Below, in pieces: positions 1 through 51,468 of a stretch of DNA of 51,468 nt. The notes beneath the pieces are model-generated. The model was not told the origin of the DNA, searched no databases, and was given only the letters and a program-made list of their open reading frames with translations. The position numbers and the translations under genes are program-made. Numbering within the stretch: position 1 is the first letter of the stretch; every line of letters begins with the position of its first letter. Source of the stretch: Chloroflexi bacterium OHK40 (lineage in GTDB: Bacteria; Chloroflexota; Chloroflexia; Chloroflexales; Chloroflexaceae); the NCBI GenBank assembly GCA_004367505.1, contig SFCB01000098.1, forward strand, positions 1-51,468, read 5' to 3'.

Positions 1-425
1 CCGAAGCCGATAATCAGCAGCCCGCCGACCAGGGTGAGCGTGTCCAGGTTGTCGAACAGCAGCTGGCTCACGGCCGTCGCCGTGGCGCCCAGCAGAGTCA
101 TGGTCGTCGCGACGCCGAGGAAAAAGGCCAGCGTGGTGAGCACGATCTGCTCGCGGCGCGCCTGGAAGGTATAGGCGAAGTAGGCCGAGAGCACCGGCAG
201 GCAGCAGGGCGAAAGGAAGCTTAACATCCCTGAGATAAAGGCCAGGGGTGCGAGGATCAGCAGGCTGCTGTAGCCGAACGCGCTCGCCGAGTTACCTGGC
301 AGGGCGAGCAGCAACGCCACCGCCGCGCCAACAATGCCGAGCACGACAAGCAAGCTGCGGCGGGTTTGCGGTTCCTGCACAGTAAGCTGTGCCGGGGAGG
401 TCACATCGGTCTCTGTGGAAGCCAT
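1..425 (-). CDS. ccdA: CcdA/DsbD-type thiol-disulfide transmembrane protein, C-terminus cut by window edge
   Basis: About 141 residues are visible from an ATG at 425. A hydrophilic stretch of about 25 residues is followed by a membrane helix, then the CcdA signature GMLSFLSPCCLPVLSAYFAY around residue 75, then two further hydrophobic helices. Family knowledge: CcdA/DsbD proteins carry electrons from cytoplasmic thioredoxin across the membrane to extracytoplasmic thioredoxin-like proteins. The gene starts 11 bases after the stop of the TlpA-like gene on the same strand, so the two are probably co-transcribed and the TlpA-like protein is the likely electron acceptor. The second partner cysteine of the family lies beyond the window edge and cannot be checked. 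Family assignment is secure; exact substrate is inferred. Confidence 0.9.
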   Translation of the reverse strand, partial: MASTETDVTSPAQLTVQEPQTRRSLLVVLGIVGAAVALLLALPGNSASAFGYSSLLILAPLAFISGMLSFLSPCCLPVLSAYFAYTFQARREQIVLTTLAFFLGVATTMTLLGATATAVSQLLFDNLDTLTLVGGLLIIGF

Positions 426-435
426 AGGAAACTTT

Positions 436-1044
436 CTAGGGTTGAAGGGCTAGCAGTTCACGCAGCCCTTCACGGTCAAGCGGGCCGAGATGCTGGGCGC
501 GCACGACGCCCTCGGCGTCAATGACATACGTTGTTGGGAGCACCGTTACCCGGAAGCTGTCGGCGATCAGGCCCGCCGGGTCGATCACGAGCGGGAAGCT
601 GAGGCCGAGCCCGGCGCCAAAGGCCGCGGCGGGTGCCGGCGCCTCGCGCATGTTGACCGCCAGCAGCTCAAAGCCGGCTCCCGCACCCGTCTCGCTGTAC
701 AGCGCCTGAAGCTCCGGCATCTCGGCTTTGCAGGGCACACACCAGGTAGCCCAGAAGTTCAGCACCACCGGCTGGCCGCGCAGGTCGCTCAAGTTTTGGC
801 GCCGCCCGTCGGCAAAGACGACCGAGAAGTCTGGGGCCGGCCTGTCAAGGGCGAACGCCCCGGTGACTGCACTGCCAAGCTCGGCCATAATGACCCGCTC
901 ATCGTGCGCCAGCTGCGGCCACGTGATCGGACGTGGGCGCAGGCCGAGAAAGAGGATCAGACCGCCGACGCTGACGAGCAGCAGCACGCCCAGCGCGATC
1001 AGCAGCTGACGCTTGCCATGGCTGTGTGGGCCTATGTTCCCCAT
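436..1044 (-). CDS. Membrane-anchored TlpA/ResA-like thioredoxin-fold protein
   Basis: The ATG at 1044 gives about 202 residues: a short basic N-terminus, one signal-anchor helix (LLIALGVLLLVSVGGLILFL), then a thioredoxin domain. The active site reads FWATWCVPCKAEMP, a CVPC pair, and the cis-proline loop is seen as VTVLPTTYVID. This is the TlpA/ResA/AhpC-TSA arrangement, which reduces or delivers disulfides outside the cytoplasm, often for cytochrome c or copper-site assembly. An in-frame start 63 bases further upstream adds a segment without a signal-like character and is less likely. It sits 11 bases ahead of the CcdA gene, which would keep it reduced. Partner protein unknown. Confidence 0.9.
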   Translation of the reverse strand: MGNIGPHSHGKRQLLIALGVLLLVSVGGLILFLGLRPRPITWPQLAHDERVIMAELGSAVTGAFALDRPAPDFSVVFADGRRQNLSDLRGQPVVLNFWATWCVPCKAEMPELQALYSETGAGAGFELLAVNMREAPAPAAAFGAGLGLSFPLVIDPAGLIADSFRVTVLPTTYVIDAEGVVRAQHLGPLDREGLRELLALQP

Positions 1045-1169
1045 TACGTTTCTATTGGCTTCTGCAGTATAGACAGCCACCTCATCGTCTACACGACCTC
1101 GTACCACTACAACCCTGTGGCAAGCGACGCGCGCATCCCTCCCTATTGCAGGGTGGGCGGAATATTTCG

Positions 1170-1559
1170 TTAGACGAATTGAGGCGGGGGGAGAAGTGGG
1201 GGAACGCTCGTGCAGGGGTAGGGTTGCACAGCGGCAAGCGGCAGGCGCCGGTTGGGGAGGAGAGCCACCAGCCCAACAACCAGCAAAGGACTGATCATCT
1301 GAGACACGCAGGGGAACGCACAGTATGCCGAAGGGAGCGACGGCGGGTTATCAGACGGCTCGTCGGCGAGCGATCGTACGACGGTGAGCGGCCCAATCAC
1401 CCCAATGGCTTTCGCCGTGTCCTGTGCGTTTGGGGTTACGCAGATGCACAGCGGCCACACAAGGAGCAGCGCAGCGGCGCAGAGCAACACCCTCTGAAGC
1501 TGGGTCGACAGCCCTACGCCGCGTATCCTCCAAATTGTATGTTGCCGTGCCATCCGCAT
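1170..1559 (-). CDS. Small two-helix membrane protein, unknown function
   Basis: From the ATG at 1559 the protein has about 129 residues: a basic N-terminus, a hydrophobic helix (VLLCAAALLLVWPLCICV), a polar middle, a second hydrophobic segment around ISPLLVVGLVALL, and the tail PPLLPPPQFV. A longer in-frame start at 1679 exists but adds a low-quality extension. The protein at 31138-31497 shows the same plan (two helices, paired cysteines near the second helix, tail PPPLLPPPQ), so I regard them as paralogues. The layout recalls small copper-linked membrane proteins of the DUF2946 type, but I cannot claim membership. It lies upstream of the TlpA-CcdA pair on the same strand, 125 bases away, and may be expressed with it. 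Confidence 0.5.
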   Translation of the reverse strand: MRMARQHTIWRIRGVGLSTQLQRVLLCAAALLLVWPLCICVTPNAQDTAKAIGVIGPLTVVRSLADEPSDNPPSLPSAYCAFPCVSQMISPLLVVGLVALLPNRRLPLAAVQPYPCTSVPPLLPPPQFV

Positions 1560-1684
1560 GCTCACAGTATACGGCACAAGGAATAGTGCGGCAACGACGA
1601 TCTTAGACGAATCGGGAATGTTCTTAAGATTGCCGTGATTCGGTGACGGCTGCGTAGACCTATGGGAGCCTGAAGCCACTACTC

Positions 1685-3061
1685 CTACCGTTCCTGATTG
1701 CGCGTGAGTTCCACCTTCAGCCCGTGCTGGGGCCTCAGTGTTATCGACGGCTCCGGCACCACCAGGTAGCCTGGCACAAGCTTGAGGTCAAACTGCTGGG
1801 CGATCGTCGAAAGCAGCAGCGCCGCCTCCATCAGCGCGAAGCTGTTGCCGATGCAGAGTCGCGGCCCGCCACCGAACGGGAAGTACGCGTACTTCGGCAA
1901 TGAGCGCTCAAACGCCTCAGTCCACCGCTCGGGGCGAAATGCGTCTGGTTGATTGTACAGCTCCGGCGAGCGGTGCAGCACCCACTGGCTGAGGCTCACC
2001 TCGGCGCCAGCCGGAATCACGTGCTCACCCACAGGCCAGTCCTCGAGTGTCTCGCGCGAGATCCACCACACTGGCGGGTAGAGCCGCATCGCCTCCTTGA
2101 TGATCTGGTTTGTGTAGGTCAGATGCGGGATATCGGCGAGCGTTGGCGCTCGTCCGGCCAGCACTGTCGCTAGCTCGACACGCAGGCGCGCTGCCGTGGC
2201 CGGGTGGCTTCCCAGGAGATACCAGGCCCAGGACAGGGCGTTTGCGGTGGTTTCGTGGCCGGCGAGGAAAAGCGTGAGTACCTCGTCGCGGAGCTGCGTA
2301 TCGGTCATCTCACTGCCGTCCTCATCGCGCGTGGCCAGCAGCAGGGTCAGCAGGTCGTCGCGCTCCTGCTTGTCGCCGCGGCGCTCCCGGATCAGGCGGT
2401 AGATTAACTGGTCGAGCTGGGCAACCGCCCGATGTAGTCGCTGCTCGCCCGGCACGGGCAGGCGGATCGGGAGGCGGCTGAGGACAGCTCGATATACACT
2501 TGTCATCTGCCGGTTGTATTCCTCCAGCACGGTGTTAAGCGCCTGGCCTACGCTCGCCGCCTCCGCATCGTGGTGCAGATCGACATCGAAGATCGTTTTG
2601 GCGATGATCTCCATCGTCAACTGCATCAGGTCGGCGTGCAGATCGCGTATCTCGCCCACACGCCAGGTCGCAAGCATGCGCCCGGTGTAATTGACCATTA
2701 CACCGGCGTAGCCGGCAATGCGCTGGCGGTGGAATACCGGCTGCATCAGGCGGCGCTGGCGGAGCCAGAAATTGCCCTCGCTCGTCACCAGCCCGTTCCC
2801 AAGCACCCGGTGCATGATCGGGTCGCGCTGATACCCTTTGGCGAAGGTGCGGTTGGTGCTCACAAGCACGTGCTCGATCAATGCCGGATCACTCACGAGG
2901 TATGTATCGCGATGTGGTTCAATCTGTAACCGTACGATCGACCCGTAGTCGCGGACGGCCCCAGTGATAAAGCCAAGTGGGTCGCGACCGAAGTCGGCGA
3001 CATTGCCAAGCCACGGTTTGGGCCTTGGGCCTGCAATGGGGGTCTGCTGCTGTGATGTCAT
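1685..3061 (-). CDS. Cytochrome P450 monooxygenase
   Basis: 458 residues, a full-length P450. Visible motifs in order: I-helix oxygen-binding AGHETTAN around residue 268, K-helix ExxR as EAMR around 323, the PERW motif (FRPERWTEAF), and the haem-ligand loop FPFGGGPRLCIGN with the cysteine near residue 403. The acid-threonine pair in the I-helix marks a true monooxygenase that activates O2, in contrast to the peroxygenase at 12110-13381. No reductase domain is fused and no ferredoxin gene is nearby, so the electron donor is unknown. The sequence resembles the soluble CYP102-like and CYP110-like bacterial group that often acts on fatty acids, but substrate cannot be read from sequence. Confidence 0.93.
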   Translation of the reverse strand: MTSQQQTPIAGPRPKPWLGNVADFGRDPLGFITGAVRDYGSIVRLQIEPHRDTYLVSDPALIEHVLVSTNRTFAKGYQRDPIMHRVLGNGLVTSEGNFWLRQRRLMQPVFHRQRIAGYAGVMVNYTGRMLATWRVGEIRDLHADLMQLTMEIIAKTIFDVDLHHDAEAASVGQALNTVLEEYNRQMTSVYRAVLSRLPIRLPVPGEQRLHRAVAQLDQLIYRLIRERRGDKQERDDLLTLLLATRDEDGSEMTDTQLRDEVLTLFLAGHETTANALSWAWYLLGSHPATAARLRVELATVLAGRAPTLADIPHLTYTNQIIKEAMRLYPPVWWISRETLEDWPVGEHVIPAGAEVSLSQWVLHRSPELYNQPDAFRPERWTEAFERSLPKYAYFPFGGGPRLCIGNSFALMEAALLLSTIAQQFDLKLVPGYLVVPEPSITLRPQHGLKVELTRNQER

Positions 3062-3108
3062 TCCGGCTCTCCTTGCACGAGGAGCGTGTTCTGTCGCTCA
3101 GGACCAGA

Positions 3109-3927
3109 CTAACACCCTGAGGCGGCAATGACTTGAACGGCATGGCTGTTCTTGAAAATCAGCGAGGGGGGTAGACCGAATGTCGCTCGAAACACGCGCG
3201 ATAGGTGGGCTGAGTCGGCGAACCCGGCCGCGTGGGCTGCCTCAGTGAGGGAGGCGCCGCGTGCGCTGACATTCATTGCGAGTTGCAGTCGCTGCCAGAG
3301 CAGGTAGCGCTGCACCGACAGGCCCACCTCGCGACGGAACAGATGGCGGAACCAGCTGGGGGAGAGGTGAACATGCGCGGCAAGGTGCGCGATCGGCTGG
3401 GGGTAATCGACCAGGAACTGTGGGGTCACCCTTGACAGTGCGGCGGCGATACGGGGGTCATTGCTTCCTTCAATCCCTTTTGCTCCGAGCAGCGCCTGGA
3501 GGAGCTCACTCAGTAACGTACATGCGGCGTGCGCGTCCGGCATCTCAGCCCAGCATGTCAGAATGCCGGGGAGGAGCACACTCAGTTGCTCACTGGGAAG
3601 CTCAGGCAATGCTCCGGTGGCCGTTGCGCGAAGGCGGCGTGCCAATGCGGCAAGCGCGAGCGACTCGCTCCAGAGAAAGAGCGAGGGGATGTCGGCCGCG
3701 TCCACCTGATGGAGAACGTCCGGCCCTACGATGAAGCTCCGCTGCGCGATGTACGGCTCGTGCGCCTGAGTTCGTACCTGTAATGGTGCGTCCAGACTGA
3801 TGCCGACTTGGACGGCGTGGTGACGGTGGAGGGTCGAGGGCAGACCCATCCCCAGGTAGATCGCCTGGCCGGGCCACAGGATAAGCGATGCCCGCTCAAC
3901 TAAAAAGCTCAAGCGCTCCACTTTCAA
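3109..3927 (-). CDS. AraC-family transcriptional regulator
   Basis: About 272 residues. The N-terminal half is a cupin-like sensing domain (YLGMGLPSTLHRHHAVQV), the C-terminal 100 residues are a double helix-turn-helix: the first around SPSWFRHLFRREVGLS, the second around TEAAHAAGFADSAHLSRVFR, followed by the family ending FGLPPS. The start is uncertain: TTG at 3927 and GTG at 3921 both overlap the 3' end of cadD by about 25-32 bases, showing translational coupling with that gene. It is the last gene of the cadmium-type operon running down from 9162. The effector is unknown; membership in a metal operon is the only hint. Confidence 0.85.
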   Translation of the reverse strand: MKVERLSFLVERASLILWPGQAIYLGMGLPSTLHRHHAVQVGISLDAPLQVRTQAHEPYIAQRSFIVGPDVLHQVDAADIPSLFLWSESLALAALARRLRATATGALPELPSEQLSVLLPGILTCWAEMPDAHAACTLLSELLQALLGAKGIEGSNDPRIAAALSRVTPQFLVDYPQPIAHLAAHVHLSPSWFRHLFRREVGLSVQRYLLWQRLQLAMNVSARGASLTEAAHAAGFADSAHLSRVFRATFGLPPSLIFKNSHAVQVIAASGC

Positions 3928-4520
3928 TCAGGATGGTCACCCCGATCCCCATCAGGACGAAGGGCATGAGGAGGCGTCCATAGCGGCGCAAGGGTCCGGC
4001 TGTGACCGGGTTCTCCGCCAGCCAATCAGCGATGAAGCACCAGACACGAACCATGAGTAGAAGAACGACGATAATGATCACCATCTCCGTCATCCCGCCA
4101 GCAGCAAAGAGTGGGGTGTAGACGGCAAGATTATCGCTGCCGTTGGCCATCGTTACGGTTGCAATGCTGGACGCCTGTGGACTCAACCAGCCCAACCGCC
4201 TGCGACGAACAATGCCGGGTGGGTCAGAGCCTGGGGTGTCAGCCCTCACCTGCTGTTCTGCTTGCTCGTCGGCTTGGCGCAACAACAGCAACTCCCGAAC
4301 GCCGAGCAGGATGGGCAAGATGCCGAGCAAGCCGACATACTGGCGCGGGATCAACAAACTGCCCAGATACCCGAGCACACTGATGAACACGAGTACGGCA
4401 AACCCAAGATACTGACCAACGACAATATTTCTTTCCTGTTGAGGATCGTTGTTTGCCTGTGAGAAGTACAGCATCAAGAGGAACAGATCATCCAGATTCG
4501 TGGCGGCAAACGCCCCACTC

Positions 4521-4549
4521 GAGTCTGTCAAGTAGGCTGTGTAAACGGC
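4521..4549 (+). repeat. Left terminal inverted repeat of the IS256-family element
   Basis: Begins GAGTCTGT at the cadD junction and contains GGCTGTGTAAACGGC. It pairs with 5922-5950 read on the other strand at 22 of 29 positions. Confidence 0.8.
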
Positions 4550-4553
4550 TTCC

Positions 4554-5855
4554 TTATCGGTTGACCGGAAAGCGGCCGTCGAAGCGGATGGCGAGCTGGT
4601 TGAGGATGCAGGCCCAATTCTGGGGCGGCATCGTCCATTTGCGAGTGATATCCCGTGTGACCAGGAACAGCAGCTTGCGGGCCGCCTCAGCGGTCGGGAA
4701 GGCCCCTTTGGTCTTGGTCACCTTACGCAGTTGCCGGTTGTAGCCCTCAATCGAGTTGGTCGTGTAAATCAGTCGGCGGATATCGGGCGGGTACTCGAAC
4801 ATCGTCGCCAGGTCCTCCCAGTTCGTCTCCCAGGAGCGTACGGCAATCGCGTACTTTGGGCCCCACGCCTCGGAGAGCTGCAAGAGCGCCGTCTCGGCTG
4901 CCTCCCTGGTCGGGGCCTGGTAGATCTTCCGCAGATCGCGCACGAAGGCCTTACGGTCTGTCCAAGTCACGTAGCTCAGGCTCTGACGGATCTGGTGAAT
5001 GATGCAGCGCTGGATGTGGGTCTTGGGGAAGACTGCTTGGATAGCCGCCTTGAAGCCAGTCAGCCCATCCACACACGCCAGGAAAATGTCCTGCACCCCT
5101 CGAGCCTGCAAATCGGTCACCACAGTCAGCCAGAAATTGGCGCCCTCCGCGCCGTCGCCAACCCAGTGGCCCAGCACGTCGCGCTGACCCTCAAGGTCGA
5201 TACCCAACACCACATACACGGCCGTATTCTGTACTTTGCCGTCGCGCCGGAGCTTAAAGTGGATTGCGTCCAGGTAGATGATGGGGTAAATCTCTGCCAA
5301 CGGCCGGTTCTGCCAGCTTTCCACCAGCTCCCAGACCTTGTCGGTCACGGTGCTCAGCGTGCCAGGCGAAACCTCCACGCCGTAGACGTCCTTGAGCGTG
5401 GCTTGAATGTCGCGCAGCGAGAGGCCCTTGGCGTACAAGGCGATGATTTTGTCCTCCAACTCGTTGGTGCTGGTCTGATAAGGTTCCAGCAAGGGCGAGT
5501 GGAAGCTCCCGTTCCGGTCCCGTGGAACGGTGATAGTGGTATCGCCGGCCGAGGTGCGCAAGCTGCGCGTACGCTTGCCGTTGCGACTGTTGCCCGAGTT
5601 GCGGCCCTCGGCCGCGTAGGGCTCGTAGCCGAGATGGGCGGTCAGTTCTGCCTCGAGCATCTGCTCAAGCGTCGTGGCGAACAGGCGCGCGAAGATACCC
5701 TCCTTGCCGAAGAAGTCGTCCAGGTTCTTGGCACTAGCCAGCTCCTGCTGGATGCGTTCGACTGAGGGCATTGCCGGCAGGTCCGCCGCAGGGGTTTCGC
5801 TGTGAGCGGGTGCGGGCGTCTGCTGCGCCGCCTTTGCCCGTCGTGTGTCAGCCAT
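4554..5855 (-). CDS. IS256-family (mutator-type) DDE transposase
   Basis: 433 residues, normal length for the family. The N-terminal half carries the family region GKEGIFARLFATTLEQMLE and the HTH-like LSLRDIQATLKDVYG. Catalytic acidic residues are visible as YLDAIHF (first Asp, near residue 196), CVDGLTGF (second Asp, near 261) and TNSIEGYNRQLRK (Glu, near 367), with the CIIHQIR block after the second Asp. The frame is intact and ends 5 bases inside the left inverted repeat, so the element may still be active. It catalyses cut-and-paste or copy transposition of its own IS. Confidence 0.97.
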   Translation of the reverse strand: MADTRRAKAAQQTPAPAHSETPAADLPAMPSVERIQQELASAKNLDDFFGKEGIFARLFATTLEQMLEAELTAHLGYEPYAAEGRNSGNSRNGKRTRSLRTSAGDTTITVPRDRNGSFHSPLLEPYQTSTNELEDKIIALYAKGLSLRDIQATLKDVYGVEVSPGTLSTVTDKVWELVESWQNRPLAEIYPIIYLDAIHFKLRRDGKVQNTAVYVVLGIDLEGQRDVLGHWVGDGAEGANFWLTVVTDLQARGVQDIFLACVDGLTGFKAAIQAVFPKTHIQRCIIHQIRQSLSYVTWTDRKAFVRDLRKIYQAPTREAAETALLQLSEAWGPKYAIAVRSWETNWEDLATMFEYPPDIRRLIYTTNSIEGYNRQLRKVTKTKGAFPTAEAARKLLFLVTRDITRKWTMPPQNWACILNQLAIRFDGRFPVNR

Positions 5856-5921
5856 GGTGTCATTCCTTTTCTCGCCGGCAAAGGGCAGTAGTATACCCTG
5901 AACTGGCTCGGCGTAGAACGC

Positions 5922-5950
5922 ACCGCTTACACAACTTATTTTACAGTCTC
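5922..5950 (-). repeat. Right terminal inverted repeat of the IS256-family element
   Basis: On the minus strand it begins GAGACTGT and contains AAGTTGTGTAAGCGGT. The bases 5951-5958 (CGCCACTC) next to it are the cleaner copy of the target-site duplication. Confidence 0.8.
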
Positions 5951-6051
5951 CGCCACTCCTGAAATCACCGCCCCCAATATAGGATTCACTGTTGCCACTA
6001 CTCCTTGCTCACGCACCGCTCGCACGAGGACTTTCCTCGCCCCGGCACCTC

Positions 6052-6723
6052 TCACCCATCACGGCGCAGCACCGCGCTGAAGTCGGTCCTCGGGAGGAGG
6101 CGACCCGTACGTTCCGTATAGATACGATAGTCGTCGCCAAATCGGGCAGTCATCATGGACTCCTCGGCGGCAATACGCCTGAGGATCACCCAGGAAGCCA
6201 CACCCGCCGGCCCAATAATCACGCTGTTCGCGGTGGTCAGGGCGCTGCCGGCAAAGAACATGAGGAACGCCGTGTACATCGGGTGGCGCACCCATCGGTA
6301 CGGGCCGTCGATGACGAGCCGGTGCTGATCCTGCAGTTCAAGGTTGGGCGACCAGGCGCGGCCCAGGGTTTGATGTGTCCACGCCAGGAGCGGTAGGCTT
6401 GCAAAGCCGAGCGCGGCGCCGGCCCAACGCAGCCAGCCCGGTATCGGCAGGGCATAGCGCTGCACGCGCTGGGGTGCTGCGAGGTAGCGCCAGACCGACA
6501 GGATGATCAGCGGGCCTAGAGCAACGCGCGTCGCAACACTGAGCCGATCCTCGTACGTTGTCAGCGCGGCCCAGCGCCGCTTCAGCCCGCTGATGCTCGC
6601 CCGCTGTCGCGCTCGTGGCTTCGCGCGGCGTCTTGAGACCACTAGCAAGCTTGCGACCCTGATCGCGACAAACGGGATCAGAACCGCCACAAAGCTGCGC
6701 CGAAACCATCGTTCTGTGTCCAC
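6052..6723 (-). CDS. CzcN-like isoprenylcysteine-methyltransferase-family membrane protein
   Basis: 223 residues with about four to five hydrophobic helices and the PEMT/ICMT signature near the C-terminus: DGPYRWVRHPMYTAFLM, then EESMMTARFGDDYRIY and TGRLLPR. Members of this family bind S-adenosylmethionine at the membrane. The CzcN and NccN proteins of metal-resistance operons belong to it, though their reaction is not settled. Here it follows the P-type ATPase by 23 bases and precedes the interrupted cadD, so it fits the CzcN role. A second copy lies at 22483-23097. The substrate is not predictable. Confidence 0.85.
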   Translation of the reverse strand: MDTERWFRRSFVAVLIPFVAIRVASLLVVSRRRAKPRARQRASISGLKRRWAALTTYEDRLSVATRVALGPLIILSVWRYLAAPQRVQRYALPIPGWLRWAGAALGFASLPLLAWTHQTLGRAWSPNLELQDQHRLVIDGPYRWVRHPMYTAFLMFFAGSALTTANSVIIGPAGVASWVILRRIAAEESMMTARFGDDYRIYTERTGRLLPRTDFSAVLRRDG

Positions 6724-6746
6724 GTTGTTCTCCTGGCTGTGCGCTG

Positions 6747-8699
6747 CTATGCTTGATGGCGGGCAACACGCAATCCATTCGCGACGGCGATCAGCTCGCT
6801 GGCCTCGTGGGCGAACACGGCTGCGGTAATACCGATTAGCCCGAGCACGGCGCCGGGGATCAGAACGGCTAGTACCGCCAGCGAAAAGATAATGTTCTGC
6901 ACGCTGATGCCCTGGCTGCGCTGGGCTAGCCGCAGGGCGTAGGCGACCTTGGTCGGGTCATCACCCATCAAGGCCACGTCAGCGGCCTCGATGGCGGCGT
7001 CCGTACCTGCCGTGCCCATCGCCAGCCCTACGGTTGCTGTCGCCAGGGCAGGCGCGTCGTTGATGCCGTCGCCGGTCATCGCTGCCGGGCCGTAGGTTTG
7101 CTCTAGCTCCTTGATCGCGGCTACTTTGTCATCGGGCTTGAGATCGGCGCGCACCTCATCGATTCCCAGCTCGGCCGCGATGGCCTGTGCCGTGCGGGCG
7201 TTGTCGCCGGTCAGCATCGCCACCTTCAGCCCCATCTGATGGAGCTCTGCAATAGCGTGCTTTGCCTCGGGCCGCGGCTCATCGCGGATGGCCAGCAGCC
7301 CCTCGGCCGCCTGCGCTGTGCCGACGAGCACCACTGTCTTGCCCTGAGCCTGCAGCCGCTCAATGTCCGCTGTAAGGCTGGCGAGGCCGACGCCGAGTTG
7401 GGCGAACAGCGCGGGGCTGCCGATATGCACCGTCCGGCCATCAACAAGCGCACGCGCTCCGGCACCCGTCAGCGACTGGAAGTCATCGGCACGAACAGGC
7501 TCCAGCCCTTCACTTGCTGCGCGATCGACGATTGCTCGTGCCAGCGGGTGCTCGCTGAAACGCTCGATGCCGGCTGCCACGCGCAGCACCGCGTCGGGCT
7601 GGCCTCCTGGCGCAAGTATGTCTGTGACCACCGGCTTGCCACGGGTGAGCGTGCCGGTCTTGTCAAAGGCGAGCACCCTCACCCTGGCCAGGTTCTCCAG
7701 ATGGACACCGCCCTTGATGAGCACGCCTGAGCGGCCCGCGCGACCGATGGCGGCCGCAACGGCCACCGGCGTGGACATGACCAGGGCGCAGGGCGCGGCC
7801 GCAACCAGCAGCACCACGGCCCGGTACGACCAGGTATCGGCGTCCCAGCCGATCAGGCGCGGCACCACCAGCAGGAGCAGGGCCGCCACAAGCACGATCG
7901 GGCTGTAGCGGTTGCCAAAGCGATCAATCCAGCGCTGTGCGCCCGACTTGACGCCCTGCGCCTCCTCAACCAGGTGGATGATCTTCTGCAGCGAGTTCGA
8001 GGCAAAGGTGGTGGTCGCACGCACGGTCAAGGCACCTGTGGTGTTGATCGTGCCGGCGAAGACCTTCGCGCCGACGCCTTTCTCCACTGGCACAGACTCG
8101 CCCGTCACTGCCGCCTCGTCCAGGCTGCTGGCCCCTGTGATGATTTCGCCGTCGGTCGGCACCCGCTCACCTGGCCGGACCAGGAACAGGTCGTCCATCT
8201 GTAGCTGCTCGGCCGGAATGCGCTCCTCGCGCCCCTCGCCGAGCCGTGTTGCCGTCTCGGGGGCCAGATCGAGCAGCGCGCGGATGGCATTGCGCGTGCG
8301 GGCGTAGGTGTACTCCTCGATTGCCTCAGCACCAGCGAAGAGAAAGACCAGGAAGGCCGCCTCGAAGTACTCCCCCAGGATGATGGCACCGATAGTCGCG
8401 AAGGCCATGAGCGCCTCGATGCCGACCTCGCGCTCCTCGATGAACTCCTCGATACCCTCGCGCACCCAGTAGTAGCCACCAATAAGGATAGCCAGGCCGA
8501 ACAGGACCAGCGGCAGATAGTCAGGCACAGCGAAGCGCCCGAGGAGCCAGCCGAGAAATAGTAGAGCACCTGAGATGAGCGCGTTGCGCATCGGGGGGAA
8601 GGCGAACCAGGGGCCGCTAAATCCCTCCTCGCGCTCCTCGTCTTCCCCGTGCTCGTCAGCCTCAATTTCTTGCACGGTTCGCGTGGTTTCGTCACGCAT
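6747..8699 (-). CDS. P1B-type metal-transporting ATPase without metal-binding domain, APC motif
   Basis: 650 residues. An acidic N-terminus without an HMA domain is followed by paired helices, the actuator loop (AAVTGESVPVEKG), the transmembrane metal motif AAPCALVMSTPVA, phosphorylation site DKTGTLTRGKP, the ATP-binding SEHPLARA, hinge TGDGINDAPA, and a last helix region with FAHEASELIAVANGLR. Absence of an HMA domain, a short length and an HE motif in the last helices are P1B-4 features (Co/Fe/Zn/Cd exporters), where SPC is usual; here it is APC. It follows a CadC-like ArsR gene and precedes czcN-like and cadD genes. An operator-like site lies directly upstream at 8721-8739. Likely exports a divalent metal such as Cd, Zn or Co; which one is inference. 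Confidence 0.93.
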   Translation of the reverse strand: MRDETTRTVQEIEADEHGEDEEREEGFSGPWFAFPPMRNALISGALLFLGWLLGRFAVPDYLPLVLFGLAILIGGYYWVREGIEEFIEEREVGIEALMAFATIGAIILGEYFEAAFLVFLFAGAEAIEEYTYARTRNAIRALLDLAPETATRLGEGREERIPAEQLQMDDLFLVRPGERVPTDGEIITGASSLDEAAVTGESVPVEKGVGAKVFAGTINTTGALTVRATTTFASNSLQKIIHLVEEAQGVKSGAQRWIDRFGNRYSPIVLVAALLLLVVPRLIGWDADTWSYRAVVLLVAAAPCALVMSTPVAVAAAIGRAGRSGVLIKGGVHLENLARVRVLAFDKTGTLTRGKPVVTDILAPGGQPDAVLRVAAGIERFSEHPLARAIVDRAASEGLEPVRADDFQSLTGAGARALVDGRTVHIGSPALFAQLGVGLASLTADIERLQAQGKTVVLVGTAQAAEGLLAIRDEPRPEAKHAIAELHQMGLKVAMLTGDNARTAQAIAAELGIDEVRADLKPDDKVAAIKELEQTYGPAAMTGDGINDAPALATATVGLAMGTAGTDAAIEAADVALMGDDPTKVAYALRLAQRSQGISVQNIIFSLAVLAVLIPGAVLGLIGITAAVFAHEASELIAVANGLRVARHQA

Positions 8700-8720
8700 A
8701 GCGCACTTCCCTTCTCACAA

Positions 8721-8739
8721 TTGAACAGATATCGAAATA
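8721..8739 (-). promoter_or_regulatory. Putative CadC/ArsR operator ahead of the P-type ATPase
   Basis: TTGAACAGATATCGAAATA. It matches the site at 9178-9196 at 17 of 19 positions, and the TTGAACA half resembles SmtB/CadC operators. It lies 22 bases before the ATPase start, between sensor and ATPase genes. Confidence 0.65.
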
Positions 8740-8757
8740 AAAGGCGTGACGAACGAC

Positions 8758-9162
8758 CTATGCCTGGCTGGCCTGGACGTGGGCAATACCGTCCTCGACC
8801 AGGCGACGGATGTGGGCATCACGCAGTGAGTAGAAGGCCAGGCGCCCCTCTTTGCGATAGCCAACAACTCCCTGGTCGCGCAGTCGCTTCAGCTGGTGGC
8901 TGGCCGCGCTGATCGACAGCCCAGCAACCGCGGCGACGTCGCACACACATAGCTCCCCATGGGCGAGGGCATAGACAATGCCAGCGCGCACCGGGTCAGC
9001 AAGAATCTGAAAGATTGCCGCAACCTCTTGGAGAACTCCGGGAGGGGGAACAACAGCCCGTGCGGCCTGCACGGCCTCAAAATTGATAATAGTGACCTCA
9101 CATAGCGCGGGGTCGGTCGCATTGGCCGGCGCGGGGCTGGTAGAGGATGAAGTCTGTGCCAT
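8758..9162 (-). CDS. CadC-like ArsR/SmtB metal-sensing repressor
   Basis: 134 residues. Winged helix: SISAASHQLKRLRDQGVVG as recognition helix, then the wing RKEGRLAFYSL. Candidate metal ligands are an N-terminal cysteine in DPALCEVTIIN and the pair in GELCVCDVA, the combination used by the Cd/Pb/Zn site (alpha3N) of CadC. Family knowledge: these repress exporter genes and release DNA on metal binding. It is transcribed ahead of the ATPase (58 bases between), and carries an operator-like site directly upstream of its start, so autoregulation is likely. A Ser/Pro/Ala-rich N-terminus of about 20 residues is unusual. Metal identity is inferred from ligand pattern. Confidence 0.92.
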   Translation of the reverse strand: MAQTSSSTSPAPANATDPALCEVTIINFEAVQAARAVVPPPGVLQEVAAIFQILADPVRAGIVYALAHGELCVCDVAAVAGLSISAASHQLKRLRDQGVVGYRKEGRLAFYSLRDAHIRRLVEDGIAHVQASQA

Positions 9163-9177
9163 AGTTTACCTTGATAT

Positions 9178-9196
9178 TTGAACAACTATCGAAATA
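9178..9196 (-). promoter_or_regulatory. Putative CadC/ArsR operator ahead of its own gene
   Basis: TTGAACAACTATCGAAATA, lying in an imperfect dyad (ATATTTGA on one side, TCGAAATAT on the other). It starts 15 bases before the repressor start. The near-identical site at 8721-8739 supports a shared regulator. Confidence 0.68.
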
Positions 9197-9237
9197 TTAG
9201 CACCACAGTGAAGGCCTGTCAAGCATCCTCCTGTCTC

Positions 9238-9410
9238 TTACGGTCTCTTCGCGTCGGCGCCTGACGGCCGGCGCGGTACCTTACCGATCACAAAGCGACT
9301 TCGGGGCAGAGTCGGGATTGAGATCAAGCTGGTGCGCAGATCCTGCCGTGGCACCTCGTAGGCCACCAGGTAGTCAGGGCCTGGAAACCGACCTTTAGCA
9401 CCGAACTTCC
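9238..9410 (-). pseudogene. C-terminal remnant of a CYP152-type peroxygenase
   Basis: Read on the minus strand, the last 44 codons encode YEVPRQDLRTSLISIPTLPR, then SRFVIGKVPRRPSGADAKRP and a stop at 9238. This matches the C-terminus of the intact CYP152 gene (YEVPRQDLRVSLTSIPTLPR and onward). Upstream of that, about 40 further bases still align (KVG..ALTT) but need a one-base shift, after which similarity disappears. The rest of the gene, including the haem-ligand cysteine, is missing. It is a truncated and frameshifted duplicate, not a functional gene. Confidence 0.85.
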
Positions 9411-9499
9411 TGGCCAAACAGCCTCCCGGCCAGCGTCAGTTCGCGGCTGCTATCGTTTCTATTATCTCTGCTGCACGGTCCTGGACAGCAGAAGGCGGG

Positions 9500-10255
9500 C
9501 TACGTCATTTGCTGGCCATCGCCCACTGACGCCTCGGCCTTTCGACTCCAAGCGTCCGCGGCCTGCCAGAAGTCATCGTCTGACGCGACCCCCTCGTCCA
9601 GATGCTTGCTCAAGACAGCACTCAGCGCACGAAACAAGAGCCAGAACGCACCACCATAGCCGAGGAGTTCGATCGCGTTGAGGGCGACGCGGGTGATCGC
9701 ATTGACCTGAGCAACCTGCTGGTTAAAGAGCGTCGTGCCGAAGGGCGCTGTGACGATGGCGAGGTTCAAGATGATGTTCAGCCCACTACTTACCACCATC
9801 ACTGCCAGTACGAGCAGGGTGCCCACCACTAGCGACTGTCGCACTGGCGCCTGCGCCATCAGGGCTGTGAAAGTTGCGTCGCGCTCAGGCGTATCTGGCT
9901 GGACAGCCTGATGCCAGAACAGGCTCATCAAGGGGCGCCGGGAGATCACGCTTCCGGCCAGGACCAGACAGGCGGCCATACCGCTCGCCGTGTCCTTGAG
10001 CGCAAACTGCCAGCCGTCGACGAACCAGAAGGCGAGCAGCCCACGCACGAGTGCCAGGAACCCCGTGTAGCTTGTGATGATGTTAAAGCGCCGTGTCAGG
10101 AACAGCAGATCGATTGCAACCCAACCAACTGGGATCAGCGCCGAGAGGAGATAGGCGGGCACGGCCCCCAGCGGTTCGCTCAGGAAGGCCAGAACGACAA
10201 TCGGCACCCCGGCGCCAATGACGAGGTCGAGAACCAGTTTAACAGTGCGTGACAT
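9500..10255 (-). CDS. VC0807-type polytopic membrane protein
   Basis: About 251 residues from the ATG at 10255; a further upstream in-frame start at 10297 adds a non-hydrophobic leader. It has about six hydrophobic helices: LVLDLVIGAGVPIVVLAFL, the next around YLLSALIPVGWVAIDLLFL, a basic turn TRRFN, and further helices including LVVGTLLVLAVMVVSSGLN. This order resembles the VC0807 family, which is related to the IspA/septation membrane proteins and has no firm function. C-terminus is a charged cytoplasmic tail. No operon partner is obvious: the ROK gene upstream is 252 bases away. Confidence 0.7.
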   Translation of the reverse strand: MSRTVKLVLDLVIGAGVPIVVLAFLSEPLGAVPAYLLSALIPVGWVAIDLLFLTRRFNIITSYTGFLALVRGLLAFWFVDGWQFALKDTASGMAACLVLAGSVISRRPLMSLFWHQAVQPDTPERDATFTALMAQAPVRQSLVVGTLLVLAVMVVSSGLNIILNLAIVTAPFGTTLFNQQVAQVNAITRVALNAIELLGYGGAFWLLFRALSAVLSKHLDEGVASDDDFWQAADAWSRKAEASVGDGQQMT

Positions 10256-10506
10256 CGTAACTTCGCTCGTGTGTAGTTCGTGCGCCGACGCTTGCAAAGC
10301 AGGGGGGGCGAATCGTTTCAGGCATGACGCCTTTGGCGTTGATTATGGCCTCGTAGACGGGAAGGTAGCAGGTGAGACAGGCGTCATAGACGCCGCTGGA
10401 GGGCCGGAGTAAGGTACATGGTGCGGCGTGAACTTCCTCAGAGGTGTTGCTGGTTACCTTCTCGCACGCCATCGCCACGAGAAGCGAGGGCCCGGGCTTC
10501 CATAGC

Positions 10507-11604
10507 TCACAACTCACGGACTAATGACAGGCGAGCACGCTCCAAGGCGCGGATCCCGTACTGGGCTGCACTGTCCAGTTCACTCAAAGGACCGAGCGGA
10601 CTGATCATTACCTGCGTTTGGAGCCCAACATCCTTGAGAGCAAATCTCACTTCCTCGCTGAGTAGTTCCGCCACGTGGGGAACATCCTGAAGGACCAGGA
10701 TTGCCGGCTCGATCACCGCCGTGATGAAGGTGAGGTAGCTAGCGAAGTCGGTGGTATATGTGCTGGCGGCGCGTTGCGCGGTCTCGTCGCCTCGCTTCGC
10801 GAGTGCAATGACCTCAGAAAGAGTGCCGCCAGGAATAGCTGCGAACAGGTGGTTGATCATCCGTATCAGCGACTGGTCGTGCCGAGAGGGTTTGTCCGGG
10901 GTCGTGACGAGAGATATTTTTCCTGCCGCACCCGTAGCGCCATAGTACAGGGTGCCACCCAACATCATGCCGGCTCCGAAGCCGCAGCTATAAATGATGT
11001 ACAGGAGCGAGTCACTGGGTGTGAGGCGAAGGTGACGCCAAGCATTCCAGGCGGCGAGGTTGGCATTATCCTCGACGATAACCGGCCAACCAAGCGCAGC
11101 ACTCAATTCTGCCTCAAGTGGGTAGTCACGGAAGCCGAAAACCCGGCTGGTGATCATACGCGTGCGTGGGTCCACCAGGCCGGGGGCACTGACGACAGAT
11201 AAGTCAGCGGACCCCTGTTCACGTAACCAGTTCAGCAGATCGTCAGCAGTGAGCAGCGCATGTGGCAAGCACTGCACCTGAAGCGGGCCATGCTCAAGGT
11301 ACCTGAGGCGACGGCCAGCGAGGTCGTATCGCCCGCTCCTAATCATCTCGCCGCTGAAGTCAACTGCCGTAACCGTGAAACGGTCGGGAATAAGCCGGAC
11401 ACGGGCGGGTGGGCGGCCACGAGTGCTCTGCGTAGCGTTCTCTAAACGCACTAGGCCAGTATAAATGAGGGCGTCAACTGCATTGATCACAGTTGATACC
11501 CTAAGGCCAGTACGTGCCGCAAGTTCAGGACGGGTAGCGTCCCCAGATTTTAGCGCATAGTAGACTCGTTCGTGAGTGATTCTCGGTTCGAGTGAGTTGG
11601 TCAC
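10507..11604 (-). CDS. ROK-family transcriptional regulator
   Basis: 365 residues. The N-terminal 60 residues form a winged helix (ATRPELAARTGLRVSTVINAV as its core, then RLENATQSTRGRPPARV). The rest is a ROK fold: VTAVDFSG as the phosphate-1 strand, VSAPGLVD, EDNANLAAWNAW and the GFGAGMMLGGTLYYGATG block. The zinc-binding cysteine motif found in many ROK kinases is not visible, so it is a regulator and probably not a kinase. ROK repressors normally sense sugars. It stands alone, with a long AT-rich region upstream that may hold its operator. Target genes unknown. Confidence 0.88.
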   Translation of the reverse strand: MTNSLEPRITHERVYYALKSGDATRPELAARTGLRVSTVINAVDALIYTGLVRLENATQSTRGRPPARVRLIPDRFTVTAVDFSGEMIRSGRYDLAGRRLRYLEHGPLQVQCLPHALLTADDLLNWLREQGSADLSVVSAPGLVDPRTRMITSRVFGFRDYPLEAELSAALGWPVIVEDNANLAAWNAWRHLRLTPSDSLLYIIYSCGFGAGMMLGGTLYYGATGAAGKISLVTTPDKPSRHDQSLIRMINHLFAAIPGGTLSEVIALAKRGDETAQRAASTYTTDFASYLTFITAVIEPAILVLQDVPHVAELLSEEVRFALKDVGLQTQVMISPLGPLSELDSAAQYGIRALERARLSLVREL

Positions 11605-12109
11605 AAGTGCCTCAACCTACCCGGTTGTTCACGGTCAAAACTGACTGGCCTTTTGCCAGGACTTGTAAAACGGGCACGAAGTGAAGAGATACTGTAAGGG
11701 AGCTGTAAACCTACTCTCCAATTGCAAGAACCTCCATTCAATTGGATGTCCTCAACGGGTTTTGCATAAGTTTAGCACTGACCATCAATATATGACCGGG
11801 GTTCTACTAAACTAATTTATAAATTTACTTTAATAAAATAGAGATACATGTTTGTGAAACATAGAGGCCGTCCATCAGAGGGTTTTACAATCCAACGAGT
11901 CGTTCATAACGGCGCAGGCAGCGATCGAGTAACGGCTATGGCTTGCGTGTAGCTTGTGTCAAGAACCCTCCTATCTCTTAGAGGTAACTGGATAAAATCG
12001 AGGTTTAGCGCATCCTGATGCCCAAATAGCCACAGTATTTGGTTTACTGTAAGTATCCAGGCTTTAGGGCTTCCTGACGCCTCAAACCACACATTATCCA
12101 ACTACCCTC
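11605..12109. other. AT-rich intergenic region without a convincing gene
   Basis: About 500 bases, markedly richer in A and T than neighbours around 11760-11860. It contains a perfect dyad ATGTTTGTGAAACAT at 11848-11862, which could be an operator for the ROK regulator. A 65-codon minus-strand frame at 11904-12101 resembles nothing I recognise. A short stretch near 11955-11985 resembles the sequence after the CYP152 remnant (GTCAAG, CCTCCT, TCTCTTA), which may be a shared 3' flank. Confidence 0.5.
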
Positions 12110-13381
12110 TTACATCCTCCTGGCTTCGGCTGCTGACGGCCGGTGCCGTACCTTACGGATCACGAAACGGCTTCGGGGAAGGGTCGGTATCGAGGTCAGG
12201 CTGACGCGCAGATCCTGCCGTGGCACCTCGTAGGTCATCCTGGTCGTTAGCGCGCGCAGGCCGACCTTCATGAGCGCGATGGTGAGCCATTCGCCGGGAC
12301 ACCGATGGTGGCGAAGGTGCTCGCCGCCGCCCTGGGAGATGAAGTTGTAGGCGCTTCCATCCCAGGTGCGAAATCGTTCCGGTCGAAACACATCGGGCTG
12401 CTCCCACACCTGCCCATCGTGATTTGTCCCGTACAGATCAAGCAGCACTCTTCGGCCCTTGGGGAAGCGATAGCCGCGCCACTCGAACGTTGAGCGCACA
12501 CGAGCTGCGACAAAGGGGAAGAAGGGATAATAGCGCCGAACCTCCTGGACGAACAGCTCCTGATCGGCATCGGTGTGCAGCTGCTGCCGCCAGTGGGGAT
12601 GTTCGTGGAGCGCCACTGCGGCAAAGACGATATAGCGGGCGACTGCGACGGTGGGCCGCAACACGTTGATGAGCTCTACGGCGGCCACCCGTGTCTCCAA
12701 TGGCGTACCATCAAGATTGCGGTAGGAGGCGATACGGTGAGCAGCGCTCTCCTCCGGCACGTGCAGCGTCCCAGAGCGTATCCGCTCGATGATATCGCTG
12801 GCCCAGCGCTCACTGCGGGCGCGAGCCGCGCGCCCCTGCCAATACCGTGGGCCGATGCGGCCGCCGCTCTCGATCAGCGCGGCAAGATCCCGGGTTCGTT
12901 GCGCGACCTCCGCTTCGGCGAGAGGAACGCCAGCCCACTGGCAGACGGCACGACACAGCAATTCTTGTAGCTCATCGAACAGGATAACTCTGCGCTTGCC
13001 TTCCCACCGCACAATAGCGTGGCTCCACTGTGCAGCGGTGAGATCTGCCAACCGCTGGATCGCGGCTGGCGTCATCAAGGCCAAAAACATCTGCTTGCGC
13101 CAGCGATGCGCCGCATCATCAAGCCCCTGCACGCCCCCCTTGCCAAACAAGGTTTTTTGCAGCCGTGCCGGCGCGCTGCCGCGTCGCAGAAAGCGGTCGT
13201 TGTCGTAGAACACTTTGGCTGCCTCGGCCCCGGCCATGCAGATCACTGGCTGGAACAGCAATCGTGTTTGAATGACATCGGACTGCAGGCGCTGGCAGCG
13301 GTTGATAATAAACCGATACCCCTCGCGAACAAGCGCGAGCGTGCTATCAACACTTCCATCAGCAGGAATCTGACCCATCAT
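12110..13381 (-). CDS. CYP152-family fatty-acid peroxygenase (P450)
   Basis: From the ATG at 13381 it has about 423 residues, close to the CYP152 length. The start MMGQIPADGSVDSTLALVREG matches the usual CYP152 N-terminus better than the upstream starts. Family hallmarks: VICMAGAEAAKVFYDNDRF, the substrate-carboxylate Arg-Pro in INVLRPTVAV where other P450s have the acid-threonine pair, FVQEVRRYYPFFPF with ExxR, and haem ligand HHRCPGEW (Cys near residue 361). Family knowledge: these use H2O2 to hydroxylate or decarboxylate fatty acids and need no reductase. A decayed fragment of a close paralogue lies at 9238-9410. It is followed by dihydrolipoamide dehydrogenase upstream on the same strand with 71 bases between. 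Alpha versus beta hydroxylation cannot be decided. Confidence 0.93.
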   Translation of the reverse strand: MMGQIPADGSVDSTLALVREGYRFIINRCQRLQSDVIQTRLLFQPVICMAGAEAAKVFYDNDRFLRRGSAPARLQKTLFGKGGVQGLDDAAHRWRKQMFLALMTPAAIQRLADLTAAQWSHAIVRWEGKRRVILFDELQELLCRAVCQWAGVPLAEAEVAQRTRDLAALIESGGRIGPRYWQGRAARARSERWASDIIERIRSGTLHVPEESAAHRIASYRNLDGTPLETRVAAVELINVLRPTVAVARYIVFAAVALHEHPHWRQQLHTDADQELFVQEVRRYYPFFPFVAARVRSTFEWRGYRFPKGRRVLLDLYGTNHDGQVWEQPDVFRPERFRTWDGSAYNFISQGGGEHLRHHRCPGEWLTIALMKVGLRALTTRMTYEVPRQDLRVSLTSIPTLPRSRFVIRKVRHRPSAAEARRM

Positions 13382-13452
13382 TGCCCCACTCTCTGTTCCG
13401 GTATTGCCATCACCCGACATCGCCCCTGAGCACATAGCTCTGCCTGCGCCCC

Positions 13453-14868
13453 TTAGAGATGCAGCGGCCCCTCGAACAAGCCGTGACCCGCCTCGGCCAG
13501 CGCCTCGTATAGGGTTGGATGGGCGTGGATGGTGTGGATAAGCGACTCCCCGGTCGCCTCGTGAGTTAGCGCCAGCACGCCCTCGCCGATCAACTCTGTC
13601 GCCCCTGGCCCGATGATATGGACACCCAGAATCTCGTCATGGCGAGCATCAGCGACAACCTTGACAAAGCCCGTTCGCTCCGTCTGGATCATCGCTTTCG
13701 CGTTTGCGGAGAAGGGGAAGCGCCCGACCTTGACATCGTACCCCTGCTCGCGCGCCTCGGCCTCAGTCAGCCCACTGCTGCCAATGCCCGGCGAGCAGTA
13801 GGTGCAGGCCGGGATCTTCGTATAGTCAATCGGCACCACTGCGTGGCCCGCGATGTGCTCGATCGCCAGCACCCCCTGAGCCGAGGCCACGTGCGCGAGC
13901 CAGGGCGTTGGCGCCCGCTCGCCGATCTGGCAATCCCCAATGCTGTAGATGGTCGGAACACTGGTCTGCATGGACGAGTTGACCTGGACGTAGCCCCGCT
14001 GATCCGTCTGGACACCAACATCCTCCAGCCCGAGCCCCTTCGTCAGCGGGGCGCGCCCGACCGCAAGCAGCAGTTTGTCACCGGTAAGCTGTTGTGATGT
14101 GCCGCCCGTATCGGTACACGTGACGACAACGCCCTGCTCCGTCCGCTCAACACCCGTCACCCTGGCCTCAAGCTGAATGTTTATGCCACGACGCTTGAAC
14201 GCCTTCAGCAGCTCGGCGCTAATGTCGGCATCCTCGACGGCGACGAGCCGCGGCAGTGCCTCCAGGATGGTCACCTCAGCTCCAAACGAGCGGTAGGCCG
14301 AGGCGAACTCCACGCCGATGACCCCGCCGCCGATGATGATAAGGTGCTTGGGCACCTCCTTGAGTGACAGGATGCCTGTATTCGAGAGAATCACCGTCTC
14401 GTCGATTGGGGCGAACGGCAGTGCGCGAGGCGCCGAACCAGTCGCAACGATGATATGCCGGGCGTTGATGGTCTGCGTGTTGCCTTCCCTTGCGACGCTG
14501 ATGCTAGTGGGGCTAAGGAGCGTGCCGACGCCCTGATGCACATCGGCCTTGTGCTTCTTCAACAGGCCGGCGACCCCGCTGCGCAGTTGGGAAACAACTC
14601 GCTCCTTGTGGCCCATCACTCCGTCCCAGTCGAGCTGCGGGTCGCGGTTAACGACGCCGATGCGCGCGCTCTCGCGTGATTGGTCGAGAACCTCTGCGGA
14701 GTGCAAGATGGCCTTGGTCGGAATACAGCCCACGTTGAGGCAGACCCCGCCCAATGCACCGCGCTCAACCACGGCCGCCCGCATTCCAAGTTGGCCGGCG
14801 CGGATAGCTGCGACGTAGCCGCCAGGGCCTCCGCCGATAATCGCCACATCGTACGTGCTATCTGTCAT
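13453..14868 (-). CDS. lpdA: Dihydrolipoamide dehydrogenase (E3)
   Basis: 471 residues from the ATG at 14868. Motifs: FAD-binding IIGGGPGGYVAAIRAGQLG, redox-active pair GGVCLNVGCIPTK, NAD-binding IIGGGVIGVEFASAYRSFG, second FAD contact YSIGDC, and the C-terminal catalytic HAHPTLYEALAEAGHG with the His-Glu pair. It reoxidises lipoamide of 2-oxoacid dehydrogenases or the glycine cleavage system, giving NADH, in the cytoplasm. No E1/E2 genes are nearby, so it is a stand-alone copy. The HPTLYEAL ending argues against mercuric reductase, which has a C-terminal cysteine pair. A longer reading frame to 14988 exists but lacks family similarity. Confidence 0.95.
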   Translation of the reverse strand: MTDSTYDVAIIGGGPGGYVAAIRAGQLGMRAAVVERGALGGVCLNVGCIPTKAILHSAEVLDQSRESARIGVVNRDPQLDWDGVMGHKERVVSQLRSGVAGLLKKHKADVHQGVGTLLSPTSISVAREGNTQTINARHIIVATGSAPRALPFAPIDETVILSNTGILSLKEVPKHLIIIGGGVIGVEFASAYRSFGAEVTILEALPRLVAVEDADISAELLKAFKRRGINIQLEARVTGVERTEQGVVVTCTDTGGTSQQLTGDKLLLAVGRAPLTKGLGLEDVGVQTDQRGYVQVNSSMQTSVPTIYSIGDCQIGERAPTPWLAHVASAQGVLAIEHIAGHAVVPIDYTKIPACTYCSPGIGSSGLTEAEAREQGYDVKVGRFPFSANAKAMIQTERTGFVKVVADARHDEILGVHIIGPGATELIGEGVLALTHEATGESLIHTIHAHPTLYEALAEAGHGLFEGPLHL

Positions 14869-14936
14869 TGCTCGTGCTCCTGCGCTCGGGGCTAGGCACA
14901 AAGATCTGCTCGCCTGGCAGCTCCGCTTAGTGTGGG

Positions 14937-15884
14937 CTATTTCGTTGGCGGTATCACCGCCAGGCCATCGAACGACTGGGCCTCCCATACGGCCAGGAAG
15001 GTTGCCCAGTCGACTTCGTACTCGTAGGGCCGGTTTTGGTTCGTGCTGGTCGGCCCGAGGACGTCACGGATAACCACGCCGTTGTCGTGGTAGCCAATCA
15101 CGACGACGGCGTGATCGTTCCCGAGCACCGTGCGGTGCGTGCGACCATCGGGCATCGTCCATATGGCTGGGCGCCACGGTTTGAAGTCCACGGTGCTCTT
15201 GATCCATACCAGCGCGCCTGAGTCAAGCGCGGCCTCGATGCCGGCGCGATCATGTACCAGGGTTGTGCCTAAGCCGTAGCGCTCGAAGACGGCGCGAATA
15301 GCGGTCGCGGTCGAGCGCGCGAGGAAGTTCTTGGTGTAGTCACCCGAGTAAGCCGCAGTGATATCGCCACCATGGATGATGAAACCTGCGCCGGTCTCCT
15401 CAATGTATGGCTCAACGCTGCGATCATGTTCCACCGCGCTGATGATCTCCTCGCCTGAGGCATCAATGCCATAGGTGGCAAGAATGACCCACGCCGCGTC
15501 GAACTCGCAGGAGTACTGGTAGAACTGCCCTGGCTTGGTCGCCGCAGGGATATACGCGGTGTAAGGTCGTCCTTGGATGATGACCGGCGCTCGTATTGGC
15601 GGCGTGGTTGGTGACACCGCCGACTCGACTAAGGGCGTTGGGCGTGCAGCTGCAGTGGGAGTGAGCGGAGCGACGGGGGCGATGGTGGGGATGAATGATG
15701 GTCGAGGGAGAATGGGAGCCGCCGTCCCTGCCGGTGCTGATGGCAGTGTCAGCGCGACGGGGGTAATTGGCGGCGGTGGCTCTGGGCGGACGAACGCCCG
15801 TATCCGAAGGCGCACCTCCGGCGTGAACGCCACCGCACTACCAGCCAGCAGAATCAGCAGTGCGAGGAGCACCAGGCGGCGCAT
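14937..15884 (-). CDS. Secreted C39-like papain-fold peptidase family protein
   Basis: About 315 residues from the ATG at 15884. A Sec signal peptide (LVLLALLILLAGSAVA) leads into about 80 residues rich in Pro, Thr and Ala, likely a flexible linker, and then a C39-like domain. The catalytic cysteine is probably in YQYSCEFDAAWVILATYG and the histidine in LGNDHAVVVIGYHDNGV, followed by VVIRDVLG. Such domains occur in secreted proteins of Chloroflexota and Firmicutes; whether they cleave substrates is often unknown. It is 68 bases upstream of lpdA on the same strand with no functional link apparent. Confidence 0.85.
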   Translation of the reverse strand: MRRLVLLALLILLAGSAVAFTPEVRLRIRAFVRPEPPPPITPVALTLPSAPAGTAAPILPRPSFIPTIAPVAPLTPTAAARPTPLVESAVSPTTPPIRAPVIIQGRPYTAYIPAATKPGQFYQYSCEFDAAWVILATYGIDASGEEIISAVEHDRSVEPYIEETGAGFIIHGGDITAAYSGDYTKNFLARSTATAIRAVFERYGLGTTLVHDRAGIEAALDSGALVWIKSTVDFKPWRPAIWTMPDGRTHRTVLGNDHAVVVIGYHDNGVVIRDVLGPTSTNQNRPYEYEVDWATFLAVWEAQSFDGLAVIPPTK

Positions 15885-15944
15885 AGTGGTGCCTCCCTCC
15901 AAGCAATGGCGCGCCTGCCACCAAACGCGATGTATCTAAGCCAG

Positions 15945-16298
15945 CTACGACTGTTGGCGTGGCGGCTGCTCCTCCTGGTAACGAGTGCAAGCATACATGG
16001 ACTCCGCAATGGTTGCCAGGATTGCCCCGGCCTGGCGAAGCACATCTTCCAGACGCTCATCGGCGATGGCGTAGTAGACAAAGCGTGCGGCCTGGCGACT
16101 GGTTACCAGGCCACATTCCTTCAAGCATGCCAGATGCCCCGAGGTGTTCGGCTGCGACAAGCCGGTGAGCATCACGAGCTCGGACACTGTCTTCTCCCCT
16201 GAGCGGAGCGACTCGATGATAGCCAGTCGCGAAGGGTCAGCGAGGCCACGGAACAGCTTTGCTTTCACCGCAAGGGCGTGGGCTGAAACGACGGTCAT
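15945..16298 (-). CDS. CmtR-like ArsR-family metal sensor
   Basis: 117 residues. Winged helix with SQPNTSGHLACLKECGLV as recognition helix and wing RQAARFVYYAIAD. CmtR-type candidate ligands: the two cysteines four apart in HLACLKECG and a third in the C-terminal YACTRY. Family knowledge: CmtR senses Cd or Pb through such a helix-alpha4 pair plus a C-terminal cysteine. It is divergent from the TolB-like gene; an imperfect palindrome at 16342-16360 lies between them. Paralogues are at 18062 and 32750. It stands alone without a transporter directly downstream, so it may act on the divergent operon. Confidence 0.9.
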   Translation of the reverse strand: MTVVSAHALAVKAKLFRGLADPSRLAIIESLRSGEKTVSELVMLTGLSQPNTSGHLACLKECGLVTSRQAARFVYYAIADERLEDVLRQAGAILATIAESMYACTRYQEEQPPRQQS

Positions 16299-16341
16299 GG
16301 TTTTGGCGTCCTTCGCAGGTGCTTGAAATATAACCAGATAG

Positions 16342-16360
16342 TGATATTATGATATAATCA
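16342..16360 (+). promoter_or_regulatory. Putative ArsR-type operator between divergent genes
   Basis: TGATATTATGATATAATCA, an imperfect palindrome (14 of 18 paired positions). It contains TATAAT at 16353-16358, which could be a -10 box toward the TolB-like gene, so a bound repressor would block it. AT-rich against a GC-rich background. Confidence 0.5.
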
Positions 16361-16404
16361 TTCCACGATGTCAAGTGAGTTCAGTGGCGGTGGAGATGAG
16401 TGAC

Positions 16405-17313
16405 ATGGGCCAACGATTGCGTATCACCCCCCGTCTGCCCATTCTCCTGTGGGCAGCGCTGGTGGCGCTGCTGATAGCGAGCACCTCCGGGTGCGTCACC
16501 AGGTCAGCAGGTAGCGCCGGCGTAATCGCGTTTGTGGCGAACCGTGAGGGCACCAACGAGATTTACGTGATACAAGCAGACGGTTCACGACCAACACGCC
16601 TGAGCACAACCGAAGCTGCGAATGACCGCCCTGCGTGGTCGCCTGACGGAACGCAGATCGCGTTCCAGTCTGACCGTGATGGGAACTGGGATATCTATGT
16701 GATGCAGGCGGACGGCTCTGCACCGACCAATCTCACCGCAACGCCTGACGATGAGCGCTTTCCCGCTTGGTCACCTGACGGGAGCACGATCGCCTTTGTC
16801 ACCGGCCCTCCGGGTAGCGGGGACGTGTATCTGATGCAAGCGGACGGGACGAATGTGCGGAGGTTTACCCAGACACCCACAGACGACGGTTTCCCAGTTT
16901 GGTCGCCGGATGGCCAGCGTATCGCATTTGTATCGGGCGGAGATGTCTACCTCGCACAGGCCGACGGTACAGAGTTTACACAGCGGACGCGCACGCCGGC
17001 CGCTGAAAGCTTCCTCGCCTGGTCGCCGGATGGGCAACACATTGCATTCACCAGTACTGAGGGGAGTAGTATCAGACTCGGGCTGCTCAATGTAGCGTCG
17101 GGGGATGTCATCTGGCTAACCGATGCGACGGGAGATGCACTTGCCCCAACCTGGTCGCCGAACGGCAAACAGATCGCCTTCACCTCCACCCGTGATGGCG
17201 ATGGAGACATCTTCGTGATCAACGCTGATGGCTCGGAGCTGACGCAGCTTACCAGTGACCCCGCCTATGAATATAGCCCAGCCTGGCAACCTGCTGCTGG
17301 TCGCGCGCCATGA
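16405..17313 (+). CDS. TolB-like beta-propeller lipoprotein
   Basis: About 302 residues from the ATG at 16405, chosen because GGTGGAG lies about 9 bases before it; GTG at 16375 and ATG at 16396 are in frame. A lipoprotein signal peptide ends in ASTSGC, the lipobox cysteine. The rest is six to seven PD40/TolB blades, each with the pattern PAWSPDGTQIAFQSDRDGN followed by IYVMQADGS. Such propellers bind proteins or ligands outside the membrane. It begins a plus-strand group (TolB-like, methyltransferase, CmtR, lspA, ATPase) and is divergent from a CmtR-like gene, so a metal-related envelope role is possible but unproven. Confidence 0.88.
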   Translation: MGQRLRITPRLPILLWAALVALLIASTSGCVTRSAGSAGVIAFVANREGTNEIYVIQADGSRPTRLSTTEAANDRPAWSPDGTQIAFQSDRDGNWDIYVMQADGSAPTNLTATPDDERFPAWSPDGSTIAFVTGPPGSGDVYLMQADGTNVRRFTQTPTDDGFPVWSPDGQRIAFVSGGDVYLAQADGTEFTQRTRTPAAESFLAWSPDGQHIAFTSTEGSSIRLGLLNVASGDVIWLTDATGDALAPTWSPNGKQIAFTSTRDGDGDIFVINADGSELTQLTSDPAYEYSPAWQPAAGRAP

Positions 17314-17340
17314 GCGTATTGGGGGAGCTAAACGGCATAT

Positions 17341-17970
17341 ATGAAGCTCAACGCGATTGAGAAAGCGCTGATGAACAACCCGGCGCGTGCGCTGCTCCAG
17401 CGGCAGTATGAGGCGCCCCTGCTTAAGCGGATGGGAGGAAGCTTGGAGGGCGCACGGGTGCTTGAGGTTGGCTGTGGGCGTGGGGTCGGTACGGACATCC
17501 TTTTTACCCACTTCGGCGCCCAGACAGTGTATGCCTTCGATCTCGACCCGGACATGGTGCAGCAGGCGCGCCGCCGTCTCCAGAGCTACCCGCCTGCGCG
17601 GCTCACCTTGACGGTAGGGAGCGTCACGCAGATCGCCGCGCCGTCTGCGGCGTTCGATGCGGTCGTTGATGTTGGCATCATCCATCACGTTCCAGACTGG
17701 CGCGCGGCCATCGCGGAGGTCTGCCGCGTCCTGCGCCCCGGCGGGCGGTTTTTCTTCGAGGAGGTCACCCGCCACGCGCTCAACCGCTGGGCCTACCGCA
17801 CGTTTTTAGACCACCCGCGCCAGGATCGCTTCAGCGGCACGGAGTTTCTTGCCGAACTCGAGCGTCACGGCTTGACGGTAGTCGATTCGGTTGAGCTGTT
17901 CTTTGGTGATTTCGTGGTCGGGGTTGCGCAGCGTGGTATCGCATCACCAGATGGTGCCGAGATGCCGTGA
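17341..17970 (+). CDS. Class I SAM-dependent methyltransferase
   Basis: 209 residues. Motif I VLEVGCGRGVGTDIL, acidic strand-2 residue in YAFDLDPDMV, motif post-I GSVTQIAAPSAAFDAVVDVG with the LPF-like block, and the post-motif RVLRPGGRFFFEEV. The fold is the UbiE/Methyltransf_11 type. It follows the TolB-like gene by 27 bases and is read on into the CmtR operon. Substrate unknown. A second, differently sequenced methyltransferase at 35806-36444 sits after the other ATPase operon, so methyltransferases recur beside these ATPases. Confidence 0.85.
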   Translation: MKLNAIEKALMNNPARALLQRQYEAPLLKRMGGSLEGARVLEVGCGRGVGTDILFTHFGAQTVYAFDLDPDMVQQARRRLQSYPPARLTLTVGSVTQIAAPSAAFDAVVDVGIIHHVPDWRAAIAEVCRVLRPGGRFFFEEVTRHALNRWAYRTFLDHPRQDRFSGTEFLAELERHGLTVVDSVELFFGDFVVGVAQRGIASPDGAEMP

Positions 17971-18010
17971 TAGCTGCAACAGATTGACAAGGTGCCGAGG
18001 TGACGTATAC

Positions 18011-18040
18011 TATATCATCATATCATTACTTGATGATATA
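18011..18040 (+). promoter_or_regulatory. Perfect 10-bp inverted repeat, putative CmtR operator
   Basis: Arms TATATCATCA (18011-18020) and TGATGATATA (18031-18040) are exact reverse complements with a 10-base spacer. The site ends 21 bases before the TTG start of the CmtR-like gene, where a repressor would cover the promoter. Confidence 0.72.
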
Positions 18041-18061
18041 AAACGAGAGCGGGAGCTACCC

Positions 18062-18412
18062 TTGACATCTTCAGCACAAGCGACCAGCCTGAAAGCAAAG
18101 CTGTTCCGCGGCATGGCCGACCCTTCGCGACTTGCCATCCTGGAGGCGTTGGCCGATAGCCCCTTGACCGTCAGTGAGATCGTGGAGGCGACTGGCTTGA
18201 GCCAGCCTAATGCCTCGAACCACCTCGGCTGTCTGCGCGACTGCGGGCTGGTGTCCTCCACACAACGTGGCCGCCACGTGACCTATCAGCTGAGCGATCC
18301 CCGTGTTGCCGCGACCCTCCAGCTTGCCGACGAGTTGCTTGCCGATATTGCGCGCGGCATCTACGCCTGCACACGCTATGGTGCAGCGGAAGCGGAAACG
18401 GAGCAGCGCTAA
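18062..18412 (+). CDS. CmtR-like ArsR-family metal sensor, first gene of lspA-ATPase operon
   Basis: About 116 residues from a TTG at 18062, preceded by GGGAG; the frame is open further upstream to 17891 but that part overlaps the methyltransferase and the operator. Recognition helix SQPNASNHLGCLRDCGLV, wing QRGRHVTYQLSD, and C-terminal YACTRY. The cysteines in HLGCLRDCG and YACTRY are CmtR-type Cd/Pb ligands. The lspA gene begins 2 bases after its stop, so the operon is cmtR-like, lspA, ATPase. The perfect inverted repeat upstream is the likely operator. Confidence 0.9.
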   Translation: MTSSAQATSLKAKLFRGMADPSRLAILEALADSPLTVSEIVEATGLSQPNASNHLGCLRDCGLVSSTQRGRHVTYQLSDPRVAATLQLADELLADIARGIYACTRYGAAEAETEQR

Positions 18413-18414
18413 CC

Positions 18415-18951
18415 ATGCGGGTAGGCAAACAGCTTGTGGTGTTACTGGTATCAGCCGCGGGGGCGGTACTCCTCGATGCGCTGACCAAGGGCTGGGCCGA
18501 GCGCAGCCTTGAACTCTATCAACCGGTGCCCATCGTCGGCGCATTTGCCCGCTTGACGCTCAGCTATAACACCGGTGTCGCGTTCAGTCTCTTCACCAAC
18601 AGTGGGCCGCTTCCAGCCATCCTCTCCGGCGGCATAATCCTCGGTTTCATGATCTGGATAAGTCATGCAATCACAAGAGGAGCACTTTCAACCCGGCTCA
18701 CACTACCACTGGGGCTTATCCTCGGGGGTGGGCTTGGAAACTTTATCGACCGCTTGCCCGACGGCCGGGTGACGGACTTTCTCGACGTTGGGCTCGGTGC
18801 GTCCCGCTGGCCCACGTTCAACCTGGCCGATATATTCCTCAACATCGCCGTTGCAACAATCCTCATCACACTGGTCCGCAGGCCAGATGTGGCCCAGCGT
18901 GACCAGGACTATCACCCGAGGAAGAACGATGGCACCCATGCAAACCCTTGA
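18415..18951 (+). CDS. lspA: Signal peptidase II (LspA) inside a metal operon
   Basis: 178 residues, four hydrophobic helices. Catalytic aspartates: NFIDRLPDGRVTDFLDVG and the second in WPTFNLADIFLNIAV; the YNTGVAFSLF motif is also present. The enzyme removes signal peptides from lipoproteins at the membrane. Its place between a CmtR-like sensor (2 bases) and the ATPase (23-base overlap) parallels the pbrC gene of lead-resistance operons, a signal peptidase homologue next to a P-type ATPase. It may be a second, metal-linked copy; the housekeeping lspA would be elsewhere. The C-terminal 15 residues are charged. Confidence 0.95.
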   Translation: MRVGKQLVVLLVSAAGAVLLDALTKGWAERSLELYQPVPIVGAFARLTLSYNTGVAFSLFTNSGPLPAILSGGIILGFMIWISHAITRGALSTRLTLPLGLILGGGLGNFIDRLPDGRVTDFLDVGLGASRWPTFNLADIFLNIAVATILITLVRRPDVAQRDQDYHPRKNDGTHANP

Positions 18952-21304
18952 GCTCCCTATCGCTGGCATGGACTGTACGGAGTGCGTGCAGCATGTCCAG
19001 CACGCGATCGCCGCCCTCCCCGGCGTGCAATCCGTCAACGTGCTGCTCGCGGCGGAGAAGGCGGTTGTTCAGCTCGACCCGGCTCAAGTGAACCAGGATG
19101 CGCTGCGTGCGGCTGTTGAGCGTGCGGGCTACCGCGTCCCTGAGGCTCGTGTCGCTGGGCCGCAGACGGTCGAGGTGCCGGTGCACGGCATGGACTGCGC
19201 GGAGTGTGCTGGTCATGTTCAGCACGCGATTGCGGCCCTGCCTGGTGTGCAGTCGGTCAAGGTCTTGCTCTCGGCGGAAAAAGCGGTTGTGACACTCGAT
19301 CCTGCCCAGGTGAGCATGACCGCTATTCGCCGTGCCGTCGAAGGCGCCGGCTACCACGTCCCCGCAGCGGCGGCCGACATTGCCCCACCGGCGGCCGCAC
19401 AGGGCTTCAACCGCCAGATCCTCACACTCTTTGGGCTGGTCTTCGGCGCCGTCCTGTTCATTGTGGTGATCGGCGAGGGGCTCGGCCTCTTCGAGTCACT
19501 GACCGAGCGCGTGCCGCTACCCATCGGGGCGGCGATTGTGCTCCTCGCCGGATGGCCCATCTTTCGCAATGTGGTCCGCGCAACGCTAAAGCGCCAGGTG
19601 ATCGCCCATACGCTCATGAGCCTGGGCGCCCTCGCCGCGCTCGCCGTCGGCCAGTGGGCCACCGCCGTCGTGGTCGTCTTCTTCATGCGCGTTGGTGAGT
19701 ACGCGGAGCGCTTCACCACCGAGCGCGCCCGCCGGGCCGTGAAGAACTTGACGGCGTTGGTGCCAAAGACCGCCCACGTCGAGCGTGACGGAGCCGAGAT
19801 CGAGGTGCCAGTCGCGGCTGTGGGAGTAGGTGACATTGTGATCGTCCGACCGGGCGAGCAGATCCCGATCGATGGCGAGGTCATCGGCGGCCAGGCCACG
19901 GTCAACCAGGCGGCGATCACCGGTGAGTCCATGCCGGTCGAGGTCGGGGCCGGCGGCCGGGTCTTTGCCGCAACGCTCGCCCAACTCGGCAGCCTGCGGG
20001 TGCGGGCGACCCACGTCGGTGCTGACACAACCTTTGGCAAGGTAATCAAACTGGTGGAGGAGGCGGAAGCCCACCGGGCCGATGTGCAGCGGATCGCCGA
20101 CACCTTCTCCGCCTACTACCTGCCGGTCGTCGCCGGTATTGCAACGCTGACCTTCCTGCTCCGCCGTGATCCGCTCGCGACCGCAGCAGTGATGGTGGTG
20201 GCCTGCTCGTGCTCGTTCGCGCTGGCCACGCCGATCGCCATGCTGGCCTCCATCGGCGCCGCCGCCAAACGCGGGCTGATGATCAAGGGCGGCAAGTATA
20301 TCGAGGTGCTGGCCAAGGCCGATGTGCTGCTCGTCGACAAGACCGGGACGCTGACCTTGGGCCGTCCGCAGCTCACCGACGTGGTCGTGCTGAACGGACT
20401 GCCCGCCGATGCGGTGCTGGCTGACGCTGCTGCGGCCGAGCGGTATTCCGAGCACCCCCTGGCTGAGGCGGTGCGTGTCGCGGCGCGCGAGCGTGGGCTG
20501 GCTGTGGCCGAGCCTGAGCACTTCGAGGCGATCCCCGGCCAAGGAGTTCGAGCACAGGTCGATGGTGCCACGGTGGCTGTTGGAAGTCGGCGGCTTATCC
20601 CGGCTGGGATGAACGTCCCGGCGGCAGCGGAGCTGGAGACGCAGGGCAAGACACTGCTCTTCGTGGAGCGCGACGGAGCGCTCATCGCGGTTCTTGGCGC
20701 CGCCGACACGGTTCGTTCTGAGATACCCGCAGCGCTCCAAGAGGTGCGAGCACTCGGTGTACAGCGCATCGAGGTGCTGACCGGCGACAACGAGCGGACG
20801 GCGGCCGCGCTGGCTGAGCGCCTCGGAGTTGCCTACCGCGCGAACCTGCTGCCGGAGGACAAGATCGCGGCGGTCAAGGCGTACCAGGCCCAGGGACATA
20901 CCGTTGTGATGGTCGGCGACGGTGTTAATGATGCGCCCGCGCTGGCCCAGGCCAACATCGGCATTGCGATGGGCGCGGCGGGAACCGATGTGGCACTGGA
21001 GGCGGCGCATATCGCGCTGATGCGCGAGGACTGGACCCTGGTGCCGGAAGCGCTACGCATCGCCAGACGCACCATGCGGGTCGTCAAGACCAACATTGGA
21101 TTTACCGCCGTGTACAACCTCGTCGGACTTGCGCTGGCCGCCTTCGGCTTTCTCCCGCCGATCTTTGCGGCGGCGGCGCAGTCGCTGCCGGATCTCGGCA
21201 TCCTCGCCAACTCGTCACGTCTCCTGCGTGCTCCCGCCGCACCGCCAGCGGCCGTACCACCAGGAGCACCGCCGGTCGCAGTCCAGCAGGTGGCTGGTGA
21301 TTGA
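18929..21304 (+). CDS. Heavy-metal P1B-type ATPase with two HMA domains and CSC motif
   Basis: About 791 residues from the ATG at 18929, which has GAGGAA upstream and overlaps lspA by 23 bases. Two HMA domains: IAGMDCTECVQHVQHAI near residue 15 and VHGMDCAECAGHVQHAI near 85. Then membrane helices, actuator AAITGESMPVEVGAGG, the metal-site helix VVACSCSFALATPIAM, DKTGTLTLGRP, SEHPLAEAV, GDGVNDAPALAQ, and a final helix with LPDLGILANSSRLL. GMDCxxC HMA motifs and the Asp in the last helix point to Zn/Cd/Pb, but the CSC in place of CPC is odd. The CmtR-like sensor and lspA suggest lead or cadmium. C-terminus is Ala/Pro-rich. Confidence 0.94.
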   Translation: MAPMQTLELPIAGMDCTECVQHVQHAIAALPGVQSVNVLLAAEKAVVQLDPAQVNQDALRAAVERAGYRVPEARVAGPQTVEVPVHGMDCAECAGHVQHAIAALPGVQSVKVLLSAEKAVVTLDPAQVSMTAIRRAVEGAGYHVPAAAADIAPPAAAQGFNRQILTLFGLVFGAVLFIVVIGEGLGLFESLTERVPLPIGAAIVLLAGWPIFRNVVRATLKRQVIAHTLMSLGALAALAVGQWATAVVVVFFMRVGEYAERFTTERARRAVKNLTALVPKTAHVERDGAEIEVPVAAVGVGDIVIVRPGEQIPIDGEVIGGQATVNQAAITGESMPVEVGAGGRVFAATLAQLGSLRVRATHVGADTTFGKVIKLVEEAEAHRADVQRIADTFSAYYLPVVAGIATLTFLLRRDPLATAAVMVVACSCSFALATPIAMLASIGAAAKRGLMIKGGKYIEVLAKADVLLVDKTGTLTLGRPQLTDVVVLNGLPADAVLADAAAAERYSEHPLAEAVRVAARERGLAVAEPEHFEAIPGQGVRAQVDGATVAVGSRRLIPAGMNVPAAAELETQGKTLLFVERDGALIAVLGAADTVRSEIPAALQEVRALGVQRIEVLTGDNERTAAALAERLGVAYRANLLPEDKIAAVKAYQAQGHTVVMVGDGVNDAPALAQANIGIAMGAAGTDVALEAAHIALMREDWTLVPEALRIARRTMRVVKTNIGFTAVYNLVGLALAAFGFLPPIFAAAAQSLPDLGILANSSRLLRAPAAPPAAVPPGAPPVAVQQVAGD
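19904..19998 (+). repeat. 95-bp segment identical to part of the second CSC ATPase gene
   Basis: Identical base for base to 34110-34204, including wobble positions, while the neighbouring sequence differs at many codons. It covers the actuator-domain region (the TGES motif). It looks like a gene-conversion tract. Confidence 0.85.
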
Positions 21305-21586
21305 CGCCTAACCAGCGGGAGCCGCACGAAGGCGTCGTAGGATATCCGGGCGCAAACGATGACTTGGTATCACCCAACGGGGCAAGGGCGGTTTCATCAC
21401 ACATGATGGAGGCGCCTGCACCCTCGTCTGGGTTGTAGCGTCCTTAATCGAGGGTCGCCTAAGACGCCTGGTAGTGTACCCTGTCCCTCGTGCGACAGCG
21501 CCATCGTTCATAGGAACATAATCCGTCATCCCACTACGCTGAGATGTGATTGGTGAAATAAGAGTGAGGAACAGGGAGTGAGCACG
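21305..21586 (+). other. Intergenic region, no supported gene
   Basis: About 280 bases between the ATPase and the CDF-type gene. A minus-strand frame of about 126 codons crosses it but looks random in composition (many Arg, Pro). GGGAG lies before the ATG at 21587. No clear terminator hairpin seen. Confidence 0.4.
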
Positions 21587-22402
21587 ATGACAGACCGACC
21601 ACTGGAGCGTATGACCTTCACGGTGCCGCAAATGGATTGTGCTGCCGAGGAGCAACTGGTACGCATGAAACTGGCCGATCAGGAGCATGTGAAGCGGCTG
21701 GTCTTCGACCTGTCAGGCCGCACCGTCGCCGTGACCCACGCGGGCGACAGCACCGCGATCGAGCGGGCGATGCGCGAATTAAACCTCGGCGCTTCGCTGG
21801 CCGGACGAGAAGCCGTAGATGCCGATGATGTTGAGCTTGACGCGAACGACGCCCAGCAGCGCAAGCTACTGATCATCGTGTTGCTGATCAACGCCAGCTT
21901 GTTCCTGCTCGAACTGATCGCCGGTTTTCTAGCGAACTCGATGGGCCTGGTGGCCGACAGTCTTGATATGCTGGCCGACGCCCTGGTGTACGGCCTGAGC
22001 CTCTACGCCGTAGGCAAGGCCGTTGCTCAGAAGAAGCGTGTTGCCCGCATCAGTGGCTATTTCCAGCTGCTCCTGGCAGTCTTTGGCATCTTCGAGGTGC
22101 TGCGGCGCTTCTTCGGTGCCGGCGATGAGGCCAACTTCACACTGATGATCACGATCTCGCTGATTGCGTTGGCGGGCAATGTCGCCTCGCTCCTCGTGCT
22201 GCGTCGTACGCAAAGCCAGGACGCCAATATCAAGGCGAGCCAGATCTTCACCTCGAACGATGTTCTGATCAACATCGGCGTAATTGTCGCCGGTGTCATG
22301 GTCTTCGTCACTGGCTCCAATCTCCCCGATTTGGTCGTGGGGGCAGCCGTGTTCTTCCTGGTAGCCTCGGGCGCCTTCCGCATTTTGCAGCTTGCAAAGT
22401 GA
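21587..22402 (+). CDS. CDF-family cation transporter with degenerate N-terminal HMA-like domain
   Basis: About 271 residues from the ATG at 21587 (GGGAG 8 bases before); a GTG at 21578 is an alternative. Residues 1-75 form an HMA-like fold in which the usual CxxC is replaced: QMDCAAEEQLVRMKL keeps one cysteine followed by two acids. The rest is a CDF transporter: NASLFLLELIAGFLANSMG, then ADSLDMLADALVYGLSLYAV, and TSNDVLINIGVIVAGVMV. The two ADSLD/SNDV segments hold the site-A aspartates. These proteins export Zn, Cd or related ions by proton exchange. The HMA-like N-terminus with two acids after the cysteine is a recurring but uncharacterised variant. It has no long C-terminal cytoplasmic domain. 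Confidence 0.87.
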   Translation: MTDRPLERMTFTVPQMDCAAEEQLVRMKLADQEHVKRLVFDLSGRTVAVTHAGDSTAIERAMRELNLGASLAGREAVDADDVELDANDAQQRKLLIIVLLINASLFLLELIAGFLANSMGLVADSLDMLADALVYGLSLYAVGKAVAQKKRVARISGYFQLLLAVFGIFEVLRRFFGAGDEANFTLMITISLIALAGNVASLLVLRRTQSQDANIKASQIFTSNDVLINIGVIVAGVMVFVTGSNLPDLVVGAAVFFLVASGAFRILQLAK

Positions 22403-22482
22403 AGTCGGCTCACGTGCCACCCACGTCGCCTTGCCCTGCTTTCCGCTCAGTCATCATCCGCATAATGCCGCTCACACCGGCC

Positions 22483-23097
22483 TTATGCCGCAGGCGACCG
22501 GACTGACGTCACGATGCGTGGGAAGAATCGGCCGGTGCGACGCATATAGGTCCGGTACTCGTCGCCGAACGTCTCGATCAGCCGGGCCTCCTCGCGAGGC
22601 GTGCGCCAGAGGAGCACCGCCAGGGGGATGAGCATGCCGACGCCGAGCGTCCAGAGGGCGGTGAGCAAGGTTAGCGAGATACAGAGGAGGATACCCACAC
22701 TGTAGAGTGGGTGGCGCACCCAACGGTAGGGGCCATGAGTGATCAGCTGATGCCCCTCGCGCGTTGCGTGGCTGGGCGAGATGTTCGTGCCGATGCTGCG
22801 GAGTGCCCAGGTCGCGAGCGGGATGGCGATGATCATACCGGCGGCGCCGAGCCAGCGCGTCCAGGAGGGCAGATAGAGGCGCGCCCACGCGACCCACACT
22901 GGGTTGATCAGGTAGCCCAGCAGCGGCAGCAGGACGACCAGGCTGAGCAGACGCAGCACCACCACAAGCCGCAGGCCGTTCTCGCCTTGCAGCGCGCCGC
23001 CAACCCGGTCGGCACGGCGTCGAAACGTCGCGCTGATCCCGAAGACGAGGCTCAGAATGCCCAGCGTTAGGCCGCGGTAGACCAGCGCTTCGTTCAT
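22483..23097 (-). CDS. CzcN-like isoprenylcysteine-methyltransferase-family membrane protein, second copy
   Basis: 204 residues, about five helices. C-terminal ICMT signature: ITHGPYRWVRHPLYSVGIL, REEARLIETFGDEYRTYM and TGRFFPR. Similar in plan to the copy at 6052-6723 but clearly divergent. A perfect DtxR-type box lies 20 bases upstream of the start (23118-23133), so it is likely under the nearby DtxR-family regulator. It is the last gene of the minus-strand stretch with the ZIP transporter and oxidase but with its own promoter. Substrate unknown. Confidence 0.83.
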   Translation of the reverse strand: MNEALVYRGLTLGILSLVFGISATFRRRADRVGGALQGENGLRLVVVLRLLSLVVLLPLLGYLINPVWVAWARLYLPSWTRWLGAAGMIIAIPLATWALRSIGTNISPSHATREGHQLITHGPYRWVRHPLYSVGILLCISLTLLTALWTLGVGMLIPLAVLLWRTPREEARLIETFGDEYRTYMRRTGRFFPRIVTSVRSPAA

Positions 23098-23117
23098 TAC
23101 CCCCTCCTTATTCGGTA

Positions 23118-23133
23118 TTTAGGCATTCCTAAA
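23118..23133 (-). promoter_or_regulatory. DtxR-type operator box ahead of the CzcN-like gene
   Basis: TTTAGGCATTCCTAAA, perfect 6-base arms around a 4-base centre. It resembles the boxes at 26256-26273 and 26829-26846. Confidence 0.75.
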
Positions 23134-23186
23134 ACAAGTGTCGAGAAAAGGGCGGCTGAGCGAGGGCCCAGCCGCCCAAAACGAGC

Positions 23187-24395
23187 CTACGCAGCGACCA
23201 GCAGCGCGGTCGCGTACATGATGAGTATGCCAGCCGCCAGCCCGCCGAAGGTGGCCGGCGAGAGCAGTGGCGCCCCCTCCTCGCGGCTCTGGCGCACGAT
23301 CAGCCGGCCCACCTCGTAGACCACCTGGGCAATCGCGCCCGCCCCCAGCGCCAGGAACACCGCCGCCAGCAGCGCGTTGTAGATGAAGCCGCCGATCCAG
23401 ACGCCGAGCACCGCCGGAAGTCCGGCCAGGGCCGCCAGCAGCACGAAGTGCCACCAGGCCGGCCGTTCGCGCGCGATGGGTGCGGCGATGCCGATGCCCT
23501 CAGTGATGTTGTGCAGCGTGAAGCCGATCACCAGGAAGGTCCCCAGGGCTGCCTCGCCCAATGCGAAGGCCGCGCCGATCGCCAGCCCCTCGCCAAGGTT
23601 GTGCAGCCCGATGCCGAAGGCAATTCGGTAGGCCACGCCGAGCTTCGAGGCATCGCGACCCTTGCCCGCTCCGCCAACGGCGAGCAACGCGCCGAAAGCC
23701 AGCAGCGCCACCAGGAAGACCAGCGGCGCCCCGCCAAATACTCCTGGCGTGGTTGCAATCAGCTCCAGCGCTTCGGCCATTGTGTCGAAGAGCAGGAAGA
23801 TCAGCAGACCCACTGTCAGGCTAAGCACGGCCTGCATCCCGCCACGGCCGAGGCGGCGCAGAAACGGGTACCAGAGCAGGCCCAGGCCCACCGGGATGAA
23901 GCCGACGTAGATGCCGAGTAAGGCGTACTGCCCGAAGGTCGCGGCGGTGGGCTGTGGGCTGCGCGTGGCGACCGCCACCTCGCCCTCGAAGGTCACGCCG
24001 TTGCTGGAAATCAGTACCACATGATGCGGCTCGTCCTGCACCCAGGGGTAGGGGATGGCAATCGTCGCCCGTCCAAGGCGCGGGATCTCCGGGCCGGGGC
24101 TGATCGCAAAGTCCCAGTAGTTGTCGTCCACCAGCACCTGAGCCACCGTTACTGGGTCAGCGCCGCCGTTCGTCACTTCCACAACCATCTGGTCGACAGC
24201 GGGCAAACTGATGCGGTCGACGGTTAATTCCTCGATCGGTGGGGCCGTGCGGTTGCCCAGCCCCGCGCCAGTGACGACGAGCATGGCGATCAGCCCGCCC
24301 AGGAGCAGCAGGGGAATCAGCGCCAGTAGCACAGCACCGGCGCCCATCGTAGGGGCCTTCGGCTGGTCGCCGGCTGGTGTAGTTACGCGTGCCAT
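23187..24395 (-). CDS. ZIP-family metal transporter with an N-terminal extracytoplasmic domain
   Basis: 402 residues. An N-terminal helix (AVLLALIPLLLLGGLIAMLV) is followed by about 110 residues with a beta-rich, Ig-like look (VDQMVVEVTNGGADPVTV), then eight predicted helices. The metal site is in HNLGEGLAIGAAFALGE and the following HNITEGIGIAAPIARERP. Family knowledge: ZIP proteins move Zn, Fe or Mn into the cytoplasm. The beta domain before the first transporter helix is not part of the standard ZIP fold. It follows the multicopper oxidase by 10 bases and is in one operon with a DtxR regulator, so Fe or Mn uptake is the best guess. Confidence 0.9.
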   Translation of the reverse strand: MARVTTPAGDQPKAPTMGAGAVLLALIPLLLLGGLIAMLVVTGAGLGNRTAPPIEELTVDRISLPAVDQMVVEVTNGGADPVTVAQVLVDDNYWDFAISPGPEIPRLGRATIAIPYPWVQDEPHHVVLISSNGVTFEGEVAVATRSPQPTAATFGQYALLGIYVGFIPVGLGLLWYPFLRRLGRGGMQAVLSLTVGLLIFLLFDTMAEALELIATTPGVFGGAPLVFLVALLAFGALLAVGGAGKGRDASKLGVAYRIAFGIGLHNLGEGLAIGAAFALGEAALGTFLVIGFTLHNITEGIGIAAPIARERPAWWHFVLLAALAGLPAVLGVWIGGFIYNALLAAVFLALGAGAIAQVVYEVGRLIVRQSREEGAPLLSPATFGGLAAGILIMYATALLVAA

Positions 24396-24405
24396 AGTGA
24401 CGTTC

Positions 24406-25500
24406 CTATGTGAGTTGGCAGATGCCGAGCCGTGCGGCAGTCTCGAAGGGCGCCGAGGCGACGCCGTCTTCGGTTACCTCGAAGATGCCCATCCAGCCCA
24501 GGCCGTTGAACTCGCTCTGGTGGGCGTGGAACATGAACTGACCCGGTCGGTCGTAGGTGAACTCGAGGATGTGGCGCTCGGCCTGGCCCATGGTGATCAC
24601 GTCGGTGAACTCGCTCGGCTCAAGCCCGGTGCCGGTGCGGTACACATTGAACAGGTTGGCGTGGAGGTGAAACGAATTGATGGGATCGAACTCGGTGAAG
24701 TTGCTCAGGTAGATCCGCACGAGCTCGCCGACCTTGAGCGGGATGGGGTGCTTGGTGAAGTGGAAGCCCACGCTGTTGACGGCGTAGATCTCGTTGGCGC
24801 CGTCGAAGTTGGTGTCGAAGGCGTTCATCACCATTATCAGCTCGCGCGCCGGCGGTCGCGGCGTCTTGGGGTCGATGATAAACGTCCCGTAGAGGCCCTT
24901 GTGGATGTGGCGCATAAACGGCGGCACGTGGCAGTGGTAGACGTGCAAGCCGAAGGGCGCCGCGTCGAACTCATAGACCGTCTGCTCGCCCGGTGCCACC
25001 GGCGTCACACCGTCCATCTCGGCGGCGTGGAAGCCGTGGAAGTGGATCGAGTGGGGGTGAGTCGAGCCGTTGGTGAAGGTGACGCGCACCCGGTCGCCCT
25101 CGGTACAGCGGATGGTGGGGCCGGGCACGCGGCCGTTGTAGGTCCAGGCGGGGAAGCTGATGCCAGGTGCAATCTCGATCACTTTATCGGCGGCGTAGAC
25201 TGTGTACTCGCGCAGGGTCTGGCCGCTAGGCAGCGTGCTCACCGTGCCGTAGTCGAAATCGGTGAGCATCGCCATCGGGTCGAAGCCGTTAGCTGCCGGG
25301 TCCACATCGCCCTGGAGCATGTTTCCAAGGTTGGTCGTCGTGCCCCCGTGATCCATGCCCGGCATTGCGCCCGAAGCTGGCGCGGGGGGTGCGGCTACTT
25401 GCGGGCGAGCCGCTGCGGCGCAGCCAGCCAGCCCAAGGGCGCCGAGGCTGCCGATGCCGCCAAGAAGCGCTCGGCGCGTGAGAGAGGTGCGATCTGCCAT
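24406..25500 (-). CDS. Two-domain multicopper oxidase, Tat lipoprotein
   Basis: 364 residues from the ATG at 25500. A twin-arginine lipoprotein signal (SLTRRALLGGIGSLGAL, then LAGC) is followed by a short Met/His-rich stretch (GAMPGMDHGG). Domain 1 has copper-ligand patterns HSIHFHGF and HVYHCHVPPFMRHIH with the type 1 cysteine. Domain 2 has NSFHLHANL and FMFHAHQSEFNGLGWMG, where the equivalent cysteine is absent. This is the arrangement of two-domain laccases with type 1 copper only in domain 1, related in layout to NirK. Oxidation of Fe(II), Mn(II), Cu(I) or phenols is possible; a NirK role is not excluded. Neighbours DtxR (11 bases upstream) and ZIP favour a metal substrate. Confidence 0.9.
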   Translation of the reverse strand: MADRTSLTRRALLGGIGSLGALGLAGCAAAARPQVAAPPAPASGAMPGMDHGGTTTNLGNMLQGDVDPAANGFDPMAMLTDFDYGTVSTLPSGQTLREYTVYAADKVIEIAPGISFPAWTYNGRVPGPTIRCTEGDRVRVTFTNGSTHPHSIHFHGFHAAEMDGVTPVAPGEQTVYEFDAAPFGLHVYHCHVPPFMRHIHKGLYGTFIIDPKTPRPPARELIMVMNAFDTNFDGANEIYAVNSVGFHFTKHPIPLKVGELVRIYLSNFTEFDPINSFHLHANLFNVYRTGTGLEPSEFTDVITMGQAERHILEFTYDRPGQFMFHAHQSEFNGLGWMGIFEVTEDGVASAPFETAARLGICQLT

Positions 25501-25510
25501 CTGAGTTTCC

Positions 25511-26215
25511 TTACTGTTCGCGGACGACGATTTGGTGGGCGAGCTGGTGATCGAGCGGGTGATTCTTGCCCGCAACACACAACTGAAGGGGACCATCGAA
25601 GGGCGCACGGGCTGCGACGCGACACGTTGCACCGGGCGTCAGCCCGAGTTCGGCCAGGTAGCGCAGTCGGGCCGCGTCCTGGTCGAGCACGCGCACGATG
25701 ACCAGCGGGCGGTCAACTGGCGCATCGCTGAGACGCTGATCGCTGCAGCCGGGCAAGGTGCCGTCGGGTCGGGGGATGGGATCGCCGTGCGGGTCGGTCG
25801 TCGGCTCGCCGAGCCAGGCGGCGATGCGCGCCGCGAGCTTGGGGCTGATATGGTGCTCCAGCGCCTCCGCCTCAGCGTGAACCTCGTCCCAGCTGTATCC
25901 AAGCGCCTCGACGAGAAAGGTCTCCAGTAGCCTGTGGTTGCGCACCATGCCCAGAGCCACGCGCTCGCCTGCCGGTGTGAGCCGGGCGCCGCGGTACAGC
26001 TGATGGACGATCAGGCCCCGCTCTTCCAGTTGGCGGAGCATCCCCGAGACTGAGCCGGGCTTGATCCCGCCCAGCTGCGCGCAGAGTGCGTTCGTCGAGG
26101 CACTCTCGCCACGCTGCTGCAGCGTATAGATCGCTTTCACATAATCTTCCACTGCTGGCGTCAACGCTTTGCCTTGAGCAAGAGCGTCACTATGGTCTGC
26201 TGCCAAGCACTCCAT
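25511..26215 (-). CDS. DtxR/MntR-family metalloregulator with C-terminal FeoA-like domain
   Basis: 234 residues. Winged helix: TPAVEDYVKAIYTLQQRG and the HTH around ALCAQLGGIKPGSVSGMLRQ. The metal-sensing dimer domain follows with VEALGYSWDEVHAEAEALEH and further His/Asp/Glu positions. A C-terminal SH3-like FeoA segment (RYLAELGLTPGATCRV) completes it. Family knowledge: these bind Fe(II) or Mn(II) and repress uptake genes. It starts the operon DtxR, oxidase, ZIP; a near-palindromic box lies about 40 bases upstream of its start, so autoregulation is likely. Fe versus Mn cannot be told from the sequence. Confidence 0.93.
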   Translation of the reverse strand: MECLAADHSDALAQGKALTPAVEDYVKAIYTLQQRGESASTNALCAQLGGIKPGSVSGMLRQLEERGLIVHQLYRGARLTPAGERVALGMVRNHRLLETFLVEALGYSWDEVHAEAEALEHHISPKLAARIAAWLGEPTTDPHGDPIPRPDGTLPGCSDQRLSDAPVDRPLVIVRVLDQDAARLRYLAELGLTPGATCRVAARAPFDGPLQLCVAGKNHPLDHQLAHQIVVREQ

Positions 26216-26255
26216 AGGTCTTCCTCACATCAAGCTCTAAGTGCGCAAAATCTAT

Positions 26256-26273
26256 TTTTAGCCTATCCTAAAA
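26256..26273 (-). promoter_or_regulatory. DtxR-type operator box ahead of the regulator-oxidase-ZIP operon
   Basis: TTTTAGCCTATCCTAAAA. Six-base arms TTTTAG and CTAAAA. One position off the pattern TTTTAGG-N4-CCTAAAA shown by the box at 26829-26846. Confidence 0.7.
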
Positions 26274-26515
26274 TACCATCAAAAGGGGAACAAGTCAAGA
26301 GGGAGAACGGGTAATTCTTCCCGGCTGCTCTTAAATCCTTTGCGCCTGGTCACACAGGGCCAGAGAGAGACACATATCGCCTCACCCTGGCCGCGTACCA
26401 TTGTGACGTCAACCACACGTGAAGAAGCACTACGGAGCCTTTGCAGATTCAAACAAGCGGTAAAAGCGCCGTGTGAGCCATTCCACCGCAGCCTTGAGCA
26501 GTTCCCATTCGGCGC

Positions 26516-26794
26516 TCAAAAAACGGTACTGCCGTTTGAGCACCGCAGTGACGATAACGAAGCGCCCCCCTCTACCAGCAGGTACAATACAATTGCGAGG
26601 AGCACGCACTGCCAGAGGCTGAGCCCGATGGTTACGCCAAACAGTGGGCCGAACCAGATTGTAAATTCCAGGAGCAGAAACGGGATCTCGAGCAGCGCCT
26701 CGACCAGCACATACTTCCAGCCGAGCGGCGCCAGCCGTCGCAGCAACGGCATACGTCCGATCACGTTGCTAAGCCAGGGTTTCAGTCTCGCCAT
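26516..26794 (-). CDS. Small hydrophobic membrane protein, unknown, DtxR-box gene
   Basis: About 92 residues from the ATG at 26794 (in-frame ATG at 26827 adds 11 residues). Basic N-terminus MARLKPWLSNVIGRMPLLRR, then two hydrophobic helices in LVEALLEIPFLLLEFTIWF and LSLWQCVLLAIVLYLLVEGG. The end of the frame overlaps a hairpin (26514-26526 with 26532-26541). It is divergent from the WD40 gene, and a perfect DtxR-type box lies between them, which makes it a plausible metal-regulated gene. I recognise no family. Confidence 0.5.
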   Translation of the reverse strand: MARLKPWLSNVIGRMPLLRRLAPLGWKYVLVEALLEIPFLLLEFTIWFGPLFGVTIGLSLWQCVLLAIVLYLLVEGGASLSSLRCSNGSTVF

Positions 26795-26828
26795 TACCGA
26801 GCCTCGATTTTTCGTACTCGCATCCAAA

Positions 26829-26846
26829 TTTTAGGTATTCCTAAAA
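26829..26846 (+). promoter_or_regulatory. DtxR-type operator box between divergent genes
   Basis: TTTTAGGTATTCCTAAAA, perfect 7-base arms around TATT. It lies 19 bases before the WD40 gene start and 35 bases before the small membrane protein start on the other strand. Confidence 0.78.
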
Positions 26847-26864
26847 TAACAGGTAGTCCACACA

Positions 26865-27950
26865 ATGTCAATGCTCACACGTGAGGGCAAGTGGCAACTA
26901 CGCACATTTCCTCGTCGCCTCCTCATCCGTCTCATCCTTGGCATAGGCATGCTCCTGGCAGGCGTGCTGCCGCTCCTGCTCACGCTCGATCGTCAGCCGC
27001 GCGTGCTGAGCACCCACAAGGCACCCGTCGCCAGTCTCGCTGTGTCACCAGATGGCAACCTGGTCGCGTCCGGCGCCGGTGATTTCGACATCGAGCTGTC
27101 GGAGTTGCCGTCCGGACGAGCGCGGGCAATGCTGCGCGGCCACCGCGACTGGATCTTCGGCCTGGCCTTCTCGCCCGACGGCCGCCTGCTCGCCTCAGCC
27201 TCCTGGGACTGGACGGTGCGGGTCTGGCGCGTCGCCGACAGCACAACGCAGCAGCTGCTCCAGCACGACAACATCGTCTGGGACGTGGCCTTCACCCCTG
27301 ACGGCGCAACTGTGGCCACGGCAAGTGAGGATGGCGTAGTGCGCCTCTGGCGCGTCGCCGACGGCGCCATGCGCACCACCCTGCCGGTAGGCAGCGCCGT
27401 GCTCTCGGTGGCCGTCGCCCCGGACGGACGCACCCTCGCCGCGGGCAGCAGCGATGGCGCCGTGCGCGTCTGGGAGCTGCCGAGCGAGACGCTGCTGCAC
27501 ACCATCCCGGCGCATCCCGAGCTGGTGTTCGCTCTGACCTACACGCCTGACAGTGCAATGCTCGTCTCGGGCGCGCGCGACGGTATAGTGCGGCGTTGGC
27601 GTGTCGCAGACGGCGCTCTCGTGGGCGAGCTGAGCGGCCACGCCGACCGTGTCTTCGCCGTGGCGTTCTCGCCAGATGGCCGCGAAGTCGCCTCGGGCGG
27701 CGAGGACCGGACGGTGCGGCTTTGGCGCCCCGACACCGGCGACGAGCTGCGCCGCTGGGACGTGGGCCGCAGCCGGCTGCGCGCCTGCACGCCGAAATGG
27801 ACCGGCAGCATCGGCGCGTCGATCGAGACGGTCACCGACTGCCGCTTCGACCCCGGCTTCGCTCCGGCGTACGCCGTCGCGTTCACGCCAGATGGGCGCG
27901 GGCTCGTCTTCGCAGACGAGGAGCGGGTGCGGTTGGCGACGCTGCCGTAG
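26865..27950 (+). CDS. Membrane-anchored WD40-repeat protein
   Basis: 361 residues. An N-terminal helix (LLIRLILGIGMLLAGVLPLL) is followed by about seven WD40 blades, each with a pattern such as VFAVAFSPDGREVASGGEDRT followed by VRLWRPDTG; the last blade (AYAVAFTPDGRGLVFADEER) is separated by a loop holding two cysteines. WD40 propellers are binding scaffolds. Expression under a DtxR-type box (26829-26846) places it in the metal regulon, unusual for WD40 proteins. Binding partner unknown. Confidence 0.87.
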   Translation: MSMLTREGKWQLRTFPRRLLIRLILGIGMLLAGVLPLLLTLDRQPRVLSTHKAPVASLAVSPDGNLVASGAGDFDIELSELPSGRARAMLRGHRDWIFGLAFSPDGRLLASASWDWTVRVWRVADSTTQQLLQHDNIVWDVAFTPDGATVATASEDGVVRLWRVADGAMRTTLPVGSAVLSVAVAPDGRTLAAGSSDGAVRVWELPSETLLHTIPAHPELVFALTYTPDSAMLVSGARDGIVRRWRVADGALVGELSGHADRVFAVAFSPDGREVASGGEDRTVRLWRPDTGDELRRWDVGRSRLRACTPKWTGSIGASIETVTDCRFDPGFAPAYAVAFTPDGRGLVFADEERVRLATLP

Positions 27951-27974
27951 CGCCGCGCTCTCTCGTGCCGGTGC

Positions 27975-28697
27975 CTACCTCGCCAGCGTTTCGATCGCCG
28001 CCACCAACTCGTCCTGGTCGAGCGCGGCACTGTCATAGTAGCTACGAATCTGCCAGTCACGATCGATCACGACGAAGCGCCCGCTGTGGCTCACCTCGTA
28101 GTCGCCGCCGTGATCTGCGCCGTGGCCACCGGTGTGCCCATCGCCCGGAGTGTGCGCGACGCCGGCCTCGTGGGCCGCGGCATCCTCCGCCGCGGCCTCC
28201 ATCACCTCGACGCCGAGCATGAAGCCGTCCACGACGACCTGGCGGATACTGGCCTCGTCGCCCGTGAGGAAGTACCAGTTGGCCGGGTCAGCCGCGAACG
28301 GCTCGCTGTACGCCTTCAGCACCTCCGGCGTGTCGCGGGTCGGGTCCACGCTGATCGACAGCAGCACCACGTCGTCGCCAAGCAGGCCCTCATCAGCGAG
28401 GCGAGTCCGTAGCGAGACCATTTGAGCAGTCAGGGCCGGGCAGATGTCGGTACAGGTGGTGTAGATGAAATCCGCCACCACGACCTTCCCGCGCAGGTCG
28501 GCGTCGCTCACGGAGCGCCCGAGTTGGTCGGTGAGCGCGAAGTCAGGTGCCTGGGCGATTGGCGCCGTAACAGCTCCGGCCTGAGCATTCAGGCGCGCGA
28601 CGAGGAAGGCGATGGCGCCCGCGGCGATCAGCAGCGAGACAAGCAGCGAGCCGCCGAGCAGGGCCAGTGACGGCCGGCGAGCGGTGGAGGTTTGCAT
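27975..28697 (-). CDS. SCO1/SenC-family copper-delivery protein with His-rich insert
   Basis: 240 residues from the ATG at 28697. An N-terminal helix anchors a thioredoxin-like domain. The copper site is in IYTTCTDICPALTAQ (CxxxC) and the histidine in EVSHSGRFVVIDRDW. Between strand beta and that histidine lies an insert rich in His, Gly and Asp (GDGHTGGHGADHGGDYE) with five or more histidines that is absent from ordinary SCO proteins. Family knowledge: SCO1 delivers copper to cytochrome c oxidase or acts as a thiol-disulfide agent. The WD40 gene is convergent; the MerR gene is divergent (141 bases away). Confidence 0.92.
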   Translation of the reverse strand: MQTSTARRPSLALLGGSLLVSLLIAAGAIAFLVARLNAQAGAVTAPIAQAPDFALTDQLGRSVSDADLRGKVVVADFIYTTCTDICPALTAQMVSLRTRLADEGLLGDDVVLLSISVDPTRDTPEVLKAYSEPFAADPANWYFLTGDEASIRQVVVDGFMLGVEVMEAAAEDAAAHEAGVAHTPGDGHTGGHGADHGGDYEVSHSGRFVVIDRDWQIRSYYDSAALDQDELVAAIETLAR

Positions 28698-28837
28698 CTC
28701 ACATCTTTCTAGCGGCCTCGCCATGGCTGAGGCCAGAGACCACGGGGCGGCAACGGCCTATGGTATGATGAACCCCCGGACACGAGGTCATCACGAGCGC
28801 CAGAATGACGCCGAGCAAGCGGATAGGAACAGAGTCG

Positions 28838-29605
28838 ATGCAGGTCGAACGGCTCACCATCGGGCAGCTGGCGAAGCGCGTGAGCCTGCGTCCCTCGGCG
28901 CTGCGCTTCTACGAGGCCGAGGGCTTGCTTACACCGACCGCGCATACTGAGGCCGGCTACCGGCTTTACGACCCTGAGGCTGAGGAGACACTGCGCTTCA
29001 TCCAGCGTGCCCAGCGGCTTGGGTTCGCCCTCACCGACATCCGCGCCCTGCTGGCGGGCCGCGCTGGTGATCCTATCAAGGAGGGCATGCTTGCGACACT
29101 GGCGCGCGAGCGCCTGGTCGCCCTGGAGCGCCAGATCACGCCACTGCTGGTGCTGCGTCATGAGCTCGGCCTCTTTCTCCGCGACCTGCGAGCTGCCCCC
29201 GCGGAGACGCATGCTTCCGCGCTCGACCGCCTGATCGACCAGGTCTGCGCCGAACCCCAGGCCCTCTCGCCTGACGCGGCGCTCGAGCAGCTCCTGGCTG
29301 AGACCAGCTGTGTGCTGACGAGCGATGAGGGCCGTGCCCTGCTTGTGCCGCTGCGTGGCCACCACGTCCACCTGTGGCAGGAGGGCGAGGCGTACCACAT
29401 CCTGATCGTCAGCGACAATCCTGCCGTCGGTGAGGCGCTCACACGGCTCGCACAGCTGGAAGCTGGCTGCCACGCCACCGACGGCCGTGACGCGCCCGAG
29501 CTGCGCCACGCCGACGAGGGGTTTTTGTTTGTGGCTCGTGGCGAGCATGCCTTCCTCTTCGCCCGACTCTTTCTCGCGTTGGAGCAGGAGCAGCCCGCGG
29601 CCTGA
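28838..29605 (+). CDS. MerR-family transcriptional regulator with C-terminal extension
   Basis: About 255 residues from the ATG at 28838; an upstream start at 28805 is possible. The HTH is LTIGQLAKRVSLRPSALRFYE, followed by GLLTPTAHTEAGYRLYD and RFIQRAQRLGFALTDI, the normal MerR core with coiled-coil helix. The C-terminal 120 residues are not a standard effector domain: HHVHLWQEGEAYHILIVSD and HADEGFLFVARGEHAF are recognisable only as a His-containing region, with cysteines at SCVL and AGCH. Metal sensing is possible but the ordered Cys pair of CueR/ZntR was not seen. It is divergent from SCO1. Candidate target is the spacer-type promoter at 31568. Confidence 0.87.
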   Translation: MQVERLTIGQLAKRVSLRPSALRFYEAEGLLTPTAHTEAGYRLYDPEAEETLRFIQRAQRLGFALTDIRALLAGRAGDPIKEGMLATLARERLVALERQITPLLVLRHELGLFLRDLRAAPAETHASALDRLIDQVCAEPQALSPDAALEQLLAETSCVLTSDEGRALLVPLRGHHVHLWQEGEAYHILIVSDNPAVGEALTRLAQLEAGCHATDGRDAPELRHADEGFLFVARGEHAFLFARLFLALEQEQPAA

Positions 29606-29629
29606 GCTGCGAGCCGCCCAACCACGATA

Positions 29630-30379
29630 CTACGGGGTCAGGTCGACGTCTGGCGCCACCTTGGCGAAGATGCGGCGCAGGTCATCGGTGCTGAGGATCG
29701 CCGGGTACATCTGCCCGTTGATCACGAAGGTCGGCGTTCCCGTCACGCCCACGCGCCCGGTCTCGGCGTAGTCGGCCTCGACCTGGGCGGCGTACTTGCC
29801 CGAGCCCAGGCACTGCCCAAAGGCCGCTGTGTCAAGGCCGAGGCCTGCCGCCATCTCGTTCAGCCGCGCCTGGCTGAAGACCTGCGGGCCGGTACCCTCG
29901 ATGGTGGGCTGGTTGAGGAACATGGTGTCGTGCATAGGCCAGAAGGCGTTCTGCTCCGCCGCGCAGTAGGCGGCGGCGGCCGCGTTGCGTGAGCCCTCGC
30001 CGTGGAAGGGCGCGTTGCGGATCTCGAAGCGCACCTTGCCGGTCGCGGCGAAGGCCTCGATCACCTCGGCCTCGTAGGTGCGGGCGAAGTAGCCGCAGGA
30101 CTCACACTCGTAGTCGGCGTACTCGACCACCTGGATAGGTGCGTCGGCCGGCCCCCAGGCGCGCCCGTTCGGTTCGGCGTTGGGCGGGGCGGGGTGCTCG
30201 CTCACCACGATCGGACCCAGGTTGCGCGCGATGCGCTGCTCGGCCGAGTTCTGGCCTATTGATGCCACGCTGGTGATCACCAGCACCGCCAGCAGGGCGC
30301 TAACGCCGGCGATCCAGATCAGGCGCTGCTGGTTGCGCGACTGCCGCTTGCGGCGGGGTGCGTCTTGACGAGTTGCCAC
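29630..30379 (-). CDS. DsbA-like thiol oxidoreductase, membrane anchored
   Basis: 249 residues. Start GTG at 30379 with AGGAG 6 bases upstream. Basic N-terminus, one helix (LIWIAGVSALLAVLVITSVA), then a DsbA/BdbD-type domain. The active site is YADYECESCGYFAR (CESC) and the cis-proline loop is GVTGTPTFVINGQMYP. Additional cysteines in AAYCAAE and FGQCLGSG may form a structural disulfide. It oxidises or isomerises disulfides of exported proteins. The BdbC-type gene upstream by 37 bases would re-oxidise it; the two form a pair. Convergent with the MerR gene. Confidence 0.92.
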   Translation of the reverse strand: MATRQDAPRRKRQSRNQQRLIWIAGVSALLAVLVITSVASIGQNSAEQRIARNLGPIVVSEHPAPPNAEPNGRAWGPADAPIQVVEYADYECESCGYFARTYEAEVIEAFAATGKVRFEIRNAPFHGEGSRNAAAAAYCAAEQNAFWPMHDTMFLNQPTIEGTGPQVFSQARLNEMAAGLGLDTAAFGQCLGSGKYAAQVEADYAETGRVGVTGTPTFVINGQMYPAILSTDDLRRIFAKVAPDVDLTP

Positions 30380-30416
30380 ATGGGTCTCCTATCTGTTGGC
30401 GCTTACGCGCCCCGGG

Positions 30417-31028
30417 TTACAACAGCTGGGCCGTGAGAACAAAGGCCGCCACAACGGCGACGACGATGCCGTAGACGGGAAGTGCCGCAGGGGTGATAAG
30501 CGCCCGTGCTCCGGCAGGGGCTCCTGCATCCGGCTCCTCGAAGGGTGCGAAGCGCGAGACAACCATCATCAGCGAGATGATCAGAAAGGCCGTCAGGGCC
30601 ATAAACGGGATGTTGATGAAGCCGAAGATGTCCAGGTAGTCCACCGTGCAGGGCACGCCGGCGCGGCAGGGCGGCGGCGGGAACCAGTCGGTCTTGATCA
30701 GCAAGTAGTGGTAGAGCGAGACGCCGGCCCCGGTCAGCGAGAAGGGCAGCACGTAGCGGTGCAGACCGTCGTCGCGGCGCAGGATGCCGACGGCGAGCGT
30801 GATGCTGAGCGGGTACATCAGGATGCGCTGATACCAGCACAGCGTGCAGGGCATCCAGCCGAGCACCTCGCTGAAAAACAGGCTGCCGCCCGTGGCGAGC
30901 CAGGCCGCCAACAGGGCCACGTACCGGCTGAGGCGTCCGAGGACGAGCATGAGCAGCGACTCGTCCTGCTCGTCGTCCTCTGCGGCAGCAGATCGAGCCA
31001 CCGTATCGTGAGTTGAAGTATGTGCCAT
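30417..31028 (-). CDS. BdbC/DsbB-type disulfide-bond formation protein
   Basis: 203 residues, four helices after a charged N-terminus. The quinone-reducing cysteine pair is visible as WMPCTLCWYQRILMYPLS and the loop pair in CRAGVPCTVDYLDIFG. These match the BdbC branch. It re-oxidises the DsbA-like partner and passes electrons to quinone. It is 38 bases before the DsbA-like gene on the same strand, and both lie beside SCO1 and the MerR regulator, consistent with cupric/disulfide stress handling. A C-terminal helix follows about 10 residues rich in Ala and Gly. Confidence 0.93.
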   Translation of the reverse strand: MAHTSTHDTVARSAAAEDDEQDESLLMLVLGRLSRYVALLAAWLATGGSLFFSEVLGWMPCTLCWYQRILMYPLSITLAVGILRRDDGLHRYVLPFSLTGAGVSLYHYLLIKTDWFPPPPCRAGVPCTVDYLDIFGFINIPFMALTAFLIISLMMVVSRFAPFEEPDAGAPAGARALITPAALPVYGIVVAVVAAFVLTAQLL

Positions 31029-31137
31029 AGCGGGAGCCCGCCGCGACGGTGACGCCGCGGACGAGTATCAATCTAGCTCAGGGGGAATGAGAACTCCAGC
31101 GACCAGACGGCGCCGGATCGCGAGCAGGGCGGGTCAA

Positions 31138-31497
31138 TCAGGCGGGTTGGGGCGGGGGCAGCAGGGGCGGAGGCGTCAGGCGTAGGCGGAGGGCAGGTGT
31201 GGTGAGCGTGACACGAGCGGTATGGGGCGATGAGACAGCCAGCAGGAGCAGCGGGAATATTAGCAACCCGCAGTGGAGCGCACAGTGTTCCAGCGCGTCG
31301 GGCGGCGAAGGCTGCGTATCGACAGGGGTTGTCTGCGCCTGTGAAGGAAGAGCTCCATCAGCCCGGTCGCACAGCTCACGCTCACAGGGAGCGGCGAGCA
31401 CGGTTAATAGGGTCACGAGCAGCAGCGCCCCAAGCAGGAGCGACTCGCGCAGTGTTCCCGGCACCAGTCGATAGGTTGTGCTTCCCTTCACATGCAT
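31138..31497 (-). CDS. Small two-helix membrane protein, paralogue of 1170-1559
   Basis: 119 residues. First helix ESLLLGALLLVTLLTVLAAP, then CERELCDRADGALPSQ, then second helix around HCALHCGLLIFPLLLLAV with a His-Cys pair repeated three residues apart, and the tail RLTPPPLLPPPQPA. The His-Cys residues by the membrane suggest a metal or haem site. Same overall plan and tail as the protein at 1170-1559. Divergent from the second CDF gene, 71 bases from its promoter. No family claimed. Confidence 0.5.
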   Translation of the reverse strand: MHVKGSTTYRLVPGTLRESLLLGALLLVTLLTVLAAPCERELCDRADGALPSQAQTTPVDTQPSPPDALEHCALHCGLLIFPLLLLAVSSPHTARVTLTTPALRLRLTPPPLLPPPQPA

Positions 31498-31567
31498 CGC
31501 GCAGTCAGTATACGTGAGCCTGCAGCAGGCGGCAAGCGCATCTCACTTGAAAGGCGACAACTGCCAC

Positions 31568-31599
31568 TTGACCTTGAAGACAGCTTGAACGTGTATGCT
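31568..31599 (+). promoter_or_regulatory. MerR-type promoter with 20-bp spacer ahead of the CDF gene
   Basis: TTGACC at 31568-31573 and TATGCT at 31594-31599 are spaced 20 bases. An imperfect dyad ACCTTGAAG-ACAG-CTTGAACGT (31571-31592, 7 of 9 paired) lies between them. MerR regulators act on such overlong spacers. The CDF start is 74 bases downstream. Confidence 0.55.
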
Positions 31600-31672
31600 G
31601 CGAGCGGGTTCAGGGACGCCAGGCGCTGCGCCTGATGCCGTGAACGACATACTACATGCTACGGAGGGGGAG

Positions 31673-32581
31673 ATGGCGCACAACCACGCCCATAGTCACG
31701 GTGATACCGGCAATATCCGAATGGCCTTTTTTCTCAACCTGGGCTTCACGCTGCTGGAGTTCGCAGGCGGCATCTGGACAAATAGCGTGGCGATTACGGC
31801 TGACGCCGTGCACGATCTTGGCGATTCCGCCTCGCTGGGCCTCGCCTGGTATCTTGAACGCTACGCTCAGCGGGGCGCCAGCCGGACCTACTCGTACGGC
31901 TACGGGCGGTTCTCGTTGCTCGGGGCACTTATCAACGCCGGCGTGCTGATCGGCGGCTCGCTTTTCGTGCTGTCCGAGGCGATCCCCCGCATCCTCGACA
32001 CCCAGCCGACCTACGCCCCCGGCATGATCGGCTTTGCGGTGCTGGGCATCCTGGTTAATGGGGCAGCCGTTCTCCGGTTACGCCGCAGCGAAGGGCTCAA
32101 CGCGCAGGTGGTCGGCTGGCATCTGCTGGAGGATGTACTCGGCTGGGTCGCCGTGCTGCTGGTCAGCCTGGTCCTCTTCTTCGTTGGCGACTGGTATATC
32201 CTCGACCCGCTGCTCTCAGTGCTGATCACCCTCGTCGTCCTGACAAACGCCGCGCGGAACCTCCGAGGTGTGCTGCGCATCCTCCTCCAGGCTGCGCCCA
32301 GCGGCATAGACGTGACGACGATTGACGCCGAGCTCGGGCGGATCGATGACGTCCAATCAACTCATCACACCCACGTCTGGTCCCTCGACGGCGAGCACCA
32401 CGTGCTCACCACCCACCTGGTCGTCAATCCAGATACGCCCAAGGCGACCATCGTGGCGGTAAAGGACCGGGCGCGGGCGATCGCTGCGCAACTGGAGGCC
32501 AGCCACATCACGGTGGAGGTCGAGTTTGGTGACGAGGACTGTACCATGCGTGACCGACCACACGCCGAGGCTGCCCCCTGA
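31673..32581 (+). CDS. CzcD-type CDF cation efflux protein
   Basis: 302 residues from the ATG at 31673 with GGAGGGGGAG just before it. An N-terminal His stretch (MAHNHAHSHGD) precedes six helices: LNLGFTLLEFAGGIWTNS, the site-A segment ADAVHDLGDSASLGLAWYLE, and HLLEDVLGWVAVLLVSLVL. The C-terminal domain ends with THHTHVWSLDGEHHVLTTHLV, the CDF cytoplasmic dimer domain. It exports Zn, Co, Cd or Fe for protons. The His-rich leader and HD/ED pattern match CzcD. It is preceded by a MerR-type promoter and followed, 168 bases on, by the third CmtR-like gene. Confidence 0.92.
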   Translation: MAHNHAHSHGDTGNIRMAFFLNLGFTLLEFAGGIWTNSVAITADAVHDLGDSASLGLAWYLERYAQRGASRTYSYGYGRFSLLGALINAGVLIGGSLFVLSEAIPRILDTQPTYAPGMIGFAVLGILVNGAAVLRLRRSEGLNAQVVGWHLLEDVLGWVAVLLVSLVLFFVGDWYILDPLLSVLITLVVLTNAARNLRGVLRILLQAAPSGIDVTTIDAELGRIDDVQSTHHTHVWSLDGEHHVLTTHLVVNPDTPKATIVAVKDRARAIAAQLEASHITVEVEFGDEDCTMRDRPHAEAAP

Positions 32582-32749
32582 CCATGTGTGTCCTCGCCGG
32601 GGTTTCGGCCACGAGCGCCAGAGCCGTAACTCGCGCCCCAACCCGAAGATGTTGGCTGTCACTGTGCTGGTGCCGGAATGTTGACAGGGCCGGGGACATT
32701 GCCTAACAGATCACCAGCTGATGATGCGATGAGATGAGGAGCACGCGTG

Positions 32750-33142
32750 ATGCTTCAGGTGCAGGCTCAGGGAGTGACTCTCAAGGCCAAGTTGTTCCGC
32801 GGCTTCGCCGACCCGTCGCGGCTGGCCATCCTCGAAGCGCTCCGCGAGGGGCCACGAACCGTGAGCGAGCTAGTTGCGGGGACGGGGCTGAGCCAGTCCA
32901 ACGCCTCCAACCACCTGGCCTGTCTGCGCGACTGCGGGCTGGTGGCGGCGACCCAGCGCGGGCGCTTTGTGACCTACCAGTTCAGCGACCCGCGCATCGA
33001 GACGCTGCTCAGCCTCGCCGACGAGGTGCTCGCCGACGTGGCCCGCGGGGTGTACGAGTGCACCCGCTACACGGCGCCGGAGCCAGCGATCATTCCCGAG
33101 CCGGCCGTGACGACCGCGATGAAGGAGGGCCGTGATGCCTGA
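32750..33142 (+). CDS. CmtR-like ArsR-family metal sensor, third copy
   Basis: 130 residues from the ATG at 32750 (GAGGAG upstream; GTG at 32747 also possible). Recognition helix SQSNASNHLACLRDCGLV, wing QRGRFVTYQFSD, and C-terminal YECTRY. The cysteines in HLACLRDCG and YECTRY are the CmtR-type Cd/Pb ligands. Its gene overlaps the start of the ATPase by 8 bases, so the two are translationally coupled. The protein is closer to the 18062 copy than to the 15945 copy. A Glu/Pro-rich tail extends beyond the last cysteine. Confidence 0.92.
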   Translation: MLQVQAQGVTLKAKLFRGFADPSRLAILEALREGPRTVSELVAGTGLSQSNASNHLACLRDCGLVAATQRGRFVTYQFSDPRIETLLSLADEVLADVARGVYECTRYTAPEPAIIPEPAVTTAMKEGRDA

Positions 33143-35752
33143 GACAACGACGATCGAGCTGCCGATCGCGGGCATGGACTGCGCCGAGTGTGCCTCCCAC
33201 GTCCAGCGTGCGCTCGGCAAGGTTGCCGGTGTTACGTCGGCCGAGGTGCTGCTTTCCGCCGAGAAGGCCCGGGTGCGCCTGGACCGCGCTCAGGCTGATG
33301 TGGCCGCCCTGCGCCGAGCTGTAGAGCAGGCCGGGTATCGTGTGCCGGCCAGCGCCGATACCGCCGAGACTATCGAGCTGCCGATTCAGGGGATGGACTG
33401 CGCCGAGTGCGCGTCGCACGTGCAGCGGGCCCTTGCCGCCGTGCCCGGCGTCCACTCGGCCACGGTGCTGCTCTCAGCGGAGAAGGCGGTCGTCCAGCGC
33501 GACCCGACTCGCGCCCCCCTCTCGGCCCTGCGCGCAGCCGTCGAGAGCGCCGGCTACAATGTGCCCCAGGAAGAGACGGGCGCCGCCCCGGCGGCCGTGT
33601 CAGGGGTGGACTTCTCGCGCCAGGCGCTCGGTCTCTTTGGGCTGGTCTTCGGCGCCGTGCTCTTCGTCGTGGTGATCGGCGAGTGGCTCGGGCTGTTCGA
33701 GACGGTGACCGAGCACGTGCCCTTCTGGGCGGGCGTCCTGCTCGTACTGCTCGCAGACTGGCCGATCTTCCGCAGCGTCATCCGGGCCACCCTGCGCGGC
33801 CAGGTCATCTCGCACACCCTGATGAGCGTCGGCGCCTTCGCGGCCCTGGCGATCGGGGAGTGGGCCACGGCGGCCGTGGTCGTGTTCTTCATGCGAGTTG
33901 GCGAGTACGCCGAGCGCTTCACCTCGGAGCGGGCCCGCCGGGCGCTGAAGAGTCTCACTGCGCTGGCGCCCCAGCGTGCCGTTGTCGAGCGCGACGGGGC
34001 TGAGGTCGAACTACCCATCAGCACGGTGCGGCCGGGCGACGTGGTCGTCGTCCGCCCCGGCGGGCAGATCCCGGTGGACGGCGAGGTGCTCAGCGGCCAG
34101 GCCATCGTGAACCAGGCGGCGATCACCGGTGAGTCCATGCCGGTCGAGGTCGGGGCCGGCGGCCGGGTCTTTGCCGCAACGCTCGCCCAACTCGGCAGCC
34201 TGCGCGTGCGCGCGACCCGCATCGGCGCCGACAGCACCTTCGGCAAGGTGATCAAGCTGGTCGAGGAGGCCGAGACCCACCGCGCCGACGTCCAGCGCAT
34301 CGCCGACAAGTTCTCCGCCTACTATCTGCCGGTCGTGGCCACAGTCGCGGCGCTCACCTACTTCTTCAGCCGGAATCCGCTGGCGACCACGGCGGTGCTG
34401 GTGGTGGCCTGCTCTTGCTCGTTCGCCCTGGCCACGCCGATCGCGATGCTGGCGAGCATCGGTGCTGCCGCCAAGCGCGGGCTGCTGATCAAGGGCGGCA
34501 AGTACCTGGAGGTGCTGGCGAAGGCCGACGTGCTGCTGGTGGACAAGACTGGGACGCTGACCGAGGGCCGCCCCCAGATCGCCGACGTGCTGGCCCTCAA
34601 CGGACAGGCGGAGGAGGCGGTGCTGGCGCTGGCGGCGAGCGCCGAGCGCTACTCCGAGCACCCCCTGGCCGAGGCGGTGCGTGTTGCCGCCAGCGGGCGT
34701 GGGCTGGCGCTCCAGACGCCCGAGGCGTTCGAGGCGGTGCTGGGCCAGGGCGTCCGGGCGCTGGTTGGCGGGCGCCAGGTCGCGGTGGGCAGCCTGCGCA
34801 TGCTCGGTGGCGGCGCCGATCTTCCGGCGGCCGTGGAGCTGGAGGCCCAGGGCAAGACGCTGCTGGCGGTGGCGCGGGACGGCGAGCTGATCGGCCTGCT
34901 TGCCGCCGCCGACACGCCGCGGGCCGAGCTGCCGACCGCCCTCGCCGCCGTCCGTGAGCTCGGCATCAAGGAGGTGGTGGTGCTCACCGGCGACAACGAG
35001 CGCACCGCCGCCGCCCGGGCCGACGCTCTGGGCGTGGCACACCGGGCCCAACTACTGCCCGAAGACAAGATCGCGATCGTGCGCGAGTACCAGGCGCGGG
35101 GCCACACCGTGGTGATGGTAGGCGACGGGGTGAACGACGCGCCGGCCCTGGCCCAGGCCGACGTCGGCATCGCGATGGGCGTGGCCGGCACTGACATCGC
35201 CGTCGAGGCGGCCCACGTGGCCCTGATGCGTGACGACGGCGGCTCGTGCCGGAGGTGCTGCAGATCGCCCGGCGCACGATGCGGGTCGTCAAGACGAATA
35301 TTGGCTTTACGGCGCTCTACAACCTGGCGGGCCTGTCGCTGGCCGCCTTCGGCTTCCTGCCGCCCATCCTGGCCGCGGCGGCGCAGTCGCTGCCCGACCT
35401 CGGCATCCTGGCCAACTCCTCGCGGCTGCTGCGCCAGAAGGCACTCCTGCCTGATGCCGCGCCGAACTCGGCTCTTTCTGCCTCTCCCGCGCGAGCGGCT
35501 TCGCACGTGGTGGCCCCGCTGACCGTCGCGCTCCTGACCCAGCAGGGCGGCGATGGCACCGCCGCCTGTGGGTGCTGTGTGCCCGCCGCGCAGGCCGCCA
35601 TTCAGAAAGAAACGCTGGAGCAGACGAGTGGCGGCTGCTGCGTGCCTGCCGGAGAGCTGAGCGTTCAGGACGCATCAGCGGAGACGAGCTGCAGATGCTG
35701 CGGGCCTACTGCTGAACAGACCACCGGGCATACTGTCGAGCAGCGTGCCTGA
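33135..35752 (+). CDS. Second CSC-type P1B ATPase, frameshifted near 35,235, with a Cys-rich tail
   Basis: Start ATG at 33135 (GTG at 33132 possible). Two HMA domains (IAGMDCAECASHVQRAL and IQGMDCAECASHVQRAL), actuator AAITGESMPVEVG, VVACSCSFALATPIAM, DKTGTLTEGRP, GDGVNDAPALAQ. After VEAAHVALMRDD the frame shifts: a single missing T near 35235 gives GGSCRR, whereas adding it restores DDWRLVPEVLQIARR, which matches the first ATPase (EDWTLVPEALRIARR). The next frame continues to 35752 with the final helices and about 80 residues holding three cysteine groups (ACGCCVPA, GGCCVPA, CRCCGPTA). Could be a real mutation or a sequencing error; without it the protein is about 872 residues. Confidence 0.88.
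34110..34204 (+). repeat. 95-bp segment identical to part of the first CSC ATPase gene
   Basis: Same 95 bases as 19904-19998; actuator-domain region. Flanking codons differ, so homology is not simply recent duplication. Confidence 0.85.
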
Positions 35753-35805
35753 GCGACCTATCATCACATCGCCGTGCAAGTGTTGTCCCTGAGGAGTCAC
35801 GCCAC

Positions 35806-36444
35806 ATGTCTGTGCTATCTGACCCTGCGGCGGCTACGGCCTGGAACCGCGCCCGTTATAGCGCCTACGCGCCGCTCTACGACCTGGTAGCTGCGCCGTT
35901 CGCTGCCGGACGGCGCCGCTCGGTCGAGCTGCTCGCGCTCCAGCCGGGGGAGCGTGTTCTGATCCTGGGCTGCGGTACCGGGCTTGACCTGCCACTCCTG
36001 TCGGGGGATGTGCGGGTGACTGCGTTTGACCTCACCCCGGCGATGGTTCACCGCACGGCGACACGGGCGACGGGGCTCGGGCGAGTGATCGATACGGCCG
36101 TGATGAACGGGCAGCAGGTGGCCCTCGCCGACGGCGCCTTCGACGCGGTGGTGCTCCACCTCATCCTCGCCGTGATCCCCGACCCGATGGCCTGCGCCAG
36201 GGAGGCCGCACGCCTGCTCCGCCCTGGCGGCCGGGCCGCGATCTTCGATAAGTGGCTGCCCGACGGGGCGCGGCCGTCGCTCGCGCGCCGAGCGGTGAAC
36301 GCGGTGACGAGCGCCGCGTTCTCGGACATCAACCGGCAGCTTGGGCCGATCCTTGCGACGACGGATCTGCGCGTCACGCATCAGGAGCCGGCTGGCCTTG
36401 GCGGCGCGTATCAGGTCGCGCTGGCAGCGCGCCCGCTGCGTTGA
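35806..36444 (+). CDS. Class I SAM-dependent methyltransferase
   Basis: 212 residues. Motif I VLILGCGTGLDLPLL, acidic residue VTAFDLTPAMVHR, post-motif AVVLHLILAVIPDP and ARLLRPGGRAAIFDKW. UbiE-like fold. It begins 53 bases after the frameshifted ATPase. Substrate unknown. Position after the metal operon parallels the methyltransferase beside the first CSC ATPase operon, although the sequences differ. Confidence 0.85.
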   Translation: MSVLSDPAAATAWNRARYSAYAPLYDLVAAPFAAGRRRSVELLALQPGERVLILGCGTGLDLPLLSGDVRVTAFDLTPAMVHRTATRATGLGRVIDTAVMNGQQVALADGAFDAVVLHLILAVIPDPMACAREAARLLRPGGRAAIFDKWLPDGARPSLARRAVNAVTSAAFSDINRQLGPILATTDLRVTHQEPAGLGGAYQVALAARPLR

Positions 36445-36451
36445 AGCAACG

Positions 36452-36790
36452 ATGCAATCACACGCACGAAAGAGCCTTTCTACGCAAAACGACCCGGCAT
36501 CACTACGGACAACCACCCGGCTCTGGGAGATCGACGTGGCTCGTGGCATCGCCGTGGTGCTAATGATCTTCTTCCACCTGATGTGGAACCTGCAGTTCCT
36601 CGGCCTGAGCGATGTGAATGTCTTCTCGGCGCCCTGGCAGGCCTTCGCCCGCGGCAGCGTCGCATCGGCAGCTTCACCTTCCTGATCTAGCGGGGCTCTC
36701 GCTGGCGCTTGTTGGGCAAGGCTCCACAGCCGCACAGCACTCTGGCGCTACGCACTGCGTCGAGGCGGCCTCATCTTTAGGCTTGGCATG
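36452..36790 (+). pseudogene. Truncated DUF1624 (HGSNAT-like) membrane protein
   Basis: A start at 36452 gives RLWEIDVARGIAVVLMIFFH and the following helix LMWNLQFLGL, which match the N-terminus of DUF1624/heparan-acetyltransferase-like proteins. A frame change near 36660 follows, after which GSFTFLI, AGLSLALVGQG and LWRYALRRGGLIFRLGML reappear in other frames, separated by stops. Similarity stops at about 36790, where TnpB-like sequence on the other strand begins. It is a decayed and truncated copy. Confidence 0.75.
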
Positions 36791-36952
36791 CTGAACCGTC
36801 AGGCTCTTGCCCGTCTCACGGTAGTACGCCCGCCGACGGACCAGCGCCCAATTCCAGACCTAGCGCCGCACCCCCGCCCACTGCTCAAACACCACCTTCT
36901 GCTCACAGGACGGCAGCAGGCGGTATCGGTAGGCTTTCTGATGGGCACTCAT
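36791..36952 (-). pseudogene. TnpB/OrfB N-terminal remnant (IS200/IS605 type)
   Basis: Minus-strand reading from the ATG at 36952: MSAHQKAYRYRLLPSCEQ, then EQWAGVRR, an internal TAG stop, then VWNWALVRRRAYYRETGKSL. This is the N-terminal region typical of TnpB (RLYP..EQ..., WNWAL). The catalytic domain is absent. It ends at the junction with the DUF1624 fragment. Between 36953 and 37207 I see no gene. Confidence 0.75.
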
Positions 36953-37207
36953 GTCGTTCCGCTCATCTGTTCGGGCGTCTGTAGTCTACTACTTCGAGGG
37001 CAGTTTGTCGCGGCACCACGCCATCAAACGCGCTTCACCCCCGCCGCAAGCAGCGGGGCACTCGCGCTACCAAACACAAAGTAGACCGGATTGTCTTCTT
37101 CGAGATCCCTGGTTCTCGCGTTTGATCGTTCTTGGGGTGTTTGACAGCCAATTTCGAAAAATCCCTCCGCGTCCGTGGCGTTACACAAACGTCCAGCGCT
37201 TCCGGCG

Positions 37208-37573
37208 TCAGGCCATCTTTGGGTTGATGGGTGGAGCGGCCGGCCCCGACCGCTCGTGGATTGCCAGGTCGTAGGCGACGTCCATGGCTTCGCTGACAAA
37301 CTCCTGGAACGCGTCGAAGAACTCGAGCTCGGGGTCGTCGCGCTGGGCGTAGCACAGCTTGCGCTGCGCAAACAGCCACTCGGCTTTGCCCACATCCTCG
37401 GGGCTCAGAAACACCGCGATCTCGTTCGCCAGCGGCTCAGCCTCCTCAGCGGCACGCACGAGGCGAGCGCGGAGTTCGGCGATGATGCGCTTCGCGGTGG
37501 CAAGGTCGGTCACGTCCGGCGCTGGCTCGTTAGTCTCGGGCAAGGAGTTGCCTGCTGTGGTCTCGTTCTGCAT
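37208..37573 (-). CDS. Small acidic helical protein, unknown
   Basis: 121 residues, acidic and mostly predicted helix (LATAKRIIAELRARLVRAAE, then EPLANEIAVFLSPEDVGKA). No family recognised. It lies 15 bases after the integrase stop on the same strand, so it may belong to the recombination module of the element. Two cysteine-free halves and no membrane segments; likely cytoplasmic. Confidence 0.6.
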   Translation of the reverse strand: MQNETTAGNSLPETNEPAPDVTDLATAKRIIAELRARLVRAAEEAEPLANEIAVFLSPEDVGKAEWLFAQRKLCYAQRDDPELEFFDAFQEFVSEAMDVAYDLAIHERSGPAAPPINPKMA

Positions 37574-37588
37574 GGCCTCGATCTTCCG

Positions 37589-38890
37589 TTATCCATCCTG
37601 TTGCGGCTCTTCGCCAGGCTCAGCCGCATCCTCGTCCGGCCGCTCATCATTCGCCGTCGGCGCTTGCACGCCCCCGTCTACGCGCTCGTCCCCGCCCTCC
37701 TTCGCCGCTGTGCCTTCTGCCGCTCCATCAATCAGCTCCTCGATCTTCGTCGTGGCGTCGCGCTGGAGCCGCGGCAGCACGTGGGCGTAGGTGTTCATCG
37801 TGGTGCTGATCTGCGAGTGGCGCAGGATCTCCATCACCACGCGGGGGTGGACGCCCTGGGCGATCAGCAGCGTGGCGCAGGAGTGGCGCAGGTCGTGGAA
37901 GCGGATCGTCTCCGGCAGCCCCGCCTTTTTGAGCACCTGCTTGAAGTGACGGATGAGGTTGCGCGGCTCGATCGGCGTGCCCGTGCGGGTGGTGAAGACC
38001 AGCCCGTTCTCCTGCCAGGCCTCGCCGGCCTCCGCGCGCTCCTGCTCCTGTATCTCGCGTCGCCGCCTGAGCTGGGCAAGGAGCACCGGCGGCAGGTCGA
38101 CGCCGCGGGCGCTGGACGCGGTTTTGGTGGTGCCGCGCTCCAGTCTGCCGCGCACCCGCTGAAGCACACCGGTGACTCGGAGGGTCGCCCGCTCGAAATC
38201 GATGTCCTTCCAGCGCAGGGCGAGCACCTCGCCACGACGGAGGCCGAGGCTCAGCGCGATGCGGTACAGAGCCTCCCAGCGATGGCCAGCGACCGCCTTG
38301 AGCAGCGCGCGGGCCTGTGTCTCATCCAGTGGCTGAATGCTGAACTCGGGCTGCGCCTCCTCCTCATCGGCGTCAGTATCGCGGTAGCGCGGCACGTCCA
38401 CGAGCGTGGCGACGTTGCGCTGGACGTACTGCCAGCGCATCGCCTGGTTGAGCGCGCGCCGCAGGGCCGCGCGCACATTGCGCACGGTGTTGTACTTCCG
38501 GCCCTCGGCCGCCAGGGCGTTGAGCATCGCCTGGACATGCTCGGGCTGGAGCTTGTCGAGCTGGTGGCGGCCGAGGTGCGGCTTGAGGTGGTCCTTGATG
38601 ATCTGCCTGTAGCCGTCAACGGTGCGGGCTTTGTTGCGCCTGCTGACCACGTCGGCTATCCAGCGGTCGAGAAACTTGGCCACCGTTAGGCGCTCGACCG
38701 CCAGGTTGGCGCCGGCCGCCTGCGCCTGCTGGGCCGCCCGCAGTTTCTCCACGACCTCCTTGCGCGTGTCGCCGTAGATGTACTTGCGCTTGCGCTTGCC
38801 GTTGACCACTCCGAGGTCGATGACGGCACACCAGCGGCCGTCTGGTCGTTGGTGAATGGAGCCCTCACCGTTGCCACGTCGTCTGCCCAT
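37589..38890 (-). CDS. Tyrosine-type site-specific recombinase (integrase)
   Basis: About 433 residues from the ATG at 38890; GGAGG ends 4 bases before it, whereas the frame extends to 39001. N-terminal arm-binding AP2-like region (GRWCAVIDLGVVNGKRKRKY), SAM-like core-binding domain (TVAKFLDRWIADVVSRRN), then catalytic residues: Arg in LGLRRGEVLALRW, His-Arg in HDLRHSCATLL, His in ILRHSQIS, and the nucleophile in NTYAHVL. It would integrate and, with the excisionase-like gene, excise the element. C-terminal tail of about 50 residues is acidic and low complexity. No att site found in the window. Confidence 0.95.
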   Translation of the reverse strand: MGRRRGNGEGSIHQRPDGRWCAVIDLGVVNGKRKRKYIYGDTRKEVVEKLRAAQQAQAAGANLAVERLTVAKFLDRWIADVVSRRNKARTVDGYRQIIKDHLKPHLGRHQLDKLQPEHVQAMLNALAAEGRKYNTVRNVRAALRRALNQAMRWQYVQRNVATLVDVPRYRDTDADEEEAQPEFSIQPLDETQARALLKAVAGHRWEALYRIALSLGLRRGEVLALRWKDIDFERATLRVTGVLQRVRGRLERGTTKTASSARGVDLPPVLLAQLRRRREIQEQERAEAGEAWQENGLVFTTRTGTPIEPRNLIRHFKQVLKKAGLPETIRFHDLRHSCATLLIAQGVHPRVVMEILRHSQISTTMNTYAHVLPRLQRDATTKIEELIDGAAEGTAAKEGGDERVDGGVQAPTANDERPDEDAAEPGEEPQQDG

Positions 38891-39073
38891 CTCGACCTCC
38901 ATCGCCTGAGCTGGCCGGAGCACACTCCGTTGCCCAAAGCGGTACGAGCGACAACGCACCTGTTGTCGCCGATAGCTGTTTCTGTGTTCGTGAGGGCGCA
39001 CCGAACCAGCCCATGCGTCAGGTGATGCACGGTCGACGCAGCGCTACGCCGTTGTTTGCTTCAGGCCAGGAGC

Positions 39074-39304
39074 TTAGGGGGTTGCGGCCGGGGTGGTTCG
39101 TCGGGCGACCCAGGCACGCAGCGCTGCGACGGGGATGCGACGGGCAGCACCGTGTCGCACCGAGGGGAGCTCACCGGAGTCCATCAGCTCGTAGATCGTC
39201 GAGCGGCTGAGGCAGAGGATGCGAGCGGCCTCCTCAACCTTCACCAGCAGCGGCTCGATCGCCGCCTCCAGCTGGAGTTGCTCCTGCTGCGGTTGCTCGC
39301 TCAT
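39074..39304 (-). CDS. Excisionase-type helix-turn-helix DNA-binding protein
   Basis: 76 residues from the ATG at 39304. A MerR-like HTH of the excisionase type: VKVEEAARILCLSRSTIYEL, then MDSGELPSVRHGAARRIPV. These small proteins bind next to an att site and direct the integrase toward excision, or regulate it. It is divergent-free, transcribed toward the integrase gene with about 180 bases between. N-terminal Gln/Glu-rich leader of about 20 residues. Confidence 0.87.
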   Translation of the reverse strand: MSEQPQQEQLQLEAAIEPLLVKVEEAARILCLSRSTIYELMDSGELPSVRHGAARRIPVAALRAWVARRTTPAATP

Positions 39305-39452
39305 GGCTGTCCTCCTGCTTATCCACGTTCCATCCAAGTCGTTGAGATTGCTCTGGAACACATCGTCTTGTGTGGACAGCATACAGGACGATGGTGTATT
39401 TGCGAAGGGGACAGTTGAGGGGTCATGTCTGGGGACATGAGAGGGGGACAAA

Positions 39453-40118
39453 CTAGCTTGGAAAGCCGAGGCCGCGCTCGCGAAGCGAAACGTAGCGCCC
39501 ACCCGCGATGACAAGATGGTCGAGACATTCGCAGTCGAGGAGTTTTCCCGCCTCGACGATCTGTCGCGTGACCAGAATATCCTCCGGCGACGGAGTAGGG
39601 TCGCTGGTCGGATGATTATGCGCCACGATGATGCTGGTTGCGTTCACCCGCAACGCCTCCTTGAACACCTCCCCCACTCTGATCATGGCCGTGTTGACCG
39701 AGCCGCGGTAGACCTTGGATACTTTGATGAGACGATTCTTGGTATCAAGGGCGGCGACCCAGAGCTCCTCCTGGTCGAGGGCCATCATCTCGATCATGAA
39801 GAGCTTGGCGACGTCGGCGGGGGACTTGACCTGAAAGCGGTCGTGGTAGCCGGCGATGGCCAGGCGCCGGCCGATCTCCAGCGCCGCCTTGAGGCTCGCG
39901 GCCTTACGGGGCGTGCCGATGCTGGCCGCGACGGCGCGGATGTCGGCGCGGAGCAGGCCGACCCAGCCCTGGTAGTCGCGCAGGCACTGCGTGCAGATCT
40001 CCAGGTCATGCTGGCCGGAGACCAGGGCGAGCAGCTCGGCGTCGCTGAGCACATCGGGGCCGTGGCGGGTGATGCGGCTGGCCGGCTGCTCGTCGGCGGG
40101 GAGTTCGCGGATGCGCAT
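39453..40118 (-). CDS. radC: RadC-type JAB/JAMM-domain protein
   Basis: 221 residues. The UPF0758/RadC region has an N-terminal HhH-like portion (SDAELLALVSG) and a JAMM motif VAHNHPTSDPTPSPED with the two histidines and an aspartate of the metal site. The end is LLDCECLDHLVIAGGRYVSL. RadC proteins are common on mobile elements; their role (thought to be in repair or antirestriction) is not settled. The cysteine pair motif CTQCL near residue 43 is unusual. Start overlaps the upstream gene by one base. Confidence 0.9.
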   Translation of the reverse strand: MRIRELPADEQPASRITRHGPDVLSDAELLALVSGQHDLEICTQCLRDYQGWVGLLRADIRAVAASIGTPRKAASLKAALEIGRRLAIAGYHDRFQVKSPADVAKLFMIEMMALDQEELWVAALDTKNRLIKVSKVYRGSVNTAMIRVGEVFKEALRVNATSIIVAHNHPTSDPTPSPEDILVTRQIVEAGKLLDCECLDHLVIAGGRYVSLRERGLGFPS

Positions 40119-40330
40119 CAGCGTCCCCCTTCGTTCATGCGGTCGACCACCTTGACCACCCGCAGCGCCAGTATGAGCCGGTGCCCCTGGCGGATCAGCT
40201 CGGCCACGCGACCGGCCGCCGAGGGGTTGGACAACACCAGGTCGGCGTACTGCTGCTCAAGGCGCTGATGAGATTGTTGCCCGCCGCGCCGTCCGTGCTC
40301 GGCGGCGTTCTCGCTGGTAAACCGCGTCAT
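40118..40330 (-). CDS. Small hypothetical protein, operonic with radC
   Basis: 70 residues from the ATG at 40330. Begins MTRFTSENAAEHGRRGGQQS, a small basic, Gly-containing start reminiscent of stress-related short proteins, then a helical LVLSNPSAAGRVAELIRQ and RLILALRVVKVVDRM. Stop overlaps the radC start by one base, so it is in the same transcript. No family recognised. Confidence 0.6.
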   Translation of the reverse strand: MTRFTSENAAEHGRRGGQQSHQRLEQQYADLVLSNPSAAGRVAELIRQGHRLILALRVVKVVDRMNEGGR

Positions 40331-40440
40331 CTGTGTGCCCTCCCGGTTCGTGTCGAAACCTGGGCATAAGTAACCAGCCGCCGGGCGGCTGGTAGGCACT
40401 GGGCGAGCGAGCGGCGAAGCAGGCTACCCCGGAGGCAGGC

Positions 40441-40473
40441 AACAAAACAGCCCCAGCAGGCGGCTGAGGCTGT
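40441..40473 (-). terminator. Rho-independent terminator, minus strand
   Basis: Stem ACAGCC/GGCTGT with an inner CAGC/GCTG pairing, followed on the minus strand by TTTTGTT. It lies after the Rpn/DUF4351 group and before the radC transcript. Confidence 0.75.
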
Positions 40474-40505
40474 GGAGCGGACTATGGAGAGCTGAAGCAG
40501 TCGCT

Positions 40506-40856
40506 ACGCGTCTGGAGCGTGGTCCTGCTGGGCGAGCCAGGCCAGGAGATCAGTCTGCATGGTGAAGTCGAGCAACGCCTCGCTCAGGGTAAGCAACGCA
40601 TCAGGGGCGAGTGCCACTACACGCGCTTGCAGCTCTTCAGAGAGCGGGCCGGGCTTGCGGTTTCAGCAGCCGCAAGACGATCTCGCGCCGTGAGCGTCAG
40701 TAGCGTCTCAGGAGAAAGCGCTGCCACCCGCGCCTGAAGTTTACCGGCGAGCGGTCCAACCTTTCGGTTCAACTGGCGCAGCACAATTGCCTGGCGCTCT
40801 TCACGCCGGCCTTCCGCCCGACCGATCTCCTCGAAACTGGTAACGAAGTGGGTCAC
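40506..40856 (-). pseudogene. Tandem DUF4351 modules, frameshifted, downstream of the Rpn gene
   Basis: GTG at 40856 overlaps the Rpn stop (GTGA). The reading frame repeats the Rpn C-terminus: FVTSFEEIGRAEGRREERQ, then IVLRQLNRKVGPLAGKLQAR. After LTLTA it shifts frame; the next frame reads RREIVLRLLKPQARPALSEE, then LQARVVALAPDALLTLSEAL and LLDFTMQTDLLAWLAQQD, ending at 40506. So two more copies of the DUF4351 end follow the one in the Rpn gene. The frame break makes the fragment unlikely to fold as one protein. Confidence 0.8.
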
Positions 40857-41833
40857 GATCCTTGCCTGCCGTCTTGCTGGTCGAGCCAGGCCACAAGGTC
40901 GCCCTGGTCGGCAAAGTCGAGCAGCGCCTCGCTCAATTCGAGGAGGGCATCCGGAGCCAGCGCAGCGATCTGCGCCTGAAGCGTGTCTGGAAGTGAACCA
41001 AGTTTGCGATTGAGCTGGCGCAGCACAATAGCCTGCCGCTCTTCGAGCTGCCCCTCAACCCGCCCCTCGAGCCTGCCCTCAGCCCGCCCGATCTCCTCGA
41101 AGCTGGTGACGAAGGTGTCCATACCGGTGACCTCCTGTTCCACTGCTCGCATTTTATCACGCGCCTCCTGCGCGCGCACCGGGTCGAGCCGGAGGATGTG
41201 GTCGATCAGGCGCAGCAGGGCTCGGACATCCTCGGCGTCATAGCCGAGGCCGAGCAGCGTGCGAAAGCGCGCCACCTTGCGCTGTAGCCGCTCCGCCGGT
41301 TTGCCTCGCGTTTCCAGGCCGTCGCGATGAATGAGGGTCAGGGTCGCAAACGGGTTGCGCAGCGTCTCCAGATCAGCGGGGTCGAGGTCGAGCAACTTGA
41401 TGGTGGGGAAGCGGAGCGAAAGCGAGCAGCCCCAGAGGTCGGAGGCGAATGCGCTGGGCCGCCAGGCCGGGTCGTCATCGCCGAGGACCGCCAGGCTCAC
41501 CACTGGCACACGCTCGCGGTCGAGGATGCGCGCGTGGTAGAAAAACATCCGCTCTGCGAACACTGCGTCGTGCTGGCTTTGGATCTCGATATGAATGAGC
41601 ACCAACGCGGGGGTGCCGTCGCGACGAGTGACGGCCGCGAGCTTGTCGACGCGCTGCTTGCCCTCGGGGTCCTCAGGGGCGATCTGCTGGAGGTCGGTGT
41701 CGCGAAAGACGACCGGCTCGTCCCAGTCGATGGCCTCATAGGCATCGGGGAAGAAGAACTGGAGGAACGGCGCGAAGTAGCGCTCCAGGGCGTACTTCCA
41801 CGCCCCGTCGAAGTCCGAGGATGGCTGCTTCAT
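40853..41833 (-). CDS. Rpn-family PD-(D/E)XK nuclease with DUF4351 C-terminus
   Basis: 326 residues from the ATG at 41833. The N-terminal PD-(D/E)xK region shows IDWDEPVVFRDTDLQQI and ALVLIHIEIQSQHDAVFAER, where Glu and Gln take the ExQ-type catalytic positions. The C-terminus is a DUF4351 module: RQAIVLRQLNRKLGSLPDTL and so on, with LLELSEALLDFADQGDLVAW. Rpn proteins promote recombination or transposition and some act as DNA endonucleases. A Gly/Arg/Glu-rich linker (EEIGRAEGRLEGRVEGQLEE) separates the halves. The element setting fits a recombination or defence role. Confidence 0.87.
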   Translation of the reverse strand: MKQPSSDFDGAWKYALERYFAPFLQFFFPDAYEAIDWDEPVVFRDTDLQQIAPEDPEGKQRVDKLAAVTRRDGTPALVLIHIEIQSQHDAVFAERMFFYHARILDRERVPVVSLAVLGDDDPAWRPSAFASDLWGCSLSLRFPTIKLLDLDPADLETLRNPFATLTLIHRDGLETRGKPAERLQRKVARFRTLLGLGYDAEDVRALLRLIDHILRLDPVRAQEARDKMRAVEQEVTGMDTFVTSFEEIGRAEGRLEGRVEGQLEERQAIVLRQLNRKLGSLPDTLQAQIAALAPDALLELSEALLDFADQGDLVAWLDQQDGRQGS

Positions 41834-41979
41834 GGCTGCCTCATCACAACAAGGAGCGGCTGGGACCCCAGCATTGTATCCGAAGTCGAACGCGCGTTCA
41901 ATCGCGAGGGCGCCTTGTGGGCGTGAGCTCGTGCATGTAAGAACCCACTCGCTCACGCCCAGCGTGCGAGCCACTCCGC

Positions 41980-44900
41980 TTAGAACAAGGACAACTGGCG
42001 CACCTCTGGCTCGCTGACCGCAGCTTGAGTGTGTGCTGCTGGTCGCCGTCGCTGCGTTGTGGCTTCACTAAGGGGCGTAGAGCGAAGTGGTGTGCTGTCG
42101 AACAAACCAACCGCGACCGCCAGCGCCTGCACCTCTTCTGCATCACGTTGTGCAGCCTCATTGGTCTCGCCGCCAGAGCGCGTGCTCAGGGCTTCCTGCT
42201 CCATCATCCTTGCCATCAGGGCAAGCGAGGCGGGGGCGGGCGGGATGACCGTCGCCCACTCGTCCCAGCCCTCCTCGGCCCGCTCCTGCTGGGCGAGGGC
42301 GAGCAGCAGGTCGGCCAGCGGCGTCTCGTCCGCTGCTGCCACGCGGGCGGACCGAGCGGTTCCTTCCGGCACCGTCGCGTGTGCCCCGTCGGCCTGTGGG
42401 TCAGTCTGGGCCTCAGCCGCAGCGAAGGCGGCATTGATCGCCTGGAGCTCGCCCATCGCCGCGTCGTAGGTTGTTTGTCCGTCCCAGCTGGCCAGACGCG
42501 CAAGCTCGCGGTCGATGGTGGCAATGCGCTCGTTGGCTTCGGCGATGCGCCCGTGCAGTCGCTCCAGGATGCTGGGAATGTCGCTCACGGTGTGGCCGAC
42601 GCTCTGCCAGACGCCGGTGTCCGTGGAGGCCGTAATGGTGTCGAGGGTGGCGCCGCCGGGGAGCGCAAGGCTCAGGTCGGCGGCGAACACGGCGTGGGCC
42701 TGGACGACCAGGTCGAGACCACGGTAACGGGCGACCACCCCCCGCAAACGCTGCCGCTGGAAAGCAGCCGCGCTCTGGTAGTCGTGCACGAGTCGGCGCA
42801 CCGCTGACCCCGCCTCGGCCCGCGCCGTCATTGTTTGGTTTGGTTCCGCTCCTACCGTCGTAGCCACCTCAGCACAGAACGGCTCGTGCGGATAGGCAGC
42901 GACGAGCTTGGCGGCCCACTCCCACTGGGCGCGGCGGCCCTCGACCCGGCGGATCTCCTCCTCGGTGAAGTGGCGCTCCAGCTGGAGGTTACGCCGGGTG
43001 TCGAGCCAGACGCCGCGCACCCGCTCAAGCCGAGCGACCTCGGCCTCCAGCTGCACCTTGCGCACGACCTGGGGGTTACCGCTGGCGATCGCCTTGATCT
43101 CAGCGGCCGACAGCACCACGTCCGAGGTATCCTCGACGGTGCGGGCGGTGATCTCGCCGGCCAGCGCCTGCTCGATGAAGCGGGCTTTGGATTCCACCAG
43201 CTGGTAGAGGTAGGCGTCGAAGGAGCCTTCGGTGAGGTAGCTGAAGATGTAGCAGGCTGGCCACTGATTGCCCTGGCGCAGGATACGGCCGTGGCGCTGC
43301 TCGAGGTCGCCCGGGCGCCAGGGGCAGTCCAGGTTGTGGAGTGCAATCAGCCGCTGCTGCACATTCATCCCGACACTCATCTTGCCGGTCGAGCCGATCA
43401 GGACGCGCACGCAGCCCTCGTTCATCGCGGCGAAGAGGGCGTCGCGCTGGGCTTTGGTGGTGCAGTCGTGGATGAAGGCGATCTCATCGCGGGCAACTCC
43501 CGAGGCGACGAGGCCGTCGCGAATCTCGTAGTAGACGAAGTTGCTCAGCGTGCGCTCCTCGGCGGTCTCGACCTCCTCCTTACCCTCGGAGCTTTCGCCC
43601 TGCGGCTCGGTCACCATGATGCGAGTTGGCGGCTCGTCCGCGCCCCGTCCAGTTCCCTTGGGCGTGGCCAGGTCGCAGAAGACCAGCTGGGTGCCCCGGA
43701 GCGGTGCATAGGTGTGGTACAGCTGGGCAACGTTGGCGACGAGTGCGCCGATCTTGCTCCGCCGGGTGCGCAGGGCCTTGGGCACGACCAAACGGATGTC
43801 GAGTGCGGCCTTGCGCCCGTCACCCACGACGCGCAACATATTGTCGATGCTCGGGTCGACCCGGCCGCTCCGTACGTCGTCGGCGCGGGCGACCAGGGAC
43901 TGGACGTAGCGCTTCAGCGCGGCCGAGGGCGGCACCACGACCGGGATGACCTTGCCGGTGACCAACTCCGGCTCGGGCAGGCCCATCTGGGACTTGGTAC
44001 GCAGATTGAGCACCTGGCGCCATAGTGCCGACATCTCCGGCAGGTTCACGAAGGTCGCCAGCCGAGTGTTCATCCGGAAGCCGCCGCCGTCGGGCTTCAT
44101 CTCAAACGCCATCTTTGGCTGGGCGTACAAGGACACCCACTCGTCGAAGTGGTGGATGCCGACGGCTTCCAGCTGCTGCTCCTGGAGGTAGAGCTGCATC
44201 ACATACCCCTCACCGATGGTGTTCATAATGGGCGTCGCCGTCAGGAAGACGACCTTTTTCTGGCGCTGGAGCAGGTCCCAGGTTTTGATGCGCATGTCGA
44301 GCGCACGCTGGCTGTGGGCCGAGGGCAGGCCGGCGATGTTGGTGAGCCGGGTCGGCACGAAGAGATTCTTGTAGGCATGGGCTTCGTCGACGATGAGCAT
44401 GTCGAGGCCGAGCTCCTCCCAGGCGATGGTGCGGGCGCTGTCGCGGGCGATGCTGTCGGCCATCGACTGTAGCCGCTCCTCCAACCGCTTGATCGCCCGC
44501 TCGATCTGCTTCAAGGAGCGCTTCTCGTCGCTTGAGGTGGCGGTGGCCCGCTGCTCCTCCAGGTAGGCGCGGAGGCGGTCGGTCTCCTTGTCGCGGAACG
44601 CGGTCACGAGGTCGGCGCTGAGCGGCAGCAGGGTGAAGCTGGAGTGCGCAATGACGACGAGGTCCCAGTCGCCCGTGGCGATCCGGCTGAGCACCGTGCC
44701 CCGGCGCTGCCTGGCGAAGTCCTCGGGGGCCATCGCCAGCACCTTGATGCCGGGGTAGAGCCGGCGAGCCTCGTTGGCCCACTGGCCCACGAGATTGTTT
44801 GGCACGACTGCGAGGGCCTTGGTGCAAAGGCCGAGGCGGCGGGCCTCGACCGCGGCTGCAATCGCCGTGAACGTCTTGCCACCGCCGACGGCGAAGCCGA

Positions 44901-47349
44901 GCAGGGTGCTGGGCCGCTGCAGGATCTGCCAGACCGCGCCCTTCTGATAGTCGGCCAGGTCGCCACCGCGGAGCAGTGAGGCGTTGATGCCGGGGAACGA
45001 GAGATGGCCGCCGTCGTACACGCGCATGCGGTGGCTGTTGAAGCGCTCGTTGTAGAGCCGGCACAGCTCGTCGGCGCGCGCGGGGTCGTCCCAGACCCAG
45101 CGCTGGAAGGCCTGGGCGATCTCCTGCTGCTTCTCCTGGGCGGCCACCGTCTCGGCCGGGTTGAGCACGCGCCGCTCCTGGTCGCCGACGGTGATCACGT
45201 CGTAGACCGTGACCGGCACGCCGCGCAGGGAAGCCTCCAGGATGGCGATGGCATCTGCTCGTTTGGTGCCCCAGCGGGTGGTTGCCTCGACGGCGAACGC
45301 CCCCTGCTTGCCGGGGTCGGACAGCACCCACTCGCCCAGCGACGTGCGATACGTCGCCTCGCCTACCCAGACGGGAAGCAGGCTCTTGATGAAGGCCGTG
45401 ACGATTGCGCCCGGCAGCCAGAAGGCGTTGAGGTTGACGATGATGTCGCGCGGGCCGAGCGGCTCGGGCTGGACGGCCTGGAGTGCGGCGACGTTGCGGG
45501 CAAACGCCGGGTCGCGCTCGACCCAGACCCGGGCGTCACGGAGCTTGGCCACCACGTTGCCGCTCAGGTAGATGTCGGCGAGCTCGTACTGGCCTGTGCC
45601 AGGGAGGCGGTAGACCCGCTGGTCCAGGGCCGCGACTACCGCATCAGGCGACTGCCCGGCCAGCGTGGCGATGTAGCCGATATCGAGGCCACCGCGCTCG
45701 TCGAGGCAGCGCAGCAGCGCCTCGGTCGGGCTCAGCGTGCCGGGGAGCACAGTCTGGTGTGGGCGCAGGGTGCGCTCACGGAAGATGCGCTCACGGTCAG
45801 CCAGCCAGCGCCCGCTCGGCGTGCGGCGGGGGTTGCGCTCCAGGGCCAGGAGAAACTGTAGCTCGGGTACGTCACCGAACAGCCGCTGGTTGCGCGGGTC
45901 GTGGATGACGCCGTACTGCCACACGAAGCCCTGGTACACCCGGTTGAGTTCGGCCCGCGCCGCGTCCACATCAGGCTCGTCGTTCAGCTCGGCCCGGATG
46001 AGTGCTTTGGCGGCGTTGTAGATGTTTGCCAGGCCGGCAGCGCGTTCCTGGGCCACGCCGCCAAGCGCGGGGATGGCAATCTGCTCGGCCCGGCGCTCGT
46101 GGAGGGGCGACGGCGCGGCCGATACAGACACTACCGCGACCTCGTTCGGCGTGAAGGGGGCGATCACCTGCGCGGGCAGCAGCGTGGCGAGGCGCGCCTG
46201 AAGCGTTGCGGCTAGATCATTGGCTGGTGGCATCACCTGGAGCCAGAGGCTGTTGTCGCTGGTGACGACGACCGGCTGGCCGATCACGCGCTCCGGCTGG
46301 TCGAGCCAGCACTGATTGACGGCCAGGCGGGCCGCGGCGAGCTCCTCGGGGTCCTTGATCTCGCGGGTGTAGCGCGAGCCAACCGTCATCGAGCGGTGGT
46401 CAGTTGATCGCTGGTAGTCAGCCTCCGCTACCATGAGCCAGCGCGGTTGCTCTGCTTCCGGCTGCGGCTTCTTCTGGAGGATGAGCAGGTCGGTGGCGCT
46501 CTCCGAGCCGCTCATACGCCGGAACACGCCGTTGGGCAGGCGGAAGGCGCCCAGCAGCGTGGCCTGCTCGGCCAGGAAGGAGCGGACGGCCCGGGCCTGC
46601 TTGTCCAGCGTGCCCCAGCTGGTCAGGAAGACAACCAGGCCGCCAGGCCGCACCAGCCGCAGGGCTTTGGCGAAGAAGTAGTCATGAATTTGTCCGCGAA
46701 GAGCTGCGGGGACATGGGGGTCGTGGACGCTCATCTCGCCAAACGGGACGTTGGAGATCGCCAGGTCGAAGCCGTTGGGCGGCAGGTCGACGCGCTCGAA
46801 GCCGATGCCGCCGTGCAGGGTGATGTCGGGATGGATGTGGCCGAGGATGCGGGCGGTGACTGGGTCGAGCTCGACGGCAGTGATCTCGGCCCGCGCCCGC
46901 AGCTCCGGCAGCATCGCCGAGATGAAGTGGCCCACGCCGGCGGCCGGCTCGATGATGCGCGGGCGCTCCAGCGCTCTGAGGCCGAGCTGCTCGACGGCCT
47001 GCCAGATTGCGGCGACGATATCGAGCGGAGTGTAGAAGGCGGTCAGTGCGGCGACACGGAGGTGGCGGGCGTCGTCGGATGATAGGAACGCACCATAGCT
47101 GTCGTGGAGCACATAGCGGCCGGCGGCGTGGTCGTAGCGGAAGAGCCGGTTCAGCAGGGCCGACTCGCCAAACGCGCTGTAGTGCGCCAGGACGAGCCGC
47201 TCCTCGTTGGTTGCGGGGCGGCCCTCGGCCTCCAGCTGGTGCACCAGCGTGAGCGCGGCAAGATTCTTCCCAAAGCGATCGCCGGGGCCCGTGAAGCTCA
47301 GGGTCTCGGGCGTGAGATGGAAGGCCGACGGGCAGGACAGGTTCGCCAC
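41980..47349 (-). CDS. Giant N12-class adenine methylase fused to a SNF2-type helicase
   Basis: 1789 residues. Start GTG at 47349 with GGAG about 7 bases before. N-terminal methylase: AdoMet motif IIEPAAGVGHFISAM near 135, and the catalytic NPPY-class motif seen as NVPFG near 205 (Val in place of Pro). The helicase has Walker A AVGGGKTFTAIAAA near residue 820, Walker B VDEAHAYKN near 986, FLTATPIMNTIGEG, and the C-terminal SNF2 helicase motif LEQRHGRILRQGNQ near 1360. Both halves and the linker form the N12-class mobile-element methylase family. It likely modifies or remodels element DNA; actual methylation is untested. C-terminal 250 residues are coiled-coil and low complexity. Confidence 0.9.
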   Translation of the reverse strand: MANLSCPSAFHLTPETLSFTGPGDRFGKNLAALTLVHQLEAEGRPATNEERLVLAHYSAFGESALLNRLFRYDHAAGRYVLHDSYGAFLSSDDARHLRVAALTAFYTPLDIVAAIWQAVEQLGLRALERPRIIEPAAGVGHFISAMLPELRARAEITAVELDPVTARILGHIHPDITLHGGIGFERVDLPPNGFDLAISNVPFGEMSVHDPHVPAALRGQIHDYFFAKALRLVRPGGLVVFLTSWGTLDKQARAVRSFLAEQATLLGAFRLPNGVFRRMSGSESATDLLILQKKPQPEAEQPRWLMVAEADYQRSTDHRSMTVGSRYTREIKDPEELAAARLAVNQCWLDQPERVIGQPVVVTSDNSLWLQVMPPANDLAATLQARLATLLPAQVIAPFTPNEVAVVSVSAAPSPLHERRAEQIAIPALGGVAQERAAGLANIYNAAKALIRAELNDEPDVDAARAELNRVYQGFVWQYGVIHDPRNQRLFGDVPELQFLLALERNPRRTPSGRWLADRERIFRERTLRPHQTVLPGTLSPTEALLRCLDERGGLDIGYIATLAGQSPDAVVAALDQRVYRLPGTGQYELADIYLSGNVVAKLRDARVWVERDPAFARNVAALQAVQPEPLGPRDIIVNLNAFWLPGAIVTAFIKSLLPVWVGEATYRTSLGEWVLSDPGKQGAFAVEATTRWGTKRADAIAILEASLRGVPVTVYDVITVGDQERRVLNPAETVAAQEKQQEIAQAFQRWVWDDPARADELCRLYNERFNSHRMRVYDGGHLSFPGINASLLRGGDLADYQKGAVWQILQRPSTLLGFAVGGGKTFTAIAAAVEARRLGLCTKALAVVPNNLVGQWANEARRLYPGIKVLAMAPEDFARQRRGTVLSRIATGDWDLVVIAHSSFTLLPLSADLVTAFRDKETDRLRAYLEEQRATATSSDEKRSLKQIERAIKRLEERLQSMADSIARDSARTIAWEELGLDMLIVDEAHAYKNLFVPTRLTNIAGLPSAHSQRALDMRIKTWDLLQRQKKVVFLTATPIMNTIGEGYVMQLYLQEQQLEAVGIHHFDEWVSLYAQPKMAFEMKPDGGGFRMNTRLATFVNLPEMSALWRQVLNLRTKSQMGLPEPELVTGKVIPVVVPPSAALKRYVQSLVARADDVRSGRVDPSIDNMLRVVGDGRKAALDIRLVVPKALRTRRSKIGALVANVAQLYHTYAPLRGTQLVFCDLATPKGTGRGADEPPTRIMVTEPQGESSEGKEEVETAEERTLSNFVYYEIRDGLVASGVARDEIAFIHDCTTKAQRDALFAAMNEGCVRVLIGSTGKMSVGMNVQQRLIALHNLDCPWRPGDLEQRHGRILRQGNQWPACYIFSYLTEGSFDAYLYQLVESKARFIEQALAGEITARTVEDTSDVVLSAAEIKAIASGNPQVVRKVQLEAEVARLERVRGVWLDTRRNLQLERHFTEEEIRRVEGRRAQWEWAAKLVAAYPHEPFCAEVATTVGAEPNQTMTARAEAGSAVRRLVHDYQSAAAFQRQRLRGVVARYRGLDLVVQAHAVFAADLSLALPGGATLDTITASTDTGVWQSVGHTVSDIPSILERLHGRIAEANERIATIDRELARLASWDGQTTYDAAMGELQAINAAFAAAEAQTDPQADGAHATVPEGTARSARVAAADETPLADLLLALAQQERAEEGWDEWATVIPPAPASLALMARMMEQEALSTRSGGETNEAAQRDAEEVQALAVAVGLFDSTPLRSTPLSEATTQRRRPAAHTQAAVSEPEVRQLSLF

Positions 47350-47533
47350 AGCAGTGCTCCTCTCGGGTGAAGGAAGACTGCGGTGGCGGCATCACGCCGC
47401 GGGCGGCGTGATAGTGGCTCCTTGCTTGATCAGCGGCTCACGACGCTGGTTGTGATGTGCTATGCGGGTTGGACGAATAATATGCAGGAGCTGTGACCCT
47501 GGACCAAATGCTCCACTCAATCGGGGGCATCGC

Positions 47534-48040
47534 ATGACCGTCGACGAGACGAACGAGCGCTTTCTGGCCTTGCTGGAGGCTCACCAGAAAATCCTCTACA
47601 AGGTGGCCTACGTGTATTGCCCCCACCCCGATGACCGGCCTGACCTGATTCAGGAGATGATCGTGCAGCTCTGGCGCGCCTTCCTGCGCTTCGACCCGCG
47701 CTATCGCTTCTCCACCTGGATGTACCGGATCGCCATGAACGTAGCTATCTCCGCCGCTCGTCGCGAGACCCGCCGCGCCCGCCCGCTCGTGGCATTTGAT
47801 GTGGAGGTCCACGATACCATCGCGAGCGCCTCCGACCCGGCAGAGCTGGTGGAGCTGCGCCAGGCGATCGATGGCCTCGACGGCCTCAACAAGGCCCTCG
47901 TGCTGCTCAGCCTGGAGGGGCACCCCCACGAGACGATCGCCGAAATCCTCGGCATCTCGGTGAGCAATGTTGGCACCCGGCTCAGCCGTGTGCGCCAGCG
48001 TCTGCGCCAAGTCCTTGACCCAACCGACCCCACTGGATAA
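47534..48040 (+). CDS. Sigma-70 family, ECF-like sigma factor
   Basis: 168 residues from the ATG at 47534, with GGGGG before. Region 2: ERFLALLEAHQKILYKVAYV, DLIQEMIVQLWRAF and the region 2.4-like FSTWMYRIAMNVA. Region 4: EGHPHETIAEILGISVSNVG, then TRLSRVRQRLR. No region 1.1 or 3. A membrane protein gene follows 11 bases later and is a candidate anti-sigma or sensor partner. The pair is divergent from the giant methylase gene, so both sides of the promoter region could be under its control. Confidence 0.93.
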   Translation: MTVDETNERFLALLEAHQKILYKVAYVYCPHPDDRPDLIQEMIVQLWRAFLRFDPRYRFSTWMYRIAMNVAISAARRETRRARPLVAFDVEVHDTIASASDPAELVELRQAIDGLDGLNKALVLLSLEGHPHETIAEILGISVSNVGTRLSRVRQRLRQVLDPTDPTG

Positions 48041-48051
48041 GGAGGCTTCCT

Positions 48052-48735
48052 GTGAGTCTTGAGACCCTTCAGCGCCGCTGGGACGAGTTCGACCAGAAGC
48101 TTGACGAGCGGCTACGGCGGCAGGATGGTTTCCTGCGCCGCCTGTACCTCCAGTCGGTGCAGGCCCCCCTGCGCCGGCGGAGCTGGGCTGTGGGCGCCGA
48201 GGTCGCGCTCAATGTGGCGGTCCTGCTGCTGCTCGGCAGCTTTTTGTTTCACCACCTCGCCGCGCTGCCCTTTCTGCTCCCTGGGCTGGGGCTGTATCTC
48301 TTCGCCCTCTGGCAGCTCGTGGCGAGCGTACGTCAGCTCGTTGCGCTGCGCACCCTCGACTACAGCTCGCCGTTGGTGGCGCTCCAGCAGCGGCTGGCCC
48401 GGCTGCGGGTGCAAAGCCTCACGCAGCTGCTGTGGACGGTCGCGCTGAGCCCGCTGCTTTGGCCACTACTCGTGATTGTCGGACTGAAGGGGCTGCTCGG
48501 CCTCGATGCGTACGCGGTACTGGGGCTGCCCTGGCTCGGGGTGAACCTGCTGTTAGGGCTCGTCTTTGTGCCACTCGCGGTAGGGCTGGCCCGTCTGCTG
48601 GGGCGGCGGTTTGAGTCATCGCCAAAGTTCCAGCGCCTGCTCGGCGACCTGGCCGGTCGCAGTCTGCTCGAAGCACGGGAGGCGCTTGAGGTGGTCGAGG
48701 CCTTCGCCGGTTCGCCCGAAGCCGTGGAGCGCTAG
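48052..48735 (+). CDS. Polytopic membrane protein paired with the sigma factor
   Basis: 227 residues. A cytoplasmic N-terminus of about 45 residues (WDEFDQKLDERLRRQDGFLR) is followed by hydrophobic helices: VALNVAVLLLLGSFLFHHLA, FLLPGLGLYLFALWQLVASV, a middle loop, LLWPLLVIVGLKGLLGL and LPWLGVNLLLGLVFVPLAVG. The start is GTG at 48052. Position right after an ECF-like sigma factor, with a charged cytoplasmic N-terminus before the helices, is the layout of membrane anti-sigma factors, but no zinc-anti-sigma HxxxCxxC motif is seen. Partner role is inference. Confidence 0.7.
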   Translation: MSLETLQRRWDEFDQKLDERLRRQDGFLRRLYLQSVQAPLRRRSWAVGAEVALNVAVLLLLGSFLFHHLAALPFLLPGLGLYLFALWQLVASVRQLVALRTLDYSSPLVALQQRLARLRVQSLTQLLWTVALSPLLWPLLVIVGLKGLLGLDAYAVLGLPWLGVNLLLGLVFVPLAVGLARLLGRRFESSPKFQRLLGDLAGRSLLEAREALEVVEAFAGSPEAVER

Positions 48736-48771
48736 GCTGTGGGCGAAGACCGTGGGGCTGCTCGGTGGGGT

Positions 48772-49164
48772 TTACGCAGCACTGACCGGGATGTAGTCGA
48801 GCTGCAGATAGGCGCACAGCTCGATGGGAAGCGGTGGGACGTTGACGTCGAAGCGTCGTCGTGGGCTGCTGACGGTGAGCAGGAGGGGCTGCCGCGTGCG
48901 TAGCAGCCGGGCGATGTGCGCCGCCTCGTCGTCGTTAACGCACCAGGCGATATGGGAGGGGCCGAGGCTGAGGATGACGACGATGCAGTCGGTGATCGGC
49001 CCGGTCACAACCCGCCAGGCGGTGCGATGGTCGGCGCGGAGCATATCGTATTCGGGCTCAGAGACGTGGACCAGCACCGTGTCCGTCACCTCGGTGGGGA
49101 GCGAGACGGCCAGCAGGTCGTCGATATCAAACTCCTGTTGTTCGGCCGCGGTGTACCTCATCAT
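48772..49164 (-). CDS. Hypothetical soluble protein
   Basis: 130 residues from the ATG at 49164 (49161 and 49224 are alternatives). Acidic to neutral, DIDDLLAVSLPTEVTDTVLV and HVSEPEYDMLRADHRTAWRV at the start, VNDDEAAHIARLLRTRQPLL near the end. No membrane segment or known motif. Convergent with the membrane protein gene; the region after it contains no clear terminator. Function unknown. Confidence 0.6.
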   Translation of the reverse strand: MMRYTAAEQQEFDIDDLLAVSLPTEVTDTVLVHVSEPEYDMLRADHRTAWRVVTGPITDCIVVILSLGPSHIAWCVNDDEAAHIARLLRTRQPLLLTVSSPRRRFDVNVPPLPIELCAYLQLDYIPVSAA

Positions 49165-49267
49165 GCCCTCCTCGCTCGCATGTTCGATAGCGAAGAGGGT
49201 ACACGAAGTCGGGTAAATTGACAAGGGTAGGAAAGAGATTCAAGGGAGGGGCGAGACGAGGCACGCG

Positions 49268-50185
49268 CTACCTGTCGACCAGTGACACGCCGTAGGCCTG
49301 GATGACCGGGTCATCGCGCAGCTTGTCCAATGCGCCGACGATCACCTGTCGCACGCGCTCGCGGGTCAGCCCGGCCTGCCGGCCGATCACGTCGAGCGTA
49401 ACCTTCTGCCCGCTGCCAAAGCCGAAGTGGGCACGAACAAACTGCCGCTCGCGCTCGGTGAGCAATCGCGCCATCGCCTCGCGGATATCCGTCTCGACGG
49501 TGCCCTCAAGCACGTGAGACTCCGGGTCGAAGCGCGTGTCGGGTAAGAGTTCGCCAAGCTCGCTGCCATCCGCCTCGAACCCCATGCGGACGTTCAAGGA
49601 GCCAGCGTCCTGAAGGTCGGCTCCCACCGAAACAATCTTCGCCCGTGACCAGCCAAGGGCGGCGCCGAGCTCCTCGGGGGTGGGCTCGCGGCCGAGCTGC
49701 TGGGTCAGTAGCGAAGAGACCCGCCGCTTCGCTGCGAGGCGCTCGTGGAGGTGGATGGGTAGGGCGATCAGCCGGCCCTCGTCCATGATGCCGCGCGTGA
49801 TGGCCTGCCGCACCCACCAGGTCGCGTAGGTCGAGAGCTTGTTGGCCTTGCGCGGGTCGAAGCGGTCGATAGCCTGGAGCAGGCCGATGGTGCCGAAGCC
49901 GATCAGGTCCTCCAGGCTGAGATGCTCGCCAGCGACATGCTGGTAGCGCCGGGCGAGGTTAACCACCAGCCGCAGGTTGTGACGAGCCAAGGTGGCCCGG
50001 GCCTCCTCGCCCTCGGTGACCTGACGGCGAAGCGCTGGCTCGGCTTCCGCTTCGGACGAGAGGAGCGTCGTGCGAGCGGCTACTCCCGTGCGCATCGTGG
50101 CGATCAGGGCCGCCTCCACCTCGTGCGATAGGACGGGGTGGTCGGTCAGGGCGGCTATGGGGTTGGTGAAGGGGTCAGGCGGCAT
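49268..50185 (-). CDS. RpoD-like sigma-70 factor on the element
   Basis: 305 residues from the ATG at 50185. Region 1.2/2: ARHNLRLVVNLARRYQHVAG, LSLEDLIGFGTIGLLQAIDR and KLSTYATWWVRQAITRGIMD; region 3 follows with PIHLHERLAAKRRVSSLL; region 4 has TLDVIGRQAGLTRERVRQVI. The helices match group 1/2 sigma factors (RpoD/HrdA-like), not ECF. It lacks region 1.1, so it is likely an alternative factor carried by the element. Translation overlaps the DUF559 gene by 11 bases. Confidence 0.92.
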   Translation of the reverse strand: MPPDPFTNPIAALTDHPVLSHEVEAALIATMRTGVAARTTLLSSEAEAEPALRRQVTEGEEARATLARHNLRLVVNLARRYQHVAGEHLSLEDLIGFGTIGLLQAIDRFDPRKANKLSTYATWWVRQAITRGIMDEGRLIALPIHLHERLAAKRRVSSLLTQQLGREPTPEELGAALGWSRAKIVSVGADLQDAGSLNVRMGFEADGSELGELLPDTRFDPESHVLEGTVETDIREAMARLLTERERQFVRAHFGFGSGQKVTLDVIGRQAGLTRERVRQVIVGALDKLRDDPVIQAYGVSLVDR

Positions 50186-50819
50186 AGCGGGCCTCCAGGA
50201 GTTGCGCGAAGAGCCGGTCGGCCTCGCCCTGGAACACCTGCTCGTTCGTGAGCGTGAGAACCGACAATCCCTGCGCCTCGATGCTGACCTGGCGGGCGGC
50301 GTCGCGCTCGGCGGTGAGGGCGTGGACACCGCCGACTACCTCGATCACCAGTCCGTGGGCGGGCAACAGCAGGTCGCAGGCGTAGCCGAGCACGCGGGCC
50401 TCGATAATGGCATCGGTCGGTGACCAGGGTGAAGGTGCCGGAGCGGCTCGAAATGCTGTCCACTCCCAGACACCGCTCAGCTCGGCGTGAAGGGTCAGCC
50501 CGGCCTGGAGCGCAAGCCAGTGAAGTAGCTCTTCAGCAGGTGTAGGGTTCGCAATGCGCCAGCGCCGGCGCCGCTCGTGAGCGGCGGTCAAGATGGCCTG
50601 CATCTTCTCAGCACCATGCTTCTGGACGGCCTGCCCGTAGAGCGAGCGCTGGTAAGCGCAGTAGCCATTCTCGCCGAGGGACGACCGAAGCTGGGCCTGG
50701 CGGGCGATGCCGCCGGCACGGGCGAGTGCTTGCTGATAGCGCCGGTAGCCGTTCTCGCCGAGGACCGTCTTGATCTGCGCTTGCCGGGCGCGCCCCCCGG
50801 CGCTCTGCCGGGCGCTCAC
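50175..50819 (-). CDS. DUF559-type nuclease-like protein with N-terminal repeats
   Basis: 214 residues from a GTG at 50819. The first 60 residues hold two copies of a repeat: ARQAQIKTVLGENGYRRYQ and ARQAQLRSSLGENGYCAYQ. The C-terminal half is a DUF559/Vsr-like PD-(D/E)xK domain: ARVLGYACDLLLPAHGLVIE, then VVGGVHALTAERDAARQ and LSVLTLTNEQVF. Metal-ligand Asp and Glu positions are visible as CDLLLP and VIEV. The start overlaps the upstream hypothetical gene (GTGA) and its end overlaps the sigma factor. Possibly a nuclease in element maintenance. Confidence 0.8.
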   Translation of the reverse strand: MSARQSAGGRARQAQIKTVLGENGYRRYQQALARAGGIARQAQLRSSLGENGYCAYQRSLYGQAVQKHGAEKMQAILTAAHERRRRWRIANPTPAEELLHWLALQAGLTLHAELSGVWEWTAFRAAPAPSPWSPTDAIIEARVLGYACDLLLPAHGLVIEVVGGVHALTAERDAARQVSIEAQGLSVLTLTNEQVFQGEADRLFAQLLEARYAA

Positions 50820-51064
50820 GGAGTCACCTCGTCGGCGAGCCGGCCGACGGCTTGAAGGAAGCGGCGGATATCGTCGGCGTTGCGTAGGCGGAAGCGCTCG
50901 CCGTTGAGCGCCGTTACGCGGATAACCACGACCTGGTCGAGCTCGGCGGTGTCGTTGCTGTCAGCGTCGAGGAGGACGTAGCTGCAGAAATGTAGGGGGA
51001 AGCCGCCGGCCCGGCTGTGGAAGAGCGTGGCGCTCGTGATCGGCGCCTCGATGAGCGGGTGCAT
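50816..51064 (-). CDS. Small hypothetical protein, first gene of the sigma operon
   Basis: 82 residues from the ATG at 51064 (AAGG upstream). Contains SATLFHSRAGGFPLHFCSYV and AELDQVVVIRVTALNGERFR, an apparent small beta-rich protein. Stop overlaps the DUF559 start (GTGA), so it heads a three-gene unit with the nuclease-like and sigma genes. A terminator hairpin lies upstream at 51103-51125. No family recognised. Confidence 0.6.
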   Translation of the reverse strand: MHPLIEAPITSATLFHSRAGGFPLHFCSYVLLDADSNDTAELDQVVVIRVTALNGERFRLRNADDIRRFLQAVGRLADEVTP

Positions 51065-51102
51065 GCAGGAGCCTTTCTGGCGAAGGCGGATACCTGCACG
51101 CG

Positions 51103-51125
51103 AAAAAACCACCGCCCCGCGGTGG
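51103..51125 (-). terminator. Rho-independent terminator, minus strand
   Basis: Perfect 7-base stem CCACCGC/GCGGTGG with a CCC loop; on the minus strand it is followed by six T. It ends transcripts coming from the right edge before the sigma operon. A second GC stem (GCCGGC) lies just to the right. Confidence 0.82.
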
Positions 51126-51216
51126 TACTGTCCGCTGAGAAGCACAATGCCGGCCTCCTCTGGGATAGAAGAAGCCGGCTCAGGTCAGGGGGTGGGATTG
51201 TGAATCTGCCGGAGGT

Positions 51217-51468
51217 TCAATCCTGCCAGTAGCTGATCAGCTGCCCCTGTGGGTTGTAGAGCACCCCATCATCTCGGTCACTGTCGCTCCAGATGTTGCC
51301 GGCCGGTCCCGGAAACACCTTCGTCTCACCCGGTCCCAATTCGCCGCCGACCGTATGCTGCTGATTGCCTCTGATATGAAAAAGCTCGCCGGCAGGGGCC
51401 GTCAGTCGGCCGCGACCGCCCGTGGTTCAAGGTTGACAATGAACCCAAGGCGCTCGATACGGAAGGTC
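51217..51468 (-). pseudogene. Lamin-tail-domain-like fragment, cut by window edge, apparent frameshift
   Basis: Minus strand, in one frame ending TGA at 51217: ELFHIRGNQQHTVGGELGPG, then ETKVFPGPAGNIWSDSDRDD, then GVLYNPQGQLISYWQD. This has the glycine, W-S-D and L..P.G pattern of lamin-tail domains. The upstream part, TFRIERLGFIVNLEPRAVAA, is in another frame and ends at a stop at 51402, so a one- or two-base indel or a break has occurred. Lamin-tail domains occur in secreted or envelope proteins. Only the last domain is in view. Confidence 0.5.

Follow-up and report, generated by a model that had tools for sequence, protein, structure and literature searches.

An RpoD-like sigma factor as a core gene, and an ECF factor as a passenger, of an integrative element in Chloroflexi bacterium OHK40

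Within the 51,468-nucleotide stretch of Chloroflexi bacterium OHK40 DNA that was analysed (the window), positions 37589 to about 51130 hold an integrative element of some 13 kb, whose core comprises an integrase, radC, a helicase-methyltransferase, a DUF559 protein and an RpoD-like sigma factor. Its genes and features are the following, in order along the window.

37589–38902, minus strand: tyrosine recombinase (integrase), 437 aa, at the left end of the element (PF00589, 4.6e-28; phrog_1, 1.4e-83)
39453–40118, minus: RadC-like JAB-domain protein (PF04002, 4.7e-41), 99% identical in amino acids to the version in C212
40118–40330, minus: orf93, a small protein 5' of radC with the ATG at 40330 taken as its start, conserved in C212, C41, G405 and G375
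40326–40396, minus: two-hairpin leader of orf93/radC, from sequence and predicted fold
40853–41833, minus: DUF4351 protein (PF14261, 4.2e-16)
41980–47349, minus: 1789-aa protein with a methyltransferase-like N-terminal part and an SNF2/DEAD-type helicase; the C41 version is 83% identical in amino acids
47346–47414, minus: two-hairpin leader of the helicase gene, from nine aligned copies and pair counts (model R1, 89 bits)
47415–48771, no strand: variable cargo slot, from the comparison of element copies
47534–48040, plus: ECF sigma factor, 168 aa, cargo (Pfam Sigma70_r2, PF04542, 3.9e-16; Sigma70_r4_2, PF08281, 4.6e-12)
48052–48735, plus: membrane partner, 227 aa, with several hydrophobic stretches
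48772–49164, minus: orf150, conserved in both C212 and C41; its product has 130 aa when read from the ATG at 49164
49196–49224, minus: promoter-like TTGTCA-N17-TACCCT ahead of orf150, aligned in three copies; the window version lies below the scan threshold
49268–50185, minus: RpoD-like sigma factor, 305 aa, element core gene (PF04542, PF04539, PF04545)
50175–50819, minus: DUF559 protein (PF04480, 1.9e-7), overlapping the sigma start by 11 bases, in the same overlapping order in C212, C41, G417 and G375
50816–51064, minus: orf109, which opens the sigma operon and is conserved in C212, C41, G417 and G375; its product has 82 aa when read from the ATG at 51064
51060–51130, minus: two-hairpin leader of the sigma operon, from five aligned copies and a terminator scan

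Extent and mobility of the element

The view of an earlier note on this DNA, that it belongs to a mobile element, is borne out by the tyrosine recombinase and by the recurrence of its gene block at three separate sites of the OHK40 genome (C199, which is the window copy, C212 and C41), as expected of non-homologous insertion. The element also occurs in three further genomes of the same family (G417, G375 and G405), and fragments of it are all that is found in G024, G409 and G407:C136. Two of the three OHK40 copies are damaged, the helicase being broken in C212 and the integrase split over two frames in C41; in the window copy, the integrase, helicase and sigma genes are all open. The right flanks of C199 and C212 have about 250 bp in common, and no 11-mer that could mark attachment-site direct repeats was common to the compared flanks of C199, C212 and C41, where the short C199 right and C41 left flanks mean that shorter repeats would be missed. 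A Pfam scan detected no relaxase or type IV secretion genes among the 13 element genes of the window, and the element is not classed as an integrative conjugative element. Directly adjoining the G375 copy lies a BREX cluster (pglX, brxC, brxA).

A core RpoD-like factor and a passenger ECF factor

Phages, and a few plasmids too, are known to encode sigma factors. The RpoD-like factor of the element, described in the earlier note as lying 1.2 kb from the ECF gene (48040 to 49268), was found there with sigma-70 regions 2, 3 and 4 all above their Pfam cut-offs, and it aligns with solved SigB, HrdB and SigA chains at about 170 bits. Among the 25 NCBIfam families listed, the general TIGR02937 is the only one whose cut-off it passes; it stays below those of the curated RpoD-type subfamilies. 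It is encoded 5' of the helicase in six of the ten helicase loci with readable upstream DNA, namely C199, C212, C41, G417, G375 and G405, in the last of which the contig cuts the sigma gene and the 3' end of the gene lies at the edge. In the other five of these loci, tblastn places orf109, DUF559 and sigma, an overlapping operon within the element core, ahead of the helicase. No sigma gene was found upstream of the helicase in G024 (18.8 kb readable), G409 (3.5 kb), G407:C462 (2.5 kb) or G407:C136 (1.5 kb), which are fragments or, for G407:C462, a distant copy; three of these four loci keep the helicase leader, so that helicase and leader do not always travel with the sigma factor.

All five complete RpoD-like genes (C199, C212, C41, G417, G375) are intact and under purifying selection, with dN/dS values of 0.17–0.25 among the OHK40 copies and 0.28–0.50 between genera. 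Their products form one clade with a support of 100/100 and a stem of 2.04 changes per site, in a midpoint-rooted tree where the point at which they join the host factors is unsure, the host rows L011 and L005 being long-branched and the program warning of false attraction between L005 and the element clade. They are 35–39% identical to six RpoD-like host paralogues picked by the authors. Recent capture of a host sigma gene was rejected, since the five element factors make up one side of a long branch, and an origin from a phage was likewise set aside, the best 80 of 436 IMG/VR relatives all having at most 41% identity. Plasmid relatives amount to 31 records, all below 60% identity, with 44% as the best value among the 20 of 31 listed. 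Comparison of the copies thus shows that elements of this type have long carried the RpoD-like factor as a conserved gene.

The motifs WW[VI]RQ and TR[ED]R[VA]RQ, which we take to be those of -10 and -35 contact, are kept in the element factors; a housekeeping-like promoter is therefore expected, and the RpoD-like factor may share its promoters with the host factor. In the melting region, one residue is L in all five element factors and F in five of the six host paralogues, L011 also having L. A changed pair of residues was considered as a mark of the element factors and dropped, given that the host paralogues vary at the first position too; the F-to-L change alone stands.

The second sigma gene differs in its distribution. 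As the earlier note had read it, an ECF-like factor is followed, 11 bases past its stop, by a membrane protein, and Pfam and NCBIfam confirm the factor: it has 168 aa and regions 2 and 4 only, as in the ECF class, and scores 88.7 bits against the NCBIfam sigma70-ECF superfamily (cut-off 42.9), also passing TIGR02937. The partner belongs to no Pfam or NCBIfam family. Its N-terminal 92 aa align with the partners of Bacteroidota ECF factors at an hhalign E of 1e-4 (probability 57), and it is probably an anti-sigma factor, judging from its hydrophobic stretches and this alignment. The pair occupies the variable slot, which in C212 measures about 105 bp and lacks a cassette, and in C41, G417 and G375 holds a zinc-ribbon gene in the orientation of the ECF gene. 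Only one of the six loci with the RpoD-like factor carries the ECF pair. At E 1e-22, none of the other 399 of 400 phylum genomes has an ECF relative, the one positive being the genome itself; at E 1e-3, partner relatives are likewise confined to it among the 400. The C212 contig carries another, chromosomal ECF gene elsewhere. Eight plasmid records hold ECF relatives, six of them Bacteroidota, which include the nearest relatives of the factor that were found, and in three of the four records examined the ECF gene is followed by another at a distance of 1 to 6 bases. A supposed relative of the partner in a cyanobacterium (L053) was rejected: it matches in a reading frame that runs opposite to a long gene, with no ECF gene seen nearby in a scan that reaches close relatives only.

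The slot comparison shows the ECF factor and its partner to be a passenger, seen in the window copy alone. The proposal of the earlier note that two factors serve one element programme thus holds as to their common location on the element; because the RpoD-like factor persists in copies that lack the ECF factor, the joint programme itself is not supported, and the idea of a matched pair was rejected.

Two-hairpin leaders and promoters

Three element operons (orf93/radC, the helicase gene and the sigma operon) start with a leader of about 70 nt that is predicted to fold into two hairpins, the second of which buries the Shine-Dalgarno (SD) sequence and has its end at the start codon or next to it. 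The outer edge of the helicase leader coincides with the edge of the cargo slot. In the sigma-operon leader, hairpin 1 spans 51108–51126 and is followed by a T run, and its hairpin pattern, with up to one mismatch, occurs in the OHK40 genome only at the three element copies. A role of hairpin 1 as a general terminator was discarded, the T run being present in four of five sigma-operon leaders and in none of nine helicase leaders.

Among the nine helicase leaders, double-sided changes occur in 6 of 24 pairs, a count reached in 0 of 500 shuffles and higher than in all six slides. G222 supplies three of the six changes, and two of these three fall in its second hairpin, where the alignment is poor. 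Without G222 the count is 3 of 24 (9 of 500 shuffles; all slides 0), and with G407:C136 in its place it is again 3 of 24 (11 of 500 shuffles; one slide also 3); the five sigma-operon leaders give 2 of 18 pairs (61 of 500 shuffles). Covariation moderately supports the predicted fold in the helicase copies and does not establish it for the sigma operon, where five sequences are too few for such a test; since the recounts and the sigma-operon count are weaker than the nine-copy count, confidence in the overall explanation given below, and in its bolder generalization, was lowered. Model R1 located an extra leader ahead of the helicase relic in G407:C136 (50 bits). Its matches in G094 (35 and 34 bits) and G206 (31 bits) resemble plain GC-rich hairpins and were dropped; those in G260 (40 bits) and G267 (35 bits) resemble partial relatives of the G222 leader and were left out of the counts. 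Within 36500–51468, no Rfam family matched over the leaders at an E of 5 or lower, the three hits elsewhere lying far below their gathering scores.

Folding energies point in the same direction: z is at most -2.9 at all nine orf109, orf150 and helicase starts of the three copies, as against 2 of 68 control genes with z at or below -2.5. The SD zone is at least 80% paired at seven of the nine element starts and in 10 of 68 controls, paired SD zones not being rare. The leader is absent ahead of the ECF gene and its partner (z +1.25 and +0.97).

One reading of the leaders and the sigma gene is that they are relics of a decaying element and regulate nothing at present. It would account for the damage in C212 and C41 and for the loci where fragments alone persist, but all five full sigma genes are intact with dN/dS below 1, the main genes of the window copy are open, and some leader pairs have been kept through paired changes; decay is thus distinctly improbable.

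The earlier note had suggested looking for -10 and -35 elements common to the element genes. No motif of this kind common to several element operons appeared, either in the window scan or by eye in the aligned leaders; three operons have the leader in common instead. The palindromes themselves were considered as -35 elements and dropped, the helicase leaders having no -10 at a fixed distance. A promoter scan of 47300–51468 returned no sigma-70 consensus sites, and no promoter of the sigma operon was found: a terminator-like hairpin immediately precedes it, and farther upstream the DNA is conserved between C199 and C212 only. The predicted promoter ahead of orf150 is the sole conserved one seen, and its bases indicate an ordinary housekeeping type; in C41 it reads TTGTCA-17-TATACT, with 10 of 12 consensus bases, and it is weaker in C199 and C212. 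Its predicted -10 lies right next to the 5' arm of a hairpin that buries the SD sequence. The orf150 product, not found in G417 or G375, matched no family in Pfam, PADLOC or phrog profile searches, and at 1e-3 orf109 and DUF559 also lack a PADLOC match.

These results also bear on a cascade, in which the ECF factor would answer an envelope signal and turn on the RpoD-like operon, so that the element would have a two-step programme of its own. The factors do lie 1.2 kb apart on one element, both intact. Against this, the RpoD-like operon and its leader are kept without the ECF pair in C212, C41, G417 and G375, the leader of the element operons is missing from the ECF gene and its partner, and a scan for the sigma-70 consensus showed no such promoter ahead of the sigma operon. 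Such a cascade is highly improbable.

A proposed switch and its relation to known systems

The explanation that we favour as a whole, tentatively and at somewhat less than an even chance, combines a core sigma factor, leader-gated element genes and an ECF passenger. The leaders would keep the element genes silent when host transcripts read in from outside. Once the sigma operon is translated, the RpoD-like factor would join host RNA polymerase and favour housekeeping-type promoters such as the predicted one ahead of orf150, resulting in a self-reinforcing switch. A transcript from that promoter would start inside the SD-burying hairpin, lacking most of its 5' arm, and would for that reason be open to translation. 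The partner would hold the ECF factor at the membrane, and this factor would control mainly its own operon or host genes, rather than the element. A bolder generalization, which we consider unlikely as it stands, is that of an element family with a self-contained switch, where an element-specific sigma lineage and a repeated leader gate operons against read-through, the element being silent in the host chromosome and turned on as a unit once its own sigma factor is made.

If true, a small integrase-based element that keeps an RpoD-type factor among its core genes, in the same position in four genomes of a single family, would mean that elements of this kind are able to bring along a transcription specificity of their own, and the common leader would offer a concrete, testable way for an element to stay silent whatever an adjoining host promoter does.

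A functional precedent is SigN (ZpdN) of the Bacillus subtilis plasmid pBS32, which, according to the available part of its description, is LexA-repressed, has a mapped regulon and is required for damage-induced cell death (PMC6751061). It suggests another role for the RpoD-like factor, namely action mainly on the host, by diverting RNA polymerase from the host factor when the cell is stressed or attacked by phage; the factor would then be a defence or takeover device, with the element genes incidental. The BREX cluster beside the G375 copy would fit, and the F-to-L change in the five element factors might weaken promoter opening. However, BREX was seen beside that one copy, orf109, DUF559 and orf150 have no PADLOC match, and the defence-linked MzaA model is far from reached (see below), which together make a mainly host-directed role somewhat unlikely. 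Under the favoured explanation, in which the factor serves the element, the likeness to SigN is that of a sigma factor borne on mobile DNA, SigN serving genes of its own replicon in the part of the account at hand (PMC6751061); the difference is that SigN is plasmid-borne and LexA-repressed with a mapped regulon, whereas the RpoD-like factor lies on an integrative element and is known here from sequence alone.

With the RpoD/SigA family (TIGR02997, PRK07921) the element factor shares regions 2, 3 and 4 and a short N-terminus, its best NCBIfam scores being 215 and 203 bits, but these fall below the cut-offs of 384.5 and 464, and it belongs to its own long-stemmed clade. With MzaA of the MZA anti-phage system (NF041931, PDLC02203) it shares a sigma-70 domain, but scores 190 bits against a cut-off of 800 and has 305 aa against a model of 726 positions; further MZA families matched none of the seven window proteins scanned, and the locus is not assigned to MZA. 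The ECF factor is 33–41% identical to those of Bacteroidota (Runella, Hymenobacter and Bacteroides plasmids), with the same two-gene order in three of four examined, and its partner begins, as theirs do, with the motif M-x-[LI]-[ED]-x-[LF]-x-x-x-W; the partner is only about 20% identical, however, and the factor stands apart, at 1e-22, from everything in the other 399 genomes searched of its host phylum. The leaders, finally, recall the SD-burying transposase leader of ISPpu9, where the available part of the source likewise ties translation of a mobile-element gene to the 5' structure of its mRNA (PMC8450116); compared with ISPpu9 as described there, the element in the window repeats one two-hairpin layout ahead of three operons.

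Copies and surroundings of the element

The window is the entire contig C199 of a genome of 6.93 Mb and 301 contigs, whose gene style hints at a host within Chloroflexota; the right quarter of the window encodes a tyrosine recombinase, RadC, a DUF4351 protein, a helicase of 1789 aa whose N part is methyltransferase-like, and two sigma factors:

47534-48040, + strand: ECF factor
48052-48735, + strand: membrane partner of the ECF factor
49268-50185, - strand: RpoD-like sigma factor

The sigma-factor coordinates of the earlier note, the gap of 11 bases between the ECF gene and its partner, and the 1.2-kb separation of the two factors were all correct. The integrative element that carries them recurs as a block in stretches of two further contigs of the same genome, C212 (blastn pieces at 69-90% identity to the window) and C41 (76-82%), with one end of the matched block at C212:49818 and C41:936. 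Protein searches detected four helicase pieces in this genome, representing three copies, that of C212 being split; among 41 genomes searched, the best matches elsewhere were in relatives G405 (78%), G222 (59%) and G411 (48%), with pieces also in G410, G407, G024 and G409. Judged by these matches, the element is present in several copies here, as well as in further genomes of the same family.

In both C199 (51131-51376) and C212 (49571-49818), the sigma operon (orf109, DUF559 gene and RpoD-like sigma gene) is flanked by the C-terminal end of a protein gene, which is a longer open gene in C212 and of which C199 holds the end only; the C199 copy looks as if derived from a C212-like copy plus some flank. 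The RadC proteins of the two copies (window 39453-40118, C212 36973-37638) are 99.1% identical, yet 26% of synonymous sites differ, and their dN/dS of 0.013 is far stricter than the values for DUF559 (0.12) or sigma (0.17) between these two copies. Adjoining the element, positions 18788-36444 encode metal P-type ATPases, cation efflux, ZIP, multicopper oxidase, Dsb and SCO1 proteins, an iron-dependent repressor and, judged by eye, ArsR- and MerR-like proteins; comparison with the C212 and C41 stretches gave no blastn piece of this run above 150 bp. A Mutator-family transposase (PF00872; 4554-5855, - strand) has a cadmium transporter gene on one side and an ICMT-type gene on the other.

The RpoD-like factor and the ECF pair

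The order orf109, DUF559, sigma, slot (a variable stretch between orf150 and the helicase leader) and helicase is common to the C199, C212 and C41 copies and to relatives G417 and G375; orf93 and radC follow in four of these five loci, the G417 contig stopping at the helicase end. The G405 contig starts within the sigma gene, and the remainder of the order follows. A sigma gene lies upstream of the helicase in 6/10 loci with readable upstream DNA, a count that excludes G222, G411 and G410, where this DNA is too short to tell; it is absent from the loci of G024, G409, G407:C136 and the distant G407:C462. At E 1e-60, sigma matches are confined to three of 158 genomes of the class (this one, G417 and G375), and in a tree of five element factors and six host paralogues a branch supported at 100/100 sets the former apart. 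From gene order and phylogeny, the RpoD-like factor is a core gene of the element. Its dN/dS, obtained by a simple counting method at dS of 0.5 to 1.0, is 0.17 to 0.25 between the copies within this genome and 0.28 to 0.50 across genera; between genera the sigma protein evolves faster (~60% identity) than helicase (77-79%), DUF559 (75-76%) or RadC (83%, G375). In G375 (contig C285, locus L067, 105-8335), a BREX cluster (pglX, brxC and brxA by PADLOC, and a gene that we take from its position to be brxB) directly adjoins the sigma operon.

The slot measures ~105 bp in C212. Its content in C41 is a zinc-ribbon gene plus a gene of 140 aa; G417 and G375 have a zinc-ribbon gene there (identity 80 and 73%) that runs in the direction of the C199 ECF gene. 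The C199 insert has its first base directly after the helicase leader and its last at the orf150 stop; judged by this comparison of slots, the ECF factor and its partner are cargo. In scans across 400 genomes of the phylum, which scored only the best first-look candidates of each, neither the ECF factor (cut-off 1e-22) nor its partner (1e-3) yielded a relative outside this genome. On its contig C246 (58931-59095, locus L037) lies an apparent relic: 55 aa that share 49% identity with the partner's C-terminal end, with no ECF gene seen in the surrounding 3.2 kb.

Eight plasmid records carry ECF relatives at 1e-10, six of them from Bacteroidota; because only plasmids were searched in this manner, this does not fix the source of the ECF factor. 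Of the four records opened, those of Runella, H. yonginensis and B. finegoldii have a gene 1 to 6 bases behind the relative; that of H. volaticus has its next annotated gene after a gap of 261 bases. The C199 partner aligns with the plasmid partners at ~20% identity, and over the first 92 residues hhalign gives E 1e-4 and a probability of 57, a likeness that hints at homology, short of proof.

Two-hairpin leaders of the element operons

The shared promoter elements that the earlier note proposed to look for ahead of element genes were not found; what is shared is a leader. The most conserved non-coding DNA noticed consists of 66-72 nt ahead of orf109, helicase and orf93, forming two-hairpin leaders of ~70 nt in three element operons:

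47346-47414, - strand: two-hairpin leader of the helicase gene
51060-51130, - strand: two-hairpin leader of orf109 (sigma operon)
40326-40396, - strand: two-hairpin leader of orf93 and radC

Hairpin 1 lies within a TAYCA / TGRT frame and is followed by a short spacer and by hairpin 2, which contains the Shine-Dalgarno (SD) sequence and is predicted to end at or beside the start codon. The leaders have no Rfam match.

In the helicase set (n=9), 93.5% of cells are paired and 6/24 pairs show changes on both sides, a value reached by 0/500 shuffles (6/500 on further pair types) and by none of six slides, for structures drawn from the tested sequences and hence biased towards them. G222 accounts for half of the six double changes, one in hairpin 1, where it aligns well, and two in hairpin 2, where it aligns badly; minus G222, 3/24 pairs remain doubly changed (9/500 shuffles, zero in every slide), and with the independent G407:C136 leader in its place the result is 3/24 (11/500), one slide likewise reaching 3. 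The sigma-operon set (n=5) has 2/18 (61/500 shuffles), one double change being retained under RNAalifold's own pairing.

Cross-detection is weak: R1, the search model built from the helicase set, scores 23 bits on the G417 sigma-operon leader, and R2, a second leader model, scores 17.0 on the G409 helicase leader and 17.5 on the G375 orf93 leader. R1 matches 27/41 family genomes at E <=1, many weakly; the convincing match outside the training loci is G407:C136, upstream of a helicase relic. Folding z of 70-nt starts is <= -2.5 for 10/34 starts of element genes against 2/68 control genes; for orf109, orf150 and helicase, picked after the results were seen, all nine starts in three copies are among these ten, and the SD zone is >=80% paired in 7/9 (controls, 10/68). 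Cut at their true starts, orf93 leaders give -2.7, -4.1 and -3.9, the gene-caller start having given -2.0 for C212.

Promoters and a possible guard against read-through

A strict promoter scan found none in 47300-51468 (0.5 in shuffles) and three in C41 700-11400 (0.9 in shuffles). Of these three, TTGTCA-17-TATACT, which precedes orf150, is the best; its aligned versions in C199 and C212 are weaker. At the start of orf150 a hairpin buries the SD sequence, but the two-hairpin layout is absent. Since the 5' arm of this hairpin starts within the -10 box, a transcript from the orf150 promoter would begin beyond most of the arm and could be free for translation, while an outside transcript reaching orf150 would carry the complete SD hairpin. 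The sigma operon has no recognisable promoter of this kind.

Among the papers listed on sigma factors of integrative conjugative elements and plasmids, on Chloroflexus mobile elements with sigma factors and on Bacteroidetes ECF/anti-sigma pairs, none had a title or abstract opening that pointed to this element. Anti-read-through logic of the kind proposed for orf150 occurs in some transposase genes, ISPpu9 reportedly being an example.
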